Positions 1 through 64,000 of a stretch of DNA of 64,000 nucleotides are shown here, in pieces (the stretch's first letter is position 1; every line of letters starts with the position of its first letter). Source of the DNA: Ruminococcus sp. (GTDB lineage: Bacteria > Bacillota > Clostridia > Oscillospirales > Ruminococcaceae); NCBI GenBank assembly GCA_017620025.1, contig JAFZRF010000003.1:83336-147335 (forward strand), written 5' to 3'. A model generated the notes under the pieces. That model ran no database searches. It worked only from the letters and a program-made list of their open reading frames with translations, and was not told where the DNA came from. Both the position numbers and the translations under genes were made by a program.

Positions 1-1511
1 TACTCGTTCCCGTAACATGGCAGGACGGCTGGCCGATGATGGGCGTAAACGGCAAGGCTCCGATACAGCTCGATATCGATACCTCCTACAAGGGAACCTT
101 CCTTGCAAAGGATGACGATTTCAGCTACGCCGAGAACAAGCTTGCCCTCGAATGGCAGTGGAATCACAACCCCGATAACAAGTCATGGTCAGTTACCGAG
201 CGTGAGGGCTGGCTGAGACTGAAAAACAACAATATAGCAGCAAGTCTGCTTCATGCCCGCAATACCCTCACAATGAGGACAGAAGGCCCCGGCTGTTCAA
301 GCGTCGTAAAGCTTGATGCATCGAATATGAAGCCCGGCGACCGTGCAGGTCTTTCGGCCTTCCAGCGTTCTTACGGACAGGTCGGCGTACTTGTTGCGGA
401 TGACGGCTCCAAGAAGGTATATATGGCAAACAACGGCAATACAAGTACCGATAACGTGCTTGATGCCCGTGACAATATCGTTGAGCAGGTTAATATGTCC
501 GGCGACGAGGTATACCTCAAGGTCGAGTTCAAGTTCGCCAACGTAGGCAGCGACCTCAGCGCAGGCAACAATATCGACAAGGCCAACTTCTTCTATTCCT
601 TCGACGGCAGCAACTGGACGAAGATAGGCAAGGAGCTCGGCATGAGCTATGACCTCAAGCTCTTCACAGGCTACAGAAGCGGTATCTACAGCTATCCTAC
701 CAAGACTACAGGCGGATATGCAGATTTCGACTTCTTTGACTACGAGAGAGAGGAATGGAACTCACCTGTTATAGTTGAGCCCGATGAAAACGGCTGCTGG
801 TTCCGCAGCAACTTCGAGAAGGGCATGGACGGCTGGGCAGGCAGAGGCGGAGCAACTGTTGCTGCTTCATCTGACGAGTTCTTTGAAGGCAGCAAGTCTG
901 CAGCAGTCACCGGCAGAGAGAGCTCATGGCAGGGCATAACAAAAACTCTCGGCGGAGTATTCAAGGCAGGCGAGACCTACAGCTTCAGCGCAAACGTAAA
1001 GTCCTTCGGCTCTGATGATGAAGAGTTCTACATGAAACTCGAATATACCGGTGCCGACGAAGAAGTACATTACGATCCGGTTGCTGAAGGTATCGCAAAG
1101 GAAGGCAAGTGGATACAGCTTTCCAACACAAGCTATACCATCCCCGCAGATGCTACGAATATGCACCTGTATATCGAGACAGCCGAGTCTGATACAAGCT
1201 TCTATGTGGACGATATCGCAGGAGCAGTTTCAGGCACTGTTATCCCCGGTGCAGAGCCTCCCGAGAAACAAGCATTACCAGGTGATATCAACGATGACGG
1301 CGTAGTTGATACATTCGATCTGATCCCCGCCAGAAGAGCTCTTATTATTGACGGAACTCAGTTTGCATCCAAGAAGGCATTCAAAGCGGCAGACGTAAAC
1401 GGCGACGGTGAGTACGGTGTAGCCGACCTTGTACAGATACAGGAATTCCTGCTTGGCAAGATAACTGTATTCACCTTCGAACCCCATATAATAACAATTG
1501 ATATCGATTAA
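1..1511 (+). CDS. GH43 family glycosidase, C-terminal part, with CBM22 and dockerin (5' end outside window)
   Basis: The reading frame is open from base 3, upstream of the first ATG at 36, so this is the 3' part of a longer gene. The opening residues (PVTWQDGWPMMGVNG) match the end of a GH43 catalytic domain, and the next ~230 residues form the concanavalin-like C-terminal domain of GH43 beta-xylosidases and arabinofuranosidases. A CBM22-type xylan-binding module follows (bases ~790-1250, start FEKGMDGWAGRGG), then a dockerin (~1281-1490) with two calcium loops (GDINDDGVVDTFDL and DVNGDGEYGVADL). The product would be a secreted cellulosome component acting on xylan or arabinoxylan side chains. 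The signal peptide and catalytic acids lie outside the window, so exact specificity is unknown. Confidence 0.85.
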   Translation, partial: LVPVTWQDGWPMMGVNGKAPIQLDIDTSYKGTFLAKDDDFSYAENKLALEWQWNHNPDNKSWSVTEREGWLRLKNNNIAASLLHARNTLTMRTEGPGCSSVVKLDASNMKPGDRAGLSAFQRSYGQVGVLVADDGSKKVYMANNGNTSTDNVLDARDNIVEQVNMSGDEVYLKVEFKFANVGSDLSAGNNIDKANFFYSFDGSNWTKIGKELGMSYDLKLFTGYRSGIYSYPTKTTGGYADFDFFDYEREEWNSPVIVEPDENGCWFRSNFEKGMDGWAGRGGATVAASSDEFFEGSKSAAVTGRESSWQGITKTLGGVFKAGETYSFSANVKSFGSDDEEFYMKLEYTGADEEVHYDPVAEGIAKEGKWIQLSNTSYTIPADATNMHLYIETAESDTSFYVDDIAGAVSGTVIPGAEPPEKQALPGDINDDGVVDTFDLIPARRALIIDGTQFASKKAFKAADVNGDGEYGVADLVQIQEFLLGKITVFTFEPHIITIDID

Positions 1512-1546
1512 CCCCCCTTTTAATATAACCCCCCCCGATAAAGAAT

Positions 1547-1579
1547 GACCCGGAACAGTACGAAAGTACATTCCGGGTC
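1547..1579. terminator. Bidirectional terminator between convergent genes
   Basis: A 9-bp GACCCGGAA/TTCCGGGTC stem is extended by an inner AGTAC/GTACt pairing and is flanked by A-rich and T-rich tracts (TCTTCTTTAT on the right, CTTTATC on the opposite strand). It sits between the GH43 gene and the oppositely oriented reductase gene. Confidence 0.8.
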
Positions 1580-1583
1580 TTCT

Positions 1584-2123
1584 TTATATCTTATTGCAGA
1601 AATCAGTTATTCTGTCAGCGTACTGTTCAACGTCGCTTTTGTACTCAACACCGCACAGACCGAGGCTGCCGGAGGACTCTATCTCCATGTGGCCGTAGAA
1701 GTGCTCTATCGTCTGTATGATCTTCTCACATTCGTGCATACCCGGTCCGGTGCGCAGAGCTACGGAGTAGCCCTTCTTTCCTCTTCTGAGGCTTGCGTGC
1801 GGTTCATGGGTATTGCACCACGGAGTACACCTGTCGATAAAGGCCTTGAACTGCCCCGGTACGTCTGCCCAGTATGAAGGAGATACCGCAACTATGATGT
1901 CTGCATCTTCAAATTCATTGATGATACGGTCAAAACCGTCATGCTGAACGCATACAGCCGTGTTATGGCATGACCGGCAGCCTTTGCAGAAGGCAAAGCT
2001 GTAATCATCGATACATATGCTTCTGACTGAATATCTTTCAGCGAGTTCAGCAGAGATTATACGTGTGATCTCAGCGGTCGCTCCGTCCCTTATGGGGCTG
2101 CAGTTGATAACGAGTGCATTCAT
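1584..2123 (-). CDS. Flavodoxin-like NAD(P)H-dependent FMN reductase family protein
   Basis: A 179-residue protein of the NADPH-dependent FMN reductase / flavodoxin-fold family. The N-terminal MNALVINCSPIRDGATAEI matches the beta1-phosphate loop that binds FMN in this family (usual form NGSPR.NGNT). A cysteine-rich stretch CKGCRSCHNTAVC and the later SPSYWADVPGQFKAFIDR are typical of the iron-sulfur-flavoprotein-like reductases in clostridia. I chose the ATG at 2123: GGAGG at 2135-2131 lies 7 bases upstream, and a consensus minus-strand promoter (2183-2155) overlaps the longer open frame. Substrate unknown; a single-gene unit by context. Confidence 0.8.
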   Translation of the reverse strand: MNALVINCSPIRDGATAEITRIISAELAERYSVRSICIDDYSFAFCKGCRSCHNTAVCVQHDGFDRIINEFEDADIIVAVSPSYWADVPGQFKAFIDRCTPWCNTHEPHASLRRGKKGYSVALRTGPGMHECEKIIQTIEHFYGHMEIESSGSLGLCGVEYKSDVEQYADRITDFCNKI

Positions 2124-2154
2124 ATACATACCTCCGATATAATATTTAAACCCT

Positions 2155-2183
2155 ATTATAATACATATTATTTCAGATGTCAA
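2155..2183 (-). promoter_or_regulatory. Sigma70-type promoter of the flavodoxin-like reductase
   Basis: On the minus strand TTGACA (2183-2178) is separated by exactly 17 bases from TATAAT (2160-2155). Both boxes match consensus. The position fixes the gene start downstream at 2123. Confidence 0.8.
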
Positions 2184-2241
2184 CAGAGCGGATTAAATAA
2201 TGCCGAATTACAGGAAAAGCGCCGATTCTTCCGTTTTCGTC

Positions 2242-2270
2242 TTGCAATTTGTTATCAAAAGATGTATAAT
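2242..2270 (+). promoter_or_regulatory. Sigma70-type promoter of the MATE transporter gene
   Basis: TTGCAA (2242-2247) and TATAAT (2265-2270) are 17 bases apart, 31 bases upstream of the ATG at 2302. The ribosome binding site AGGTGG follows at about 2289. Confidence 0.75.
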
Positions 2271-2301
2271 GTTATAGTAATATGCAAAAGGTGGTATTTA
2301 A

Positions 2302-3699
2302 ATGGAAGGAAAGAATACTAAAGAGAATCCGTTGGGTACGGAGGCGGTCTCCCGGCTGATGATAAGGTTTGCCGTACCGAGCATTATCGGTATGCTGGTA
2401 AGTGCGCTGTACAATATCGTCGATCAGCTGTTTATCGGCCAGACGGTAGGCCCTAACGGAAATGCGGCGACAAATGTTGCCTTCCCGTTCACAACTGCCT
2501 GTATGGCAGTAGCACTGCTTCTCGGTATAGGCGGTGCATCATGCTTCAATCTTACTCTCGGAATGGGTGATAAAAAGAAAGCCGGATACTATGCCGGAAA
2601 TGCACTGAGTATGCTGATGATAAGCGGACTCGTGATATCAGCTGTGACATTCACATTCCTGACTCCTCTGCTAAGGCTGTTCGGTGCGCCTGATGAGGTT
2701 CTGCCGTATGCACAGGAATATGTGCGGATAACGGCAATAGGCTTTCCGTTCCTGATACTCACGACCGGAGGAGGACACATTATCCGAGCAGACGGAAGCC
2801 CGAGAATGACAATGGCCTGCAATCTTGTGGGTGCATTCGTGAATACGGCTCTTGATGCTCTTTTTGTAATGGTGTTCCGCTGGGGAATGACAGGAGCAGC
2901 TGCTGCTACAGTCATCGGACAGGTCGTTTCAGCGATTATGGTGCTTGTGTATATACGCAAGTTCCGCACAGTAGAGCTCACAATGAAGCACTACAAGCCG
3001 AGGTGGGAGATAGTCGGCAGAGTCTGTTCAACGGGTATGGCCTCCTGCTTCAATCAGCTTGCCATAGCACTTGTACAGATAGTGCTCAATAATTCACTGA
3101 CACATTACGGAAAGCTCTCACAGTACGGAGAGTCAGATCCGCTTGCTGTAGCAGGAATAGTCATGAAGGTGAATATGATAGTATTTGCCATAGTGATCGG
3201 TCTTGCACAGGGTACACAGCCTATCGAGAGCTTCAACTACGGTGCAGAGAACTACAGCAGGGTAAAGAAGGCATACAGGCTTGCAGCCTTTACCGGCGCA
3301 GGCATATCCATTGTGGCATTCATACTTTTCCAGACCATACCGCGTCAGATACTTTCGCTCTTCGGAGAAGGAACGGAGACATATTTCGAGTTCGGAGTAC
3401 GCTTCTTCCGTATCTTCCTCTTCTTCACCTGGATAAACTGTCTTCAGCCGATAACCTCAACCTTCTTCACCTCGATCGGAAAGCCGATAAAGGGCGTATT
3501 CCTCTCGCTCACAAGACAGATACTCTTCTTCATTCCGACACTGCTGATACTTCCGACGATAATGGGTATCGACGGAATCATATACACAGGCCCGACCGCA
3601 GACCTGCTTTCCGCTATAGTGGCGATAGTACTGGCTGCATATGAATTCAGGGCAATGAACAGACTTGCAAAGAAAGCGGAAGCAAAAGCCGCTCAGTAA
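2302..3699 (+). CDS. MATE family multidrug/sodium efflux transporter
   Basis: A 465-residue, very hydrophobic protein with about twelve membrane segments in two homologous halves, the normal size for the MATE family (MOP superfamily). The N-terminal ENPLGTEAVSRLMIRFAVPSI followed by the VSALYNIVDQLFIGQ segment is characteristic of the clostridial MepA/NorM-like branch. The second half repeats the pattern (LNNSLTHYG... then FNYGAENYSRVKKA). These proteins exchange Na+ or H+ for cationic drugs or metabolites across the cytoplasmic membrane. It is followed 15 bases later by the Nudix hydrolase gene and is probably co-transcribed with it. The true substrate cannot be told from sequence. Confidence 0.92.
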   Translation: MEGKNTKENPLGTEAVSRLMIRFAVPSIIGMLVSALYNIVDQLFIGQTVGPNGNAATNVAFPFTTACMAVALLLGIGGASCFNLTLGMGDKKKAGYYAGNALSMLMISGLVISAVTFTFLTPLLRLFGAPDEVLPYAQEYVRITAIGFPFLILTTGGGHIIRADGSPRMTMACNLVGAFVNTALDALFVMVFRWGMTGAAAATVIGQVVSAIMVLVYIRKFRTVELTMKHYKPRWEIVGRVCSTGMASCFNQLAIALVQIVLNNSLTHYGKLSQYGESDPLAVAGIVMKVNMIVFAIVIGLAQGTQPIESFNYGAENYSRVKKAYRLAAFTGAGISIVAFILFQTIPRQILSLFGEGTETYFEFGVRFFRIFLFFTWINCLQPITSTFFTSIGKPIKGVFLSLTRQILFFIPTLLILPTIMGIDGIIYTGPTADLLSAIVAIVLAAYEFRAMNRLAKKAEAKAAQ

Positions 3700-3714
3700 A
3701 AGGAAGGCGATACG

Positions 3715-4542
3715 ATGTTACAGGACATAGCTCCTCACAGATTTGACAACAGCTATTCACCGGATCATAAGCCGGGCAGGGAAGATACAGTGCTGCATTT
3801 CAGGGCAGGTGCGGTCCTCTGTGATACAGAGCAGGAAGCGCTGTTCCCGTTGTACAGTGACTATGACTCTCCCGAGCTTGTGGTCTACCTCTTCTCTGTA
3901 GATGACAGGCGTTACTTCCTGATACTTGATGAAAACGCATCAGCCGAAGAGAATTTCAGCTATGTAGACGTAAAGAAACTGCGCTGGTCGCCGGAGATAT
4001 CCGGAGAGAAGGTCTTCATAGCGTTTACGGCTCTTCATCTCTGGAACTGGTACACCAATAACCGCTGCTGCGGTCACTGCGGCGGCAAGACCATCCCGGA
4101 CCTGAGTGAGAGAGCGCTTCTGTGTACAAGCTGCTGCCGTGTGATATATCCGAGGATAAACCCTGCCGTTATAGTAGGTGTAAGGGATGACGACAAGATA
4201 CTGATAACAAGGTATGCCGAAAACAGGGGATACCGTCATGATGCCCTTGTGGCCGGCTTTACTGAGATAGGTGAGACCTTTGAAGAGACTGTCCGCCGTG
4301 AGGTCATGGAGGAGGTCGGACTCAGGGTAAAGAATATATCGTACTACGCCTCACAGCCATGGGGATTCTCCGGAGGAATACTTGCCGGCTTCTTCTGTGA
4401 TGTGGACGGAAACTCAGAGGTAAAGCTTGACGAGACCGAGCTCAGCGTAGCACATTGGGTACCCCGTGATGAAATAACCGGACAGCCGGACGGCTACAGC
4501 CTTACACACGATATGATGATGCACTTCAAGAACAATAAATGA
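3715..4542 (+). CDS. nudC: NudC-type NADH pyrophosphatase / NAD-capped RNA hydrolase
   Basis: A 275-residue Nudix hydrolase with the NudC layout: an N-terminal domain, a zinc ribbon with CGHC (C119, C122) and CTSC (C137, C140), then the Nudix box GETFEETVRREVMEEVG supplying the metal-binding glutamates. Members split NAD(H) to NMN(H) and AMP, and remove NAD caps from RNA 5' ends. A NudC-like SQPWGFSGGILAGF segment, close to the family's SQPWPFP motif, follows the Nudix box and supports NAD(H) specificity over general Nudix activity. Length fits the family (about 260-315). It lies 15 bases after the MATE gene with an AAGGAGG-like site at 3700-3706, so the two form a small operon ending at the terminator at 4546. 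Confidence 0.9.
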   Translation: MLQDIAPHRFDNSYSPDHKPGREDTVLHFRAGAVLCDTEQEALFPLYSDYDSPELVVYLFSVDDRRYFLILDENASAEENFSYVDVKKLRWSPEISGEKVFIAFTALHLWNWYTNNRCCGHCGGKTIPDLSERALLCTSCCRVIYPRINPAVIVGVRDDDKILITRYAENRGYRHDALVAGFTEIGETFEETVRREVMEEVGLRVKNISYYASQPWGFSGGILAGFFCDVDGNSEVKLDETELSVAHWVPRDEITGQPDGYSLTHDMMMHFKNNK

Positions 4543-4545
4543 CAG

Positions 4546-4580
4546 AAAGCCCGTGAACGCAATTCGCTCACGGGCTTTTC
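4546..4580 (+). terminator. Rho-independent terminator after nudC
   Basis: An AAAGCCCGTGA stem pairs with TCACGGGCTTTT around a short loop, 4 bases past the stop codon and ending in a T run. Confidence 0.85.
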
Positions 4581-4585
4581 AGTTT

Positions 4586-4754
4586 GGGATTCTAAAGGGG
4601 CGCGCCCCTTTAGCGGAGTCCAGAGGCAGCGCCTCTGGCAGGGTGTGGGACAGCGTCCCGCATTATCCGCAGGGCGCTTCGCAAGGGGTGAATTCCCAAA
4701 CAGTCCGGGGGACTGTTTGGGAAGAGGGGACGCCTTGCAAGTGAAGGCGTCCCC
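4586..4754. repeat. Chained-palindrome intergenic repeat, copy 1
   Basis: A GC-rich stretch made of successive near-perfect inverted repeats with little spacer: AAAGGGGCGCGCCCCTTT, CCAGAGGCAGCGCCTCTGG, GGGACAGCGTCCC, a CCCAAACAGTCC / GGACTGTTTGGG pair, and AGGGGACGCCTT / AAGGCGTCCCCT. It starts with GGGATTCTAAAGGGG, which recurs near 46314 and 63863 and in altered form near 18701. No plausible protein. Confidence 0.75.
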
Positions 4755-4791
4755 TGATAAACCCGCATCATCTGCATGATCCATATACAAA

Positions 4792-4829
4792 AAAACAAAC
4801 TGCTGAACACACGGACAGCAGTTTGTTTT
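4792..4829 (-). terminator. Terminator of the GH3/ABC transporter operon
   Basis: AAAACAAACTGCTG pairs with CAGCAGTTTGTTTT; T runs on both strands make it usable in either direction. It lies 30 bases past the last permease stop codon on the minus strand. Confidence 0.85.
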
Positions 4830-4858
4830 ATATTTAAGGGGGTGAAAGTGTTCTTTGT

Positions 4859-5707
4859 TTAGCCCTTTACGCCGCCGAGTGCAACACCTGCAATGATGTA
4901 CTTTGAAAGCAGGAAGTAGATGCATAGCAGCGGTATGACTGTCAGGAACAGTGCGAGGTAAACAGCACCGTATTCCGTTTTGTACGTATCACCGTTCAGG
5001 AGCGCGACCATCATAGGCAGCGTATACAGCTTGTTCTTGTTGATAAGGATCGAAGGCATGAACAGCTGGTTCCAGCTCGTTACGAACGAGAAGATAGCCT
5101 GTGTAGCCATAGCCGGCATCATCATCGGGAGTACGATCTGATTGAAGATACGGAATTCGCCTGCGCCGTCTATACGTGCTGACTGAAGAATCTCCATGGG
5201 AAGTGAAGGAATCATGTATTGCCTCATGAAGAATACCGTAGCCGGAGCAGCGATAGAGGGAAGGATAAGTGCGAGGAAGTTGTTTGTCATACCGATCTTG
5301 TACATAAACTGATAGAAACCGATCGAAATAACCTGAGCAGGAATCATCAGGATGGCCATGATAACGGTAAAGAACGGCTTTCTGGCCTTCCAGTCGTAAG
5401 CAACAAGAGCAAATGCAGTCATGGTTGAGAAGTATACCGCACAGAATGTTGAACCGACTGAAATGATCAGAGAGTTGATAAATCCTCTGAAAGGATCAAA
5501 GGTCTTCGAAGTAAGTACTTTGAAGTTGTTCGCAAAGTAATGCGAGGGGATAAGTGAGATAGCGTGCTGCTGTATCTGGTTTGTACTTCTTGTCGAGTTT
5601 ATTATCATGATAACAAACGGGAACAAGCTGAGTATCGTAAGGAAGACACAGAAGGTATAAGCTACTATCTTAAAAGGGGTGTTAGTTTTTTTATTCTGTA
5701 CAGACAT
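4859..5707 (-). CDS. Carbohydrate ABC transporter permease (MalG type)
   Basis: A 282-residue permease of the MalG family with six predicted membrane helices and the EAA loop (MEILQSARIDGAGEFRIFNQIVLP) that contacts the ATPase. The C-terminal VALGGVKG is typical of the family. It is the second permease of a CUT1-type importer; the start codon overlaps the stop of the upstream permease by one base (TGATG), which implies translational coupling. No ATP-binding gene is present here, as is common in Firmicutes where one MsiK-like ATPase serves several importers. The sugar is inferred from the neighbouring GH3 gene. Confidence 0.92.
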   Translation of the reverse strand: MSVQNKKTNTPFKIVAYTFCVFLTILSLFPFVIMIINSTRSTNQIQQHAISLIPSHYFANNFKVLTSKTFDPFRGFINSLIISVGSTFCAVYFSTMTAFALVAYDWKARKPFFTVIMAILMIPAQVISIGFYQFMYKIGMTNNFLALILPSIAAPATVFFMRQYMIPSLPMEILQSARIDGAGEFRIFNQIVLPMMMPAMATQAIFSFVTSWNQLFMPSILINKNKLYTLPMMVALLNGDTYKTEYGAVYLALFLTVIPLLCIYFLLSKYIIAGVALGGVKG

Positions 5708-6681
5708 CAGAAAAAGCTCCTTTCTGCACGACGTGCTGCCTTACGGGCGAGCTTCTTCTCTTTTTCGAGTTTAGCTTCGTCCTTGTCACGCATGATCCAG
5801 AACAATATAGCTGAGCAGACACAGATGATAAGGAACATTATCATACTTGCAGCTGCGGCTTTATTGTAGATGTAGCTTCCGGAGAATGCCTGTTGCTGAA
5901 TGAATACGCTTGTGGTCAGTGTAGCCTTATCGGGACCACCGTCCTGATAGAGCTTGGGGATATCATACATATTAAGACCGCCGACAAGACTTGTTACCAG
6001 AGTATAAAGGAGAACAGTCTTGAGGTTGGGTATTGTGATCTTGAAGAATGTCTGGACTCCGTTTGCACCGTCGATCTCAGCAGCCTCATAGATATCAGGG
6101 CTGATACCGAGAACACCGGAGATAAGAACGATCATTGTGTTGCCGTACCATGTCCAGAACTGGATAAAGGCAACGATCAGCTTGGCTGCTGTCTTGTCAA
6201 CTGTGAAGTTGTAAGAAGCCTCTCTGATACCTGTGGTTACCAGAAGGTCATTGATAGGTCCCATAGGATAGCCGAACAGTGTTCTGAAAAGAACGGCAAC
6301 AGTAGCAGCTGTTATGATATTCGGCATATAGAATACTACCTTGAAGAAGCCCTTACCTTTGAGATCATTGGAATGTGAGGTAAACCAGGCTGTAAGAAGA
6401 AGTGCTATAGTGATCTGGGGAATGAAGTTTATGATCCAGATGATTACAGTATTCTTGAGGGATACTTTGAATGAATTGTTTTTGAGTACCTCTCTGAAGT
6501 TGTCGAGAGGATTTTCGAGAATGTGCCATTCGGTGTTACCGAAACCTTTACAGTCGGTGAAACCGAGAACACAGGTGTAAAGAGTAGGGTAAAGCCAGAA
6601 AATAAGGAAAATGATTATAAACGGCAGGCTGAAAAGATAGCCGTACTTAGCGTAGCTTATACCCTTGAGCGGTTTTGCCAA
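5707..6681 (-). CDS. Carbohydrate ABC transporter permease (MalF type)
   Basis: A 324-residue permease of the MalF/UgpA family with six or more membrane helices and an EAA loop (DIYEAAEIDGANGVQTFFKITIP). The start is a TTG at 6681, eight bases after a strong AAAGGAGG (6697-6690). It follows the binding-protein gene after a hairpin at 6714-6743. The C-terminal basic tail (KLEKEKKLARKAARRAERS) is longer than usual and cytoplasmic. It forms the heterodimeric channel of a sugar importer with the next gene. Confidence 0.92.
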   Translation of the reverse strand: MAKPLKGISYAKYGYLFSLPFIIIFLIFWLYPTLYTCVLGFTDCKGFGNTEWHILENPLDNFREVLKNNSFKVSLKNTVIIWIINFIPQITIALLLTAWFTSHSNDLKGKGFFKVVFYMPNIITAATVAVLFRTLFGYPMGPINDLLVTTGIREASYNFTVDKTAAKLIVAFIQFWTWYGNTMIVLISGVLGISPDIYEAAEIDGANGVQTFFKITIPNLKTVLLYTLVTSLVGGLNMYDIPKLYQDGGPDKATLTTSVFIQQQAFSGSYIYNKAAAASMIMFLIICVCSAILFWIMRDKDEAKLEKEKKLARKAARRAERSFF

Positions 6682-6713
6682 GGCGGGAACCTCCTTTGTG
6701 AGCGCTTCCGCTG

Positions 6714-6743
6714 GGGAGGGATACCTGTAAAGGTATCCCTCCC
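6714..6743 (-). promoter_or_regulatory. Intra-operon hairpin between binding protein and permease genes
   Basis: GGGAGGGATACC pairs with GGTATCCCTCCC around a six-base loop, without a T run. Such hairpins after binding-protein genes usually stabilise the upstream mRNA or partly terminate transcription, giving more binding protein than permease. Confidence 0.65.
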
Positions 6744-6790
6744 GGCAGAAACTGCTTATATATTATGAAGTGTGATATCTGAGATGTCGA

Positions 6791-8212
6791 TTACTCAGCT
6801 TCGATACCGAGCTCGTCAGCAACGTCGCTCTTGAAGTCAGCGATAGCGTCATCTCTTGACTTGTTGCCTGCTGTGTACTGACGAACCTGATCACGCCACT
6901 TGGAGTTGATCTTCTCATCGTACTGAGTGAGGTTCTTACCGTTTGCAAAAGCGTTAGCCTTGATGAATACGTCGAACATATTGTCGCCGCCGAGGAAGTC
7001 GAGAGTTCCGTCGGACTTATCCATTACAACCTCAGAAGCTACGCAGTCCTTAGCGCCGCCGTCGGGATTGTATGTTCCGTTAGCCCACATGTACTGGAGG
7101 CCTGTCTCAGAAGTATCAAGAGTGATCCACTCGATGATCTTTCCAACAGCTTCCTTGTTCTCGCTGTCCTTGTTAGCAAGTACCCAAGTACCGCCCCAGA
7201 AGAAGCCTACAGGAGACTCACAGATGCCCCAGTCGCCGTATGTACCTTCGCCGACCTTCTCGCCGCCGCAGTTACCTACCATTACGTAGTTGATGAGCCA
7301 AGCAGGACCGAAGAATCCGAGGATGCCCTTGTCGCCTTCGCCCTTCATATCTGTGTACCAAGCCTCAGTCCAGTCCTGAGTATCATTGAAGTAGTTGTTG
7401 TCCTTGAGCTTCTTGGAGAGATCGAGGAAGTTCTCACGCTTCTGATCGATGTGGAGCTTGTCGTTAACGATCCAGCCAGCGTCAGAGCTGTTCTCAACAG
7501 CGTGCCAGAGGTCGCCGTCACCGGAGATGATGCCGTAGCCCTTACCCTTGAGCTCCTCAGCTGCATCGAAGAACTTATCCCAGTTGCCTGAGCCGCCGCC
7601 GATAGCCTTTGAAACTGTAGCAGAATCATCACTGCCCCAAACATCCTTAGCGATGCTGCGACGATACATGAAAGCACCGCCTGTAGCCTGATATCCGAGA
7701 CCTACAACGTCGCCGCTGGGGTTAGTACCGATATCAACGGAGTACTGAGCGATCTTAGCGTCCTTGATCTTAGCGTCAACGTCGATGCCGAGATCCTTGT
7801 AAGGAGCAGCATAAGAAGAAGCAACACCCTGTGTATACTTCAGAACGAATGCAGACTCAGCGCAGTAGAGATCGGGAGCGTCCTTGCCGCCTGCAGAAAG
7901 TGCCTGGTCAAGAGCAGGCTGATACTCACCGTTAGTTGTGTTAACGATAGTAACGTCTGTCTCGTACTGAGCAGCAAAGTCAGGATTCAGGCTCATGAAC
8001 TTGTCGATCATGCCGGGAACTTCGTCTGTGAAAGCGTAGATCTTGAGAGTTGTCTTCTTGCCGTCCTTGGGCTTCTCAGCCTCAGATGACTTGTTATCAT
8101 CCTGGCTTGCAGGTGTAGAAGCGGGCTCCTGTGTGCCGGGATCTGTCTTGCCGCAGGCTGTCATTGAAGCGAGCAGTGCGAGTGCGCAAATGGTTGAAAA
8201 TACCTTTTTCAT
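6791..8212 (-). CDS. Sugar ABC transporter substrate-binding lipoprotein
   Basis: A 473-residue extracellular solute-binding protein (CUT1, family 1). A lipoprotein signal (MKKVFSTICALALLASMTACG) places the lipidated cysteine at residue 20; a Ser/Asp/Glu/Lys-rich linker follows. The body carries family-typical elements such as an early ITVKIYAF-like strand (TTLKIYAFTDEVPGMIDKF), WYGGTWVLANKD-like GGTWVLANKDSENKEAVGKIIEW, and a C-terminal DAIADFKSDVADE. GGAGG lies 9 bases before the ATG. It captures oligosaccharides for the two permeases downstream; the GH3 gene just upstream suggests cellodextrins or xylo-oligosaccharides, but specificity is not visible in sequence. Confidence 0.92.
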   Translation of the reverse strand: MKKVFSTICALALLASMTACGKTDPGTQEPASTPASQDDNKSSEAEKPKDGKKTTLKIYAFTDEVPGMIDKFMSLNPDFAAQYETDVTIVNTTNGEYQPALDQALSAGGKDAPDLYCAESAFVLKYTQGVASSYAAPYKDLGIDVDAKIKDAKIAQYSVDIGTNPSGDVVGLGYQATGGAFMYRRSIAKDVWGSDDSATVSKAIGGGSGNWDKFFDAAEELKGKGYGIISGDGDLWHAVENSSDAGWIVNDKLHIDQKRENFLDLSKKLKDNNYFNDTQDWTEAWYTDMKGEGDKGILGFFGPAWLINYVMVGNCGGEKVGEGTYGDWGICESPVGFFWGGTWVLANKDSENKEAVGKIIEWITLDTSETGLQYMWANGTYNPDGGAKDCVASEVVMDKSDGTLDFLGGDNMFDVFIKANAFANGKNLTQYDEKINSKWRDQVRQYTAGNKSRDDAIADFKSDVADELGIEAE

Positions 8213-8266
8213 TTTACATAACCTCCATAAAATGATATGTTCATATTTAAGCAGCTTGGCTGCTTT

Positions 8267-10354
8267 TTAGCGGTTTATAGTTACCTTGAGGCACTCCTTG
8301 CCGTTGAGCTTACAGCTCAGTGCGTCCGGCTGGGAGGTGCCGGCATAGAGTGTGAATTCTCCGCTCTTTACGGATCTTACACCCTGTGCATCAACTGTTG
8401 TGAAAGCGCTTTCCGGGATCTTTACCTCCACGGTGATGCTTTCGCCCTTTTCCAGTGATACTCTCCTGAAACCACAGAGACTGTGATTCGGGACAGCGTC
8501 CTCACTGTAGCTCTTGATGTAGAACTGAACCACATCCTCAGCGGCAGAGCTTCCGCTGTTGGTAACAGTTACGGAAGCGATTCCGTCAGAGAACTTCAGA
8601 TCAGAGCAGTTTATATCTGAATATGTAAGACCGAAGCCGAAGGGATAAAGAACATTATCCTCGTCGTATCTTACATAACGATATGTACGGTTTACCATGC
8701 TGTAGTCGGTGAATTCCGGAAGGAGCGAAGCGTCCTTGTAGAAGGTGACGGGAAGCTTTCCGGAGGGAGAGGTCTTTCCGAAGAGGATATTGGCAAGTGC
8801 CTTGCCTCCTGCCTGACCGGGATACCATGCATGGATGAGTGCATCGCAGTCAGCCTCGACATTTATCGCACTGCCTGCGGCGGTAACGATGATTACGGGC
8901 TTTCCGACTGCCATTACGGCTTTAACGAGCTTTCTCTGAGCCTCGGGGAGCCTGAGATCGTTCTTGTCTCCGGAGGAGAACTCGTTTCCGGTATCTCCCT
9001 CTTCGCCCTCGATGCCTGCGTCAAGTCCTACACAGAGGATAACGACATCGGAATGCTCAGCTACTATCTCAGCCTCAGCGATCCTGTCATCAGCCATACC
9101 GAGATTCATTACACGGTCTTTATAGAGATGACTTCCGACTGAGGTGTAGACCTTTCCGTCAAATTCGTCCTGTATGCCTTCGAGGAAGGTGATATACCTG
9201 TCTGCTGTGCCGTTGTAGTTGCCCTCGAGAGCAGCACGGCTGTCGGCATTGGGACCGATAACTCCGATAGACTTGATCTTGTTCCTGTCAAGCGGGAGTA
9301 TACCGTTGTTTTTCAGCATTACCATCGATCTCTCAGCACACTTCAGAGCGTACTCAACGTGCTCCTTGCATGATACGATGGAATAATCAAGTCCGTCGTA
9401 CTCCGTACCGCCGTCGAACATTCCGAGACGTACTCTTGTTCGCATCAGCTTGATGCAGGCGTTCCTGATATCTTCCTCTGAGATGAGCCCTTCGTTGTAA
9501 GCGATGAGCAGATGGATATATGTATTGCCGCAGTTGAGATCGCAGCCGGCCTTGAGGGCCATGGCAGCTGATTCCGGTGCGGTCTTGGTTACGTGGTGAC
9601 TTGTGTGGAAATCACGGATGGCCCAGCAGTCTGAAACGAAGTGTCCGTCGAATCCCCATTCCTTAAGCTTTTCCATAAGGAAGGTATTCGCACAGGCAGG
9701 TTCTCCGTTGACCCTGTTGTATGCTCCCATGACGCTCTCGACCCTGGCTTCCTTTACAAGAGCCTCGAAAGCGGGAATGTAAGTCTCTTCCATATCCTTC
9801 GGGGAAGCAACGGCATCGAATTCGTGCCTTACTGCTTCGGGTCCGCTGTGGACTGCGAAGTGCTTTGCACAGGCAGCAGCCTTGAGGACTTCCTTGTCTC
9901 CCTGGATTCCCTTTACGAATGATACGCCGAGTCTTGCAGTCAGGAACGGATCTTCACCGTAGGTCTCCTGACCTCTGCCCCAGCGGGGATCACGGAAGAT
10001 GTTTATATTGGGTGACCAGAGTGTCAGACCTTTGTATATATCCCTGTCTTCGTGTGCTGAATACTCATTGTACTTTGCACGCGCTTCGTCAGAGATGATA
10101 TCACCTATCTTGAACATGGCCTCTTCATCGAACATTGCAGCCAGACCGATCGCCTGAGGGAACATGGTAGCTGTACCTGCTCTTGCAACGCCGTGAAGGC
10201 CTTCGCTCCACCAGTTGTATGCGGGAATATCAAATCCGGGCACTGCGGGTGCATCATATCTGAGCTGGGAAGCCTGTTCCTCAAGGGAAAGGCGGTCAGT
10301 CAGATCAGTCGCACGCTCGAGCGCCGTGAGCGACTTGTCTTTATATCTTTCCAA
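8267..10354 (-). CDS. GH3 family beta-xylosidase / beta-glucosidase
   Basis: A 695-residue cytoplasmic (no signal peptide) GH3 enzyme with the (beta/alpha)8 domain, the alpha/beta sandwich domain and a C-terminal fibronectin-III-like domain. NWWSEGLHGVARAG and KHFAVHSGPEAVRHEFDA are family signatures, and the catalytic nucleophile is Asp242 in FVSDCWA. The pattern is closest to the xylan 1,4-beta-xylosidase branch, but beta-glucosidase activity is possible. I chose the TTG at 10354: CGAAAGGAGA lies 7 bases upstream, whereas the ATG at 10390 has no such site and would overlap the preceding gene. It probably hydrolyses oligosaccharides taken up by the adjacent importer. Confidence 0.9.
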   Translation of the reverse strand: MERYKDKSLTALERATDLTDRLSLEEQASQLRYDAPAVPGFDIPAYNWWSEGLHGVARAGTATMFPQAIGLAAMFDEEAMFKIGDIISDEARAKYNEYSAHEDRDIYKGLTLWSPNINIFRDPRWGRGQETYGEDPFLTARLGVSFVKGIQGDKEVLKAAACAKHFAVHSGPEAVRHEFDAVASPKDMEETYIPAFEALVKEARVESVMGAYNRVNGEPACANTFLMEKLKEWGFDGHFVSDCWAIRDFHTSHHVTKTAPESAAMALKAGCDLNCGNTYIHLLIAYNEGLISEEDIRNACIKLMRTRVRLGMFDGGTEYDGLDYSIVSCKEHVEYALKCAERSMVMLKNNGILPLDRNKIKSIGVIGPNADSRAALEGNYNGTADRYITFLEGIQDEFDGKVYTSVGSHLYKDRVMNLGMADDRIAEAEIVAEHSDVVILCVGLDAGIEGEEGDTGNEFSSGDKNDLRLPEAQRKLVKAVMAVGKPVIIVTAAGSAINVEADCDALIHAWYPGQAGGKALANILFGKTSPSGKLPVTFYKDASLLPEFTDYSMVNRTYRYVRYDEDNVLYPFGFGLTYSDINCSDLKFSDGIASVTVTNSGSSAAEDVVQFYIKSYSEDAVPNHSLCGFRRVSLEKGESITVEVKIPESAFTTVDAQGVRSVKSGEFTLYAGTSQPDALSCKLNGKECLKVTINR

Positions 10355-10376
10355 GCGAATTCTCCTTTCGGGCCTA

Positions 10377-11270
10377 TCAGCTGAGCTCACTGATATAGCC
10401 TTTTATCACGGATTCCGCATCGCCGTCTGTGCGGATAAGCTCCCATTTTTCCTTAATGACAGCTGTCTCGCCGGGCTGATACTTCTTCATCTCACCGAGG
10501 ATCTCACATTCAAGGAAGAGATCGTTGGTGTAGGTCTCGAAGTTGCAGCAGAAATCCGGATAAACTATATTCTTGTAGCCGTCAAACGACTTGCGGAGGA
10601 TCATATCGTTCTGTACGTATACGACCTGACCGCCTGTGACATTGAATCCGGCTTTGAAAGCTTTGTTATTTGACGGGTCATGCTTCAGTACTGCGTATTT
10701 GTCGCAGAGAGTGAAACGCTCGTCCTTTATGTCAGAGTAACTCCACAGGGCCATCGTCCTGTTGGGGAGAAAACCGTTGTCGTCAGTGCAAAGGGGAATG
10801 ATCTCTGTACCGCCGCCTGCAAGACCTGTTATTGACCATGGTGCGAAATCGGCGGGCTTGCCGGAGCAGTTGGTGATCCTGTTCTCGATATAAACCGTAT
10901 TGTTTTCATCCATCATGCAAACGAGACTGAACTGTTTGCCAAAGGCTGTCTTTTCGGGAGTCAGCGTAAGCTTCGAGCCGTCATATTCAACGTTGACCTT
11001 TGTATTATCCGGGAAATATGTTTCCGGCATCTTTTCCGGTGCGCACCATATGCGGTGACCGCCGTATGCGTACCATACTCCGTAGCCTTTGTTAATTTCG
11101 TAGAAGTTTCTTTCGGTATCCTCGAAGAGTATATTGCTGCCCTTGCTGAATCCGAAGAAAACTATCCTCGGGCCGACATCAACCGTCACAAGCATCTTGA
11201 TGTTGCCGTTTTCGAGGCATATACAGCGTCCGTAATTACTGTAGTTTATCTCATAACATTTTACTTTCAT
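10377..11270 (-). CDS. Galactose-mutarotase-like fold protein, DUF4380-like
   Basis: A 297-residue protein that looks like an all-beta mutarotase-like (aldose-1-epimerase superfamily) protein: GRCICLENGNIKMLVTVDVGPRIVFFG near the N terminus and a GGHRIWCAPE segment resemble the sugar-binding strands of DUF4380-type proteins. No signal peptide. It is the first gene of the minus-strand operon, 22 bases before the GH3 start, so it may act on the anomeric form of imported or released sugar. The enzymatic role is inferred from fold and context only. Confidence 0.7.
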   Translation of the reverse strand: MKVKCYEINYSNYGRCICLENGNIKMLVTVDVGPRIVFFGFSKGSNILFEDTERNFYEINKGYGVWYAYGGHRIWCAPEKMPETYFPDNTKVNVEYDGSKLTLTPEKTAFGKQFSLVCMMDENNTVYIENRITNCSGKPADFAPWSITGLAGGGTEIIPLCTDDNGFLPNRTMALWSYSDIKDERFTLCDKYAVLKHDPSNNKAFKAGFNVTGGQVVYVQNDMILRKSFDGYKNIVYPDFCCNFETYTNDLFLECEILGEMKKYQPGETAVIKEKWELIRTDGDAESVIKGYISELS

Positions 11271-11553
11271 AATATGATATGCCCCTCTCGTAAATCACTA
11301 CAATAATTATATAACTTTGTCACATATTATACTAACCAAAAATTGCGGGGCGTAAATCAAATATTGCTGAAAATGCACAAAATATTCAAACGCTCTTTAC
11401 AATAATTATCTGTTTGGTGTATAATATGCTTGAAGGATACACTATTATTTATGGATTATTTCCAAGAGGCAGCGTATTTTTCGATGTTTTACACAGAACA
11501 ATAATTGAAAATCAAAGTTTTTCATCACAATAAATGGTCAGGAGGAATATGCA
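11271..11553. promoter_or_regulatory. Divergent promoter region between the sugar operon and its AraC regulator
   Basis: An AT-rich 283-base intergenic stretch. On the plus strand TTTACA (11396-11401) and TATAAT (11420-11425) are 18 bases apart and give a ~120-base leader for the regulator. On the minus strand TATAAT (11331-11326) is a likely -10 for the operon without a clear -35 box, as expected for an activator-dependent promoter. No long operator palindrome was recognised. Confidence 0.65.
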
Positions 11554-12414
11554 ATGATAAAAAACCTATCGGGAGTATACGAAACGGTCGAATATGAGAA
11601 CCAGCGTTTCGTAATGCTCTATGACAACGAGGAGATCGAGGAGTACCCGGTACACTGGCATAACGCCGTTGAGATCATAGTACCCCTCCAGAATGGCTTC
11701 ACCGTCACATCGGGCGGAAAGGAATACCATCTTGACGAAAAGGAGATACTTATTATACCACCCGGAGAGCTTCACTCCATGCCTGCACAGGAGGGACGAA
11801 GGATCATCTTCCAGTGCGACAATGCCATGCTGAGCGGACTGCCTACGCTTGAGAACATAATGCCTGTATTCTCATCGGCTATGCACATCACTCAGGAGCT
11901 GAGCAAGGAGCTGTATGTCATCTCCCGCAAGAGCGTGCTCGATATCTATACCGAGTATTATTCCAAGTCGCCGCTTGCCGATGTACACATCTTCCTCAAC
12001 CTTCTGTCGATACTGACTGCCGCAAGGGAGTATCAGCTGTCGCTTACGGAGGCTGAGAGTGCTGCGAATGCTGTAAGCACGGATGATACACGTAAGTTCA
12101 GCCTCGTTATGAAGTACATCAACCAGAACTATATGTATGAGCTTCCGCTCGAGAAGCTTGCGGAGGTCGCCGGCTACAGCAAATACCATTTCTCCCGCAT
12201 CTTCAAGGAGTATAACGGTATGCCGTACATACAGTACATCAACAGCAAGCGTATCAAGGCGGCCGAGAGACTTATGGCCGATCCGTCGCTGTCTGTGACT
12301 GATATCGCAATGCAGTCGGGCTTTTCGAGTATAACAACCTTCAACCGTGTATTCCGTAAAGCCAAGGGCTGTACACCCACCGAATTCAAGAAAATGTTCA
12401 AGCTCAACGACTGA
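11554..12414 (+). CDS. AraC family transcriptional regulator with N-terminal cupin
   Basis: A 286-residue regulator. The N-terminal ~90 residues form a cupin sensor (YPVHWHNAVEIIVPLQNGF, then IIPPGELHSM), and the C-terminal ~100 residues hold two helix-turn-helix motifs of the AraC type (LEKLAEVAGYSKYHFSRIFKE and VTDIAMQSGFSSITTFNRVF). GGAGGAA precedes the ATG. It is divergent from the mutarotase-GH3-ABC operon and is the obvious candidate activator for it in response to an imported sugar. A terminator-like hairpin follows. Confidence 0.92.
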   Translation: MIKNLSGVYETVEYENQRFVMLYDNEEIEEYPVHWHNAVEIIVPLQNGFTVTSGGKEYHLDEKEILIIPPGELHSMPAQEGRRIIFQCDNAMLSGLPTLENIMPVFSSAMHITQELSKELYVISRKSVLDIYTEYYSKSPLADVHIFLNLLSILTAAREYQLSLTEAESAANAVSTDDTRKFSLVMKYINQNYMYELPLEKLAEVAGYSKYHFSRIFKEYNGMPYIQYINSKRIKAAERLMADPSLSVTDIAMQSGFSSITTFNRVFRKAKGCTPTEFKKMFKLND

Positions 12415-12433
12415 TGCTGTAAAGATATATGTT

Positions 12434-12469
12434 TGCCCGGAAGTGTTATGACAAGTAATGCTCCGGGCA
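12434..12469 (+). terminator. Terminator of the AraC regulator gene
   Basis: TGCCCGGA pairs with TCCGGGCA around a 20-base loop, followed by an A/T-rich tract (TTACTATTATAA), 20 bases past the stop codon. Confidence 0.65.
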
Positions 12470-12687
12470 TTACTATTATAATATATAACTGTATTTCTCC
12501 GGTACAGTGGTTTCCTGTTCATCTTTTATCCGATTATAACATATTTTATAAAGTAAATCAATGTTTTTTATAAAACTGTAACACAATTGTTACTCAACAT
12601 TTATTCTGTAACCTTTTGTAATGTGATTTCGCAGTGATACCGCTGTTTATGAAATGTAAATTTTTACGGAAAAAATCGAAAAAGCAC

Positions 12688-12716
12688 TTGCAAATAATTC
12701 CGGAATAGTGTAAAAT
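12688..12716 (+). promoter_or_regulatory. Promoter of the pgk-tpiA cluster
   Basis: TTGCAA (12688-12693) and TAAAAT (12711-12716) are 17 bases apart, about 88 bases before the pgk ATG. The preceding 12470-12687 is AT-rich with no gene seen. Confidence 0.65.
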
Positions 12717-12803
12717 AAGTATTGAATGCTGCGGCGTACTGTTCATCGGGAACGGTCTCACCCGGCAAGCAAAAGATTTTTAATACGAAAGGATGTCATA
12801 ACA

Positions 12804-14024
12804 ATGGCAGGATTAAACAAGGTAACTGTAGAGGACATTAATGTAAAGGGCAAGAAGGTGCTCGTAAGAGTTGACTTCAACGTTCCTATGAAGGACGGCG
12901 CTATCACAAACGATAACCGTATCCAGGCTGCACTTCCCACTATCAACAAGCTCGTTGAGGGCGGCGCAAAGATCGTTCTCTGTTCACATCTGGGCAAGCC
13001 CAAGAACGGCCCCGAGGCTAAGTTCTCTCTTGCACCTGCTGCTGCAAGACTTGCTGAGCTCGTTTCCGCAAAGGTTACATTTGCTGCTGATGATACAGTA
13101 GTAGGCGAGAATGCCAAGAAGGCTGTAGCAGAGATGAAGGACGGCGAGATCGTAGTTCTTGAGAATACAAGATTCCGTGGCAACGACGAGACAAAGAACG
13201 GCGAAGAGTTCTCAAAGGAGCTTGCTGAGCTCGTTGACGGACAGGTATTCGTTATGGATGCTTTCGGTTCTGCTCACAGAGCACACGCTTCAACTGCCGG
13301 CGTTACAAACTTCGTTAAGGAGACAGCTGTAGGCTATCTGATGCAGAAGGAGATCCAGTACCTCGGAAATGCTGTAGAGGATCCCGAGAGACCCTTCGTA
13401 GCTATCCTCGGCGGTGCTAAGGTTGCTGACAAGCTCAATGTTATCTCAAACCTCCTCGAGAAGTGCGATACACTCATCATCGGCGGCGGTATGGCTTATA
13501 CATTCATCAAGGCACAGGGCGGCTCTATCGGTAAGTCACTCGTTGACGACGAGAAGCTTGATTACTGCAAGGAGATGCTCGCTAAGGCTGAGAGCCTCGG
13601 CAAGAAGATCCTCCTTCCCGTTGATACAGCAATCGCTGCATCTTTCCCTGATCCGATCGATGCTGAGATCGAGGTTGAGTACGTTGATGCTGACAAGATC
13701 CCTGCTGACAAGATGGGCCTTGACATCGGACCCAAGACAGCTGCTATCTTCGCTGAGGCTGCAAAGGCAGCTAAGACCGTTGTATGGAACGGACCTATGG
13801 GCGTATTCGAGAACCCCACTCTGAAGAAGGGTACAGTTGCTGTATGTGAGGCACTTGCTGAGGCAGACGCAACAACAATCATCGGCGGCGGCGATTCAGC
13901 TACAGCAGCTATCCAGCTCGGATTTGCTGACAAGATGAGCCACATCTCAACAGGCGGCGGCGCTTCACTCGAGTACCTTGAGGGCAAGGTTCTTCCCGGC
14001 GTTGCAGTTATCGCTGAGAAGTAA
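12804..14024 (+). CDS. pgk: Phosphoglycerate kinase
   Basis: A 406-residue phosphoglycerate kinase that transfers phosphate between 1,3-bisphosphoglycerate and ADP in glycolysis. The family signature [13 protein letters not shown], the substrate segment [27 protein letters not shown] and the nucleotide-binding GGGDSATA are all present; length is normal. I chose the ATG at 12804 (before [16 protein letters not shown]) because GAAAGGA lies 10 bases upstream and the longer frame starts inside the promoter leader. First gene of a cluster with tpiA and gpmI. A weak hairpin follows the stop. Confidence 0.97.
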
Positions 14025-14039
14025 GAATAAAAACAAACA

Positions 14040-14061
14040 GGGCGGATAGTATTATTCGCCC
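14040..14061 (+). terminator. Weak hairpin after pgk
   Basis: GGGCG pairs with CGCCC around a 12-base A/T loop and is followed by TTATTGTG. The stem is short, so read-through toward tpiA is likely. Confidence 0.45.
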
Positions 14062-14099
14062 TTATTGTGATTCATCATCATCTTTTCGAGGTGATTCTA

Positions 14100-14879
14100 A
14101 TGGCTAAGTACAATTATAGACAATTGATTTGTCATTTGGAATATATTGTTGCTAAGCATTGCTGTAACAGCAATAACCTAAGTAGATATTTCAGATATCC
14201 TGTTCATTACAAAAAGAATGGTGAATGGTATTACACAAAAGGGAAATATCTCAACAATGCTCCAAGGGAATCTCTATTATCATTGCATTATGTATTCGGA
14301 TCTAATAAGTTGGACATTGGTAAAGCTCTTTCTGATATAGTCAGATTTATAGCTGATGATATAGATTCTGATACAGATTCATTAGAAAACGAAATCGTTG
14401 GTTCTTCTTTTGGCGGAAAAGAAACTATGTATTATAATGAAATGATTTGCAGGATGGAGTATTATGTTGCAAAGCGTTGTTATAATAATAGTTACTCAAA
14501 CGGATATTACTATAGGTATCCTGTAAAATATTACAGCGAAGGAACGAGATATAGAACCAAGGATGGTATTGCTAATGTTCCGACAGGCTCCCTTGGAACG
14601 ATGTATTATGATTTTGGGGCAAATCGGTTGTATATTGGAGAAGCACTTTGTGAAATAATACGATTCATTATTGATGAATACGATTGTTGTTTTGAATTGT
14701 TAGAAGAACAAAATGATGATGAAATTAAACAGATACGCATAGATGAATTAAAGCAGATCTTTTGGGATAGTTCACCGTCCGAGCGGATCGAATTACTAAA
14801 ACGAAAAGAGTATGCTGATTTATTTCCGGAATATGTTAAACTATTCAAGGAGGGAAATCCAAATGAAAGATATGATTAA
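14100..14879 (+). CDS. Hypothetical protein with internally duplicated domain
   Basis: A 259-residue protein of unknown function made of two copies of a ~85-residue domain plus a charged helical tail. Each copy opens with (M/L)xxRxxICxxEYxVAKxC, continues through a tyrosine-rich YRYPVxY segment and ends with GxALxxIIRFIxDxxD (copy 1 ~residues 1-88, copy 2 ~103-200). GAGGTG lies 6 bases before the ATG at 14100. Base composition is much more A/T-rich and codon choice (ATA, AAT, TTA) differs sharply from pgk and tpiA on either side, which suggests acquisition from elsewhere. No signal peptide or membrane helix. I recognise no family; a role in glycolysis is unlikely. Confidence 0.75.
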   Translation: MAKYNYRQLICHLEYIVAKHCCNSNNLSRYFRYPVHYKKNGEWYYTKGKYLNNAPRESLLSLHYVFGSNKLDIGKALSDIVRFIADDIDSDTDSLENEIVGSSFGGKETMYYNEMICRMEYYVAKRCYNNSYSNGYYYRYPVKYYSEGTRYRTKDGIANVPTGSLGTMYYDFGANRLYIGEALCEIIRFIIDEYDCCFELLEEQNDDEIKQIRIDELKQIFWDSSPSERIELLKRKEYADLFPEYVKLFKEGNPNERYD

Positions 14880-15084
14880 CAGAGTTAAAGACGATAATGC
14901 GACTTTCATCATATTCTCGTTTTTCTGTTTCCTGCTCGGCATGATTTGCGGCTTCTTCCTTTCACCCATCAAGAAGGGCGTTACAATCGGAAGCAACAAT
15001 CATGTGGTAAACAAGGAGACAGGCGGGCTTGTCGATACAGACGACTGGAGCCTTGATTACGACGAGGACGAGATGGAGTTCTGA
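14863..15084 (+). CDS. Small single-pass membrane protein
   Basis: A 73-residue protein with one membrane helix (FIIFSFFCFLLGMICGFFLSP, residues ~15-35), a basic juxtamembrane patch and a very acidic C-terminus (DTDDWSLDYDEDEMEF). The ATG at 14863 overlaps the previous gene by 17 bases and is preceded by AAGGAGG at 14848. Base composition returns to that of the host genes, so this is probably a native gene into whose upstream gap the AT-rich gene entered. It lies 31 bases before tpiA. Function unknown. Confidence 0.75.
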   Translation: MKDMINRVKDDNATFIIFSFFCFLLGMICGFFLSPIKKGVTIGSNNHVVNKETGGLVDTDDWSLDYDEDEMEF

Positions 15085-15115
15085 GAAGACAATAATATCA
15101 AAGGAGTAGATACTA

Positions 15116-15892
15116 ATGAACAAGAACCTGAGAAAGGCAATCATTGCCGGCAACTGGAAGATGAACAAGACAAGACCCGAGGCTAAGGAGCTTCTCGAGG
15201 CAATCAAGCCTCTCGTAGCCAACGCTGAGGGCAAGGTAGAGGTTATCGCCTGCGTACCTTTCACAAACCTCGAGACAGCTATCAACGCTACAGAGGGCAG
15301 CAACGTAAAGGTCGGCGCTGAGAACGTACACTTCGCTGAGAGCGGTGCTTACACCGGCGAGATCTCCGCATCCATGCTCACAGAGCTCGGAGTTGAGTAC
15401 GTAGTTATCGGCCACAGCGAGAGAAGACAGTACTTCGGCGAGACAGACGAGACTGTTAATAAGAGAACAGCTGCTGCTCTGAAGGCCGGCCTCAAGCCCA
15501 TCGTTTGCGTAGGCGAGCTCAAGTGGGAGCGTGAGTGCAACATCACTGAGGAAGTTATTGCCCGTCAGATCAAGCTTGATCTCTGGGAAGTATCAGCAGA
15601 GGACGTTAAGAAGGTCGTTATCGCTTACGAGCCTGTATGGGCTATCGGTACAGGCCTTACAGCTACACCTGCACAGGCTCAGGAAGTATGCGCATTCATC
15701 CGTGCTCAGCTTGCAAAGCAGTACGACCAGGCTACAGCTGATGCTGTAACAATCCAGTACGGCGGCTCCATGAATGCCGGCAACGCTGCAGAGCTCCTTG
15801 CTCAGCCCGATATCGACGGCGGTCTCATCGGCGGCGCTTCACTGAAGGCTAACGACTTCAATACTATCGTTCAGGCAGCTATCAACGGCTGA
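15116..15892 (+). CDS. tpiA: Triosephosphate isomerase
   Basis: A 258-residue TIM-barrel enzyme interconverting dihydroxyacetone phosphate and glyceraldehyde-3-phosphate. The N-terminal AGNWKMNKT carries the active-site lysine, VIGHSERRQYFGE the histidine electrophile, AYEPVWAIGTG the catalytic glutamate and the phosphate-gripping loop, and YGGSMNAGNA and GGLIGGASL the remaining phosphate contacts. AAAGGAG is 9 bases upstream of the ATG. It belongs with pgk upstream and ends at a clear terminator. Confidence 0.97.
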   Translation: MNKNLRKAIIAGNWKMNKTRPEAKELLEAIKPLVANAEGKVEVIACVPFTNLETAINATEGSNVKVGAENVHFAESGAYTGEISASMLTELGVEYVVIGHSERRQYFGETDETVNKRTAAALKAGLKPIVCVGELKWERECNITEEVIARQIKLDLWEVSAEDVKKVVIAYEPVWAIGTGLTATPAQAQEVCAFIRAQLAKQYDQATADAVTIQYGGSMNAGNAAELLAQPDIDGGLIGGASLKANDFNTIVQAAING

Positions 15893-15912
15893 TTATAGTT
15901 TTACATATTATT

Positions 15913-15945
15913 ACTGTCCGGCCGCTCAATTGGCGGTTGGACAGT
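15913..15945 (+). terminator. Terminator of the pgk-tpiA cluster
   Basis: ACTGTCCGGCCGC pairs with GCGGTTGGACAGT (with G-T and one bulge) and is followed by TATAATTTT. Confidence 0.8.
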
Positions 15946-15995
15946 TATAATTTTCGATATTCAAGAAATTAATATCGAAAAACAATAAATTTCTA

Positions 15996-16024
15996 TTGAC
16001 AAATAATAATTGATGTGGTATACT
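15996..16024 (+). promoter_or_regulatory. Promoter of the 16089 membrane protein gene
   Basis: TTGACA (15996-16001) and TATACT (16019-16024) are 17 bases apart. The leader then holds a small CAGGTA/TACCTG hairpin (16036-16065) before the ribosome binding site at 16078. Confidence 0.75.
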
Positions 16025-16088
16025 TTAATCATAGGCAGGTAAGGCATACGGCTTTGCTGTACCTGTAAATTCTTTACGAGGTGATACT

Positions 16089-16853
16089 ATGATTAAGGCT
16101 GTCAATGAAGAAAACAATAAAGAAGAAAAGGTATTGTCACCGTGGTACATCATCGACAAGCTGCTGCTGATCGTTTCGCTGATGATATCGAGTTCCTTAT
16201 GCCTTACGCACTATGCCGGGATATTTATGCCTCTTTTTGGGATATCGGTCGTACTGCTTATCCTGAACATAGCAAACAAGAAAAAATACTATATTTCCCC
16301 CGAAAAAGGAGAAGGCAGAAAAAGCAAGACTGTGATATTGCGGACTCTGGTCTACGCTGTCATTATAGGACTTATCCTCATGCCGTTCAATATGCGCAGG
16401 CAGTGGAAGTGGTTCTATCCCTTGCAGAGAAGCTTTTATGTTTCGGGCTTTGCTAAAGGGAACGCTATCGGCAGACTGCTTCCGAAAAAAATTCCCTCAG
16501 ATGCGGAGAAGTATTATGTAAACTTCCGTCCCGCTGTATTGCAGGCGAGCGGCAGTGTCGATATTAAATACTATACGGACAGGGGAACTGTTGATGAGTA
16601 TATCGGAAAGGCAGAGAAAGAATGTATCGGAAAATACGACTTCTCTCAGTATTATTTCGATGATTATACTCAGATGTGGACGGCTGACGATGAAAATACA
16701 GGTACAAGAGAAATAAACAGGTTTGCGCAGATAATCGAAGCTGATGAGGAGAACCCGGAAAACTGCGTCGTATATGTTTACGGCAATTACACTTACAATA
16801 CTGCTCTGGCGATATTCAATACCGACACTGGATATGTCAGGTTCTATTATTAG
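16089..16853 (+). CDS. Hypothetical membrane protein
   Basis: A 254-residue protein with three predicted membrane helices near residues 20-40, 43-60 and 83-103, a basic segment between the second and third (KKKYYISPEKGEGRKSK), and a ~145-residue soluble C-terminal domain rich in tyrosine and acidic residues. GAGGTG is 6 bases before the ATG. It has its own promoter and a hairpin downstream, so it is a single-gene unit between tpiA and gpmI. No family recognised. Confidence 0.75.
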   Translation: MIKAVNEENNKEEKVLSPWYIIDKLLLIVSLMISSSLCLTHYAGIFMPLFGISVVLLILNIANKKKYYISPEKGEGRKSKTVILRTLVYAVIIGLILMPFNMRRQWKWFYPLQRSFYVSGFAKGNAIGRLLPKKIPSDAEKYYVNFRPAVLQASGSVDIKYYTDRGTVDEYIGKAEKECIGKYDFSQYYFDDYTQMWTADDENTGTREINRFAQIIEADEENPENCVVYVYGNYTYNTALAIFNTDTGYVRFYY

Positions 16854-16935
16854 TCATGGATGAAATAACATGATGTTCACTTCGATACAGATGCCTGCAA
16901 TGAAGTATTCTATACAGACTCATAACTAACGGCAG

Positions 16936-16968
16936 AAACCGTATTTCCCTGACAGGGAATTACGTTTA
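16936..16968 (+). terminator. Imperfect hairpin after the membrane protein gene
   Basis: AAACCGTATTTCCCT pairs with AGGGAATTACGTTT around GAC and is followed by ATTG. It is a likely terminator, though the T run is short. Confidence 0.5.
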
Positions 16969-16972
16969 TTGC

Positions 16973-16990
16973 GTGCCGGATATCCGGCAC
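16973..16990. promoter_or_regulatory. Perfect 18-base palindrome upstream of gpmI
   Basis: GTGCCGGATATCCGGCAC is fully self-complementary and lies 35 bases before the gpmI ATG. It could be an operator for a dimeric regulator or a leader hairpin; nothing in the sequence decides. Confidence 0.5.
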
Positions 16991-17025
16991 ATATAGATCT
17001 TATTATCTTTAAAGGAGATTTTTTT

Positions 17026-18543
17026 ATGTCAAAGAAACCCGTAGCACTTATTATAATGGACGGCTTCGGCTACAATCCCGATACCTACGGCAACGCTATC
17101 GCTGCTGCTAAGAAGCCTAACCTTGACAAGTACATGGCGGAGTGCCCGAATACTCTCATCGGCGCAAGCGGCCTTGATGTAGGTCTGCCGGACGGCCAGA
17201 TGGGCAACTCCGAGGTAGGCCATACCAATATCGGTGCAGGCCGTATCGTATACCAGATGCTCGTCAAGATCTCCAAGGACATCAAGGACGGTACCTTCTT
17301 CAATAACAAGGCTATCCTTGCTGCTATGGAGAACTGCAAGGCAAAGGGCAGCGCTCTTCACCTGATGGGACTTCTCTCTCCCGGCGGCGTACACAGCCAC
17401 ATGGAGCATCTCTACGGCATCGTTGAGATGGCTAAGAAGAACGGTCTCGACAAGGTATATATCCACGCATTCCTCGACGGCCGTGACGTTCCTCCGTCAT
17501 CCGCTGCAGAGTATATGGAAGAGGCAGTAGCAGAGCTGAAGAAGATCGGTCTCGGCAAGGTAGCTACTATCTCCGGCCGTTTCTATGCTATGGACAGAGA
17601 CAATGCCTGGGACAGAGTTGAGAAGGCTTATTCTGCACTCGTTTACGGCGAGGGTGTACAGGAGACAGATCCCGTACAGGCAATAAAGAACTCCTACGAC
17701 AACGGCGTAACAGACGAATTCATGCTTCCTACAGTTATCGCAGGCGGCGCACAGATAAAGGCTGACGACAGCGTTATCTTCTTCAACTTCCGTCCTGACC
17801 GTGCAAGACAGATCACACGTTCCTTCGTTGATCCCGAGTTCACAGGCTTCGAGAGAAAGAACGGTTTCTTCCCTGTAAACTTCGTATGTATGGCACAGTA
17901 CGATGCTACAATGCCCAATGTATCCGTAGCTTATCCTCCGGAGCAGCTCACAATGACAATGGGCGAGTACCTTGCAAAGCTCGGCAAGACACAGCTCCGT
18001 ATCGCTGAGACACAGAAGTATGCACACGTTACATTCTTCTTCAACGGCGGCGAGGAGAAGCAGTTCGAGGGCGAGGATCGTATCCTTATCAAGTCTCCCG
18101 ACGTACCCACATTCGACCTCAAGCCCGAGATGAGCGCTTATGAGGTATGTGATGCAGTACTCGAGGCTATCAACAGCGACAAGTACGATGTTATCATCCT
18201 CAACTACGCTAACTGCGACATGGTAGGCCATACAGGTATCTTCGATGCTGCTGTAAAGGCTGTAGAGGCAGTTGACGAGTGCGTAGGCAAAATGGTTGAC
18301 GCTATCCTTGCAAAGGGCGGCGCAGCTCTTATCACAGCTGACCACGGTAATGCTGACAAGATGATGGAGCCCGACGGAAGCCCCTTCACAGCTCACACAA
18401 CAAATCCTGTACCGCTTATCGCAGTAGGCGTTGAGGGCGAGCTCATCGAAGGCGGCGTGCTTGCAGACCTTGCACCTACAATGCTGAAGATAATGAACGT
18501 ACCTCAGCCTGAGGAAATGACAGGCAAGTGCCTGCTCAAGTGA
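17026..18543 (+). CDS. gpmI: 2,3-bisphosphoglycerate-independent phosphoglycerate mutase
   Basis: A 505-residue alkaline-phosphatase-superfamily enzyme converting 3- to 2-phosphoglycerate. MDGFGYN holds the first metal-binding aspartate, MGNSEVGHTNIGAGR the catalytic serine that is phosphorylated in the cycle, HAFLDGRDVPP and SGRFYAMDRDNAWDR the substrate arginines, and ADHGNADKM and AHTTNPVP the C-terminal metal ligands. Length fits the family (about 510). The ATG at 17026 follows AAAGGAG by 9 bases. Part of the local group of lower-glycolysis genes with pgk and tpiA, but transcribed separately. Confidence 0.97.
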   Translation: MSKKPVALIIMDGFGYNPDTYGNAIAAAKKPNLDKYMAECPNTLIGASGLDVGLPDGQMGNSEVGHTNIGAGRIVYQMLVKISKDIKDGTFFNNKAILAAMENCKAKGSALHLMGLLSPGGVHSHMEHLYGIVEMAKKNGLDKVYIHAFLDGRDVPPSSAAEYMEEAVAELKKIGLGKVATISGRFYAMDRDNAWDRVEKAYSALVYGEGVQETDPVQAIKNSYDNGVTDEFMLPTVIAGGAQIKADDSVIFFNFRPDRARQITRSFVDPEFTGFERKNGFFPVNFVCMAQYDATMPNVSVAYPPEQLTMTMGEYLAKLGKTQLRIAETQKYAHVTFFFNGGEEKQFEGEDRILIKSPDVPTFDLKPEMSAYEVCDAVLEAINSDKYDVIILNYANCDMVGHTGIFDAAVKAVEAVDECVGKMVDAILAKGGAALITADHGNADKMMEPDGSPFTAHTTNPVPLIAVGVEGELIEGGVLADLAPTMLKIMNVPQPEEMTGKCLLK

Positions 18544-18594
18544 TTATTCCCGTCTGCACCCCTTGCTTCAATGGGGGTGTCTCAGGCGGATCAA

Positions 18595-18760
18595 TATCGG
18601 GGGCGCTGCCCCCGCACCCCTGCCAAAGAGGCTCTGCCTCTCTGGACTCTCATTCCAAAATGCCCCCTCCCCATTCATGGGGAGGGGGCATTTTGCAGTG
18701 GGATTCCTAAGGGACGAGTCCCTTAGGCGGGAGTTTGAGGGCAGAGCCCTCAATATGGGT
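18595..18760. repeat. Chained-palindrome intergenic repeat, copy 2
   Basis: The stretch contains GGGGGCGCTGCCCCC, AGAGGCTCTGCCTCT, CCTAAGGGACGAGTCCCTTAGG-type and TTGAGGGCAGAGCCCTCAA inverted repeats in a row. GGGATTCCTAAGGGA near 18700 is a variant of the start of copy 1. It lies between gpmI and the aspartyl-tRNA synthetase; no protein is likely. Confidence 0.7.
18657..18694. terminator. Strong terminator-like hairpin within repeat copy 2
   Basis: AAAATGCCCCCTCCCCAT pairs with ATGGGGAGGGGGCATTTT around a two-base loop, an 18-bp perfect stem. Its position suits termination of gpmI and also protects the downstream gene from read-through. Confidence 0.7.
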
Positions 18761-18810
18761 TTGTCAGAGGTACCATATTGAAGCAAAAGCTGTAGACCGG
18801 GCTTTGGCAC

Positions 18811-18839
18811 TTGACAAAAAGGCAAAAATGTGGTATAAA
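18811..18839 (+). promoter_or_regulatory. Promoter of the aspartyl-tRNA synthetase gene
   Basis: TTGACA (18811-18816) and TATAAA (18834-18839) are 17 bases apart, 56 bases before the ATG at 18895. Confidence 0.7.
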
Positions 18840-18894
18840 AAGAAGTGGACATTTTATCAGTATAAAATGAAATCAGTCTTATGGAGGAATCAAT

Positions 18895-20229
18895 ATGGAG
18901 AGAACTTATATCTCCGATGTACGCAGCAGTCTCGGCACTCCCATAAAGGTACAGGGCTTCGTTGAGAACTTCCGCAACAGCCGTGCTATGGCGTTCATCG
19001 TACTTAAGGATATCACAGGCAAGCTTCAGATCACAGTAGAAAAGGAGAAGCTCCCCGAGCTGGTCGAGACACTCGATCAGATCACAGGCGATTCTGTACT
19101 CACAGTTACAGGTATCGTTTCCGAGAACGACTATGTCAAGATGGGCGGTCTCGAGATGATCCCCGATTCTATCATCATCGAGAGCATCGCAGACGCTATC
19201 CCGATCGCAAGAAAGGATATCCCCGCTACCAAGAAGAAGGCAGCAGTTGAGCGTTCAAGCATCGATCAGAGAATAGATTACCGCTGGATCGACCTCAGAA
19301 CAGACGAGAACCAGCTCATGTTCAAGGTCCAGACAGTTATGGTCAACGCAATGAGAAAGTTCCTGCTTGACAGGAAGTTCATTGAGATACACACTCCAAA
19401 GCTCATAGGCACAGCAAGTGAGAGCGGTTCAAACGTATTCGAGGTACAGTACTTCGACCGCAAGGCATATCTTGCACAGAGCCCTCAGTTCTACAAGCAG
19501 ATGGCTATGGCGAGCGGCTTCGAGCGTATCTTCGAGGTTGGACCTGTATTCCGTGCAGAGAAGTCCTTCACAAGCAAGCATACAACAGAATTCACCGGCT
19601 TCGATCTTGAGTTCAGCTATATCAACTCCTTCCGTGACGTTATGAAGATGGAGGAGGAGCTCCTCACAGCTATGCTAAAGGAAGTTAAGGAGAGCTACGG
19701 CGACCAGATACAGGAGCTTTTCGGCACTGAGGTCATCGTTCCCGAGACTCCTTTCCCTGTAGTCAAGCTGGCAGACCTTTACAAGGCACTCGAGGAGGAG
19801 TTCGGCTACACAGTTGACGATTCCGAAAAGGGCGACCTTACAACAGACGCCGAGAGACTCAGCTACGAGTGGGTAAAGAAGCACTATGGCCACGAGTTCC
19901 TCTTCGTTACAGACTTTGACGCAGAGCAGAGAGCATTCTATCATATGCGTGACGAGAACGGCGTTCCTATGGGTTATGACCTTATCTGGAGAGGCGTTGA
20001 GATCACAACAGGCGCACAGAGAGAGCACCGCTACGAGCAGCTCAAGGCACAGGCTGACGAGAAGGGACTTGCAGAGGATGTTAAATTCTATCTTGAGTTC
20101 TTCAAGTACGGCTGTCCTCCTCACGGCGGCTTCGGTATCGGCGTAGACAGACTTACAATGCTGCTCCTCGGCCTCCACATCAAGGAGGCAATGTTCCTCT
20201 TCCGCGGACCCAACAGACTCAATCCATAA
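18895..20229 (+). CDS. aspS: Aspartyl-tRNA synthetase, archaeal/eukaryal type
   Basis: A 444-residue class IIb synthetase: an N-terminal OB-fold anticodon-binding domain (~1-105), then the catalytic core with motif 1 around KFLLDRKFIEIHTPKL, the AYLAQSPQFYKQ segment, motif 2 FRAEKSFTSKHTTEFTGFDLE, and motif 3 GFGIGVDRLTMLLLG, ending in FRGPNRLNP. The absence of the bacterial GAD insertion and the ~440-residue length mark the archaeal-type AspRS, not the ~590-residue bacterial form. Such enzymes in bacteria are often a second copy and may be non-discriminating (charging tRNA-Asn as well). AsnRS is the main alternative; SESGSNVFEVQYFDRKAYLAQ fits AspRS better. Confidence 0.85.
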   Translation: MERTYISDVRSSLGTPIKVQGFVENFRNSRAMAFIVLKDITGKLQITVEKEKLPELVETLDQITGDSVLTVTGIVSENDYVKMGGLEMIPDSIIIESIADAIPIARKDIPATKKKAAVERSSIDQRIDYRWIDLRTDENQLMFKVQTVMVNAMRKFLLDRKFIEIHTPKLIGTASESGSNVFEVQYFDRKAYLAQSPQFYKQMAMASGFERIFEVGPVFRAEKSFTSKHTTEFTGFDLEFSYINSFRDVMKMEEELLTAMLKEVKESYGDQIQELFGTEVIVPETPFPVVKLADLYKALEEEFGYTVDDSEKGDLTTDAERLSYEWVKKHYGHEFLFVTDFDAEQRAFYHMRDENGVPMGYDLIWRGVEITTGAQREHRYEQLKAQADEKGLAEDVKFYLEFFKYGCPPHGGFGIGVDRLTMLLLGLHIKEAMFLFRGPNRLNP

Positions 20230-20278
20230 GCAATAATATTCATACCAAATGAATAATATTATAATAGCATAAGAATAA

Positions 20279-20320
20279 AAGCCACAGCACGGCAGGTATA
20301 GACTGCCGGTGCTGTGGCTT
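20279..20320 (+). terminator. Terminator of the aspartyl-tRNA synthetase gene
   Basis: AAGCCACAGCACGGCAG pairs with CTGCCGGTGCTGTGGCTT (one mismatch), a 17-bp stem followed by ATATTTAT. Confidence 0.8.
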
Positions 20321-20450
20321 ATATTTATGTGTTGATATGGAAATATATTCATGTTCATTCTGTGATAAAATTGTTAGCATCACAAAACAGAACCTTGAAA
20401 TATGACTATTTATAGGCAAAAACTGAATGATGGATTTTTGTGACAAAAAC

Positions 20451-20479
20451 TTGACATTTTCATAACGATGTGATATAAT
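20451..20479 (+). promoter_or_regulatory. Promoter of the 20558 lipoprotein gene
   Basis: TTGACA (20451-20456) and TATAAT (20474-20479) are 17 bases apart with a TG extension before the -10 box. Confidence 0.8.
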
Positions 20480-20492
20480 ATGCTTGCAAGAG

Positions 20493-20536
20493 GTTCAGAA
20501 GATCACGATAAAGGTTATCGTGAACCGATTCTGAAC
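20493..20536 (+). promoter_or_regulatory. Nested hairpin in the leader of the lipoprotein mRNA
   Basis: An outer stem GTTCAGAA/TTCTGAAC encloses an inner stem TCACGATAA/TTATCGTGA. The structure begins about seven bases after the predicted transcription start and ends eight bases before AGGAGGG, so it probably caps and stabilises the 5' end of the mRNA. Confidence 0.6.
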
Positions 20537-20557
20537 AATATACAGGAGGGAATAATT

Positions 20558-21211
20558 ATGAAAAAAGCAATCACCACAGCAACACTTCTTATCTGCCTTT
20601 CAGCTGTTCTTTCAAGCTGCTCGGCAAAGGACAACGTAACTGACACAGCATCCACCGCATCAGCAACAGAGTCAGTGACAGAAGCAGAGAAGACAGAGGC
20701 CGCTACTGAGGCGGAAGAGACAGAAGCACCTGCCGCAGCAGATGCAGATGCAGCAGACTTCATCGGAAAGTGGCAGGCAAAGGACATTATCGTTGACGGA
20801 GAAAAGTCAGATGACCTCTGGGGTGCTCCGGCATTCACACTGTTCCAGATCGAGCTCAACGAGGATAACACAGGCACGTTCACTTCGTTCCTGTTTACCG
20901 ATATCGATCCCGAGCAGATCACATGGTCATTCAATGACGAAGGCAAGGTAGTTCTTGAGGCGGTCAATGAAGATATTGACCTTTCCGGTTCCTACTTTGT
21001 TAAGGAAGGTGACGGAATGGTATTTGATATGTCCGACGAAATGAGCGAATTCAAGGCTGATCTTGAGAAGGTCGATGAATTCACTCCTATCCCCGAGGAC
21101 ACTGAGATGTCATTCAGCTACAGCAGCGAGGACGACGAGTCGTTCGGCGGCGAATGGGAGATCAGCGTTGACGGCGACGATGTAACAGTATCAGAGGTAA
21201 CTTCAGAATAA
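20558..21211 (+). CDS. Hypothetical lipoprotein
   Basis: A 217-residue secreted lipoprotein: signal peptide MKKAITTATLLICLSAVLSSC with the lipidated cysteine at 21, then a ~40-residue Thr/Ala/Glu-rich linker and a soluble domain of about 130 residues that begins DFIGKWQAKDIIVDG. The domain resembles the small beta-rich lipocalin-like or META-like domains common in ruminococcal lipoproteins (a statement of fold likeness only). AGGAGGG precedes the ATG at 20558 by 7 bases; the longer frame begins inside the promoter. Followed by the TM2 genes, possibly as one unit. Function unknown. Confidence 0.8.
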   Translation: MKKAITTATLLICLSAVLSSCSAKDNVTDTASTASATESVTEAEKTEAATEAEETEAPAAADADAADFIGKWQAKDIIVDGEKSDDLWGAPAFTLFQIELNEDNTGTFTSFLFTDIDPEQITWSFNDEGKVVLEAVNEDIDLSGSYFVKEGDGMVFDMSDEMSEFKADLEKVDEFTPIPEDTEMSFSYSSEDDESFGGEWEISVDGDDVTVSEVTSE

Positions 21212-21276
21212 GACATAAGAAAAGGTGTGTTTGTCAGTTGGGGTACTGACATAAAGGATTATTGGAGGTAAGTACT

Positions 21277-21516
21277 ATGAAAGAAAAATTACCGGCAGGA
21301 CTTCTCGGTATATTCCTTGGAGGTTTCGGAGCGCACAAGTTCTACATGGGGTACAAGAAGGAAGCGCTTACGATGCTTCTGGTGTCGCTTCTGACCTGCG
21401 GCATCGGCGCTTCGATCATGGGTCCGATCGGACTTATCGAAGGCATTCTCTATCTTACGAAGACGGATGACGAATTCGAGGATACATACGTATTCGGTCA
21501 TAAAGGCTGGTTCTGA
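21277..21516 (+). CDS. TM2 domain membrane protein, copy 1
   Basis: A 79-residue protein consisting of a TM2 domain: two membrane helices joined by a tight turn, with the conserved FLGGFGAHKFYMGYKKEA and a following GIGASIMGPIGLIEGILYL segment. TTGGAGGTAAGT gives the ribosome binding site for the ATG at 21277. This copy is the most divergent of the three tandem TM2 genes here. TM2 proteins occur in all domains of life, with no settled biochemical role. Confidence 0.88.
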   Translation: MKEKLPAGLLGIFLGGFGAHKFYMGYKKEALTMLLVSLLTCGIGASIMGPIGLIEGILYLTKTDDEFEDTYVFGHKGWF

Positions 21517-21560
21517 TCAGCGTTAATGATATAGGTGTAAATTATCAGGAGGTATTAATT

Positions 21561-21800
21561 ATGAAAAGCAGAATCGCAGCAGGATTACTCGCAATATTCC
21601 TTGGGGCACTCGGAATCCACAAGTTCTATCTCGGCTACACAAAGCAGGGCATCATTACACTCGTTATCTCGCTCTTTACCTTCGGCATCGGAGCCGCAGT
21701 AATGCAGATCATAGGTATCATTGAAGGTATCATGTATCTGTCAAAGTCCGATGAAGAGTTTGAGTTTTCTTACGTTGATTATCAGAAGTGCTGGTTCTGA
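21561..21800 (+). CDS. TM2 domain membrane protein, copy 2
   Basis: A 79-residue TM2 protein (FLGALGIHKFYLGYTKQGI, then GIGAAVMQIIGIIEGIMYL) with a C-terminal SYVDYQKCWF. TCAGGAGGTATTAATT precedes the ATG. It differs from copy 3 at only four residues, and the ~35 bases upstream are shared as well, showing a recent duplication that included the translation start region. Confidence 0.88.
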   Translation: MKSRIAAGLLAIFLGALGIHKFYLGYTKQGIITLVISLFTFGIGAAVMQIIGIIEGIMYLSKSDEEFEFSYVDYQKCWF

Positions 21801-21846
21801 TATGAATAAACAATGATATAGGTGAAATTATCAGGAGGTATTAATT

Positions 21847-22086
21847 ATGAAAAGCAGAATCGCAGCAGGAGTACTTGCAATATTATTCGGGGCACTCGGA
21901 GTCCACAAGTTCTATCTCGGCTACACAAAGCAGGGCATCATTACACTCGTTATCTCGCTCTTTACCTTCGGCATCGGAGCCGCAGTAATGCAGATCATAG
22001 GTATCATTGAAGGTATCATGTATCTTTCAAAGTCGGATGAAGAGTTTGAGTTTTCTTACGTTGATTATCAGAAGTGCTGGTTCTGA
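21847..22086 (+). CDS. TM2 domain membrane protein, copy 3
   Basis: A 79-residue near-copy of the preceding gene (changes within residues 9-20 only: V, L, F and V replace L, F, L and I). The repeated unit is about 286 bases long including the spacer. Same ribosome binding site and spacing. Terminator at 22103 follows. Confidence 0.88.
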   Translation: MKSRIAAGVLAILFGALGVHKFYLGYTKQGIITLVISLFTFGIGAAVMQIIGIIEGIMYLSKSDEEFEFSYVDYQKCWF

Positions 22087-22102
22087 TAATATGATATATA
22101 CA

Positions 22103-22139
22103 AAATCCCGGAAGGAGCACGCTGTTCCTTCCGGGATTT
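22103..22139 (+). terminator. Terminator of the TM2 gene cluster
   Basis: AAATCCCGGAAGGA pairs with TCCTTCCGGGATTT (with one GC clamp offset), a ~14-bp stem followed by GCTTTTCCC. Confidence 0.8.
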
Positions 22140-22172
22140 GCTTTTCCCGCTGCAGCAGAGTGGGACAAAGAG

Positions 22173-22209
22173 AGCCCGTATGCGATCCTTTACGGAGTGC
22201 ATACGGGCT
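22173..22209 (-). terminator. Terminator of the P-type ATPase gene
   Basis: AGCCCGTATGC pairs with GCATACGGGCT, 5 bases from the ATPase stop codon on the minus strand, with TCTCTTT following in that direction. Confidence 0.75.
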
Positions 22210-22214
22210 TTGTA

Positions 22215-24854
22215 TTATTCTTCAGTCTTCTTTAATCTCTGGAATGCCTTTACTACTTCTACTATCGGTACGATAGCTGCTGCAATGACTGCGGCAAGTA
22301 CGTACTGCATAGCTGAGAGCTCGACAAGTGAGAATATAGTTCTGAGACCGGGAACGAGAAGTATCGGGATGAGTATCAGGAATGATACGATGATAGATAC
22401 AGTAAGCAGCTTGTTGTGTGTCTTTAAGCTGAATACTGATTCCTTCAGACTGCGCATATTCCATGCGTGGAGCATCTCACATACAGAGAGTGTGATGAAT
22501 GCCATTGTGGTGCCTGCCTCGGGAGAGGTCTGAGCGCCTATAACGTAGGAAACTATGGTGAGAAGTGCGATCACGATACCCTGCCAGAGGAGGTTGATGC
22601 CGAGTCCTTCAGAGAAGATGTGTGCATTTGAGCTTCTCGGCTTACGGGACATGATGCCTTCCTCAGCGGCCTCCATACCCAGTGCAACAGCGGGGAAGCA
22701 GTCGGAAACCAGGTTGATCCAGAGGAGGTGAACAGGTCCGAAGATGGTGAATGAACCGTTTGTCAGCTTTCCGAGACCGAGTGTTGCGATAAGGATACAT
22801 ATTACCTCGGAGAGGTTGCTCGAGAGGAGGAACTGTATAGCCTTGCGGATGTTGTCGTAAATACGTCTTCCTTCCTCAACAGCTCCTACGATTGTTGCGA
22901 AGTTGTCGTCCGTGAGTACCATATCGGCAACGTTCTTTGTAACGTCTGTACCTGTGATACCCATGCCGACGCCGATATCAGCGCTCTTGATGGAGGGAGC
23001 ATCGTTTACGCCGTCTCCGGTCATGGCTGTGGTCATATCCTTCCTGCGCCATGCGTTTACGATACGTACCTTGTGCTCGGGCTGTACACGGGCATATACG
23101 CTGTAGTTGCCTACAGTCTCGTTGAATACATCATCGGGTATCTTGTTGAGCTCTGCGCCTGTGAGAGCCTGCTGGCCCTCTTCAAGGATACCGAGCTCCT
23201 TGGCGATTGCCACTGCGGTATCTCTGTGGTCTCCGGTGATCATAACCGGACGGATGCCTGCTGTGCGGCAGAGACCGATAGCGTCCTTGACCTCGGGACG
23301 TACAGGATCGATCATACCTGTCATACCGATATATATGAGCTTCTTCTCAAGAGCCTCAGTGGAAAGATCCTCAGGGAGCTCGTCGTATTCACGGTAAGCG
23401 GCCATCAGCACACGGAGTGCGTCATCAGCCATTGCCTTGTTCTCAAGGAGGATGCGTCCGCGGTCTTCCTCGAACATACGGCGTACCTCACCCTTTTCAA
23501 GGATATGTGTACACTGTGCGAGAACTACATCGGGAGCGCCCTTGGTGTACTGTACATAGCCGTTCTCGGTCTTATGTATGGTGGACATCATCTTACGCAT
23601 CGAATCGAAGGGAGCCTCAGCAACACGGGGAGTCTTCTCCTCGAGCTCATACTTCTTGAGGCCGCACTTGTTGGCGTAGGCTACGAGAGCAGCCTCTGTA
23701 GGCTCTCCTGCAACTGTATCGTCAGCGTTGAGGACTGCATCACAGCAGAGACCCATAGCCTTTGCAAGGAGCTCCTTGTCGTCTGTGCTCTCCCTGACTA
23801 CAGTCATCTTGTTCTGTGTAAGGGTACCGGTCTTGTCGCTGCATATTACCTGAGCGCATCCGAGAGCCTCAACGGCTGTGAGACGGCGGATAACAGCTCC
23901 GCGCTTTGACATATTGGTTACGCCGATAGAGAGAACGACGGTAACAACTGCTGCAAGTCCCTCCGGGATAGCGGCAACTGCAAGGCTGACGGCTATCATG
24001 AAGGAGTTGAGGAAGGAGGGGAGAGTGACTGTGCCGCTCTTGATAAGTGACTGTACAACACTCAGTGCGAGTATGAAAACGCAGATGATAAGAACTGCGA
24101 CTGAGAGTATCTTACTGAGCTGAGTGAGGCTCTTCTGGAGGGGAGTCTCATCGTCGTCTGCTTCTGTGATAGCTCCGGCGATCTTGCCCATCTCTGTTTT
24201 CATTCCGGTAGCAACAACTACAGCCTCTGCACGGCCGTATGCGATGCTGCTTCCCATATAAAGCATATTCTTTCTGTCGCCGAGAGGTACTTCCTCACCG
24301 GTAAGTGTCTCGCTTGACTTGTCACATGGTACGCTCTCGCCGGTAAGAGCCGATTCCTCAGCCTTAAGGGCAGCAGCTTCAAGGATACGGCAGTCAGCCG
24401 GAACATTGTCACCTGCTTCGAGGGTGATGACATCACCGGGAACGAGCTCTGAGCTCGGTATAACTACAAGCTCACCTGAACGGAAGACCTTGCTCTGTGC
24501 GGCGCTCATTGCCTGAAGTGCTTCGATGGCTGATTCAGCCTTGTTCTCCTGATATACACCGAGTACGGCGTTTGCGATGACAACGAACAGGATGATGAAT
24601 ACGTCTGCTTCGAGCTTGCCCTCTGAGATTATGCCGGTTATGGCAGAGACTACAGCGGCGGCAAGCAGTACAAGTATCATTGGATTCTTGAACTGTTCGA
24701 TGAATCTTGCAAGGAGCGTCGGTTTCGGCGGCTCGTCAAGCTTGTTTTGACCTACATCTGCAAGGCGCTTGGCAGCCTCCTCCGCAGTAAGACCGGTCAG
24801 AGTACTGTTGACCTCGTTGAGAACGGCCTCCGTTGACTCAAGATAATGCTTCAT
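22215..24854 (-). CDS. P-type Ca2+-transporting ATPase
   Basis: An 879-residue P2-type cation ATPase. The order is N-terminal actuator part, TGESVPCDK (actuator dephosphorylation motif), the membrane helix with AVAAIPEGLAAVV (ion-binding PEGL), the phosphorylation site CSDKTGTLTQNKM, the nucleotide-binding KGAPDVVLAQC, MITGDHRDTAVAIA and TGDGVNDAPSIKSADIG hinge motifs, and six C-terminal helices with the ion-site NLVSDCFPAVALG. Length and PEGL point to the calcium (SERCA/PMCA-like, PacL) branch, although Mn2+ or Na+ transport has been seen in relatives. Single gene with its own leader hairpin and terminator. Confidence 0.92.
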   Translation of the reverse strand: MKHYLESTEAVLNEVNSTLTGLTAEEAAKRLADVGQNKLDEPPKPTLLARFIEQFKNPMILVLLAAAVVSAITGIISEGKLEADVFIILFVVIANAVLGVYQENKAESAIEALQAMSAAQSKVFRSGELVVIPSSELVPGDVITLEAGDNVPADCRILEAAALKAEESALTGESVPCDKSSETLTGEEVPLGDRKNMLYMGSSIAYGRAEAVVVATGMKTEMGKIAGAITEADDDETPLQKSLTQLSKILSVAVLIICVFILALSVVQSLIKSGTVTLPSFLNSFMIAVSLAVAAIPEGLAAVVTVVLSIGVTNMSKRGAVIRRLTAVEALGCAQVICSDKTGTLTQNKMTVVRESTDDKELLAKAMGLCCDAVLNADDTVAGEPTEAALVAYANKCGLKKYELEEKTPRVAEAPFDSMRKMMSTIHKTENGYVQYTKGAPDVVLAQCTHILEKGEVRRMFEEDRGRILLENKAMADDALRVLMAAYREYDELPEDLSTEALEKKLIYIGMTGMIDPVRPEVKDAIGLCRTAGIRPVMITGDHRDTAVAIAKELGILEEGQQALTGAELNKIPDDVFNETVGNYSVYARVQPEHKVRIVNAWRRKDMTTAMTGDGVNDAPSIKSADIGVGMGITGTDVTKNVADMVLTDDNFATIVGAVEEGRRIYDNIRKAIQFLLSSNLSEVICILIATLGLGKLTNGSFTIFGPVHLLWINLVSDCFPAVALGMEAAEEGIMSRKPRSSNAHIFSEGLGINLLWQGIVIALLTIVSYVIGAQTSPEAGTTMAFITLSVCEMLHAWNMRSLKESVFSLKTHNKLLTVSIIVSFLILIPILLVPGLRTIFSLVELSAMQYVLAAVIAAAIVPIVEVVKAFQRLKKTEE

Positions 24855-24905
24855 TTACTATTCCTCCGTTACGGAAAATTGTGGATAGACACGGATTTTT
24901 GCAGT

Positions 24906-24922
24906 GCAGAGAACAGCTCTGC
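24906..24922 (-). promoter_or_regulatory. Leader hairpin of the P-type ATPase mRNA
   Basis: GCAGAG pairs with CTCTGC around AACAG. It lies between a minus-strand TATAAT (24954-24949, weak -35) and the gene start. It does not match the yybP-ykoY riboswitch consensus. The rest of 24923-25061 shows nothing else. Confidence 0.4.
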
Positions 24923-25061
24923 AGCCGTGGACAGGCATATTCTGTCAAATTATAATCATACGAAATAACGGTGTATATATGATGAAAACAATGTGACAGG
25001 CAGGTGAAAGGCCTTTGATTTTACAAGGATTTTACAATGGTATCATTCAATTAAAAAAGAG

Positions 25062-25094
25062 AGCCCCGAGAATGCGGTCTCACATCTCAGGGCT
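25062..25094 (-). terminator. Terminator of the GH5-linked regulator gene
   Basis: AGCCCTGAGA pairs with TCTCGGGGCT on the minus strand, followed by CTCTTTTTTAATT: a classic intrinsic terminator 5 bases past the stop codon. Confidence 0.88.
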
Positions 25095-25098
25095 GTGG

Positions 25099-27282
25099 TT
25101 ATCCTTGTATCATTGAACGGTATTTTGCAGCGGTAAGACCTGTGGCGGAATAGAACTGCCTCAGGAAATACTTGCTGTCGGTATAGCTGCATTTGTCGGC
25201 TATATCTGCCATATTGAGCGAAGTCGTCACAAGGTAGTACTTCGCTCGGAGTATCCTTGCGGCGATGCAGTCCTGATGCAGGCTTATGCCGAAGCACTGC
25301 TTGTATATCGCTCTGAGGTAGCCTGAGCTTCCTGAGAAGCTTGAGCAGATATCGTCGGTATCAAAGGTCGCCTCCGGATTGGAGTAGATATAGTTCCTCA
25401 GCTCGAGCATCTCACGGTAGTGCTTCAGAAGCCGCTTTTCAGACAGCTCTGCACAGCTCTGTGCGATATCCTCCGAGCATCTTTCATAGAGCTCAGTGTA
25501 GGAGCTTCCGTCGTATTTTTCCGCAGCACAGACAAAGGAATCCATGCCGTACCGCTCCATATACTTCTTATGCCGTATCAGCAGTGCGCTGAGAGTGCCT
25601 GTAAGAGTTTCAGCATCGGCGGAGGTCTGTACTATGCAGACGAAGGTATTATCCGATACCCTTCCGCAGATATCATGGTTGCCGCAGAACTTGCCGACTG
25701 CCTTTGCGGCGCTGAGAACAGCGTCTATACGGTCGGCGTTGTCCATACTCGTTATGGATTCGTCAAAGAGCCCGATACGGAGCACGACAAGGTAGAGATC
25801 CTTGTTCTTGGGAGTCACGGCAGAGGAGAACGCCTTCTTTATGCCGTCCTCGTTGTACATACCCGTAAGGGTGTCACGCTGATCGGAGAGGTTCTGACAG
25901 CTGGTGAGATACTGGATGTCGTTCTTCATGCGAAGTATCTCAAGGCCGTTGGTGACAGATTTTATCCAGCTTCGGAAAAACTCATCGTAGGTATCTGGGT
26001 TGTCGTACCTGAGAACGAGATGTCCGAAGAGCCTCTGTCCGAAGAACAGCGGAGTGAAGTAGAATACCGAAGGCGACTGTTCCTTTGCGAATATACCGGC
26101 AAGGTCGTACTTGTTCAGTTCAAAGGGCGCTGTATCGTTCCATGGCATTATGCTCCTGCATGACACATTCTCCGACATGGAGCTTGCGGAATCGCACCAG
26201 TCTGTGAAAAGGCAGAGGTATATATTCTGAACATAGCGTATCAGCCACTGGTGTTCGCCGGCATTTGCGATGAACTCCGTAAGGTTGCGGCTGGTCGTGA
26301 GCCGCTGATCCATGGAGCTGAACATATTCCAGTTCTCGTATTTTTTCTGTTCCCTGACAAGCCGCTGCTCCCGGTTGAAATCTTCGTAGAGACCGCGGCA
26401 GCCGCATGAATGGCCGGGAATAAGTCTTCCTGCCGGCGGCGTGAATTCAGGCTCCGGCTGACCCTTTATCTTGCTGTACAGGGTATGGAAAGCACATATT
26501 CCGAGATCGTGTCTGTTTCGCTGATAGGTTGTCAGCAGGGGGGAGTGATATATCCTCTGCATGACGTTCTCATATCCGATGACAGCTATATCATCCGGTA
26601 CATTCACGCCCTTTTCGCTGAGCCTGTCAAGCAGACCGTATGCCATATAGTCGCTTGCACATACAACTGCCCGCGGCATCGGGCGTATACCGCTGATGTA
26701 TTCGTCGGCGAGCTTTTCTCCGCCGGTGAACCAGAAATCGCCGAAGATGATATTGTCCTCACCGACAGGAATACCGTGATCCCGGAGAGCTCTCATGAAT
26801 CCGTCGGCACGTCTGTGTGATATCTCGTTGTCGGCGAAACCGGTAAGCAGGTCTATATGCCTGTAGCCGTGCTCCTCGACCAGATGTGTGACGATATTGT
26901 AGATATCATTTTCATCGCTTGTGTTGATGCAGCTGATGTCCGCAAAATCGAATTCCTCCTGCATCGAACCGACAAGAACGAGAGGGACGTTCCTTCCTTT
27001 CAGGATGCCTGCGATAAAGCGCCGCATATCGGGATTGATAAAGGATTCGGTTATAAGTATGTAACCGGATATCTGTTCTGAGCCTGCGAGCTCGTAGATA
27101 CGCTGCTCGCATTTAAGATCCTCAACAGTTATATGAGGATTATAGAGATTAGAGAAGACCGCAGTATCGAAGCCGTGACTCTGAGCTTCGGCAACGAAGC
27201 CGTTCAGGATCTGACGTTGTTCAATACCATTTGCAACTGCGGCAATGACGCCTAAAATCGGCCGCTTGCTTTTCAATGTCAT
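25099..27282 (-). CDS. Three-part transcriptional regulator: LacI-type sensor, GGDEF-like middle, AraC DNA-binding domain
   Basis: A 727-residue cytoplasmic regulator. Residues ~1-285 are a periplasmic-binding-protein-like sugar sensor of the LacI family (RPILGVIAAVANGIEQRQILNGF; IAVIGYENVMQRIYHSPLLTTYQ) lacking the usual N-terminal LacI helix-turn-helix. Residues ~290-630 contain a GAF-like part and a GGDEF-like region (QRDTLTGMYNEDGIKKAF) without a GGDEF active site. Residues ~640-727 are an AraC-type double helix-turn-helix (DTDDICSSFSGSSGYLRAIY, NMADIADKCSYTDSKYFLRQFY). It lies 139 bases after the GH5 gene on the same strand and is paralogous to the regulator at 32866. Likely controls the neighbouring cellulosomal genes in response to a sugar. 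Confidence 0.85.
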   Translation of the reverse strand: MTLKSKRPILGVIAAVANGIEQRQILNGFVAEAQSHGFDTAVFSNLYNPHITVEDLKCEQRIYELAGSEQISGYILITESFINPDMRRFIAGILKGRNVPLVLVGSMQEEFDFADISCINTSDENDIYNIVTHLVEEHGYRHIDLLTGFADNEISHRRADGFMRALRDHGIPVGEDNIIFGDFWFTGGEKLADEYISGIRPMPRAVVCASDYMAYGLLDRLSEKGVNVPDDIAVIGYENVMQRIYHSPLLTTYQRNRHDLGICAFHTLYSKIKGQPEPEFTPPAGRLIPGHSCGCRGLYEDFNREQRLVREQKKYENWNMFSSMDQRLTTSRNLTEFIANAGEHQWLIRYVQNIYLCLFTDWCDSASSMSENVSCRSIMPWNDTAPFELNKYDLAGIFAKEQSPSVFYFTPLFFGQRLFGHLVLRYDNPDTYDEFFRSWIKSVTNGLEILRMKNDIQYLTSCQNLSDQRDTLTGMYNEDGIKKAFSSAVTPKNKDLYLVVLRIGLFDESITSMDNADRIDAVLSAAKAVGKFCGNHDICGRVSDNTFVCIVQTSADAETLTGTLSALLIRHKKYMERYGMDSFVCAAEKYDGSSYTELYERCSEDIAQSCAELSEKRLLKHYREMLELRNYIYSNPEATFDTDDICSSFSGSSGYLRAIYKQCFGISLHQDCIAARILRAKYYLVTTSLNMADIADKCSYTDSKYFLRQFYSATGLTAAKYRSMIQG

Positions 27283-27377
27283 AATAATTCCCTTTATTCT
27301 ATATGTAACTTCTCATTTATCTTGTTATTTTCGTTTGCACCGCACAGCCGGAGGGTACAGGCTGTAATTCTGAAATA

Positions 27378-27409
27378 CGGCTTATCCTGCGGTGCAGCGG
27401 GATAAGCCG
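27378..27409 (-). terminator. Hairpin after the GH5 gene
   Basis: CGGCTTATCC pairs with GGATAAGCCG around a 12-base loop. No T run, so it may be a mRNA 3'-end stabiliser or partial terminator before the downstream regulator. Confidence 0.55.
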
Positions 27410-27421
27410 TAGGAGGTCCTG

Positions 27422-29668
27422 TTATTTCTTCAGAGGAAGATCTGACTCCTTTATAACTCCGGCATCAACTCTCTGTACAGTAACTGCATCTGTACCTGTA
27501 ATGCCTGCTGAGCCGTCGATGTCAGCGTTGATGAGTCCCTGAGCTGTGAGCTCATACTTTGTCTGGTTTGCAACATACTGGAGTATTGCAACCGCATCTG
27601 ATACGTTTATCTTGCCGTCCACATTCGCATCGCCGTACTTGGTATCCTTATTGGTCTCAGGAGGTGCGGGTGAAGTTTCGCTTGCGTTGATGACTGATAC
27701 TGTGAACACTTCTTTTGCCTGTGGATATGCCTTAGGAGAAACGTAGATCTTATAGGTGCCAACCTTTGTATTGTCGAATTCAGAGGAATCCACAATGAAA
27801 TACTGCGAATCGATCGGCTGGCTGAATGTATCCCAGAGCGTGCCGTCAGCGGTAGCTCCCGAAGCAGAAGCCTTGGCTCCTGTGAGGTCGAGCTCTTCAC
27901 CGATATTGTAAGTGATCTTGTTCGGAGGCGATTCTAATCTGATTGTAGCTCCCTCCTGATTAACCGTTGTAGTAGTCGGTACTTCGATGACTTCTTCGGT
28001 GGTCTGGGTAGTTACTGTGGTTGTGACAGTAGTTGTGGCAGTTGTCGCTGCGGTCGTTGCGGCAGTTGTCGTGGGAGGCTCAGTCGGAGCTGTTGTAGCG
28101 GGCTGAGGTCTTGTTCCGCCCGAGGAGCTGCCTGCGCCGCCGTTGATGTTGCTCTTCTGACCGCTTGAGTAGAACTCACTGAGTGAGAGACCGGTGCCGT
28201 TCACGCCGAGAGACTGCTGATGATCGAGACCGATGTACTTGCCGCTGTCTGTCTGCCAGAGTGACTTCTCGAAGAGAGCGTACTTGGCTGAATCCCAGTT
28301 CTGGAATGTGGAATCCATAAGTCCGCCGGTATCACCGGAGTTCGGGTTGATACACCAGAAGGTGTGGTTGATGTGGTTATTGACCATATAGTCACGGAGT
28401 ATCTCCATCCACTTCTGATTGTCGCCTGCGTCCATATGTCCGCCCCACTCACCGATGAGCAGGGGAGCGATATCCTGATCGTTGATGTAAGCCCAGGTAT
28501 CGTACCAGTAATCGTCAAGGAGAGTCTGCTCTGTGAAGTCCTTCTCGAACCAGCTCTGAGCGTATACTGATTTGCCGTAGTCATGGGGTGAATATACGAT
28601 CTGTCCGGAGTTCGGAAGAACAGGGAGATCCTTTACGCCTCTGAGGTTTCCGCCCCACCATGCGCCGTACCAGCGCTCTTCGCCGGGATTCGGATTGAAC
28701 TTGTCGGGGGTATTCCAGTCGGAGCCTCTGTCGAACATAGGTGACTGCTCGATGCCCTCAACGAGGATAAGAGCGTGCGGGTTTACTGCAAGTATCGACT
28801 TTGCGCATTCCTCTGCGGAATACTTCCAGTTGTTCTTGTCGGTGGAGTTATCCCACTTTGCAATGCTTGCAGGGCACTCTGAGCCGGAATAGCCGCGCTT
28901 TCCGTGAGGTTCGTTCTTGAGGTCGTAAGCAAGGATGGTATCATCGTTTGCGTACTTCTTTGCGAGCCAGGTGATGGAATCCTTCCAGTCATCCCAGGTA
29001 ATGATCTTGCCCGAGAAATGTCCGGTAGCCATTCCGTCTGCATCATCTGCCGTGGGCTCATAGTACCAGAGATTGTAGTTGTGGCCGGAGTTGTGGGAAG
29101 CCGGGCTGTGAACGTCGATGAGAGCCTTCACGCCGTACTTCTTGCACTTCTGCATGATGATATCGAATATCTCCATGGAGTTTTTGAGAGTCTTTCCGTC
29201 AGCCTCGCAGAACTCACGGTTGATATTGCCGTACTTGCCGGCGGGAGTAACTGTTCCGTCCTCTCCGAGCTCGTCCTGCGGAGGATTGTAGCTTGCCTGC
29301 ACGGAGCTTACCGGCAGAGGCTCGCCGTCCATCCATGAAAGGAGGAGTTCTGTGGAGATCGGGAAGCGGATGATGTTGATGCCGTGGTCTGCGATAGTGG
29401 AAAGCATATCGTCAACGTCACGGGCATAGAGTCCATGAGGAACGTTCTCAGTACAGTTGAGGCCGAACCAGTTAGCACCGGTGAGCCATACCTGATTGCC
29501 GTTCATGTCGTAGAGCTTGCTGCCCTCTGCATGGAGCCAGTCGTCGTTGCCGTCATCTGCGGCTACTGCGTACTGCTGCTGAGCCGGCGGAATGAGCTGA
29601 GCGCTGCCTGTAATTGCAAGGACAGCGGCAGAAGCTAAAGCCGCAGCTGCTTTTGGTAATTTCTTCAT
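27422..29668 (-). CDS. Secreted GH5 endoglucanase with Thr-rich linker, Ig-like domain and dockerin
   Basis: A 748-residue cellulosomal enzyme. A signal peptide (residues ~1-36) precedes a GH5 domain (~40-495) with GANWFGLNCTENVPHG, the acid/base glutamate E253 in DLKNEPHG and the nucleophile E407 in LIGEWGG. A Thr/Pro linker (~520-570), an Ig-like domain (~575-665, IRLESPPNKITYNIGEELDL) and a dockerin (~675-745) with calcium loops DANVDGKINVSDAVAI and DIDGSAGITGTDAVTV follow. It should cleave internal beta-1,4-glucan links of cellulose or related glucans and bind a scaffoldin cohesin. The dockerin belongs to the same class as that of the PL11 gene upstream. GAGGGGAAATTATT precedes the ATG. 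Confidence 0.93.
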   Translation of the reverse strand: MKKLPKAAAALASAAVLAITGSAQLIPPAQQQYAVAADDGNDDWLHAEGSKLYDMNGNQVWLTGANWFGLNCTENVPHGLYARDVDDMLSTIADHGINIIRFPISTELLLSWMDGEPLPVSSVQASYNPPQDELGEDGTVTPAGKYGNINREFCEADGKTLKNSMEIFDIIMQKCKKYGVKALIDVHSPASHNSGHNYNLWYYEPTADDADGMATGHFSGKIITWDDWKDSITWLAKKYANDDTILAYDLKNEPHGKRGYSGSECPASIAKWDNSTDKNNWKYSAEECAKSILAVNPHALILVEGIEQSPMFDRGSDWNTPDKFNPNPGEERWYGAWWGGNLRGVKDLPVLPNSGQIVYSPHDYGKSVYAQSWFEKDFTEQTLLDDYWYDTWAYINDQDIAPLLIGEWGGHMDAGDNQKWMEILRDYMVNNHINHTFWCINPNSGDTGGLMDSTFQNWDSAKYALFEKSLWQTDSGKYIGLDHQQSLGVNGTGLSLSEFYSSGQKSNINGGAGSSSGGTRPQPATTAPTEPPTTTAATTAATTATTTVTTTVTTQTTEEVIEVPTTTTVNQEGATIRLESPPNKITYNIGEELDLTGAKASASGATADGTLWDTFSQPIDSQYFIVDSSEFDNTKVGTYKIYVSPKAYPQAKEVFTVSVINASETSPAPPETNKDTKYGDANVDGKINVSDAVAILQYVANQTKYELTAQGLINADIDGSAGITGTDAVTVQRVDAGVIKESDLPLKK

Positions 29669-29876
29669 AATAATTTCCCCTCTCAGGGTACGATGTATAG
29701 TTTAACATACCCTCTCATGACTATTTTAGCATTATTTACAGTAAATGTCAATAGTATTTGTGCAGAATAGTGTTGGTTTGATATACAGTATATCATTCAG
29801 CCGCAATTAATGCTATAATCGCAATATCAGGGCTGTTTCACGGCTGCCGTCCGGAGGCGGGGAGAATTAAAAGTAA
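29669..29876. other. Intergenic stretch upstream of the GH5 gene
   Basis: About 250 AT-rich bases separate the GH5 start from the PL11 stop. Apart from the terminator at 29877 and GAGGGG before the GH5 ATG, I see no gene and no promoter close to consensus, consistent with regulated expression. Confidence 0.5.
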
Positions 29877-29906
29877 CTGCCGCCTCTGAACAGTCAGAAG
29901 CGGCAG
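29877..29906 (-). terminator. Terminator of the PL11 gene
   Basis: CTGCCGC-TCTGA pairs with TCAGA-GCGGCAG with small bulges; on the minus strand TTACTTTTAATT follows. Confidence 0.75.
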
Positions 29907-29917
29907 ATAGTAAGCTC

Positions 29918-32611
29918 TTACTGCTGGTATGATTCAGGCAGACTTGTAAGCACGCCTGCGTCCATTTTCTGTATGGAGATAGCGTCCGAGCCGGTGATGC
30001 CGTCGCCTCTGTAGAATACGTCGGCATTGTTGAGTCCCTCGGGAGTGAGCGGGTACTTGGTCTGGTTTGCGATGTACTGGAGGATAGCAACTGCGTCGGC
30101 AACGTTTATCTTTCCGTCGCAGTTTGCATCGCCGTACATCACGTTGCCGTATGTGAGCTCATCTGTGGGAGCGTCCGTAGGAGGTTCTGTCGGCGGATCC
30201 GTAGGAGGATCGGTCGGTGCGTCTGTCGGAGGTGCGGTAGGCTCTTCCGTAGGCGGTTCCGTGGGAGGATCCGTCGGAGGCTCTGTAGGCGGCTCCGTCG
30301 GTGCGGGCTCGTCTGCCTTTACGAATACGGTGTAGTTGACAACATTGCCGGTCATTCCGTTGTTGCCGAGGAGAACGGTCTCGCCCTCTTTGAAGGTCTT
30401 CCTGTATGCAGCGAATACCACATCATTGCTGATCTGAGCCTCGTCGCCTGTCCTCTCCCATGACGAGAGCCATGAGGGAACGCTGCCGGCTTCCTCTTCA
30501 CGCTTGTCAACGAGGACGTATACTGCGATATCCTCTCCGGCGGTGAACTGTGCGAGGTCACCCGAGCTGTTCTTGGAGTTGCAGGCGGGTCCTATGTACT
30601 CACAGCCGTCAACTGACTGCGGGAGTGAGGTGTAAGTGAAGTCTCTGTCGCCGTATACTGCGCCGCCGGTTGAATTGGATTCAGCGAGCTGCCAGCTTGA
30701 GCGGTTTGCTGAGTCAATGATCTGGAGATCCTTGACGTATCTGCCGTTTACAGGCTCCTGAGGACCGCCGTTGAGTGCAACGGAAGGTCTTGCGGGAAGC
30801 TCATAGCCGGTGCCGAGGAAGAAGCTCGGATGAGGCGGCTGGTTGTAGCAGGACTGCTCACAGCCGGCCTGCATACGGTACTGCATATCGTGCATAAGGG
30901 TTGTTATGCGGACATCGGTCCTGTAGTCAGTGCAGCAGACACGAAGAGAATTGCCGTCTGACGAGGAAAGAACCAGCTCTTCACGCCAGTCACCGAAGAT
31001 ATCTGCAGTAAGACACGGAACAGACTTTGTACCGTTATTTGAAACACAGCCATCAGCTGAGAATACTTTTTCGATCTTGCCGTTCTCGTTTATTCCTGTG
31101 ATCTCTGTTCCGTCAAGCAGCTCACGCTCAAGATCACCGTCCCAGTAGATAAGGAAGTTCATAGCCGGAACGTCCATGCTGATCTGGTTGCCTTGGCTGT
31201 TCATAACTGTATAGGCCGGACGTGAGCCCCAGAACTCAGCGCCCCTGTTGCCTGCGAATACATTGTCGGCACAGCATCTGCCGGTATCCTTGTCGCCGTC
31301 CTTGTGGAAGATGATGCTGCCGTTCTTTGTATCGACGAGCGATACACCGTAGTTTCCGGATTCATGGCATATCCACAGCTCCTGTCCCTCCCTGTCGGGA
31401 TCGAGGTCGCCGAGGTGCATTGCGTCACCGTGTCCGGTCTTTGTGCACCAGAGGAGGGTTCCGTTGTCATCGATCATCGAAGCGCCCATGCAGATCTCCT
31501 GCTTGCCGTCGTTATCGACATCGGCTGTCATGATGTTGTGATTGCCGTTGCCGAAGGCGGGGTTGGAGCTATCGAATCCCGAGTCGAATATCCAGCGCTT
31601 TACGAGCTTGCCGTCACGGACATCAACAGCGGAGAGCGTGAGGCGGGTATAGTATCCTCTGCCGTATACAGCGGAGGGATGAACGCCGTCAAGGTAAGCG
31701 ATCGCGCCGTTGAATCGGTCAACACGGTTTCCGTACTTGTCTCCCCAGTCAGCAACATTTCCTCTTGATACAGGGAAGTCGATAGTATCAAGGGCCTTTC
31801 CGGTAGCACCTTCAAAGAGAGTGAGGTACTCAGGACCGGAGAGTACGTATCCGTCGCTGTTGATGTATACCTTGCTGCCGTCACCGATGGTCTGTCCTGT
31901 GCCGTCCTTGGTGCCGTCAGATGTACGGGTGATGAGCTCTGCCTTGCCGTCGCAGTCGAAATCTGCGACACACATCTGTGTATAATGCTGGCCTGCACGG
32001 ATATTGCGTCCGAGATCGACACGCCAGAGCTGTCTGCCGTCGAGGGTGAGGCAGTCGATATACACGTTGTCAGTAACACCGCCCTTGGAGTTGTCCTGCG
32101 AGTTGTCGGGATCCCACTTGAGGAAGATCTCGTACTGACCGTCGCCGTCAACATCACCGACAGCACAGTCGTTCGGCATATAGTTGCCGGCAGGCTTTCT
32201 GAGAGGTATCTCAAAGTAGTTGGTTCCGGAGGTGAAGCTGCACACCTGAGAATTGATGACCTTGCCGTCACGGACAGTCTCGACCTTGTACAGGGAACCG
32301 GAAGTTCCGCCGTTATCCCAGTAGCTCGTCGCTTCATTGCCGGTGCTGGTATAGATGAGTTCGTTGTCACGATAGAGCCTGAACTCTGCTCCGTTGTCGT
32401 CGTTGGCGTTGTAGCGCCAGCTTACGAACATACCGTTGCCGGACTTTATGGCGTATATACCTCTGTCGAGGTATTCCATGATGGCGGTGCCGTTTCCGCC
32501 GTTGCCGTAAGCGGCATCGGCGATAACTCCTGCGCCGGTGCCTGTAGCTGAAGCGATGCCTACGGCGATAGACAATGCCGCCGCTGTCAGCCTTCTGGTT
32601 TTACTTTTCAT
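29918..32611 (-). CDS. Secreted PL11 rhamnogalacturonan lyase with dockerin
   Basis: An 897-residue cellulosomal pectinase. After a signal peptide (~1-33) the protein follows the PL11 (YesW/YesX) pattern: RGIYAIKSGNGMFVSWRYNANDD, then an eight-bladed propeller with repeated calcium-binding loops (VGDVDGDGQYE, VADFDCDGKAE, TADVDNDGKQE) and the C-terminal QPPHPSFFLGTGY segment seen in this family. A second beta domain (~640-770) precedes a Pro/Thr/Glu linker (~778-828) and a dockerin with DANCDGKINVADAVAI and the second loop RGDGITGSDAISI. It should cleave the rhamnose-galacturonate backbone of pectin by elimination. Divergent from the regulator at 32866. Confidence 0.92.
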   Translation of the reverse strand: MKSKTRRLTAAALSIAVGIASATGTGAGVIADAAYGNGGNGTAIMEYLDRGIYAIKSGNGMFVSWRYNANDDNGAEFRLYRDNELIYTSTGNEATSYWDNGGTSGSLYKVETVRDGKVINSQVCSFTSGTNYFEIPLRKPAGNYMPNDCAVGDVDGDGQYEIFLKWDPDNSQDNSKGGVTDNVYIDCLTLDGRQLWRVDLGRNIRAGQHYTQMCVADFDCDGKAELITRTSDGTKDGTGQTIGDGSKVYINSDGYVLSGPEYLTLFEGATGKALDTIDFPVSRGNVADWGDKYGNRVDRFNGAIAYLDGVHPSAVYGRGYYTRLTLSAVDVRDGKLVKRWIFDSGFDSSNPAFGNGNHNIMTADVDNDGKQEICMGASMIDDNGTLLWCTKTGHGDAMHLGDLDPDREGQELWICHESGNYGVSLVDTKNGSIIFHKDGDKDTGRCCADNVFAGNRGAEFWGSRPAYTVMNSQGNQISMDVPAMNFLIYWDGDLERELLDGTEITGINENGKIEKVFSADGCVSNNGTKSVPCLTADIFGDWREELVLSSSDGNSLRVCCTDYRTDVRITTLMHDMQYRMQAGCEQSCYNQPPHPSFFLGTGYELPARPSVALNGGPQEPVNGRYVKDLQIIDSANRSSWQLAESNSTGGAVYGDRDFTYTSLPQSVDGCEYIGPACNSKNSSGDLAQFTAGEDIAVYVLVDKREEEAGSVPSWLSSWERTGDEAQISNDVVFAAYRKTFKEGETVLLGNNGMTGNVVNYTVFVKADEPAPTEPPTEPPTDPPTEPPTEEPTAPPTDAPTDPPTDPPTEPPTDAPTDELTYGNVMYGDANCDGKINVADAVAILQYIANQTKYPLTPEGLNNADVFYRGDGITGSDAISIQKMDAGVLTSLPESYQQ
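30166..30308. repeat. Tandem repeats encoding the PTEPPT-type linker of the PL11 protein
   Basis: The DNA repeats short units that encode (T-D/E-P/A-P) tetrads, about twelve in a row, joining catalytic part and dockerin. Such tracts change length easily by slippage. Confidence 0.75.
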
Positions 32612-32782
32612 AGGTAATTCCCCCTGTGAATGTATTATTTTCTTCTGACGGATACCGATATGAGGTGATCGTATCCAGTCTCTGATAATATTATATAGTA
32701 TTATTCACAAATTTTCAATGATTTATTGTATCTTTTTCAACTGATTTTTTTACACATTCGTGACAGCTGATGTAAAAAAGCG

Positions 32783-32811
32783 TTGAAAACCTCGTAGTTT
32801 TGTGATACAAT
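32783..32811 (+). promoter_or_regulatory. Promoter of the PL11-linked regulator gene
   Basis: TTGAAA (32783-32788) and TACAAT (32806-32811) are 17 bases apart, 55 bases before the ATG. The rest of 32612-32782 is AT-rich and must hold the divergent PL11 promoter, which I could not place. Confidence 0.65.
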
Positions 32812-32865
32812 AATACAGTAAGGGGTGAAAATGCCTCATCAGCGCTGTATGAAAGGAGGAGCACC

Positions 32866-35040
32866 ATGAAAAAACGACCGCTGATATGCGTGGTCGCAGC
32901 CGATTGCAGCAGGGACAGGACGTCATGCGGAACGGTGAACGGTATCATCCGTCAGGCTGAGGTCTGCGGCTGCGATGTCGCCGTGCTGACTTCGCTGTGT
33001 TCGTTTGCACCGCCCGGAAAATCTGGGCACCGTGAGCAGGAGAAACGGATATACGATCTTATCCTGTCTCCGGCGTTTGACGGATATATCTACTGCCGCT
33101 CGTCCTCGGAAATGGATCAGTCCCTGATAAGCAGCACGGAGGCTCTTCTCAGGAGCACGAACCGCTTTGTCATGGCGGCCGACGGCTCGGAGGGGGAGAC
33201 CTTCGACTATACACGTTCCGATGATTCCGACAGTTTCAAGTCCATAGTGGATCATCTTATAGAAGTACACGGGTACAGGAGGATATTCTGTCTCACCGGA
33301 CCGAAGGGGCAGTTCCAGTCGGAGGAGCGCCTGAAAGGCTATCTCCGCTCCATGCGTGAACACGGGCTGCCGTGCGTGCAGGAGAATTACAGCTACGGAG
33401 ATTTCTGGAAAACGAGCCCGGCGGAGCTTGCGGGGCGTATACTCTCCGGAGAGCTTGAAAGGCCGGAGGCTGTGGCATGCGGGAATGATATAATGGCGTA
33501 TACCCTGATCGAAGAGCTTGAAAGAGCCGGGATACGTGTGCCGGAGGATATAGCCGTGACAGGCTATGACGGCATAGAGTACGGAGAGCGGCTCCATGTG
33601 ATACTCACAGGCTACAGACGTGATACCTTCCGGCTCGGTGCGGACTGTATGCGCCGGCTGTACCGGTTCATCACAGGCCGTTCGGGCAGGAGAGTGGCAG
33701 GCCGCGGCAACGGCTTCATACAGGGGACTTCCTGCGGCTGTTCACGCTGCTGCGGTATAAACGGAAAGCAGCTCAGGCAGGAAAGAGTGAGCAGGCGCTT
33801 CAGTGCGGAGATGAAGAGCTCCGATATGCTCTACAGCCTTATCGCTGCGGAGGACAGGGACGATCTTTTCAGACGCACCGACAACTATACTTATCTTATC
33901 TACCGCATGAGGCATCTCGGGATATTCCTGACGGAAGCCTGCCTTGAGGGCGGAGAGCTTACGTTCGGATGTGATACAATGCTTTATCCGGCTTACCGCA
34001 AGGATGCTGGCAGACCGGCAGTCACGGGCGGCGGATACTTTCCGGCATACGATATCAGCTGTATGTTCAGCCCCGGTACCGGAAAGCCGGCCGCATACTA
34101 CATAAGCCCTCTGCACATCGGGGACAGATTCTTCGGCGTTGCTGCGCTTTCCTTCGGCAAGGAGCAGTACGGCTTCGATGACTGCTACAGGCAGTTTGTC
34201 AGCAGTCTTTCGCTGGCTCTGGACCGTATCATGCTGCGAGAGAGAAAGAGCGGAACAGAGGTACAGAGCCATACAGACAGCTTCACCGGTCTCCCTGATG
34301 CAGGCAGTCTTGCCGGATATATTCGCAGCCTTGAAACGGGAAAGCAGTACATTATGGTCTGCTGTGAGGCCGGTGACCTGCATCAGCTTTATGAAAAATA
34401 CGGCGGCAGCAGGACGGCCTCCATGATACGTGACCTTGCAGAGCGCATCTCGCAGAATCTGCGGGAGGAGGAGTTCTGCTGTGCGTTCACAGCGGGCAGC
34501 TTCGGGATAGTGCTTGAAAGCGGGCTGCGTGCGGCAGAGCTGTTCGAGGAGCTTCGCAGGACTGCGCCGGCATCGCAGTCTGCGCCCTTGGGCTTTACCT
34601 TCGGGGAGTATGCCTTTTATCCGGAGAGCGTTTCCGGCGGGGACGGGATATGGGATATCATAGGCGCAGCGGCAGCCGCTCCGGCAAGGACGTACCGTTT
34701 CCGCAATACCGGCACCCGTGCCCTCTATGAGCGGCTTTCGGAGCTCAGGAGCGAAATGGAGAGATATCCGGAAAGACAGTGGAACACGGAGGATATATGC
34801 GCCTCCCTCAGAATCAGCAAGAGCACCCTGCAGAAGAACTACCGCTCATACTTCGGACGCACCGTCATCGACGAGCTGATAGATTTCCGCATGGAGAGGG
34901 CAAAGCGCCTCCTTCGGGAGACAGAGCTCTCCGTAGCGGAGATAGCGGCACAGTGCGGCTACAGTACAGACAGCTACTTCATGAAGCAGTTCAAGAAGAG
35001 CTTTTCTGTAACGCCTACGGAGTACAGAAATACCAAATGA
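32866..35040 (+). CDS. Three-part transcriptional regulator (paralog), divergent from PL11
   Basis: A 724-residue protein with the same layout as the regulator at 25099: LacI-type sugar sensor (~1-290; PLICVVAADCSRDRTSCGTVNG, IAVTGYDGIEYGERLHVILTGY), a Cys-rich joint (TSCGCSRCCG), a GAF- and GGDEF-like middle (HTDSFTGLPDAGSLAGYI, no GGDEF motif), and an AraC-type C-terminus (NTEDICASLRISKSTLQKNY, VAEIAAQCGYSTDSYFMKQFKK). AAAGGAGGA precedes the ATG. Its position suggests it controls the rhamnogalacturonan lyase gene in response to a pectin-derived sugar. Base composition is somewhat more GC-rich than its neighbours. Confidence 0.85.
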   Translation: MKKRPLICVVAADCSRDRTSCGTVNGIIRQAEVCGCDVAVLTSLCSFAPPGKSGHREQEKRIYDLILSPAFDGYIYCRSSSEMDQSLISSTEALLRSTNRFVMAADGSEGETFDYTRSDDSDSFKSIVDHLIEVHGYRRIFCLTGPKGQFQSEERLKGYLRSMREHGLPCVQENYSYGDFWKTSPAELAGRILSGELERPEAVACGNDIMAYTLIEELERAGIRVPEDIAVTGYDGIEYGERLHVILTGYRRDTFRLGADCMRRLYRFITGRSGRRVAGRGNGFIQGTSCGCSRCCGINGKQLRQERVSRRFSAEMKSSDMLYSLIAAEDRDDLFRRTDNYTYLIYRMRHLGIFLTEACLEGGELTFGCDTMLYPAYRKDAGRPAVTGGGYFPAYDISCMFSPGTGKPAAYYISPLHIGDRFFGVAALSFGKEQYGFDDCYRQFVSSLSLALDRIMLRERKSGTEVQSHTDSFTGLPDAGSLAGYIRSLETGKQYIMVCCEAGDLHQLYEKYGGSRTASMIRDLAERISQNLREEEFCCAFTAGSFGIVLESGLRAAELFEELRRTAPASQSAPLGFTFGEYAFYPESVSGGDGIWDIIGAAAAAPARTYRFRNTGTRALYERLSELRSEMERYPERQWNTEDICASLRISKSTLQKNYRSYFGRTVIDELIDFRMERAKRLLRETELSVAEIAAQCGYSTDSYFMKQFKKSFSVTPTEYRNTK

Positions 35041-35041
35041 A

Positions 35042-35070
35042 TTGACATAAACCTGTCGGAATGATATAAT
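35042..35070 (+). promoter_or_regulatory. Promoter of the M16 peptidase gene
   Basis: TTGACA (35042-35047) and TATAAT (35065-35070) are 17 bases apart with a TG-type extension, immediately after the regulator stop codon. Confidence 0.85.
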
Positions 35071-35127
35071 AAATAAGTAACGCTGTCCTTGGGACGGCAC
35101 AAGTATAACTCAGGAGGAATCTATAAC

Positions 35128-37989
35128 ATGGATCTGAATACAGGCACTACAATATGCGGTTTTACCGTTACGAGGATAAGAGAACTGCCGAACGGAGAGG
35201 GCAGGTTCGTCGAGATGCTCCATAAGGAGTCCGGCGCACAGCTCTGCTGGGCAGACAACGGCATCAACAACAAGCTCTTTTCAGTAGCTTTCAGGACTCT
35301 TCCCTCTGACGATACCGGAGTTTTCCATATACTCGAGCACAGCGTGCTCTGCGGTTCGGCGAAGTACCCCGTAAAGGAGCCCTTCCTCGACCTTATGAAG
35401 AGCAGCGTCAATACCTTCCTCAATGCGATGACCTACGATGACAAGACTCTCTACCCGATATCGAGCCGCAGTGAGCAGGATTATCTCAACCTCACAAGCG
35501 TATATCTCGATGCTGTATTCGCTCCGAGGATAGTCTCAGCGAAGAACATCTTCATGCAGGAGGGCTGGCACATAGAGAACGATGAGAACGGTGCTCCTTT
35601 GTATAAGGGTGTTGTGTTCAACGAGATGAAGGGCGTGTTTGCCGACGTTGACGACCTTGCGGAGACAGAGCTCCACAGGCTGATGTTCCCTGATACCTCT
35701 TACCGTTTCGTATCAGGCGGCGACCCGAAGTACATACCCGACCTGACCTATGAGAAGTTCTGCGATACCTGGAGACGCTTCTACCACCCCTCGAATGCGA
35801 TATTCTACCTTGACGGCGCAGTGCCGCTCGAGAAGACACTCGATATGATAAACGGCTATATCACGGGCTACGGCGAGAGACCTGAGATACCCGAATTCAG
35901 CTATCAGGAGCCTGTATCACGCAGCAGCACCGTAAGATACGCAGTCGGCGAAGACGAGGATATCACCGAGCGCACAAATCTTGTGCTCGGCAGGATAAGC
36001 GGCAGATTCAGCGACAGGCTGACTGCTCTTGCCTCCGATGTGCTGGCTGATTACCTCACCTCTACCAACGAATCTCCCCTTACTAAGGCACTTCTTGATG
36101 CCGGCATCGGACAGGAGACAGTAGCTTCCTCAACTCTCGGCATACTTCAGAGCTATTTCACCGTACTGGTAAGGAATATGCGTGAGGAGGATACAGAGAA
36201 GGCGAAGGAGCTTATCTTCTCCACCGTTGATAAGATCATCGGGGAAGGACTTGACAAGGAAAGCCTTCTTGCCTATATAAGCCGCATGGAGTTTGATTTC
36301 CGTCTTGTATACGAGCCGAGCGGTCTCCAGCGCTGCAACAGGGTGCTTGACAGCCTTCTCTACGGCGGCGATCCGCTTCTATATATCGATATGGCTGAGG
36401 TATTCGTTCAGCTGCGTGAGATGGTGAATAACGGCGGCTTTGAAGAGCTTCTCCGCAGTCTGTTCAGCCGTGACGGTCTCTGCACTCTGGTCATGGTGCC
36501 CGATAAGGAACAGGGACGCCGTGATGCAGATGACGAGAAGAACAGACTTGCAGCTCGTACAGGTGCTATGACCGAAGAAGAGCTCCGCACTCTTGAGGAG
36601 GAGCACCGCAGACTTCTCAGCTGGCAGGAGACTCCCGACAGCGATGAGGCAAGAAGCACTCTGCCGGTACTCTCCCTGAGCGAGATCTCTGCCGAGCCCG
36701 AGCGTGTTGACACAGAGGTACTTCACAGCGGCGATACCGAGGTAGTACACTTTACCGTTCCGTGCAGCGGCATTACTCATTTCAGCCTTTACTTCGACCT
36801 CGGACAGCTCCCGCCGCAGACTCTCTCCCACGTAAAGTTGCTCCCGCTGCTTCTTGCCGATCTTCCTACGAAGAAGCACAGCCTGCCGGAGCTTCAGAAG
36901 CTTATAAAGATGCATATCGGTTCGCTGAGCTTCCCCGTGTCGGTATACTCAAAGAAGGATGACCTCGGACACTGCCGTCCGGTACTCTCCGTCAGCTGCA
37001 GTGTACTTGACAGCGAGATCGAAAAGGCAATAGAGATAATCCGTGAGATACTCACTGAGACCGATTTCTCGCGCACTGATCTTATAAAGAACCTCCTTCT
37101 CCAGAAGCAGGAGGACGACCGTCAGAGACTTATCGTTGCAGGTCATTCCATCGGCTTCATTGCAACGCTCTCGCACTACTCCGCCGCCACTGCCGCAAAC
37201 GAGCAGATTGACGGCATAACCATGATGAAGGAGACACGCCGCATAGCAGAGAATTTTGATGAGCTTTCCGGCGAGTTCTGCACGGAGCTCACATCCGTAC
37301 TCAACGAGGCAGTATGCATGAAGCGTCTCAGAGTTGCAGTAACTTCCGACAACTACAGGGATATCGTGCCGCTTCTCGGCTTCCCCGAGGGCAGTGCAGT
37401 TGATCCCGAGGCGGTATATACCTCCTCTCTGCCCGAGCGTATGGGAGTGTCTGTGCCCTCCGGCGTATCCTATGCTGTACAGAGCTGCTTCCTGCCTGAG
37501 GTCAGGGGGGCGATGCTTATCGCAGCACAGATCATGAGCCTTGACTGCCTGTGGAATACCGTCCGTGTACAGGGCGGCGCATACGGCAGTGGCATGAAGG
37601 CAACTATCAGCGGATCTCTTTCCTGCTATTCCTACCGTGATCCCTCTCCGGCACGTACTCTCGGCATTTACGGCGAGCTTGCCGATGCGCTTGAGGAATG
37701 GTGCAGCAGCGGCGAGGATCTTGACAAGTATATCATATCCTCCGTTGCAGCCCTTGATCCCCTTGTATCTCCTCAGAAGGTGATACAGCGCGAGATGCCG
37801 AACCGTTTCTACGGCATGACCTTTGAGGATAAGGTGAAGCTTCGCCAGGATATGCTGTCCGTTACAAGAGAAAGTCTCCTTGCACTCTGCGACGACCTCA
37901 GAAGGTTCGGCAGGGAGGGCAGCGTCTGCGTGACAGGCGGCCCCGATGCCATAGCCTCAGTGGGAGATCTTGAGACTGTATCGGTATAA
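35128..37989 (+). CDS. M16C family zinc metallopeptidase (presequence-protease-like)
   Basis: A 953-residue insulinase-family protein of the M16C (PreP/Cym1-like) type, with two M16 halves. The inverted zinc motif HILEH places H67 and H71 as zinc ligands and E70 as the catalytic base; the downstream NEMKGVFADVDDLAE supplies the third ligand glutamate. SVRTNTFLNA-like SVNTFLNAMTYDDKTLYPISS is typical of the subfamily. No signal peptide, so it is probably cytoplasmic and degrades peptides. The ATG at 35128 follows CAGGAGGAAT by 8 bases. Single gene with its own promoter and terminator. Confidence 0.93.
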   Translation: MDLNTGTTICGFTVTRIRELPNGEGRFVEMLHKESGAQLCWADNGINNKLFSVAFRTLPSDDTGVFHILEHSVLCGSAKYPVKEPFLDLMKSSVNTFLNAMTYDDKTLYPISSRSEQDYLNLTSVYLDAVFAPRIVSAKNIFMQEGWHIENDENGAPLYKGVVFNEMKGVFADVDDLAETELHRLMFPDTSYRFVSGGDPKYIPDLTYEKFCDTWRRFYHPSNAIFYLDGAVPLEKTLDMINGYITGYGERPEIPEFSYQEPVSRSSTVRYAVGEDEDITERTNLVLGRISGRFSDRLTALASDVLADYLTSTNESPLTKALLDAGIGQETVASSTLGILQSYFTVLVRNMREEDTEKAKELIFSTVDKIIGEGLDKESLLAYISRMEFDFRLVYEPSGLQRCNRVLDSLLYGGDPLLYIDMAEVFVQLREMVNNGGFEELLRSLFSRDGLCTLVMVPDKEQGRRDADDEKNRLAARTGAMTEEELRTLEEEHRRLLSWQETPDSDEARSTLPVLSLSEISAEPERVDTEVLHSGDTEVVHFTVPCSGITHFSLYFDLGQLPPQTLSHVKLLPLLLADLPTKKHSLPELQKLIKMHIGSLSFPVSVYSKKDDLGHCRPVLSVSCSVLDSEIEKAIEIIREILTETDFSRTDLIKNLLLQKQEDDRQRLIVAGHSIGFIATLSHYSAATAANEQIDGITMMKETRRIAENFDELSGEFCTELTSVLNEAVCMKRLRVAVTSDNYRDIVPLLGFPEGSAVDPEAVYTSSLPERMGVSVPSGVSYAVQSCFLPEVRGAMLIAAQIMSLDCLWNTVRVQGGAYGSGMKATISGSLSCYSYRDPSPARTLGIYGELADALEEWCSSGEDLDKYIISSVAALDPLVSPQKVIQREMPNRFYGMTFEDKVKLRQDMLSVTRESLLALCDDLRRFGREGSVCVTGGPDAIASVGDLETVSV

Positions 37990-38010
37990 CAGAAAATAGA
38001 ATAAATCTAC

Positions 38011-38051
38011 AGCCGCAGTGCTTCCGACAGCTTTCCGGAGGTGCTGCGGCT
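38011..38051 (+). terminator. Terminator of the M16 peptidase gene
   Basis: AGCCGCAG pairs with CTGCGGCT, with an inner CTTCCG/CGGAG pairing, followed by TAATATTTG. Confidence 0.7.
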
Positions 38052-38365
38052 TAATATTTGTGTGCTTAAATACTGCTTGTTTTATCATTGAAAGCGAAAT
38101 TGTAATATCTTAAATTACCGGATGTATGTAATTTGTACGCTTTAGAAGTTAAAGAATTTATCGCGCAAGTTACTATAAATAGTAGAAAATGCTAAAAAAA
38201 TGTCACAAATGATATATTTTTGATCAGATTTCTGCATTTTATCCACTAAATATTTATTTTACAGGTTGATATCAATTCATATTTTATTTATAATAAAGAT
38301 GTACTTAATACGGCCATATAAAATAAATAGTATTGTACAACTTTCCGAAAAGGAGCGTGTAAAAA
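38052..38365. other. AT-rich intergenic stretch upstream of the CE1 gene
   Basis: About 310 bases, strongly AT-rich, with no open frame of note. It must hold the promoter and control sites of the CE1 gene; a ribosome binding site (AAAAGGAGCG) lies at 38348. No operator or riboswitch was recognised. Confidence 0.55.
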
Positions 38366-40129
38366 ATGACAAATCTCTCTCAGAAAAGATCTGTCCTGGC
38401 AGCAATTATAAGTGGAACGCTGCTGGCCGGCTCTGTAACATCAGTGCCTTTCGCCTCAGGAGCAGACCTTAGCACCGAGCCCCTCTCAGAAGTGACAGTA
38501 ACAGAAGACACAATACAGGTAACCGGTATCGAACAGTTCCTTGAGGCCGGCGGCGCAAGCCTGCTTGCCGATGGAGAAACAACCGGGGAAGCCGTCCAGG
38601 AGACAGCCAACATTTTCTATGATACGTTTGAAAGCGGCGCAGGCGACTGGACAGGCAGAGGCGGAGCTTCTGTAGAAGCATCCGGCGATTTTGCATACAA
38701 GGGCAGCAAGGCACTCAAGTGCACCAAGCGCTCCGATTCATGGAACGGTGCAGCTCTTGAACTCAGTGCATCAACCTTCGTACCCGGTACAGAATACAGC
38801 TTCAGTGTATGTGCCGGAATCGCTTCAGGATCAACAACACATTTCCTGCTCTCCCTTCAGTACAAGGACGGTTCTGAAACAGTATACGACCATCTTGCAG
38901 AGGCTGACTGCGTAGGCGGAAAATTTGTACAGCTTGCCAATGCAAACTACAAGATCCCCGCAGGTGCAACTGATATGGTTCTCTATATCGAGACAAAATC
39001 CGGCTCGGGCGATTTCTATATCGACGAGGCCGTAGCGGCTGCTGCAGGCACTGCTTTTGAGGGCCCGGCACCGTATAAGTTCATCCTCGGTGATATCAAC
39101 GCTGACCTTGTACTTGATACCTTTGACCTCGTTGCATCGAGAAAGGGCCTTGTCGAGGAAGGTTTTACCGACAAGCTCATGAAGAAGGCCGCTGACGTAG
39201 ATCAGAACGGCGAATTCGCAGTAGCAGATACAGTCCTTCTCAGCGAGTTCCTCCTCGGCAAGATCACGGAGTTCCCCGTAGCGGAGAAGATCAAGCCGGA
39301 GGCTAAGACAATGGAAGAATTCACAGCCGAGATCGCTCCCAATGTTGTCAATATGGAGCCCAACAGCTCACATGACAAGAGAGGCGGAGTAGATTACGGA
39401 AAGCTTGAGCAGGGCACTTATCATTCAACAGTTGCAAACAAGGATAAGCCCTTCTATATCCTCCTTCCTGCCGGATACGACGGAACCAAGGAGTATCCCG
39501 TAATGTACGTAATGCACGGATATTACGAGAAGGTTGACCGTATGATCATCAACGGCAACAACACAGGAAGCATGAGGACTCAGGAGATCGTCGGCAATGC
39601 CATTGCAGACGGTGAGGCTGAGGAAATGATCTGTGTATTCCCGTATGTATTCACAAGTAAGACTCTCAACGAGTGTACGGGAATGAACGACGAAAACAAC
39701 AAGGCATACGACGACTTCATGTATGACCTCATCGAGTGCCTGATGCCCTATATCGAAGAGCACTACAGCGTAAAGACCGGCAGAGAGAATACTGCTATCA
39801 CTGGCTTCTCAATGGGCGGACGTGAGTCACTCCTCATCGGTCTCCAGCATCCCGAGCTCTTCGGCTACGTAGGAGCTATATGTCCTGCACCGGGCGTACC
39901 GGACAGCATATTCGTAAGACATTCTGACGAAGAGTCACCCTATCTGCTCTTCCTGTCAGGCGGTACAAATGACGATGTTGTTCAGACTATCCCTGTAGGA
40001 TACCATAACACCCTTGAAAAGAACGGTGTTCCGCACGTATGGCATTATATCCAGGGCGGATACCACGGAGACAACTCCATCCACGCACATATCTACAACT
40101 TTGTGCGGGCTGTATTCAAGGCAGCTTAA
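38366..40129 (+). CDS. Secreted CE1 feruloyl/acetyl-xylan esterase with CBM22 and internal dockerin
   Basis: A 587-residue cellulosomal esterase in the order signal peptide (~1-34), CBM22 (~84-228, FESGAGDWTGRGGASVEA), dockerin (~238-305; DINADLVLDTFDLVASRKG and DVDQNGEFAVADTVLL) and CE1 alpha/beta-hydrolase (~330-587). The nucleophile serine lies in GFSMGGRES, the oxyanion region in MYVMHGYYEK and the catalytic histidine probably in GGYHGDNSIH. It should remove ferulic acid or acetyl groups from xylan. The dockerin sits between modules and not at the end, and is of the same class as that of the GH43 protein at the left edge, with which it also shares the CBM22. Confidence 0.92.
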   Translation: MTNLSQKRSVLAAIISGTLLAGSVTSVPFASGADLSTEPLSEVTVTEDTIQVTGIEQFLEAGGASLLADGETTGEAVQETANIFYDTFESGAGDWTGRGGASVEASGDFAYKGSKALKCTKRSDSWNGAALELSASTFVPGTEYSFSVCAGIASGSTTHFLLSLQYKDGSETVYDHLAEADCVGGKFVQLANANYKIPAGATDMVLYIETKSGSGDFYIDEAVAAAAGTAFEGPAPYKFILGDINADLVLDTFDLVASRKGLVEEGFTDKLMKKAADVDQNGEFAVADTVLLSEFLLGKITEFPVAEKIKPEAKTMEEFTAEIAPNVVNMEPNSSHDKRGGVDYGKLEQGTYHSTVANKDKPFYILLPAGYDGTKEYPVMYVMHGYYEKVDRMIINGNNTGSMRTQEIVGNAIADGEAEEMICVFPYVFTSKTLNECTGMNDENNKAYDDFMYDLIECLMPYIEEHYSVKTGRENTAITGFSMGGRESLLIGLQHPELFGYVGAICPAPGVPDSIFVRHSDEESPYLLFLSGGTNDDVVQTIPVGYHNTLEKNGVPHVWHYIQGGYHGDNSIHAHIYNFVRAVFKAA

Positions 40130-40286
40130 CTATCGGCAACCCTCTCAACCCGCACGGCGGTTTCTGCACAACTCTGCCGTGCGGACAGGGCGCAATAAAC
40201 TCAGCTGTATGACCGGATAGCGCATACTGCTGTGAGGTATAATTCCTTTGCTATCCGATTCCTTTAATTGTAAGAGGGCGAATCAG
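40130..40286. other. Hairpin-rich intergenic stretch after the CE1 gene
   Basis: CCGCACGGC/GCCGTGCGG (40150-40184) is a likely terminator or 3' stabiliser for the CE1 mRNA. GGATAGC/GCTATCC (about 40215-40257) forms a second stem. No gene seen. Confidence 0.55.
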
Positions 40287-40332
40287 AACAGTCTTATCTC
40301 CTTTTGGGCGGGGGTAGGACTGTTGCTCTTTT
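40287..40332 (+). terminator. Terminator upstream of the S8 protease gene
   Basis: AACAGTC pairs with GACTGTT around a 24-base loop, followed by GCTCTTTT. Confidence 0.6.
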
Positions 40333-40376
40333 ATAGCGGCCTTACTGCTGAAAATTGCTAAGGTGTTATGGCACAG

Positions 40377-40405
40377 TTGACACTAAACGGAAACTGTGAT
40401 AAAAT
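40377..40405 (+). promoter_or_regulatory. Promoter of the S8 protease-sortase operon
   Basis: TTGACA (40377-40382) and TAAAAT (40400-40405) are 17 bases apart, about 100 bases before the ATG. Confidence 0.75.
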
Positions 40406-40505
40406 AAATAATGTACGGGCTGGATAATACTTTTAATTTATTTCATATAGTAAACAAAGTGACAGTGCGTTCATTAAATCAATTGATGAAGGGATAGAAG
40501 CAACA

Positions 40506-43500
40506 ATGAAGAAGACCAGACAGCGTATCCTGAGTATGGCAGCGGCGGCAGCAATCGGCTGCTCGGTGGCAGTCAGCAGCGGAGTATCAGGGGTAACTGC
40601 ATTTGCGGAGGAGAAAACCACTGCGGAGGACAGACTTGTGCCGGTAATGGTAAAGGTCAGCGGTGAGGGACTGCTTGCAGGTGCAGACGGCGCACAGCAG
40701 GGTACGGATTTTCTGGATACTGCCGATGCAGCAGCAAAGGCTTCATCGCTTCTGCAGATGAGCAGAGCGGCGGAGTCGTATATACGCAGTCTCTATCCGG
40801 CTCTTGAGATAGGCTACAGGTATGATGTTCTTTTGAACGGTTTTTCCTGCGAGCTTCCGGAGAGCCTTATTGACAGGGTGCGTGAATGTCAGTGGGTGGA
40901 GAGCGTTTCCGAAACAAGGACAATGAATGTAGTAAAGCCGGAGCTCTACTACGCCCCCGAAGCAGGCGGCGTGGATTTCTTCGGAGAGACTACCGGATAT
41001 TTCGGCGAGGGTGAGGTCATCGCCGTACTGGATTGCGAATTTGACGTAACACACAGTATGTTCGCCCCGATCGACGACAAGGAGAACAAGCTCACGAAGG
41101 AGGATATAGCAGCGGTAGCCGGAAGCCTCAATGTAAATGTCGATCCTGACAGGGCTTATGTCAGCAGCAAGCTGCCCTTTGTATTTGACTACGGCGACGA
41201 TACTCCCTATGACGTGGCATTCGAGGAGGAATATCACGGAACTCATGTTGCGGGCATAGCTGCCGGAGATCTTATAAAGGACAATGGCGGAGAGGAGATC
41301 GCAGGCATCGCAAGGGATGCGCAGCTTGTCATGATGAAGGTGTTCAGCGATGTCGTGGTTGATGATGAATGCGATATAACTGAGTATTCCGTGGACGAGG
41401 ATGTACTCCTTGCGGCTTTTGAGGATGCTGCAAAGCTGAAGGTAGATGTCATCAATCTCAGCTTCGGAGGACCAGAGCCTGATCTGAACAGCCTCCCTTA
41501 CTGTGATGCGCTGAAGGCTCTTAACAACGCCGGAGTAATGGTCGTTGCGGCGGCCGGCAATTCTGCAAACAACCGCATCACAAGCGGAGACTGGCTCGAT
41601 ATGGATGCCTCAGTCCCCGATACTCAGACTCTTGGAGAACCGGCGGCGTTTTCCGATGTTTTCTGTGTAGCGTCAGCGGAGAATACCTTCTCCCGTGAGC
41701 AGTGCTTCCTCATCGAAGGTCTCGATGACGAGATACCATTTCTTGATACAGGAGTACATACGGTATTTGATATGCTCGGTGACGGTGTGCATGAGTATGT
41801 TTACTGCGGACTCGGCCTTGAATCGGATTTTGAGGGAAAGGATGTTGAGGGCAAGGCAGTGCTCCTGGACAGAGGTGAGATCACCTTTTCCGAGAAGGCG
41901 ATCAACGCCACAGATGCCGGAGCTTCCTGCATGATAGTCTGCAACAATGCAGAGGCGGACAGGCTCGTAAGCATGATAATTGAAGGAACGGATCTTCCCG
42001 CAGCGTTCATATCAATGAACGACGGCGAGAAGCTGAAAAAAGCAGAGAGCGGAAAACTGCGCATCGACAGCACGCATGTTCTTGTAACGCCCCTTAACGG
42101 CGGGATCAGCAGCTTCAGCTCCTACGGCCCGACGGAGGATCTCAGGATAAAGCCGGAGATAGCCGGTATAGGCGGTGCGGTAACATCCTCTGCATACAAA
42201 AACGGCCTCAAGGTAATGGACGGTACCTCAATGGCTTCCCCCTATGTTGCGGGCTGTGCTGCTGTATTCGATCAGTACCTCCGCAAGAACGGAACAGAGC
42301 TGACAGGAGCTGAGAAGACTGCTTTCATAAAGAACATCTTCATGAATTCTGCCGACCTCTTTGTCAACGACGGCCTTTATGAAAGTCCGAGACGTCAGGG
42401 CGCAGGTCTGATCGATCTCAGGAACGTGCTTAATGACAGGGTGATGCTCACCGGAAAAGACGGCCTTGCAAAGATAGAGCTGAAGGACAATCTTACGGAT
42501 AAATTCAGCTTTGATGTGAATATCAGGAATTTCAGTGATCAGGATGTTGAATTCACTGACGCAAAGCTCGTTCTCACAACTGACGAAGGAGGACAGCTTA
42601 CGAATGACGAATCCGGTCAGATAACGATATGCGGCGGAACACCGTTTGGATGTACTGCTGATCTTTCCTCTCTGCTCAGGACAGCTGCAGGGGAGAGCAG
42701 GACAGAGACAGTGAGCGTTGAGCTGTCGCAGAGCAGTATGGAGCGCACCGGCAGACTCTTCCCGAACGGTTTCTTTGTAGAGGGATATATAGTCCTCAGC
42801 GGTGCAGAGAACTGCTGCGATATCTCCATCCCGGTAATGGGCTTCTGCGGCGACTGGACACAGGTGCCGATATTCCACGAAGGTACGAAATACCTTGATT
42901 CGTATTCGATCTATACAACGGAAGGAACGCAGGCCATAGAGAACTGTATGTCTGTTTCGGCATACTGTGAGGCGATATATGAACTCATGGAAAGACTTCC
43001 GGAGGAGGAAAGGCTCGGCCTGATGAACGATCCTGAACTGCTTGTTGATTACATGGATGAACAGTTCCTGGCACGTGTCATGGAGATAACAGATGATAAT
43101 GCGTATATCTCCCCCGACGGCGACGGCATGGCCGACCATCTCGGCATCAATCTTACAGTACTCAGATCTTGCCACGTTTCCGGTCTGAAGATATACAACA
43201 GCAGCGGAGAGGTCGTGAATACAGCGGATGAAGGGTTATGGCTGCCGGCTCACGGAGAGGTGAACTCTGTGGCAGATGAAGACCTCAGTGCTCTTCCCGA
43301 AGGAAAGTATACCGGAGTCATTGAAGGCTATGTCTCCTATGAAGGCGCAGATGCAAAGCCCCAGAAATACTCATTCCCGATCATCGTAGACAAAACCGCT
43401 CCGGTGCTTGATATAGCCGGGAAGGAAAAGGACGGGAAAAAGCTCATTGAGATCACCTCCTCCGACAGCAACCTTGACGGTATATACATTATGGGCAAGG

Positions 43501-45467
43501 GTACAGGAGGAATCTACGGGGAGTACAGCGGAGAACGCATGGAGATCTACGGTACAGTTACAGGTATCGGCAGTCTTTATACGGAAGGAGGCCTTTTCAA
43601 TGAGAAGGTAGTTCCGGAATCTCTGCTTATCAGTGCGCTTACCGGTGAAGGTGATGCCTACTCCAGGACGCTGCTTGATTCGTTTGATTTTACGGACATT
43701 ATTCCGGCTGACAAATATATGGGCGATGACGGCAATATGAAGATAACCTATGATGTGACCGGTTTTGAGGACTATGCCGTTATCGCAATGGACAAGGCCT
43801 TCAATACTACCGAAAAGAGAGCTGATACAGGTGTCACAGCCAGGACGCTCGTAAAGGGCGCATGGTGGGCACACAGAGGCGGCGACGGCGATGCCTACTA
43901 TAACTTCTGGGATGACAAGGAGGGCAATGTCCGCTATCAGAACGGAGCAGACGAGGAAAGCTTTACCTTTGAGCAGACAGACGATAAGCTCATAATGAAT
44001 ATTACAGGAGATAACGGCACTGTAACACGTACCGGCAGCATCTCCTTCACTGAGGGCGGCAAGGCTGTGATCACATGGGAAGACGGCAAGGAAGAGGTCT
44101 GGACCTATGAGAATGCCGACGGTTTCGCAGGCTTCTTCTTCAGAACGACTGATGAAATGAAGGAAATGGTGCTTGAATACCATAATAAGAACAGCGACAA
44201 TAAAGCAGCTTCCGCAGAGGTAAGCTACAACGAGAACGATCTCTGCACAGTTGCGCTCTTTGATGAAAGCGGCAGCAGGATCGCTGAATACACAGACTTT
44301 GACAGATTCGGCGATACCGCAAAGGATCCGGATGGAAACGACGTCACATTCCAGTATTATTTCAAAAAGGGTGTGTACCGTGTAATCTATCAGCCGGTCA
44401 ATGACAGCAACCACTATTCTGCGCTTTTCACAGAAGACGACAAGGTGCTTGTGGCTTCTGCCGAAGACGGACTGCTCTATGAATACGAAGTGACTTATGA
44501 CGAGGAAACCATGACGGTCAACATGGATACTGACGATGAGCTGACAGTTACTTATTATATCGATATGCCTGGTGTTATTGATGTCAGATTTCCTGACGGA
44601 AGATCATATGAGCTTGCACTTGAGCCTTCCATACCGGCAAAGAATTACAAGGCGTATTCAACGGCAGAGCTTGAAAGACTGGCCGGCGACTATGCGGAGC
44701 GCATCAGGGCAGACCGTCCGAAGATCATATCGGCTGAATTCGACGATTACGGCGCATATGTCATTCAGTTCTCCGACGGACAGGGCATTACAGTTGACCC
44801 GATCGACGGAACCGGTGTCGATCAGGGTGGTGACGGTGTGATCCTTACGGAGCTCCCGGAGATAAAAGATCTCTTCTCTCCGGGTATCTGGACCTTCAAC
44901 ACAGGCGACATGACAAAATACTACTGTATCGAGAACCCCGGGACTATCAGAGTAATTGATCCTGCTGACGGCGCTGAGCACATCATGGAGTATGAATGGA
45001 CGGGCGTAAAGGCTGTGGATATCACAGAGGACGGTAAGACCGAAAGAGTACTTGCAGCACCTGCTTCAGCTGACGAGCTTGCACTTGTTTACTCCGATAA
45101 CAGCGCATATATGCTCCGGAAGATATCTGACGATCCTGCGGATATGGATAACTTCTATTCCGCTGAGCAGCTCGGTGAATGGGCTGCAAAGAACTACTGG
45201 TACAAGACCGGCGTAGAGGCAGCAGTATCAGAAACGATCAGCGATCCCGAAGGCAATGTTACCATAGTACTCGATAACGGCGCTGAATATACCGTCAATC
45301 ATTTCACCGGCAAGGGTACTGACGCAGACGGCAAGGAGACAGACCTCCCGCAGACCGGAAACAATGATACCTCAACAGCTTCCGCAGCAGCTGCAGCAGG
45401 CGTGATGATGCTCCTCGGAGCGGCAGCCGTATACGCATCGGCAGTTCTCCGCAGAAAAGAAGAATGA
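40506..45467 (+). CDS. Cell-wall-anchored subtilisin-like (S8) serine protease
   Basis: A 1653-residue surface protease of the lactocepin / C5a-peptidase type. A signal peptide (~1-35) and propeptide lead into the S8 domain with catalytic Asp176 (VIAVLDCEFD), His244 (YHGTHVAG) and Ser575 (GTSMASPYVAG). A PA domain is inserted between His and Ser, and Fn3-like domains follow. The C-terminal third contains further repeated beta domains of unknown kind (VTYYIDMPGVIDVRFPDG and similar). It ends with LPQTG (residues 1614-1618), a hydrophobic helix and RRKEE: a standard sortase signal. The usual DTG around the Asp is changed to DCE. The sortase gene follows one base after the stop codon. Confidence 0.93.
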   Translation: MKKTRQRILSMAAAAAIGCSVAVSSGVSGVTAFAEEKTTAEDRLVPVMVKVSGEGLLAGADGAQQGTDFLDTADAAAKASSLLQMSRAAESYIRSLYPALEIGYRYDVLLNGFSCELPESLIDRVRECQWVESVSETRTMNVVKPELYYAPEAGGVDFFGETTGYFGEGEVIAVLDCEFDVTHSMFAPIDDKENKLTKEDIAAVAGSLNVNVDPDRAYVSSKLPFVFDYGDDTPYDVAFEEEYHGTHVAGIAAGDLIKDNGGEEIAGIARDAQLVMMKVFSDVVVDDECDITEYSVDEDVLLAAFEDAAKLKVDVINLSFGGPEPDLNSLPYCDALKALNNAGVMVVAAAGNSANNRITSGDWLDMDASVPDTQTLGEPAAFSDVFCVASAENTFSREQCFLIEGLDDEIPFLDTGVHTVFDMLGDGVHEYVYCGLGLESDFEGKDVEGKAVLLDRGEITFSEKAINATDAGASCMIVCNNAEADRLVSMIIEGTDLPAAFISMNDGEKLKKAESGKLRIDSTHVLVTPLNGGISSFSSYGPTEDLRIKPEIAGIGGAVTSSAYKNGLKVMDGTSMASPYVAGCAAVFDQYLRKNGTELTGAEKTAFIKNIFMNSADLFVNDGLYESPRRQGAGLIDLRNVLNDRVMLTGKDGLAKIELKDNLTDKFSFDVNIRNFSDQDVEFTDAKLVLTTDEGGQLTNDESGQITICGGTPFGCTADLSSLLRTAAGESRTETVSVELSQSSMERTGRLFPNGFFVEGYIVLSGAENCCDISIPVMGFCGDWTQVPIFHEGTKYLDSYSIYTTEGTQAIENCMSVSAYCEAIYELMERLPEEERLGLMNDPELLVDYMDEQFLARVMEITDDNAYISPDGDGMADHLGINLTVLRSCHVSGLKIYNSSGEVVNTADEGLWLPAHGEVNSVADEDLSALPEGKYTGVIEGYVSYEGADAKPQKYSFPIIVDKTAPVLDIAGKEKDGKKLIEITSSDSNLDGIYIMGKGTGGIYGEYSGERMEIYGTVTGIGSLYTEGGLFNEKVVPESLLISALTGEGDAYSRTLLDSFDFTDIIPADKYMGDDGNMKITYDVTGFEDYAVIAMDKAFNTTEKRADTGVTARTLVKGAWWAHRGGDGDAYYNFWDDKEGNVRYQNGADEESFTFEQTDDKLIMNITGDNGTVTRTGSISFTEGGKAVITWEDGKEEVWTYENADGFAGFFFRTTDEMKEMVLEYHNKNSDNKAASAEVSYNENDLCTVALFDESGSRIAEYTDFDRFGDTAKDPDGNDVTFQYYFKKGVYRVIYQPVNDSNHYSALFTEDDKVLVASAEDGLLYEYEVTYDEETMTVNMDTDDELTVTYYIDMPGVIDVRFPDGRSYELALEPSIPAKNYKAYSTAELERLAGDYAERIRADRPKIISAEFDDYGAYVIQFSDGQGITVDPIDGTGVDQGGDGVILTELPEIKDLFSPGIWTFNTGDMTKYYCIENPGTIRVIDPADGAEHIMEYEWTGVKAVDITEDGKTERVLAAPASADELALVYSDNSAYMLRKISDDPADMDNFYSAEQLGEWAAKNYWYKTGVEAAVSETISDPEGNVTIVLDNGAEYTVNHFTGKGTDADGKETDLPQTGNNDTSTASAAAAAGVMMLLGAAAVYASAVLRRKEE

Positions 45468-45468
45468 T

Positions 45469-45984
45469 ATGAAGGACAAAACAAGAGTCAGGCTGAGCAG
45501 GATGCTGTTCATCCTCGGGCTTGCTGCTGTACTTACAGGGACGGGTATACTATCGTTCCTTGTCGGAAGGAAGCTGTGGCGAGACTACAGGCGGAACAAG
45601 CTTATGGAAACAAACGTTGTCATAGAGATACCGGAGCTGCATATCAAGGCACCTGTTCTCGAAGGCACGGACAACGAGGTCCTCTCGAAGGCCGCCGGAC
45701 ATTTCCCCGGAACAGGCTCTCCGGGAGCCGGCAACTATTGTATCGCCGCTCACAGCAGCACGATATACAAGGAGTACTTCAACGCTCTCAGGGATGTAAA
45801 GACGGGCATGGAGGTAAAGCTGTACGATGTCAGCAAGAATCTCTATACCTACCATGTCACGGAGACCTTTATAGTCGAACCGAACGAGACATGGATACTT
45901 GACGATGCCGGGGATGTGAGAGTCACTCTTGTGACCTGCACTGACGACGGCACACAGCGCAGGATAGTTGTTGCAAAGCCCTGA
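45469..45984 (+). CDS. Sortase
   Basis: A 171-residue transpeptidase with an N-terminal membrane anchor (~11-31) and the sortase beta-barrel. The catalytic triad is His95 (IAAHSS), Cys157 (TLVTCTDD) and Arg164 (TQRRIVV). Single-domain size and a short N-terminal part are closest to class D or E sortases, but I cannot fix the class. Only one base separates it from the LPQTG protease gene, so its dedicated substrate is probably that protein, which it would link to peptidoglycan. Other LPxTG scaffoldins of the cell could also be substrates. Confidence 0.9.
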   Translation: MKDKTRVRLSRMLFILGLAAVLTGTGILSFLVGRKLWRDYRRNKLMETNVVIEIPELHIKAPVLEGTDNEVLSKAAGHFPGTGSPGAGNYCIAAHSSTIYKEYFNALRDVKTGMEVKLYDVSKNLYTYHVTETFIVEPNETWILDDAGDVRVTLVTCTDDGTQRRIVVAKP

Positions 45985-46000
45985 AACATCGTATGCACAT

Positions 46001-46046
46001 ACCGCAGTATCAATGGCACAAGGCTGGAGATACTGCGGTTTTCCTT
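46001..46046 (+). terminator. Terminator of the protease-sortase operon
   Basis: ACCGCAGTATC pairs with GATACTGCGGT around a 17-base loop, followed by TTTCCTTT. Confidence 0.85.
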
Positions 46047-46101
46047 TATCTGAGGACGTTTTGATAATAATAGTTAACATATAAAAATAAATGTCCTGCA
46101 C

Positions 46102-46130
46102 TTGACATTATCCTGCTGCTGTGATATAAT
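46102..46130 (+). promoter_or_regulatory. Promoter of the tRNA-Leu gene
   Basis: TTGACA (46102-46107) and TATAAT (46125-46130) are 17 bases apart with a TG extension, 45 bases before the tRNA. Confidence 0.85.
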
Positions 46131-46174
46131 AATAAAGCTGAGTTGGTCAGCCCGGGGCTTTCCGGTAATAATAT

Positions 46175-46261
46175 GCAGGTGTGGCGGAATCGGCAGACGC
46201 GCTAGCTTCAGGTGCTAGTCCTCGCAAGGGGGTATGGGTTCAAGTCCCTTCACCTGCACCA
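46175..46261 (+). tRNA. tRNA-Leu (anticodon CAG), CCA encoded
   Basis: A full cloverleaf: acceptor GCAGGTG/CACCTGC, D-loop with GGAATCGGCAGAC, anticodon stem CTAGC/GCTAG with loop TTCAGGT (anticodon CAG, reads CUG), a long variable arm typical of leucine tRNAs, and T-loop GGTTCAAGTCC. Discriminator A and CCA are encoded at 46258-46261. Confidence 0.96.
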
Positions 46262-46291
46262 ATCCCTTAACAGATGTTGAGGGATTATTTT
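46262..46291 (+). terminator. Terminator of the tRNA-Leu gene
   Basis: ATCCCTTA pairs with TGAGGGAT (one mismatch) directly after the CCA end, followed by TATTTTTAT. Confidence 0.8.
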
Positions 46292-46313
46292 TATGCCTGA
46301 AGGACAATAGTTC

Positions 46314-46342
46314 GGGATTCTAAAGGGACTGCGTCCCTTTAT
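46314..46342. repeat. Short palindromic intergenic repeat, copy 3
   Basis: GGGATTCTAAAGGGACTGCGTCCCTTTATA: the same start as copy 1 with the AAAGGGA/TCCCTTT palindrome only; the longer chain is missing. Confidence 0.65.
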
Positions 46343-46365
46343 AAAAATACGCTTATTGAGAGCCG

Positions 46366-46401
46366 AAAGCTTCTTCCTGACCGGAGGAAGCTTTGTTTTT
46401 T
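46366..46401 (+). terminator. Terminator-like hairpin in the tRNA-CE3 gap
   Basis: AAAGCTTCTTCC pairs with GGAGGAAGCTTT (one G-T pair), followed by GTTTTTTG. No gene directly upstream other than the tRNA; it may insulate the CE3 gene. Confidence 0.65.
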
Positions 46402-46484
46402 GAACAAATCTGTGTCATACGATGCCGGAGTTTACCAATTATTGCTTACAATGAGATTTTTGTTGCTGAATTCACTGTGAATTC

Positions 46485-46513
46485 TTTACAAAATGATTAT
46501 TATGGTGTATAGT
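46485..46513 (+). promoter_or_regulatory. Promoter of the CE3 gene
   Basis: TTTACA (46485-46490) and TATAGT (46508-46513) are 17 bases apart, about 107 bases before the ATG. Confidence 0.65.
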
Positions 46514-46619
46514 ATTATTAGATATATATATGGATGCGGGGAAAGAATATAAATATCGAAGGAGGGTAGTTCTTAATCTATATTCATTTTAAAGCCAATG
46601 GTGAAAAGGAGGAAAAAGA

Positions 46620-48512
46620 ATGAGTATTATCAGAAACAGAAAAACCAGTATCGCAAGCCGTGTACTCAGAGCCGGAATCTCGGCAGTATTTACGGCGTTC
46701 ACAATGGTGGCGGCATTTGCACCGCTTGCAGCCGCACCTGAAGCAGAGGCATTTTCAAAGAGCGATACCATAAAGATCATGCCTGTAGGCGATTCGATAA
46801 CCTTCGGACAGGGCGAGGACGGCGGTTACAGAAAGTACCTTGACTACTTCATGAAGCAGAAGGGCTATACCGGCATCGACCTTGTAGGACCTGAGTCCAC
46901 CGGCGGTGGCGGCGGCTGGGGCTGGCCCGGAGGCGGCGGAGGAGGTAATCCTTCCTTCACCTACAACGGCCAGACAGTAGAGTACGACGGAGACCACGCC
47001 GGCTACAGCGGCTTCCAGATCAAGCAGCCTGCAAGCTGGGGTCAGGACAGCAGTCTTTACAACAAGCTCAAGGAAAAGAACGCTATAAAGACCTATCAGC
47101 CTGATATCGTGCTTCTCATCATCGGTACCAATGACATGACTGCCAACCGTTCAATGAGCGACTGTGCAAACGATCTCCGTGACCTCGTTGACTATATGCT
47201 CGGCGATATGCCGGCAGGCGGCAAGGTATACATGGGCTCCATCCCGGAGTTCACGATGTACGGCGGCAATCCCGAGAAGATAGCAAACTACAACAACACC
47301 GTAAAGTCAGTGGCCAATGAAATGGCTGACGCCGGCAAGAACGTAGAGTTCGCAGACGTTCACGGCGCACTTGACGGCATGAACGACATCGGCAACGACA
47401 ATCTCCACCCGAACGGAAAGGGATATGAGAAGATCGGTAAGTTCTGGGCAGAGACACTTGACGCCTACATCAGCAGCGGTTCTTCATCCGGACAGACTGA
47501 GCAGCCTACACAGGGCAGCGATCCTCAGCAGCCTACACAGGGCGGCGGACAGACATCCGGCAGCGCTGACAAGAGCAGGACAATAAAGATCATGCCGGCA
47601 GGCGATTCAATAACCTTCGGACAGGGCGAGGACGGCGGTTACAGAAAGTACCTTGACTACTTCATGAAGCAGAAGGGCTATACCGGAATCGACCTTGTAG
47701 GACCTGAGTCAACAGGCTGGGGCGGAGCTCCGTCATTCAGCTACAACGGCCAGAACGTAACGTATGACGGCGACCATGCCGGCTACAGCGGATTCACTAT
47801 CAAGCAGCAGCCGAACAGCTGGAGCAATGACAGCGGCCTGTATGAGAAGCTGAAGAACAACGATGCGATAAAGAAGTATAAGCCCGATGTTGTACTTCTC
47901 ATCATCGGTACTAATGACATGACAGCAAACCGCAACCTTGACGACTGTGCAAGTGATCTTCGCACACTTGTTGACTATATTCTTGCAGATATGCCGGAGG
48001 GCGGCAAGGTATACATGGGATCAATCCCCGAGTTCACATTGTACGGCGGCAGTCCTGAGAGAGTAGGCAACTACAATGCGACTGTAAAGAAGGTTGCTGA
48101 TGAATATGCAAACGCCGGCAAGAACGTAGAGTTCGCAGACGTTCACGGCGCACTTGACGGCATGAACGATATCGGCAACGACAACCTTCACCCGAACGGA
48201 AAGGGTTACGAGAAGATGGGCAAATTCTGGGCAGACCTCCTTGATGACTATTTAAGCGCATCAGCAGTCGTTCCCACTGAGCCCCCGACAGATCCGCCCA
48301 CAGAGCCGCCCACGGAAGAGCCTGTTATCGCAGGAGATCTCGATTCTGACGGCAGCGTCACTGCATTCGATCTTGTATTCTTCAGAGCAGGCCTTGTTAA
48401 CGGCTTCAGCAGCAATAAGATGAAGAGAGCTGCTGACATGGACGGCAGCGGCACTCCCGAGGTTAACGATATCGTGCTCCTCAGCAAGTATCTCCTCGGA
48501 CAGACAGCATGA
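46620..48512 (+). CDS. Secreted protein with two CE3-type SGNH esterase domains and a dockerin
   Basis: A 630-residue cellulosomal acetyl-xylan esterase candidate. A signal peptide (~1-42) is followed by two closely similar SGNH domains (~48-283 and ~318-545). Each has the serine block GDSITFGQGEDGGYRKYLDYF, the GTNDMTAN block and the DNLHPNGKGYE block with catalytic Asp and His. Domain 1 carries a Gly/Trp-rich insertion (GGGGGWGWPGGGGGG) that domain 2 lacks. A Gln/Pro/Thr linker joins them; a PTEPPTDP linker leads to a dockerin (~563-628; DLDSDGSVTAFDLVFFRAG, DMDGSGTPEVNDIVLL). AAAGGAGGAA precedes the ATG. The family removes acetyl groups from xylan. Confidence 0.92.
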   Translation: MSIIRNRKTSIASRVLRAGISAVFTAFTMVAAFAPLAAAPEAEAFSKSDTIKIMPVGDSITFGQGEDGGYRKYLDYFMKQKGYTGIDLVGPESTGGGGGWGWPGGGGGGNPSFTYNGQTVEYDGDHAGYSGFQIKQPASWGQDSSLYNKLKEKNAIKTYQPDIVLLIIGTNDMTANRSMSDCANDLRDLVDYMLGDMPAGGKVYMGSIPEFTMYGGNPEKIANYNNTVKSVANEMADAGKNVEFADVHGALDGMNDIGNDNLHPNGKGYEKIGKFWAETLDAYISSGSSSGQTEQPTQGSDPQQPTQGGGQTSGSADKSRTIKIMPAGDSITFGQGEDGGYRKYLDYFMKQKGYTGIDLVGPESTGWGGAPSFSYNGQNVTYDGDHAGYSGFTIKQQPNSWSNDSGLYEKLKNNDAIKKYKPDVVLLIIGTNDMTANRNLDDCASDLRTLVDYILADMPEGGKVYMGSIPEFTLYGGSPERVGNYNATVKKVADEYANAGKNVEFADVHGALDGMNDIGNDNLHPNGKGYEKMGKFWADLLDDYLSASAVVPTEPPTDPPTEPPTEEPVIAGDLDSDGSVTAFDLVFFRAGLVNGFSSNKMKRAADMDGSGTPEVNDIVLLSKYLLGQTA

Positions 48513-48545
48513 TTCTGAGACAATAAAATCATAGGACACAGAAAT

Positions 48546-48587
48546 CCCCTCAGGGTATGCACGGCAAACCGTGTGAGCCCTGAGGGG
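48546..48587. terminator. Bidirectional terminator between the CE3 gene and the HAD gene
   Basis: CCCCTCAGGG pairs with CCCTGAGGGG, with an inner CACGG/CCGTG stem, followed by TATCTTTG; T-rich ATTTCTG follows on the other strand. Confidence 0.88.
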
Positions 48588-48595
48588 TATCTTTG

Positions 48596-49384
48596 TCATA
48601 TAAGTCCGAAATGACTTAGTGCGTTGTATATGCCGTCCTCACGGATTGGCGTTGTGATATACGAAACATAGGAGTACAGGCTTTCCGCACCGCCCATTGC
48701 TATGCTGTTCGGCACAGCCTGAAGCATCGGCAGGTCGTTGTTGCTGTCGCCTATGGCGTAGGCGTTCTCCGGTGCTATGCCGAGCATACCGAGGACGGTA
48801 TCTATAGCCGTAGCCTTTGAGAAGCCGTGCGGAACGTTTTCATAGAACCCGTGTCCGCGGTCGATGATATCGAAATCCCTGCCTATCTCACGGCGGAAGA
48901 GCTCCATATCGGCTCCGGGATTATCCCATATGACGAACTTGTCGAAGCTGAAATCCGGGTCGTCCGTCTGCCTGTCGGTTGGTATGTTCTGACTCAGGAA
49001 CGAGCTGCGGAAGTATTCCACCTCCGGGTTCTGCACTGCCCTGTCATCGAAGAACAGTGCGTCACGTCGCTCATACACCGGAGTTACACCAGTGCGCCTC
49101 ATCAGCTCCGCGATATTCCGGCAGTAGTCCTGTTCAAGTGTGCGGTAGAGCAGCACCTCGCCGTGGTATTCTATGTATGTGCCGCAGCCGCAGAGAATAC
49201 CGTCGAAGCCAAGCTCACGGACTGCGGCAGGGACGTTGAATTCCGTCCTTCCGGTGTTTATGAATGTAAGATTGCCCTTTTCACGGGTAAGGCGTATGGC
49301 AGTGCGGGTGCTTTCGGGTATCTCCTGCAATTCGTCCTCCGTGACGAGGGTGCCGTCTATGTCAAAGAAGATTATACTTTTCAT
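48596..49384 (-). CDS. HAD superfamily hydrolase, Cof type
   Basis: A 262-residue sugar-phosphate phosphatase-like protein of the Cof (HAD-IIB) group. FFDIDGTLVTEDE holds the nucleophile aspartates, NTGRTEFNVP is motif II, a C2 cap domain occupies the middle, and AIGDSNNDLPMLQAV is motif IV with the metal-binding aspartates. No signal peptide; cytoplasmic. It is the last gene of a minus-strand group after uvrC (18 bases between them). The substrate, usually a phosphorylated sugar or cofactor, cannot be told. Confidence 0.92.
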   Translation of the reverse strand: MKSIIFFDIDGTLVTEDELQEIPESTRTAIRLTREKGNLTFINTGRTEFNVPAAVRELGFDGILCGCGTYIEYHGEVLLYRTLEQDYCRNIAELMRRTGVTPVYERRDALFFDDRAVQNPEVEYFRSSFLSQNIPTDRQTDDPDFSFDKFVIWDNPGADMELFRREIGRDFDIIDRGHGFYENVPHGFSKATAIDTVLGMLGIAPENAYAIGDSNNDLPMLQAVPNSIAMGGAESLYSYVSYITTPIREDGIYNALSHFGLI

Positions 49385-49402
49385 TTCTATCCTTTCAAGC
49401 CT

Positions 49403-51241
49403 TCATATTTCCTGTATCAGTTTCCACAGCTCAAGTGCTGTCTCCTGATTCACGCCCGCAGCGGAGGCGAGCTCCTCCGGCGAGGCCTTCTTCAGATTAT
49501 CCTTTGTACGGTATCTGAGAAGCAGCCTCTCCGCCTTTTTCTGACCTATGCCCTTTATCGTAGTAAGCTCGGAGGCGTAGGTCTTTTTCTTATGGCGGGA
49601 GTGCATGAAGCTGACTGAGTAGCGGTGTACCTCGTCCTGTATCTGCGTAACGAGGTTGAATGCCGCCTGCAATTCATTTATCTGTATCTCACTGCTGTCA
49701 GCAGCTATCGCACGGGTGCGGTGCTTGTCGTCCTTTACCATGCCGAATACGGGGATATCCAGACCGAGCTCCTCCACAAGGGGAGTTATGGTGCTGACGT
49801 GTCCCTTGCCGCCGTCAAGAAGTATCAGGTCGGGGGTGCGGGTGAAGTATTCATCTCCCTCACCTGTGAGTATATGCGTGAGCCGGCGCTTCAGCACCTC
49901 ATACATACTGCCGTAGTCGTTCTGATGCTCCTGTTCCTTGATGGTAAAGCGCTTGTAGGCCTTTTTGAGGGGACGTCCGTTCTCGAATACTATCATGCCC
50001 GCAACCATCGATTCGGATGACAGGTTCGAGATATCATACGCTTCGATATACATGGGCGGAGCGGCAAGCCCGAGGCATTTGCCGAGCTGCTCGAGTGCAA
50101 TGACCTCACGGCCGGTACGGCTGCTTTTCAGTGCGGCATATTCGGCGCTGTTGTTCTTAGCAAGGCGCAAAAGCTCTGCGTATTTTCCTTTCTGCGGGAC
50201 GAGCAGTCTGCCGTTTTTCAGCTCCTTCCCGGACTGCTTTGCAAGCAGTTCCTCGATGAGAGCGCTCTCGTCAGGGATGTGGTCTGCCGCAACGATACGG
50301 GGGATATCCTCACGGCCGTGGTAGAACTGCACCATGAACTGTCCGAGGATATCGCCTATCTCCTCACCGCCGGAGCGGCTCACCTCAAAGACGGTCTTGT
50401 CACGGAGCCTGCCGTCACGGTAGATAAGGACGGAGATATAGACTCCTCCGGTATACTCGGCAGTGCCTATGATATCGGCAGCTCCTACGCCGCTGTTTAT
50501 CATCTTCTGCTTTTCGGCGGCCTTGCGTACTGCACTGATGCGGTCACGCAGGAGCGCAGCTCTCTCGAAGTCGAGGGCTTCTGCAGCTTCGTTCATCTCC
50601 CTTTCCATGCGCTCGACGGACTCGGCGCTGCCGGACTTGATGAAATCGACTGCGCCCTCCACAGCCTTAAGGTACTCCTCCCTGCTTATCTTTCCCCGGC
50701 AGAGCCCCATGCAGTTCTTGATGTGGTAGTTGAGGCATGGTCTGCCCTTGCGGAAATCCCTCGGGAACTGTCTGCGACAGGTTGGGAGCATGAACACACG
50801 GTTGGCCTCGTTGACAGCCTCACGGGCTACCGAGCCGCTCATATAAGGCCCCAGGTACGAGCCCGGAGCCTTGGTGTTCTTTTCTGATGTGATGCGTGGG
50901 TATTCCTCGTCGGATATGCGTATGTAGCTGTAGCCCTTGTCGTCCTTGAGGAGGATGTTGTACTTGGGCTTGTGCTGCTTTATCAGGCTGCATTCGAGGA
51001 CGAGAGCCTCAAGCTCGCTGTCGGTGACGATGAAGTCATAGTCCCATACGTTGGAGACCATAGCAGCGACCTTCGGCAGATGATCGGGATTCTCACGGAA
51101 ATAGCTGGTCACCCGGTTCTTAAGGTTCTTCGCCTTGCCGATGTAGATGATAGCCTTTTCCTTGTTCTTCATTATGTACACCCCGGGGGAGGACGTCAGC
51201 TTTGAGGTCTTCTCCCGGAGGTAAGGCAGTCTCGGATTCAT
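49403..51241 (-). CDS. uvrC: Excinuclease ABC subunit C
   Basis: A 612-residue UvrC, the dual-incision nuclease of nucleotide excision repair. The GIY-YIG domain (SPGVYIMKNKEKAIIYIGKAKNLKNRV, with R27-type basic residues) makes the 3' cut; Cys residues CRRQFP...CLNYHIKNCMGLC form the cysteine-rich motif; the UVR motif (MEREMNEAAEALDFERAALLRDRI) binds UvrB; an RNase-H-like domain with DGGKGH makes the 5' cut; two helix-hairpin-helix motifs close the protein (TTIKGIGQKKAERLL). Length is normal. AAGGAGG precedes the ATG and overlaps the region just after the upstream gene's stop codon. Confidence 0.96.
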   Translation of the reverse strand: MNPRLPYLREKTSKLTSSPGVYIMKNKEKAIIYIGKAKNLKNRVTSYFRENPDHLPKVAAMVSNVWDYDFIVTDSELEALVLECSLIKQHKPKYNILLKDDKGYSYIRISDEEYPRITSEKNTKAPGSYLGPYMSGSVAREAVNEANRVFMLPTCRRQFPRDFRKGRPCLNYHIKNCMGLCRGKISREEYLKAVEGAVDFIKSGSAESVERMEREMNEAAEALDFERAALLRDRISAVRKAAEKQKMINSGVGAADIIGTAEYTGGVYISVLIYRDGRLRDKTVFEVSRSGGEEIGDILGQFMVQFYHGREDIPRIVAADHIPDESALIEELLAKQSGKELKNGRLLVPQKGKYAELLRLAKNNSAEYAALKSSRTGREVIALEQLGKCLGLAAPPMYIEAYDISNLSSESMVAGMIVFENGRPLKKAYKRFTIKEQEHQNDYGSMYEVLKRRLTHILTGEGDEYFTRTPDLILLDGGKGHVSTITPLVEELGLDIPVFGMVKDDKHRTRAIAADSSEIQINELQAAFNLVTQIQDEVHRYSVSFMHSRHKKKTYASELTTIKGIGQKKAERLLLRYRTKDNLKKASPEELASAAGVNQETALELWKLIQEI

Positions 51242-51250
51242 GCGGCCTCC

Positions 51251-51931
51251 TTATTGCCTGTCGTAGTACTTCTTTCCGGCATTCGGGCGGAAGTAGGTGC
51301 GGATATAGCCGTCCTTGGAGAGTACGACAAATTCATTCGTGGCTTCGATGTAGTAGATATAGTCGCCGTCCTCGGCCTCGGTCTTGTTGAGTGCCTCAGG
51401 ATTGTTGATAACATCGCTCGCACCCTTTTCATACTCTGTTGCGTCTGCATAGCCGAAGTCATTCTTGAACTCACCGCCGTGCTTTTCCCAGTGCTGGTTG
51501 AGGAGCTTCTTGCTGCGGAAGTGGTACTCCACATAGGAGGAGTCATCCCAGTCCGTCCAGCTCTCGGTAACGGCTTCGGTAGTGGTATCGATGACGTATT
51601 CCTCGGTCGGCTTCTGAGTTTTCGCCGCCTTGGTGGCCTTGGGGGCTTTAGTGGTCTTTGCAGCCTTCGTTGTCTTTTCCTGTGCCGCTGTAGTCTTTGC
51701 GGGCTTTGTTGTCTGCTCCTGAGCTTCTGTAGCTTCCTCCGTTTCCGGCTCAGCAGCTTCAGTCCCGCCCTCTGTTACAACCTCAAGGCTGACAGCAGGG
51801 GAGGTGACTACCTCCGGGAGATCTTCCTCCGGTGTATTATGGCGCTTGCCGGCAGCCGAGCCTGCGACAAATCCGATAACGAATATGACAGCAACGGCAA
51901 TCAGTACGGCAGCGAGCTTTTTATTGTTCAA
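51251..51931 (-). CDS. Membrane-anchored protein with Thr/Lys-rich linker and toxin-nuclease-like C-terminus
   Basis: A 226-residue protein. One N-terminal membrane helix (~6-25), a Thr/Lys/Ala-rich linker with repeated TTKAAK-type units (~65-105), and a C-terminal domain (~130-226) containing HWEKHGGEF, a DATEYEKGASDVINNP segment, EDGDYIYYIEATNEFVVLS and DGYIRTYFRP...YYDRQ. That spacing of residues resembles the small RNase domains found at the C-terminus of polymorphic toxins (BECR-like fold), from memory of the pattern. The TTG at 51931 is the likely start: AAAGGAGTG lies 8 bases upstream, inside the longer frame. It precedes uvrC by 9 bases. Role unknown; no immunity gene is evident nearby. 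Confidence 0.7.
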   Translation of the reverse strand: MNNKKLAAVLIAVAVIFVIGFVAGSAAGKRHNTPEEDLPEVVTSPAVSLEVVTEGGTEAAEPETEEATEAQEQTTKPAKTTAAQEKTTKAAKTTKAPKATKAAKTQKPTEEYVIDTTTEAVTESWTDWDDSSYVEYHFRSKKLLNQHWEKHGGEFKNDFGYADATEYEKGASDVINNPEALNKTEAEDGDYIYYIEATNEFVVLSKDGYIRTYFRPNAGKKYYDRQ

Positions 51932-51967
51932 ACGGATCACTCCTTTATTATCATTATGATAATTCAA

Positions 51968-52194
51968 TTATAAATGAAAGCGGCATTTCTGTCAAGCGCC
52001 GGAATGCCTGTTCTCCGCTTTGTAATCTTTAGTAACCGCACGATGACCGTTCTGAAAACCTGTGTTAATTACCATGACGGATATGTGAAAAATAGGCGAA
52101 AAACTCGGAAGCACTTGAAAAATAAGGGATTTTATGGTAAAATTACTGTGAGCGCATAACGCTCAGAGGGATATTCTTACAGGGGGAATGACTT
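51968..52194. promoter_or_regulatory. Divergent intergenic region with the promoter of the ten-gene operon
   Basis: On the plus strand TTGAAA (52115-52120) and TAAAAT (52138-52143) are 17 bases apart. A GAGCG/CGCTC hairpin (52150-52164) and AGGGGG (52181-52186) follow. No other promoter close to consensus was found on the plus strand until the operon ends near 63800. Confidence 0.7.
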
Positions 52195-52944
52195 TTGAAA
52201 AGGACCTTCGCCGCCGCAGCGGCTCTTATAGTCTGTACCGCAGCCTTCACCGGATGCAGCGGAAAACAGACCGGCAGCGCACCGGCAGTGCAGACCGCAG
52301 CACCGGATGCCTCGCCTGTTATAGACTTCACCGCAGGATACCTGTCGATCGACGATCCTTTATCGCCGCCGCAGTATCCGAAAAGCTACTACCCGTCGAG
52401 CCGCAGCATAGTCGGCAGGATAAACTGCTGCTTTGACGTGCCGGTGGGATTCCGACGCACCTTCGAGGACGAGAACAGCTATCTCGTACAGTATTCCGAC
52501 CCCTCCGGCGTGAACATAATCACCGCCGAGAGCTGGAACGGCTATACCTACGATGAGGTGTATCAGGAGCTGAAGCATTCGCTCTCCGGCAGATACTCAC
52601 CGGAGAACATGAAGACTGAGGAGAACGTAACGGTCGGAAAGTATGACTATACTGCCCACTGCATCAGCCTGATAAACGACAGCGGCACGATGAAGAAGAA
52701 CATGATGATATGGATAATCGACAAGCCCGTCGAGGACGACGAGTATGAACGTGACTCGGACGGCAGCTACATATACGAAACCGACAAGGACACGGGTGAA
52801 CGTGTGAAGAAGCTCACAAGCAGATACTGCTTCACTTTCGCCGTTGAATCGGCCGAGGAGAACACCGAGGGCATGATGAAGACGGCGCTCAGCTTCGTGA
52901 CGACCCGTGAGGACATGGAAAAGGAGGGTATATACCTTGGATAG
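52195..52944 (+). CDS. Lipoprotein, first gene of the SEDS-PBP-GTPase operon
   Basis: A 249-residue secreted lipoprotein: signal MKRTFAAAAALIVCTAAFTGC with the lipid cysteine at 21, an Ala/Pro/Thr-rich spacer and a ~190-residue domain of unknown family (CCFDVPVGFRRTFEDENSYLVQYSDPSG). It resembles PsbP- or PrsW-associated solute-type domains only loosely; I make no call. The start is TTG, with AGGGGGA 8 bases upstream; an ATG at 52188 is out of frame. Its end overlaps the dockerin gene by eight bases. Confidence 0.78.
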   Translation: MKRTFAAAAALIVCTAAFTGCSGKQTGSAPAVQTAAPDASPVIDFTAGYLSIDDPLSPPQYPKSYYPSSRSIVGRINCCFDVPVGFRRTFEDENSYLVQYSDPSGVNIITAESWNGYTYDEVYQELKHSLSGRYSPENMKTEENVTVGKYDYTAHCISLINDSGTMKKNMMIWIIDKPVEDDEYERDSDGSYIYETDKDTGERVKKLTSRYCFTFAVESAEENTEGMMKTALSFVTTREDMEKEGIYLG

Positions 52945-53347
52945 AGCACGCAAGAACAGCATCCTCAGGATACTCTGGTTCTTTTCAGCCGTTGCGGCCA
53001 TGATATTCATATGGTCACGTCCGTCAGCAGTATCACTGTTCCCCGCACAGTCGCTTTCTCAGCAGACATCTCAGGGGCAGCCTGCACAGGGTGAGCCTTC
53101 ACTGATACTCGGCGACCTCAACAAGGACGGCGTACTTGACGCCGCAGACGTACTGGCACTGCAGAACATCTACCTCAGGGGCGAGACCTCTCTTACAGCA
53201 GAGGAACAGCTCCAGATAGCCGATATAAACGCCGACGGCATCGTTGATACCTCTGATTCGGCACTGCTCACGGCTTACCTCGCCGACAGCACCATAGACC
53301 ACGGCACCCTTTCTCTCCGTGACTATGCCGGCAGGTACACAGGCTGA
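52937..53347 (+). CDS. Small membrane-anchored dockerin protein
   Basis: A 136-residue protein with a single N-terminal membrane helix (ILRILWFFSAVAAMIFIWSR, ~10-29), a Ser/Gln/Pro-rich spacer and a complete dockerin (~57-120) with calcium loops DLNKDGVLDAADVLAL and DINADGIVDTSDSALL. There is no catalytic domain. With the basic N-terminus inside, the dockerin would face the cell surface and could bind a cohesin of a scaffoldin. The start is TTG at 52937 with AAGGAGGG 8 bases before it, overlapping the previous gene, so it is translationally coupled. Dockerins are usually on secreted enzymes, so a membrane-anchored one inside a cell-wall operon is unusual. Confidence 0.82.
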   Translation: MDRARKNSILRILWFFSAVAAMIFIWSRPSAVSLFPAQSLSQQTSQGQPAQGEPSLILGDLNKDGVLDAADVLALQNIYLRGETSLTAEEQLQIADINADGIVDTSDSALLTAYLADSTIDHGTLSLRDYAGRYTG

Positions 53348-53366
53348 GCGTATCAAGGAGAATGAA

Positions 53367-54863
53367 ATGACCGTAAAAAGAACAATAGCCGCCCTGACGG
53401 CGTTTGCAGCCCTGACAGGTTCCTGCGGCTGCGGAAGGACTGTCAGCTCGGCCTCACCCGAGCCGCATCAGATAGACGGCACGGTGGATATCAGCTTCTT
53501 CACCGAGGAGCATATCCCGGAGCCTGAGCCTCCGCTGCCCGAGGACCCGCTGTATGATACCGTCATAAGCGCAAAGAACGGCACTCCGCTCGCACAGCTC
53601 TCAAGCGGCAAGTGGGAGCGCACCGAGCTTGGAAACAGCTTTCCGCAGCTCGTTGACAGAATAACAGAGAACGCAGTTGCAGGTCCCGGTATAACCTATG
53701 ACCTGACACTCGATACCGATAAGGGTCTGCGCATACTCGACAGGCTCACTTCCTATACCCGTAACGACGGACACGGCATAGACGGCTGTGTCATAGTCTC
53801 CGAGCCGGACGGCACGGTTGACGCCATAGTCAACAGCGCCCCGCATATGAAGGCTGATGACCCGGAGGAGGACGAAAAGACTCTCCTTAAACAGAACAAC
53901 TATTTCTCCACCCCGCAGCTCATCGGAAGTACGGCGAAGATACTCGTATCAGCTGCAATGCTTGAGACCGGGGCAGAGCAGTACTACTCCGACCCCGGAG
54001 CAATACATATCTACGACCGCTCGTTCAGCAACTGGGATATTGACGGCAGAGGCTACGGCTACAATGTTGACCGCAATCTCTTCGGTACGCAGTATGACGG
54101 CGTTTACAGCAGCTTCGGAGCATTTGCCTTCTCGAGCAACACCTACTTCATCAATGCCCTCAGGACAATGGGCTATGATACCTTTGCGCCGGTATACAAC
54201 AAGTATTTCGGCTTCAATTCCGACGGCAACGACCGCAAGGGCTATATTCTCGGCACTGACTGGGACAAGATAGTGCAGCCGGATATCTCAGCGCTCAAAG
54301 CCCGTGATGACGACAGCGAGGACACAAAGAACGTCCGTGACCGTCAGACAGCCTTTTTTGCCATCGGTATGTGCAACTCCGACGGCATTGACGAGAGAGT
54401 ATCCCTGATGTACATGAACGCTGTTACCGGAGCGATAGCAAGCGGACAGATGCACTCTCCCCGCATAAATACGGCTACCGACGTGCAGACCGTACCGGGT
54501 ACGGAACCGCTTTCCGATACTGTCAGGGACGGTATGTGGTCGCTGATGTACGAGGATGCGATATACTCAAACTGCTCACCAGCAGACGGCTATGACTTCT
54601 ATATAAAGACCGGTTCGGCAAGCACATGGTACGTTGAGGACGGCGTGGAAAAGCCTCTCGAGTGCCTTACCATTACCGGCTTCATAGCTCATGGCACAGA
54701 GCCCATGAAGGTCATAACCCTCTTCGTCCACAACGGCGCAGATTTCGCCGAATACTTCACGGATGAGGACGGCAATACACAGTATTCCATCTATGCCTCG
54801 AGCTTCGTGCCGCTCTACCGTGAGATAGCAGCAATTGCTGCGGAAACGGGGGGAGCTGTATGA
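53367..54863 (+). CDS. Penicillin-binding-protein-like transpeptidase (lipoprotein)
   Basis: A 498-residue protein with all three active-site motifs of penicillin-binding transpeptidases: SxxK as STAK (S188, K191), SxN as SSN (S256-N258) and KTG as KTGS (K414-G416). Between them the folds typical of class B PBPs can be followed, but the N-terminal pedestal domain is very short. In place of a membrane helix there is a lipoprotein-like signal (ALTAFAALTGSCGCG). The ATG at 53367 follows AAGGAG by 6 bases. A SEDS protein in the same operon is the expected partner, as for FtsW-FtsI and RodA-PBP2. D,D-transpeptidase activity is inferred from motifs. Confidence 0.82.
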   Translation: MTVKRTIAALTAFAALTGSCGCGRTVSSASPEPHQIDGTVDISFFTEEHIPEPEPPLPEDPLYDTVISAKNGTPLAQLSSGKWERTELGNSFPQLVDRITENAVAGPGITYDLTLDTDKGLRILDRLTSYTRNDGHGIDGCVIVSEPDGTVDAIVNSAPHMKADDPEEDEKTLLKQNNYFSTPQLIGSTAKILVSAAMLETGAEQYYSDPGAIHIYDRSFSNWDIDGRGYGYNVDRNLFGTQYDGVYSSFGAFAFSSNTYFINALRTMGYDTFAPVYNKYFGFNSDGNDRKGYILGTDWDKIVQPDISALKARDDDSEDTKNVRDRQTAFFAIGMCNSDGIDERVSLMYMNAVTGAIASGQMHSPRINTATDVQTVPGTEPLSDTVRDGMWSLMYEDAIYSNCSPADGYDFYIKTGSASTWYVEDGVEKPLECLTITGFIAHGTEPMKVITLFVHNGADFAEYFTDEDGNTQYSIYASSFVPLYREIAAIAAETGGAV

Positions 54864-56140
54864 TCTGGACATTATTTTTCGCACTTGTCATACTCCTGAT
54901 ACTCGGCACTCTCCTCTGGGCAAGAGGCATCAGGTATCGCAAGGGACTCCATATCCACATGAAGCTCGGTGATTCCGAGGTAACTCCCGTGCTTTCCGAA
55001 TCCGGACATACCATGTTCGATATCGGCGGAAAGACCGGTATGCTCCTCAGGGGCGAGAACGGCGTGGTGCAGATAAGCTACGGCGACAGCGATGAGGATC
55101 TCCGCTGGCTAAGAGGCTACCGCTACGGCGAGGGCGCTCCTAAGCTTCGTGTTGTCGGCACTACCATGACAAACCGTATGCCGTACCGCAGATTCATGAT
55201 ACTCATGATCGCAGCACTGCTCGTTGCCGCATTCATCGGCTTCGGCATCTTCCGCATCACAAGAGTCGGCAAGCTTCTCGGACGTGCGCTCACCTCAGAG
55301 GTTCAGCATTCTGCTTCGGCTGATGTGATAGAGGACAAGGATATAACGAGCATCCTGATCGCCGTTACAGGCGAGGACGGAGCTCCCGATATGATAAAGA
55401 CAGCAGTCTTCAACAAGCGCAGCAAGTCAGTCAAGCTGCTAACTCTCCTCGGCGATACTCAGGTATCTCACGGGGGAAGGCTCTGCCGTCTTGCAGAAGT
55501 CCCCGGACAGGAGCTTTCTGCCGCAGTCGAGGACACATTCTCGATTAAAGTTGATGAGACGCTGATACTTGATGACAAGGCCTTTGTAAAGGTGATCGAC
55601 AGCCTCGGCGGTGTGACCGTTGAGATGTCAAAGGCAGAGGCAGAGCAGGTAAACACTATCCTCACTGCAAGATACGGGGAGGACTGTACGCTCCTTGACA
55701 CCGCACGCCTTTTCTCCGGAAAGGAAGAGAACAGGAAGGTGCGCTGCGACGGCAAGCAGGCTTACTGCCTGACCGCAGTAACATCAACAGGCGCAAAGCC
55801 GGATAACGACTACGTCCGCACCGAGCGTGAGGACAGGGTGATAAATGCCGTTGCCACACGCCGCAGCCTTTCAAAGCTGCTGCTTTCCACCTCACGCTTC
55901 AGCGAGGCAGCCGACGGCACGGCAACGAGCCTTTCCACCGGAGACCTTCTGAAGCTCGGCTTTGATACGGCCTCCTACTGGCGTGATTACCGTGATTCCT
56001 ACAGGAGCGCCGGCAGCATACGCCTTCCCGTTACCTGTCAGGAGCTCTACAGCACCGACGGCACCCGTACGCTCTACACCTATCCCGCACAGCTGAGACA
56101 GGCTGTGATACGAATAATCTGCTATGATATGAAGGGGTGA
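54860..56140 (+). CDS. LCP (LytR-CpsA-Psr) family protein, divergent
   Basis: A 426-residue protein with two membrane helices (~2-20 and ~112-132) separated by a ~90-residue cytosolic or small beta domain, followed by an LCP-like extracellular domain: DITSILIAV, then FSIKVDETLILDDKAFVKVIDSLGGVTVEM (the core LCP strand-helix unit), GKQAYCLTA and DYVRTEREDRVINAV (the arginine-rich end motif). LCP proteins attach teichoic acid or capsule glycopolymers from polyprenyl phosphate to peptidoglycan. The usual RD of IPRDT is replaced by GD (LLGDT), so binding of the pyrophosphate may be altered. ATGA overlap with the PBP gene. Confidence 0.78.
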   Translation: MIWTLFFALVILLILGTLLWARGIRYRKGLHIHMKLGDSEVTPVLSESGHTMFDIGGKTGMLLRGENGVVQISYGDSDEDLRWLRGYRYGEGAPKLRVVGTTMTNRMPYRRFMILMIAALLVAAFIGFGIFRITRVGKLLGRALTSEVQHSASADVIEDKDITSILIAVTGEDGAPDMIKTAVFNKRSKSVKLLTLLGDTQVSHGGRLCRLAEVPGQELSAAVEDTFSIKVDETLILDDKAFVKVIDSLGGVTVEMSKAEAEQVNTILTARYGEDCTLLDTARLFSGKEENRKVRCDGKQAYCLTAVTSTGAKPDNDYVRTEREDRVINAVATRRSLSKLLLSTSRFSEAADGTATSLSTGDLLKLGFDTASYWRDYRDSYRSAGSIRLPVTCQELYSTDGTRTLYTYPAQLRQAVIRIICYDMKG

Positions 56141-56144
56141 TCCG

Positions 56145-57557
56145 ATGGCAGAAAGAGAAATAATGAACACCGCAGTATCAGGTGCGAGAAATCTTCGCTC
56201 CGACATACTGTGGGCTGTAAAGCAGTTCAAGTACCTTATGTACTTTTTTGCGCCGGAGGTCATCCTTCTTGTGACCTCGGTCATATATTTCGCACGCAAC
56301 TCATTGCTCTCATCACCGCTCTATGCGGCGGTATTCATACTGTTCCTGATCATCGGCATAGCTGTCAAGGCGGCAGCTCTCAGCTTCGGAACAGGTCTTA
56401 CCGGAGACAGTCTTGCCCTTGCGGTGATCGCATTCTTTACCGCAATGGGGGAGCTTGGCATATTCTTCCAGCTCTATATACGTACACTCACACCGAATGA
56501 GATAAAGAAGCTCGTCATGCTTGCACTGGGCTGTACCTTCCTGTGTGCAGTTCTCACAGTAAACGCTGTCCCGGAGCTTAAGGCTAAGGTCGAGTCCTTC
56601 CGTCCGCTGAAGGCGTTCCTGCGCCGTGCAAGAGCATCGAAGGCAAAGGATCCGAGGTGGTACTGGTTCAGCACCGGTATGCTCCTTCTCGGTGCGGCTG
56701 TCTTCATGCTGATCCTGGCGGCTGTGATATTCAGACACAGCTTCGGTATGCAGCTCAGGCTCATCGAGACCGCAAAGTTCCTTGCAGTCATCTCCATAGC
56801 TGCCCTTGAGACCGTGCCTGCGGGCAGGGGCAAGGGCGCAGGCAGCTTCATCAGCAATAATGCGGTATTTGCAGTCTGCGTACCGACTATGGCTTTCCTT
56901 GCGCTGACCGGAGAGTTCGGAACGGTGATGATACTTCTTTTCTTCTACCTGACTGGTCTTCTCCTCACAGGCCGCTACAGGCTTGCGGCGCTCTCGGCAG
57001 CGATAGTTGTTGCCGGAGGAGTATTCATCTATATGTTCTTCCCGGAGAACAGTCATATCTACCAGAGACTTTTTGATATAACCGCCTTCGACCAGGTGAA
57101 CCTCGTCCGCGAGGAGCTTGCCGAAAGGACATACATCTGGCCGAACCCAAACCGCTATGACGTGTATATCGGCGGAGAGCTAGCCACACGCTGTGAGGAT
57201 TTCAGCTTCCTGAATATGCTCACCGTACTCGGCAAGCTTGCGGCAGTCATCATACTTGCCGCCTATCTTGCACTCACGCTGATACCGGCAGTGAAGCTCA
57301 GTACCGCAGGGGAGAAGAATTTCACCTCACGTGCGGGATTCTACGGAGCAGTTATGCTGCTCAGCTCCTGCGCCGTACACTGCATGGCAAACGTCGCAGC
57401 ATTCTTCTTCACCGGCGTGGGTCTTCCCTTCGTCAGTGACGGTATAACGAATCTTGTTTTCTCAGTGATATACATATGCCTTATTTCCCTTTCACTGAGC
57501 CGCAGAAAGGAGTCAGTCTATGAAACAGCTGAAGAAGCCGGATCTGTCGGCGGCTAA
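56145..57557 (+). CDS. Divergent SEDS family (FtsW/RodA-like) membrane protein
   Basis: A 470-residue protein with about ten membrane helices. It matches SEDS peptidoglycan polymerases at several points: LRLIETAKFLAVISIAALE (for the QPSEF.K helix), LTGEFGTVMILLFFYLTGLL (for the PDxGT helix), CEDFSFLNMLTVLGKLAAVI (for the DFIFAVIGEE helix) and FTGVGLPFVSDGITN (for the GPLPFISYGGSS loop). The last replaces YGG with DGI, so it is a divergent branch. It would polymerise lipid II or a related lipid-linked sugar with the PBP encoded two genes upstream. The stop overlaps the next gene by 38 bases. Confidence 0.8.
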   Translation: MAEREIMNTAVSGARNLRSDILWAVKQFKYLMYFFAPEVILLVTSVIYFARNSLLSSPLYAAVFILFLIIGIAVKAAALSFGTGLTGDSLALAVIAFFTAMGELGIFFQLYIRTLTPNEIKKLVMLALGCTFLCAVLTVNAVPELKAKVESFRPLKAFLRRARASKAKDPRWYWFSTGMLLLGAAVFMLILAAVIFRHSFGMQLRLIETAKFLAVISIAALETVPAGRGKGAGSFISNNAVFAVCVPTMAFLALTGEFGTVMILLFFYLTGLLLTGRYRLAALSAAIVVAGGVFIYMFFPENSHIYQRLFDITAFDQVNLVREELAERTYIWPNPNRYDVYIGGELATRCEDFSFLNMLTVLGKLAAVIILAAYLALTLIPAVKLSTAGEKNFTSRAGFYGAVMLLSSCAVHCMANVAAFFFTGVGLPFVSDGITNLVFSVIYICLISLSLSRRKESVYETAEEAGSVGG

Positions 57558-58764
57558 GCAGCGTGTGCGCTCTGCCCCGACTGCCGCAGCAGCTATAGCT
57601 GTCGGAGCTGTTGTTTTCTGCTTTACCGCATACTACAGCTTTTTCCCGAAGGCTCCGCTCTTCACGGTCAACGAGGCTGACACGCTCTCCGATGACAGCG
57701 CAGTCTCCGAGGCACTCGCAGCCATGAGCCTTGCACGCAGCAATCTGCGCAGCGAGCACTACGCCGCAAAGCTCACCGGAAAGGGATACAGCTATTTCCC
57801 GCATCGCAGCGGCATCTATGACTATTCCGGCAATCTCTGCTATGACAGCACTACAGCCGTGAATGAGGTGAGCTCAGTCTCCTCCGCAAGGAGCCGTGCG
57901 ATGCTCTGCCGGTATCTCTACGGCGATGTCAATGCAGGCGGCCTTGAGGGCTATCTCCGCTACGACAGGGGAACAGGCGAGGGCTGCTCGGTAACTCTTA
58001 CTCTCCGCCCTCAGCTTGAGGAGAGCGTATATATGCTCCTGAAATACAACGGCATCCTCGGCGGCTGCATCATACAGGACACAGCCACCGGCGAGATACA
58101 GACCATGTGTGCGACGAGTACAACAGGCATCGACCGGGAGGTCAGCGGCTGTACTCAGTTTGAGGCGAATATCAGCGCAGCCGTTTTCGACAAGCTTGGC
58201 ATCACGGCGGAGGAGGCTTCATCGTCCTTTGATTACCGCCGCAGCTTCACAGCGTCATTCGACGACGAGAAGGGCGAGATGATATCCTCCTACGGCTTCA
58301 TGACGGATTTCGGAGTACTCTCCGAACCTGCCGGAGACGACGGCAAGCCCGTGCCTAAGGACGAGGCTCTTGCAAAGCCGCTCTCTGACGGCTATATCAG
58401 CCCCCTGCATCTGTGCAGCACGGTCCAGCGTATATGGTCCGGCAAGGGCTGTATGCCCGTTCTTACTTCATCCGTTTCCGACAGCGCCGGACAGCCCGTC
58501 ACTCTTCCCGTGAACACACCGGAGGAGATACCGCAGGAGCTCTGCGAGCGGGCAAAAGGCTTCTTTGCACCTGTGCCGGGCCTTACATCTGATATGCGCA
58601 TAGTAAAGAACACCGGCGACGGAGTAAAGTATACCGCCGGCGTGATAACTACTCCCGAGGGCAGGAGCAAGGCATTCGTGCTCTACAGTCAGGAGGACAG
58701 CAGGATAAACCTGCTCACACCCTGCATAGCCTATTTCATAGAACATTCTGAGGAGGTCAACTGA
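57520..58764 (+). CDS. PBP-like protein lacking catalytic motifs
   Basis: A 414-residue single-pass membrane protein (helix ~24-45, VGAVVFCFTAYYSFFP). The segment VTLTLRPQLEESVYMLLKYNGILGGCIIQDTATGEIQTMC matches the start of the transpeptidase domain of class B PBPs (T-D-L-Q...G-A-V-V-I-P-T-G-x-I-L-A-M). No SxxK, SxN or KTG triad is present, and the protein ends early, so it is probably an inactive relative. Pairs of active and inactive PBP-like proteins can act as allosteric partners for SEDS enzymes; that role is inference. Starts at 57520 with AAAGGAG 9 bases upstream, and its stop overlaps the next start as TGATG. Confidence 0.72.
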   Translation: MKQLKKPDLSAAKQRVRSAPTAAAAIAVGAVVFCFTAYYSFFPKAPLFTVNEADTLSDDSAVSEALAAMSLARSNLRSEHYAAKLTGKGYSYFPHRSGIYDYSGNLCYDSTTAVNEVSSVSSARSRAMLCRYLYGDVNAGGLEGYLRYDRGTGEGCSVTLTLRPQLEESVYMLLKYNGILGGCIIQDTATGEIQTMCATSTTGIDREVSGCTQFEANISAAVFDKLGITAEEASSSFDYRRSFTASFDDEKGEMISSYGFMTDFGVLSEPAGDDGKPVPKDEALAKPLSDGYISPLHLCSTVQRIWSGKGCMPVLTSSVSDSAGQPVTLPVNTPEEIPQELCERAKGFFAPVPGLTSDMRIVKNTGDGVKYTAGVITTPEGRSKAFVLYSQEDSRINLLTPCIAYFIEHSEEVN

Positions 58765-59915
58765 TGGCGAAGAACAAAAAACGCACCGGAACATTCAGAA
58801 CGATACTGCTTATGATCATCGTGACTCTGATCTCTCTTACCGGCGCAGCGCTCCACGCAGGCCTTTCGACCGGCTATATAACAGCGAATTACACAACAAG
58901 GGATATGCTTTCGGCTCTCCTTGACAGAGACAGGACAGCACCGCTGTTCACTATCGTCAACAGCTCTGATCAGAGATATCCTTCACTTCACAGTGCATTC
59001 AGGACTTCCCTCGGCAGGAACCTTCTCTATCTCTGTCTCTTCTTCGGCGTGGCTATGGTGATATACCTGCTCATCACTCTGATTGCGGACTGGATAAGCT
59101 CCGCAGCAGGAAAGCGCAAGCCCGCAGCAAAGAATACCAACGCACAGAATACACAGGTGCGTCCCGCCGTACCTCCGCAGCCCCAGCAGCCCTATCAGGC
59201 TCCTCCGGTATCACCCTATGCTCCGCAGCAGGGCTATCCCGGATACGCACCGCAGAGCCCTTATGCACAGCCCGGCGGCTATGTACCTCCGCAGCCAGTT
59301 GCTCCGGCACCGGCAGCTCCCGCTGCTGCACCGAAGACGCCTGAAACAGTCGCAGCAGGCAGCAGCTCCACAGGCTCAAGAGGCGCTAAGACGATGAAGC
59401 TCCGCCGTGAAGCGATTGCAGAGCGTGCAGCGGCATCAGCAGCCGCAGCCGTACCCGCACCAGAGCCGGTTATACCCGAGCCTGAGGATACCGGCATCGC
59501 TGCATTCCTCAGACACGCTTCCATAATCGTATACACGGATATACAGGAGAACGGCAGGCTTGTCCGCTACTACATGGCAAACACCGTGCCTGATATAGAC
59601 GGAAAGGACTTCCAGAACGACAAGATACGCCAGTTCATGCAGTTCAACCACCGCAACACCATATTCGCCGCCTCGGACGGCAGCGGCAGGCTTCGCACTG
59701 ATCTCAGGTTTCCGAAGAATCTGAGACTCCAGTACAGCGAGGAGTACGAAGTATTCCAGCTTGCCTGCGGAGAGCGTGCGATAAGCGCCGACAACACAGC
59801 GGCAGTGCAGTCCGTTGATCTTGTATATTACGAAGAAAACGAGGCATACCGTGATAAGTATGTCCGTGATGTAACGATGTGCGACAGGGATTATCACATC
59901 GAGATAGCATACTGA
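58764..59915 (+). CDS. Two-TM protein with proline-rich linker and cytosolic domain
   Basis: A 383-residue protein. Two membrane helices (~10-30 and ~92-112) enclose a short outside loop; a Pro/Gln/Tyr-rich linker (~125-205, with repeated YAPQ-, PPQP- and AYP-type units) leads to a Ser/Ala-rich segment and a C-terminal domain of about 135 residues (~250-383: IAAFLRHASIIVYTDIQENGRLVRYYM). Both ends should be in the cytosol. It is joined to the PBP-like gene (TGATG overlap) and to the GTPase gene 13 bases downstream. It could be the link between the wall machinery and the GTPase, but the family is unknown to me. Confidence 0.68.
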   Translation: MAKNKKRTGTFRTILLMIIVTLISLTGAALHAGLSTGYITANYTTRDMLSALLDRDRTAPLFTIVNSSDQRYPSLHSAFRTSLGRNLLYLCLFFGVAMVIYLLITLIADWISSAAGKRKPAAKNTNAQNTQVRPAVPPQPQQPYQAPPVSPYAPQQGYPGYAPQSPYAQPGGYVPPQPVAPAPAAPAAAPKTPETVAAGSSSTGSRGAKTMKLRREAIAERAAASAAAAVPAPEPVIPEPEDTGIAAFLRHASIIVYTDIQENGRLVRYYMANTVPDIDGKDFQNDKIRQFMQFNHRNTIFAASDGSGRLRTDLRFPKNLRLQYSEEYEVFQLACGERAISADNTAAVQSVDLVYYEENEAYRDKYVRDVTMCDRDYHIEIAY

Positions 59916-59928
59916 GGAGGGGAAGGAA

Positions 59929-61380
59929 ATGAAATACTGTCCATACTGTAATGACGACAAGGAGGGACTGCGCTTTGCGCTGACCCGTGACGATCTCCTT
60001 CTCATGTTCAACGAGGACGAGCTTGCCGCCAAGAAGGAATACCTGATCGACCCCGTACTCTCCGGAGAGGACGGCACTCTGAAAAAATACGGCATCGACG
60101 CCTCGGACGATGACTGCCTCCGTGTGCTGTTCAGCCAGAACGTCATCCCCGATATCATCCGTGACAAGGTGAGCGTTGACAGGGTATCGGCATCGAATGT
60201 CCGTGACCATGTCTCCATAGGCGGTTTTGTTGCCGATATCAGGAGCAAGGGCGGACGTCCCACCCCGCTGATGACAGTAGCCTGCGGCAACTGTCACCTC
60301 ATACTCCCGAATGAGTATGCTGACGAGAACGGCCCCGACGCAAGGGGAAAGAGCGTTAACATATCCCTGATATCCAACGTAGGCGGCAGCAAGACTGCTC
60401 TTGCCATATCCCTTTACTACCGCTTCAAGGAGAAGGGCAACACTATCAATATGGCAGAGCCGTTCTTCAACAGCTATTACAAGGGGCTCGAGGCTATGCT
60501 CGCAAAGCGCATGGCTCCCGGAGCTACACACGGATCCAAGACTCCGTGCCTTACAATAAAATTCCGAAACAGCAAGCGTGAGATAACCGATATCCACATT
60601 ACGGACACCGCCGGAGAAATTCTCGGCAAGGATCCCGAGAGAAAGGATATCGTGGGAGAGGTAAGGGACTTCCGTCCGGCTGTTGAGTCGGATATGCTCA
60701 TCGTCATAGTTGACAGCGATGACAAGAGCCGTATCTCGCTCACACGTCTTGAGAGCTATCTTGAAGAGCTCAAGGTCAAGCTCGCCGGAAAGACGAAGCC
60801 CACCAAGATCATACTCTGCTTCTCGAAGTGTGACCGCTATCCCGACCACGCCGCTGCAAGCATGATAACCGATTATCAGGGCTGGAAGGACAACTGGAAG
60901 AAGAAGGGGCTCGATTATGAGAACCTTATCAATCTCCGCAAGCACCTGATGTCCGCAGACGACTCCTACTTCATGACCGGCAGCTTCTACGAGAAGGAAC
61001 CGCCGAAGCCCTCCGCTGTTGAGTACATCGAGGAATTCATCGACGGCACCGAAGAGCCGGGCTTCGATATTGACATCGATATACCGGTAGGGGAAGAGAC
61101 TCCGGCAGAGACACCTGCTGTGGAGGCGGTTGCAGAAGATACGGCTGAGAACGTACCGGAGGAGGAGCAGACTGTCTCTGAGCCGGATGATATCGATACC
61201 GTTCATTATCTCCGCTCACTCAGGGTATGCTGCAACGAGATATCCGATTATTCCGTAAAGTACGCCTGTGTTGCGCCGTTCGGAACCGATGTGTCCGACA
61301 GCAGGCTCAGGAACAGATATGCCCCGATGTATATCGAGGATCTTATTGAGACCATCAAAGTCTATGGAGGTATAAGGTGA
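59929..61380 (+). CDS. Zinc-ribbon TRAFAC-like GTPase with degenerate P-loop
   Basis: A 483-residue cytosolic protein. CPYC (4-7) and CGNC (~118-121) can form a split zinc ribbon. The G domain follows: an altered P-loop ISNVGGSKTAL (K155, T156, but Ser in place of the Gly before Lys), DTAG (D226-G229) as the G3 motif, and FSKCD (S299-D302) in place of NKxD. Together these favour a GTPase of the TRAFAC class; the order zinc ribbon plus G domain recalls the large GTPases of predicted conflict systems. An acidic Pro/Glu-rich stretch (~360-430) precedes a C-terminal helical part. GGAGGGGAAGG precedes the ATG. It overlaps the next start as TGATG. Confidence 0.72.
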   Translation: MKYCPYCNDDKEGLRFALTRDDLLLMFNEDELAAKKEYLIDPVLSGEDGTLKKYGIDASDDDCLRVLFSQNVIPDIIRDKVSVDRVSASNVRDHVSIGGFVADIRSKGGRPTPLMTVACGNCHLILPNEYADENGPDARGKSVNISLISNVGGSKTALAISLYYRFKEKGNTINMAEPFFNSYYKGLEAMLAKRMAPGATHGSKTPCLTIKFRNSKREITDIHITDTAGEILGKDPERKDIVGEVRDFRPAVESDMLIVIVDSDDKSRISLTRLESYLEELKVKLAGKTKPTKIILCFSKCDRYPDHAAASMITDYQGWKDNWKKKGLDYENLINLRKHLMSADDSYFMTGSFYEKEPPKPSAVEYIEEFIDGTEEPGFDIDIDIPVGEETPAETPAVEAVAEDTAENVPEEEQTVSEPDDIDTVHYLRSLRVCCNEISDYSVKYACVAPFGTDVSDSRLRNRYAPMYIEDLIETIKVYGGIR

Positions 61381-62627
61381 TGAAGCTCATTTACACAAGA
61401 CCTTCAAAGGACGCCGGATGGTCATGGCTCAGGGACGACGGAAGAACTCCCGCCGACAACCGCTATCAGGCTCTCGTTCCGCTGCTTCAGCGACTCGAGG
61501 AAAGACGCTCTGCATATTTCGTCTGCACCGAGGATCACAAGGTGCTTGAGATATTCAAATCCCACGGCAAGAAGGTAGACGAGAGAGAGAACTTCGTCTG
61601 CACCGTTGAGGAGTATACCACGAAGCAGGACGAGGAATACGGCAGAAAGCTGATACTCGCCCTTCTGCACAACAGCGGCAGCTTTGCCGTGCCGGAGGAC
61701 AGGCTCCTTCCGGCGATGACCTATGCCTGCCGCAGACTGCCTTCACGCTACGCCCGCAGAATACAGCTCTGCGAGGAGGACTTCCCGGGAATGATGACTG
61801 CCGAGCTGCTGAAGCATGATCCTCCGCCCGAGGAAAAGGTGCCGGCAGACAGCACACACTGGATAATGTACCTTCCGCAGTTCGACGACGGAGCGGAGAG
61901 ACTCGTTGACAGGCTCTGCCGTGATAATTCCGGCTATGTACCGGAGCATATGCTCCAGTTCTTCGCCTACCTCAACGGAGCGCCCTTCCGCATCGAATGG
62001 CAGAACTCCTTTATACGCTTTTTCAGCGGCTCACCGGACATCAGCTTCGGCCTGGTGAAGAACTTCATAGATATGATACGCCCATCCATTACGGATCCGC
62101 TTGAGATATTCGGCATGATACGCAATTACCCGGCCGAGGCATGGCGTGATATGTGGGTGGATATCTCCCGTGAGCATTTCTCCGGCGGACTCAAGCCGGA
62201 GCAGAATATGTACGAGCTCTATCAGAAGCCGCTCGATTCCTATCCGGCACGTTTCCGTATGGCAGTAAGGAACAATATCGCACTCGGTATGCCTCTTGAC
62301 GACGCCTCACCGGAGGACCTCTACCGCATCTACTGTGACGCAGTTGATATGGAGGTGCCGACTCCGCTGCTCCTTGCAGTGCTCGGACGTGACGAGAATT
62401 CCATGTCGATAATCGGCCTTGTATCGCCGGATTCGGCAAACGTCAGCGGCATAGTACCGGCAGTCCTCTATCTCTACGGAGAGCTCTCAATGAAGGACTG
62501 CATAGAACTCTACGGCGACAGACAGCTCGCCAAGACCATGACCGACCATGTGACGGAGCTCTGTCTCCCGCCGCTTCTCCAGAAGAAGGCATTGAAGAAG
62601 ATAACAGCGCTTATCAGTAAGGAGTGA
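61380..62627 (+). CDS. Hypothetical GTPase-linked protein
   Basis: A 415-residue soluble protein with no signal peptide or membrane helix. The N-terminal part (MKLIYTRPSKDAGWSWL, ~1-90) may form a small alpha/beta domain and the rest is mostly helical. The start overlaps the GTPase stop codon (TGATG); a GTG at 61377 is an alternative, and GGAGG at 61366 serves both. This tight coupling implies a shared function, for example a GTPase-binding or effector protein, but no family or active site is recognised. Confidence 0.68.
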   Translation: MKLIYTRPSKDAGWSWLRDDGRTPADNRYQALVPLLQRLEERRSAYFVCTEDHKVLEIFKSHGKKVDERENFVCTVEEYTTKQDEEYGRKLILALLHNSGSFAVPEDRLLPAMTYACRRLPSRYARRIQLCEEDFPGMMTAELLKHDPPPEEKVPADSTHWIMYLPQFDDGAERLVDRLCRDNSGYVPEHMLQFFAYLNGAPFRIEWQNSFIRFFSGSPDISFGLVKNFIDMIRPSITDPLEIFGMIRNYPAEAWRDMWVDISREHFSGGLKPEQNMYELYQKPLDSYPARFRMAVRNNIALGMPLDDASPEDLYRIYCDAVDMEVPTPLLLAVLGRDENSMSIIGLVSPDSANVSGIVPAVLYLYGELSMKDCIELYGDRQLAKTMTDHVTELCLPPLLQKKALKKITALISKE

Positions 62628-62632
62628 TGACA

Positions 62633-63799
62633 ATGAAGAAAAGGCTTACAGCAGCCGCACTTGCTGCGCTTTTCCTGCTCAGCGGCTGTGATGCCCTCGG
62701 AGGCGTCATAAGCGATAATCCTCCTGTAGAGGTCAGTGACGGAGAGAGAGCAGCTCTCTCGAAGAAGCTGAAATACCTGCCGCTGACGGAGATGCTCTAC
62801 GGTACAGAGACGACTGATGAGCAGCTCGATGCTCTTGACGCACAGTTCACCGCCAAGGAAGAGGAGTATGATACGGCTATCAAGGCAGCTCTTGCGGAGC
62901 GTCAGACCTTCTGTGAGACGAGCTTCCTCCCGCAGAAGACAGTTCCCGGGCTCAGCAGCTATTCTCCGCTCACTTCCGTATTCTACAATAACAGTACAGC
63001 CATAGGCATAAATCCGGTAGTGCTCGCAGACCTCCTCACCGAGGGTGCCCGCAGCAGCAAGAGCACCGCATATACAGGCTTTGCGCCGGAGCACGATTAT
63101 TCAGTCAATGCCCCGAGGGTATACGAGAACCGCAACGATCTTATCCGTGAAGCGCTTAGTACCTACATCTCTCCGGAGACAGATTTCAGTGTTACCTACT
63201 ATAAATCCGAGAACCTCTACTGCGTGAACTTTGTATCAGCGGAGAAGGATCTTATAGTATCGGCAATGTATTTCCATTTCAGCGATGACGGTACTCTTGA
63301 CAGGGGCGGTATGGATCAGGTGATATATACCGGCCGTGAACTGCTGCTCAACGATCCTGCACACGCAGGGCAGGCGGCACTCAGCTTCCCTGACGGGGAT
63401 ATCTCACGCTACGAGAGTCCTTGCAGTACAGGCAATCTCAGCAGTGTCATCATACGCCTTCTCGGCAGCGCAGTCTCTGAGGACCGCATGGTCACAGGAG
63501 CGAAGATAAAGGCAAACGAGTCCTACAGGGCAGATGCGATCGGCGATTCCGATCTGCTCAAGGGCGTTCACATAGTAAGCTGGTTCGAGCTCGAGAAGGA
63601 GAATCCGACGGAGCCTTCAACGGAGGAGCCGACAGAAGAGACTACTGAGGAGACAACGTCCGAGGAGATTCAGGAGCAGCCTGAGACCGAGGCACCTGCC
63701 GCACAGGAGCAGACAGAAGCGCCTGCCGAGACACCGCAGGAAGAGATATGGACAGAAGCACCGGCCGGTGCTGATGACTCGGAGGCGGGAATATATTAA
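62633..63799 (+). CDS. Lipoprotein, last gene of the SEDS-PBP-GTPase operon
   Basis: A 388-residue lipoprotein (MKKRLTAAALAALFLLSGC, lipid cysteine 19). The mature part begins with a ~310-residue domain of unknown family (FYNNSTAIGINPVVLADLLTEGARSS, YRADAIGDSDLLKGVHIVSWFEL), followed by a Glu/Thr/Pro/Ala-rich C-terminal tail of about 65 residues. The ATG at 62633 is preferred over ATG 62627 because AAGGAG lies 8 bases upstream. With the first gene it brackets the operon by lipoproteins. The extended acidic tail may span the wall. Confidence 0.75.
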   Translation: MKKRLTAAALAALFLLSGCDALGGVISDNPPVEVSDGERAALSKKLKYLPLTEMLYGTETTDEQLDALDAQFTAKEEEYDTAIKAALAERQTFCETSFLPQKTVPGLSSYSPLTSVFYNNSTAIGINPVVLADLLTEGARSSKSTAYTGFAPEHDYSVNAPRVYENRNDLIREALSTYISPETDFSVTYYKSENLYCVNFVSAEKDLIVSAMYFHFSDDGTLDRGGMDQVIYTGRELLLNDPAHAGQAALSFPDGDISRYESPCSTGNLSSVIIRLLGSAVSEDRMVTGAKIKANESYRADAIGDSDLLKGVHIVSWFELEKENPTEPSTEEPTEETTEETTSEEIQEQPETEAPAAQEQTEAPAETPQEEIWTEAPAGADDSEAGIY

Positions 63800-63806
63800 G
63801 AAAAAA

Positions 63807-63830
63807 AGGCGTTCCAAGAATGGAATGCCT
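63807..63830 (-). terminator. Terminator facing left between the operon and the IS element
   Basis: AGGCATTCCA pairs with TGGAACGCCT on the minus strand, followed by TTTTTTTCTTAA. It has no T run on the plus strand. It would stop transcripts entering from the IS30-like element and, as a 3' hairpin, would also end the operon mRNA. Confidence 0.7.
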
Positions 63831-63862
63831 GTCAGATTATCGAAAGATTTATTAATTATTTT

Positions 63863-63882
63863 GGGATTCTAAAGGGGCTGCG
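63863..63882. repeat. Palindromic intergenic repeat, copy 4, interrupted
   Basis: GGGATTCTAAAGGGGCTGCG matches the left half of copies 1 and 3, but the expected CCCCTTT half is missing; IS30-like sequence starts instead at about 63881. Confidence 0.65.
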
Positions 63883-63895
63883 GCAGATTGTCAAG

Positions 63896-64000
63896 TCAAG
63901 TGCAACAAAAAACTTCATCAGGAGATTTATCCCCGAGGCAGATTCTTGGACGAGCGTTTATTAAAGCCACAATACGATCAACATCAGCCTGAGATACTGA
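63896..64000 (-). pseudogene. IS30 family transposase, C-terminal end (continues beyond window)
   Basis: The minus strand encodes 34 residues, open to the window edge, ending ADVDRIVALINARPRICLGDKSPDEVFCCT before a TGA at 63898-63896. IS30 transposases end with N-x-RPRKCLG(Y/W)KTP(Y)EVF, which this matches closely. Listed as partial; whether the full gene is intact cannot be seen. The element end lies between the stop codon and about 63881 (AATCTGCCGC). Confidence 0.8.

Follow-up and report, generated by a model that had tools for sequence, protein, structure and literature searches.

A run of ten co-directional genes in a Ruminococcus sp. genome joins SEDS-, PBP-, and LCP-like proteins with a GTPase and a dockerin, and raises the question of whether these genes encode one machine and whether that machine would build the cell wall or sense it. 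We examined the window, i.e. the whole stretch of 64,000 nucleotides that carries the locus, together with related loci, referred to here by L numbers.

Gene content and conservation of the locus

The ten genes (g1 to g10) all lie on the + strand between 52195 and 63799, and every ORF of the original prediction was found in its place. Neighbors overlap by 38, 29, 4, 38, 1, 4, and 4 bases and are otherwise separated by gaps of 4 and 13 bases, in line with the predicted overlaps of 1–38 bases; both the contig and the window stop 201 bases past g10. The 29-base overlap disappears if g3, whose ORF opens at 53319, starts at the ATG at 53367. This is probably the true start, being preceded by AAGGAG and used in the L009 orthologue.

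A single promoter for all ten genes, as first proposed, is plausible. The sole + strand promoter-like site between the divergent gene and g1 lies at 52115–52143 (TTGAAA, 17 nt, TAAAAT, with TG before the −10; 10/12 to consensus), but such sites are not above shuffles in number (11 in the 12.3 kb scanned vs. 8.3 ± 3.1), and a weaker one (9/12) occurs on the same strand inside g4, at 54866.

A search for the gene order in related genomes, the check suggested with the original prediction, recovered all ten genes in the same order in L012 and L009 and, in a second genus, in L022 and L034; in a third genus (L023) the order is kept in part, the locus being broken off by a contig end. The proposal of one conserved gene set is supported by this ordered recurrence. 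The arrangement is not a chance neighborhood, and order is kept across the three genera although flanking genes differ and identities to the window fall to 15–52% outside L012. In L022, 9 of 10 genes match those of the window by blastp (E ≤ 2e-6, computed over the ORFs of this one locus), while the g7 counterpart is recognized by position and two-helix topology only. Between the window and L012, dN/dS ranges from 0.04 to 0.21 across the ten genes, i.e. all are under purifying selection.

The SEDS protein and the two PBP-like proteins

The g5 product (56145–57557) is a divergent SEDS protein with 11 hydrophobic stretches that keeps the EDF and TGVxxPFxSxG motifs. In profile–profile comparison with the three resident SEDS proteins it reaches 94.7% (E = 6e-8, 234 columns), against at most 1.4% for 40 column shuffles, 0.1% for the reversed profile, and 0.3% for MraY, which bears out the predicted SEDS assignment. 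A five-row g5 profile gives 63% over 26 columns with a single resident SEDS protein, and comparisons with FtsW structures give E-values of 0.0036 and 0.0091. Among the five copies compared with library models (L012 left out), none reaches the PF01098 cut-off of 26.4 bits (L022, 23.2; L034, 20.1; L023, 7.7; window and L009 unmatched), and all five match TIGR02614 weakly (E from 0.0023 to 1.8e-6).

The Asp of EDF is present in all six copies and lines up with an Asp in each of the three SEDS proteins resident in the genome; it is the counterpart of D297, the putative catalytic residue of FtsW in the available text of PMC8765783. With E. coli FtsW numbering placed on g5 from motif spacing, every copy lacks the Trp at the W138 place, Tyr379, and the second Gly of SYGG, and Gln occupies the Q147 place in three of six. 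Tyr379 is also absent from the resident RodA and second FtsW. Since the FtsW mutants W138A, Y379A, Q147E, and G381D are loss-of-function (PMC8765783, available text), the polymerase activity of g5 is doubtful.

The g6 ORF (57520–58764) opens inside the 3′ end of g5 in all six copies and encodes a one-helix PBP-like protein with a dead transpeptidase site. It reaches 98.4% against a nine-member PBP profile (40 shuffles, at most 0.2%), a comparison that is partly circular because seven members were gathered by a g6 profile and one in another search; 3 of 12 extracted ORFs, lacking KTG/KSG, were dropped from this profile. Residues 206–414, which for most members lie outside the selecting region, give 57.4% (score 40.2 vs. 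a shuffle maximum of 21.6). Ahead of the transpeptidase domain, where the SEDS-contacting region would sit, PBP likeness is weak (14.9%, score 28.6 vs. a shuffle maximum of 22.0). Against the g3 family g6 reaches 94.4%, a value that has no shuffle control. Pfam gave no PBP match for g6 of the window, L022, L023, and L034, five-row profiles of g6 and g3 did not recover homology with a single resident PbpA (1.1% and 2.9%, respectively), and the g6 structure model is poor (pLDDT 30). As predicted for a PBP-like protein without motifs, SxxK and KTG are absent and SxN is unrecognized in all six copies. The g6 dN/dS between the window and L012 is nonetheless 0.10, despite the dead active site.

By contrast with g6, g3 (53367–54863), a lipoprotein-type penicillin-binding transpeptidase with STAK, SSN, and KTG in the window, keeps motifs of these types (SxxK, SxN, KTG) in 6/6 copies. 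It reaches 99.3% against the PBP profile, and PF00905 scores 46.8 bits in the window and 76.5 and 64.4 bits in two other copies, with 21.2 for the incomplete L023 copy (cut-off 22.1). The profile comparisons against shuffled controls sustain the PBP assignments of g3 and g6.

The LCP-like protein, the dockerin, and other envelope proteins

The g4 product (54860–56140) is a two-helix membrane protein with a degenerate LCP domain. Pfam upholds its original assignment to the LCP family in the window copy (PF03816, 36.9 bits, cut-off 24.6) but leaves the four orthologues compared (L009, L022, L023, and L034) unmatched; the g4 family profile matches 3pe5_A with E = 1e-7. The arginines of the RsD and RDt motifs, which we take to be catalytic in LCP proteins, have no Arg aligned with them in any of the six copies (that of L023 assigned by position only). 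A nearby Arg occurs some columns earlier in L022 and L034 and one column later in L023. Because these signature arginines are gone, the polymer attachment expected of an LCP protein cannot be carried over to g4.

The dockerin assignment of g2 (52907–53347) is upheld: one N-terminal hydrophobic helix and a linker precede a type I dockerin with two Ca-binding repeats (PF00404, Dockerin_1; window 42.0 bits, E = 1.1e-10; L022 30.5 bits; cut-off 22.9), and both repeats occur in all five copies available. The first and last genes of the set encode lipoproteins, g1 (52195–52944; 249 aa, FTGC lipobox, no known domain), with orthologues in L012, L009, L022, and L034, and g10 (62624–63799; LSGC lipobox, acidic Thr/Glu/Pro-rich tail), with orthologues in these four loci and L023. 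The g7 product (58764–59915) has a two-helix hairpin and a long Pro/Ala-rich C-terminal part that is probably cytosolic, a topology derived from hydropathy and charges rather than from a predictor.

The GTPase and its partner

The prediction of a zinc-ribbon GTPase is confirmed for g8 (59929–61380), which combines a split zinc ribbon with a TRAFAC DO-GTPase domain, but it had missed the DO-GTPase identity and the GAP1-like partner g9 (61377–62627). PF19993 (DO-GTPase, cut-off 27) is passed by two of five copies (L009, 28.6 bits; L034, 28.4 bits), with the window (17.8) and L022 (16.9) below it and L023 unmatched. Two CxxC, DTxGE, and [ST]KCD are found in 6/6 copies; for the P-loop GxxxxGK[ST], L022, L034, and L023 have the canonical GKT, and the window, L012, and L009 have GGSKT. 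The DO-GTPase features named in the available part of PMC7159879 are a conserved Walker B Glu and an N-terminal zinc ribbon, and by our own reading the former would be the Glu of DTxGE.

A C-terminal helix is present in g9 in three of five scanned copies (L022, L034, and L023) and absent from the window copy; in L022 and L034 it is followed by a further, probably outer, domain. Pfam, which presumably holds GAP1 models, gave no GAP1 match for g9 in the window, L009, L022, L023, and L034, and there was no informative library match. The agreement with GAP1 partners thus lies in position, size, and C-terminal helix only. Neither an FNIII-repeat protein, as expected with GAP1-N2, nor a GASH protein, as expected with GAP1-N1, was found among 29 proteins scanned (window, L022, and L023), the nearest being a sub-threshold Fn(III)-type match in L022 g4 (PF10179, E = 0.052). 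A DO-GTPase followed by a GAP1-like protein, as g8 and g9 are here, is a pairing of a kind already described.

Possible functions of the operon

Our tentative reading, for which we claim somewhat less than even odds, is that the operon encodes a GTP-switched, membrane-docked wall synthase. We infer a complex with an accessory wall synthase above the membrane and, below it, g8 and g9, which would switch the synthase. The SEDS protein g5 would be the glycan polymerase, held by the dead class B-type PBP g6, whose role would be activation or scaffolding only, and cross-linking would have been transferred to the separate lipoprotein transpeptidase g3. The authors' model in the available text of PMC10257715 has PBP2 influence RodA through conformational motion and not through coupled active sites, with crosstalk left possible. 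The GTPase would be coupled to the membrane complex by g7, and in other lineages likewise by the C-terminal helix of g9; g4, g1, and g10 would be outer subunits. Membrane-tethered g2 may bring in a surface protein that bears a cohesin, in which case wall would be made or anchored there. Against a synthase stand the dead or altered appearance of g6, g4, and perhaps g5, and the genome's own FtsW, RodA, and FtsW-PbpA pair.

The main rival, which we consider somewhat unlikely, is an envelope sensor of pseudo-enzymes, in which the altered SEDS protein, dead PBP, and dead LCP protein would bind precursors or glycan without turnover and signal to the DO-GTPase and its partner, which would drive a response; g3 would be either the sole effector enzyme or a beta-lactam-reactive receptor. 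The losses in g4, g5, and g6 fit this view, as do the purifying selection on these altered proteins, the fusion of g9 to a helix and further domain in L022 and L034, and a DO-GTPase next to a membrane-stress operon in the available part of PMC11237479. However, the putative SEDS catalytic Asp is retained throughout, g3 resembles a fully equipped enzyme, and the domain searches gave no transcription regulator for any of the ten window proteins.

The cellulosome bears on two further proposals. Cohesin matches occur in all six carrier genomes, which have 70–149 dockerin matches among at most 150 scored candidates. Among 277 sampled family genomes 93 have a cohesin match, including all four carriers in the sample (P = 0.012, or 1.5e-4 for at least four matches; both P-values disregard how the genomes are related, and the limit of four was chosen post hoc). 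Resting on the dockerin and on cohesins in all carriers, the originally proposed link to the cellulosome is indirect. That a GTP-gated peptidoglycan synthase, with a dead PBP activator and separate lipoprotein transpeptidase, is tethered by its dockerin to the cellulosome, placing wall growth or anchoring at the fiber-degrading machine, is in our view unlikely. Still more doubtful is an anchoring device with the dockerin at its center, whose wall enzymes would add or reshape wall so that a scaffoldin with cohesins is held at the surface: the dockerin is present wherever its gene is visible (5/5 copies), but of the 93 genomes with a cohesin match at least 89 lie outside the known carriers, and no cohesin match was reported in the operon itself.

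A DO-GTPase-GAP1 conflict (defense) system, whose wall enzymes would act as effectors by killing an infected or attacked cell or sealing it off, is very improbable. Such neighborhoods are proposed as conflict systems in the available part of PMC7159879, and the operon has a sparse, patchy distribution (strong matches: 3 among 125 genomes of the genus, 5 among 396 of the family). However, PADLOC gave no match (E up to 1) for any of the ten window proteins, none of them has a recognized toxin-like or nuclease domain, and content is near-constant over three genera, whereas the effectors described in that text vary. We give least credence to an ordinary extra SEDS-PBP pair whose neighbors are merely co-transcribed, the GTPase, dockerin, and lipoproteins acting elsewhere: the resident canonical FHA-FtsW-PbpA cluster shows that paralogous pairs occur, but the order of the ten genes is kept at low identity between differing flanks.

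The operon may represent a new way to control wall building or to sense the wall. If the wall synthase is real, it would be a wall-building complex directly controlled by a signaling-type GTPase that is not the tubulin-like FtsZ. It would also be a natural experiment that tells apart two roles of a class B PBP, activation and catalysis, and would offer a lead to the function of the DO-GTPases, a family known from genome context in the available parts of the literature searched. If a sensor, it would be a receptor built of dead wall enzymes. Under either reading the six genomes are a small, testable set and, the carriers being dockerin-rich, a tie to the surface display of cellulosomes would have practical interest.

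Comparison with known systems

Like cellulosomal dockerin proteins, g2 has a type I dockerin with two Ca-binding repeats; unlike them, it has the dockerin as its sole recognized domain, a membrane anchor, and a place in a wall-enzyme operon. The LCP domain of g4 is detectable, as in LytR-CpsA-Psr glycopolymer transferases (from the window sequence itself and, with the profile of the family, against 3pe5), but it has lost their signature arginines and has ~90 extra residues between the two helices. In RodA-PBP2, FtsW-FtsI, and the resident FHA-FtsW-PbpA (L011), too, the gene after the SEDS gene encodes a one-helix PBP, and g5 shares with SEDS-class B PBP synthases the Asp and the C-terminal Gly/Pro-Phe/Ser/Gly motif. 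In contrast to those synthases, the PBP partner is dead, the transpeptidase is a separate lipoprotein, g5 has an extra N-terminal region and altered loops, and a GTPase and partner are added.

The g8–g9 pair resembles the GTPase-centric systems of PMC7159879 (2020, eLife 9:e52696), in whose available part a zinc-ribbon TRAFAC GTPase is likewise directly followed 3′ by a partner gene. Shared with the operon are membrane-linked accessory genes, occurrence in firmicutes, and a partner that often carries a TM and an outer domain at its C-terminus; cell-wall contacts through peptidoglycan-binding domains were already suggested there. Unlike in those systems, g9 matches no GAP1 model and no clear FNIII protein was seen. 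The GAP1-N2 themes in that part are tubulin, HSP70, and kinase, the operon's wall enzymes not being among them, and its main text, as available, does not use the terms penicillin, FtsW, transpeptidase, LytR, or dockerin. The original statement that no such system is described stands for the whole set in the available literature searched, but its GTPase half has a described framework.

Gene order and layout of the operon

Ten ORFs, g1 to g10, lie on the + strand at 52195–63799 of the window, overlapping by at most 38 bases and separated by gaps of at most 13 bases. They encode a lipoprotein (g1), a membrane dockerin (g2), a lipoprotein transpeptidase (g3, for which 53367 is the better placed start), an LCP-type protein (g4), a divergent SEDS protein (g5), a PBP-like protein (g6), a two-helix Pro/Ala-rich protein (g7), a zinc-ribbon GTPase (g8), its GAP1-like partner (g9), and a second lipoprotein (g10). 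The original prediction of a ten-gene operon in this region holds when gene order is checked in other Ruminococcaceae. Specifically, all ten genes occur in the same order in L012 (an uncultured Ruminococcus MAG; identity 84–96%), L009 (a different species of the genus; 27–52%), L022 (a different genus of the same family; 17–37%), and L034 (a second species of L022's genus; 20–38%). In L023, from a third genus, the order is visible from g3, truncated where the contig begins, through g10; g4 and g7 are assigned by position only, and one additional membrane-protein gene lies between g6 and g7.

This additional gene (L023:5425–6831) encodes a two-helix protein, and the protein at the g7 position there has no helix—i.e. 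the hairpin and cytosolic part of g7 may be divided over two genes. The g7 proteins of L022 and L034 have no significant blastp match to that of the window; they match each other at 1e-72 and show the same two-helix pattern as in the window. Between the window and L012, dN/dS ranges from 0.04 to 0.21 across the ten genes.

Genes flanking the operon vary from genus to genus. A gene that we take to be HAD-type is common to the window, where it lies upstream and two genes off the operon, and L009, where it is directly upstream (65% identity), which suggests that the operon occupies the same site within the genus. Directly 3' of the operon in L023 is a polyketide-type cluster (12066–19998), whose genes, from their sequence, presumably encode an acyltransferase, a carrier protein, an enoyl-hydratase-like protein, a ketosynthase, and an adenylating enzyme.

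In the window, a promoter-like site lies 5' of g1 (52115–52143, + strand) and a weaker one inside g4; the number of such sites in the region is within the range that shuffled sequences give. Upstream, a divergent gene (51251–51967, − strand), whose product has one helix or a lipid anchor and repeats rich in Thr/Lys/Ala, is preceded by a promoter-like site with a perfect consensus match (12/12; 51995–51967, − strand). The contig ends 201 bases past g10. Right after g10, a hairpin with one mismatch and a minus-strand T-run (63800–63829) is visible by eye and may terminate a convergent gene past the contig end; the computed site list contains neither this hairpin nor any + strand terminator-like site 3' of g10. 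The operon has a G+C content of 54.7%; in the window's first 51.2 kb it is 50.0%.

Distribution among sampled genomes

Single-protein searches with g8 and g5 each find 2 of 60 relatives, namely the window's own genome and G028, and L012 is the sole find of a single-protein scan of genome contigs. Profiles of g6 match 5 of 125 genomes in the genus (3 strongly), 6 of 396 sampled in the family (5 strongly), and 16 of 391 sampled in the class, where the only strong match is the window's own genome. The g8 search recovers 5 of 197 genomes in the family, one being an unrelated GTPase, and 1 of 128 in the class, again the window's own, while a narrow three-row g9 profile finds 2 of 345 genomes in the order. 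Strong carriers across all searches are few (G000, G627, G028, G086, G245, and G805), and the system is therefore rare, patchy, and, within the sampled genomes, confined to one family.

Weak g6-profile matches occur in 15 class genomes (16 loci), in G011 and G623 from the genus search, and in G159 from the family search. We do not count these loci as operon relatives. The 9 ORFs extracted from the 16 class loci and the G623 ORF look like PBPs: GSxxK is present in all 9, with KTG in 7 of them, and both motifs are present in G623. The G159 ORF has neither. A GTPase match in G097 was also dropped: its ORF looks like FtsY, and the operon is not found around it.

Wall-enzyme proteins

The g3 protein matches the Transpeptidase domain (46.8 bits in the window copy) and, among solved structures, PbpB (E 0.00043), and its STAK, SxN, and KTG motifs are intact in 6/6 copies, i.e. 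the window and the five loci.

All five g5 copies tested fall below the SEDS cut-off. A six-member g5 profile compared with three resident SEDS proteins nevertheless gives 94.7% (E 6e-8, 234 columns), against at most 1.4% in 40 column shuffles and 0.1% for the reversed profile, which supports the predicted SEDS assignment. The Asp of EDF and the TGV-PF-S-G motif are present in 6/6 copies. With E. coli FtsW positions located by motif spacing, all six lack the Trp at the place of W138 and the Tyr and second Gly of SYGG, and three have an equivalent of Q147. One study describes W138, Q147, and SYGG-region positions as important in E. coli FtsW (PMC8765783).

For g6, the profile gives 98.4% against nine PBPs (shuffles at most 0.2%), a partly circular comparison because g6 profiles supplied most of the PBP set (seven from the class search, one from the genus search) and three more ORFs without KTG/KSG were left out. 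Residues 206–414 alone give 57.4% (score 40.2 vs. a shuffle maximum of 21.6) and residues 60–154 give 14.9% (28.6 vs. 22.0). Against the g3 family g6 reaches 94.4%, and its family profile matches the PBP structure 4mnr (E 0.0013). Judged from these sequence comparisons g6 is a PBP, as predicted, and it is indeed without motifs, with Ser, Lys, and KTG missing from 6/6 copies. A structure model built from two near-identical alignment rows has a pLDDT of 30. The L022 copy was aligned from 9190 on, ahead of the probable start of the protein at 9241. Five-row profiles against single resident proteins are weak (g5 63%, g6 1.1%, g3 2.9%); multi-sequence profiles were needed.

Domain searches give g4 an LCP match in the window copy, and its family profile matches 3pe5 (E 1e-7), but no Arg stands in the columns aligned with RsD and RDt.

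Outside the window, contig C22 of the same genome carries at 63–67 kb (L003, L011:5979–9119) a canonical cluster of a SEDS protein, a protein that we take to be FHA-type, and a PbpA-like PBP that is active by its motifs (GSTQK, KSGT). This cluster is a possible relative of the g5–g6 pair.

GTPase pair

A split zinc ribbon, DTxGE, and [ST]KCD are present in g8 in 6/6 copies. The L009 and L034 copies pass the Pfam DO-GTPase2 cut-off and those of the window, L022, and L023 fall below it; among solved structures g8 matches SRP-type GTPases only (best E 0.0029). The P-loop (window 60373–60396) differs by genus: all three copies from the window's own read GGSKT, the three from two other genera canonical AGKT, and GTP use may differ between these lineages.

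In 6/6 copies g9 directly follows g8, with an overlap of 1 or 4 bases. A C-terminal hydrophobic helix is present in g9 of L022, L034, and L023 and absent from that of the window and L009. In L022 (12967–15033) and L034 the helix leads into a Thr-rich linker and then another conserved domain, for which the libraries give no informative match. Solved structures yield nothing credible for g9 (best E 0.17), and it matches no GAP1 model, so that "GAP1-like" describes its position and topology only.

Dockerin and cellulosome

The g2 protein matches Dockerin_1 at 42 bits. Each of the six carriers has between 4 and 13 cohesin matches, and their dockerin matches number from at least 70 to at least 149 per genome. 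In a family sample, 93 of 277 genomes have a cohesin match, including 4/4 carriers in the sample (P = 0.012); at a threshold of at least 4 matches, picked afterwards, the figure is 32 of 277 (P = 1.5e-4 for carriers), and both P values leave kinship out of account. The link between operon and cellulosome is suggestive only.

Possible mechanism and comparison with known systems

With the conserved operon, the homologies, the motif losses, and the selection established here, we propose that g5 and g6 would form a SEDS–PBP complex with g6 as a purely allosteric holder, along the lines of the conformational model of RodA–PBP2 (PMC10257715). In this complex g3 would do the cross-linking, the g8–g9 pair would act as a switch via g7 or via the g9 helix, and g2 would dock onto a cohesin. 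Taken whole, a GTPase-switched wall synthase is a tentative reading, somewhat short of an even chance. A sensor assembled from pseudo-enzymes is a serious rival because several operon enzymes are dead or altered, and we consider it rather unlikely and rank the wall synthase above it. Phage or plasmid origin finds no supporting match, either in tblastn (g8 of the window against phages, g8 of L022 and g9 of the window against plasmids) or in viral contigs scanned with g8 and g6 family profiles, where no relative is confirmed. A defence system is judged unlikely; the ten window proteins match nothing in PADLOC at E up to 1.

Full-text searches, covering mostly non-subscription papers, return no paper combining SEDS, dockerin, and GTPase; TRAFAC GTPase, PBP, FtsW, and operon; SEDS, PbpA, and Ruminococcus; dockerin, LytR-CpsA-Psr, and cellulosome; dockerin and FtsW; or dockerin, penicillin-binding protein, and R. 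flavefaciens. Among the papers searched, the term DO-GTPase is present in PMC7159879 and PMC11237479. In the former, Kaur et al. describe DO-GTPases that have zinc ribbons together with a Glu at Walker B and that precede GAP1; in the GAP1-N2 systems GAP1 often has C-terminal TMs, and the accessory themes are tubulin, HSP70, and kinase. The operon resembles these systems, as there described, in the zinc ribbon of g8 and, on our reading, the Glu of its DTxGE, in the adjacent g9, and in the C-terminal helix of some g9 copies.
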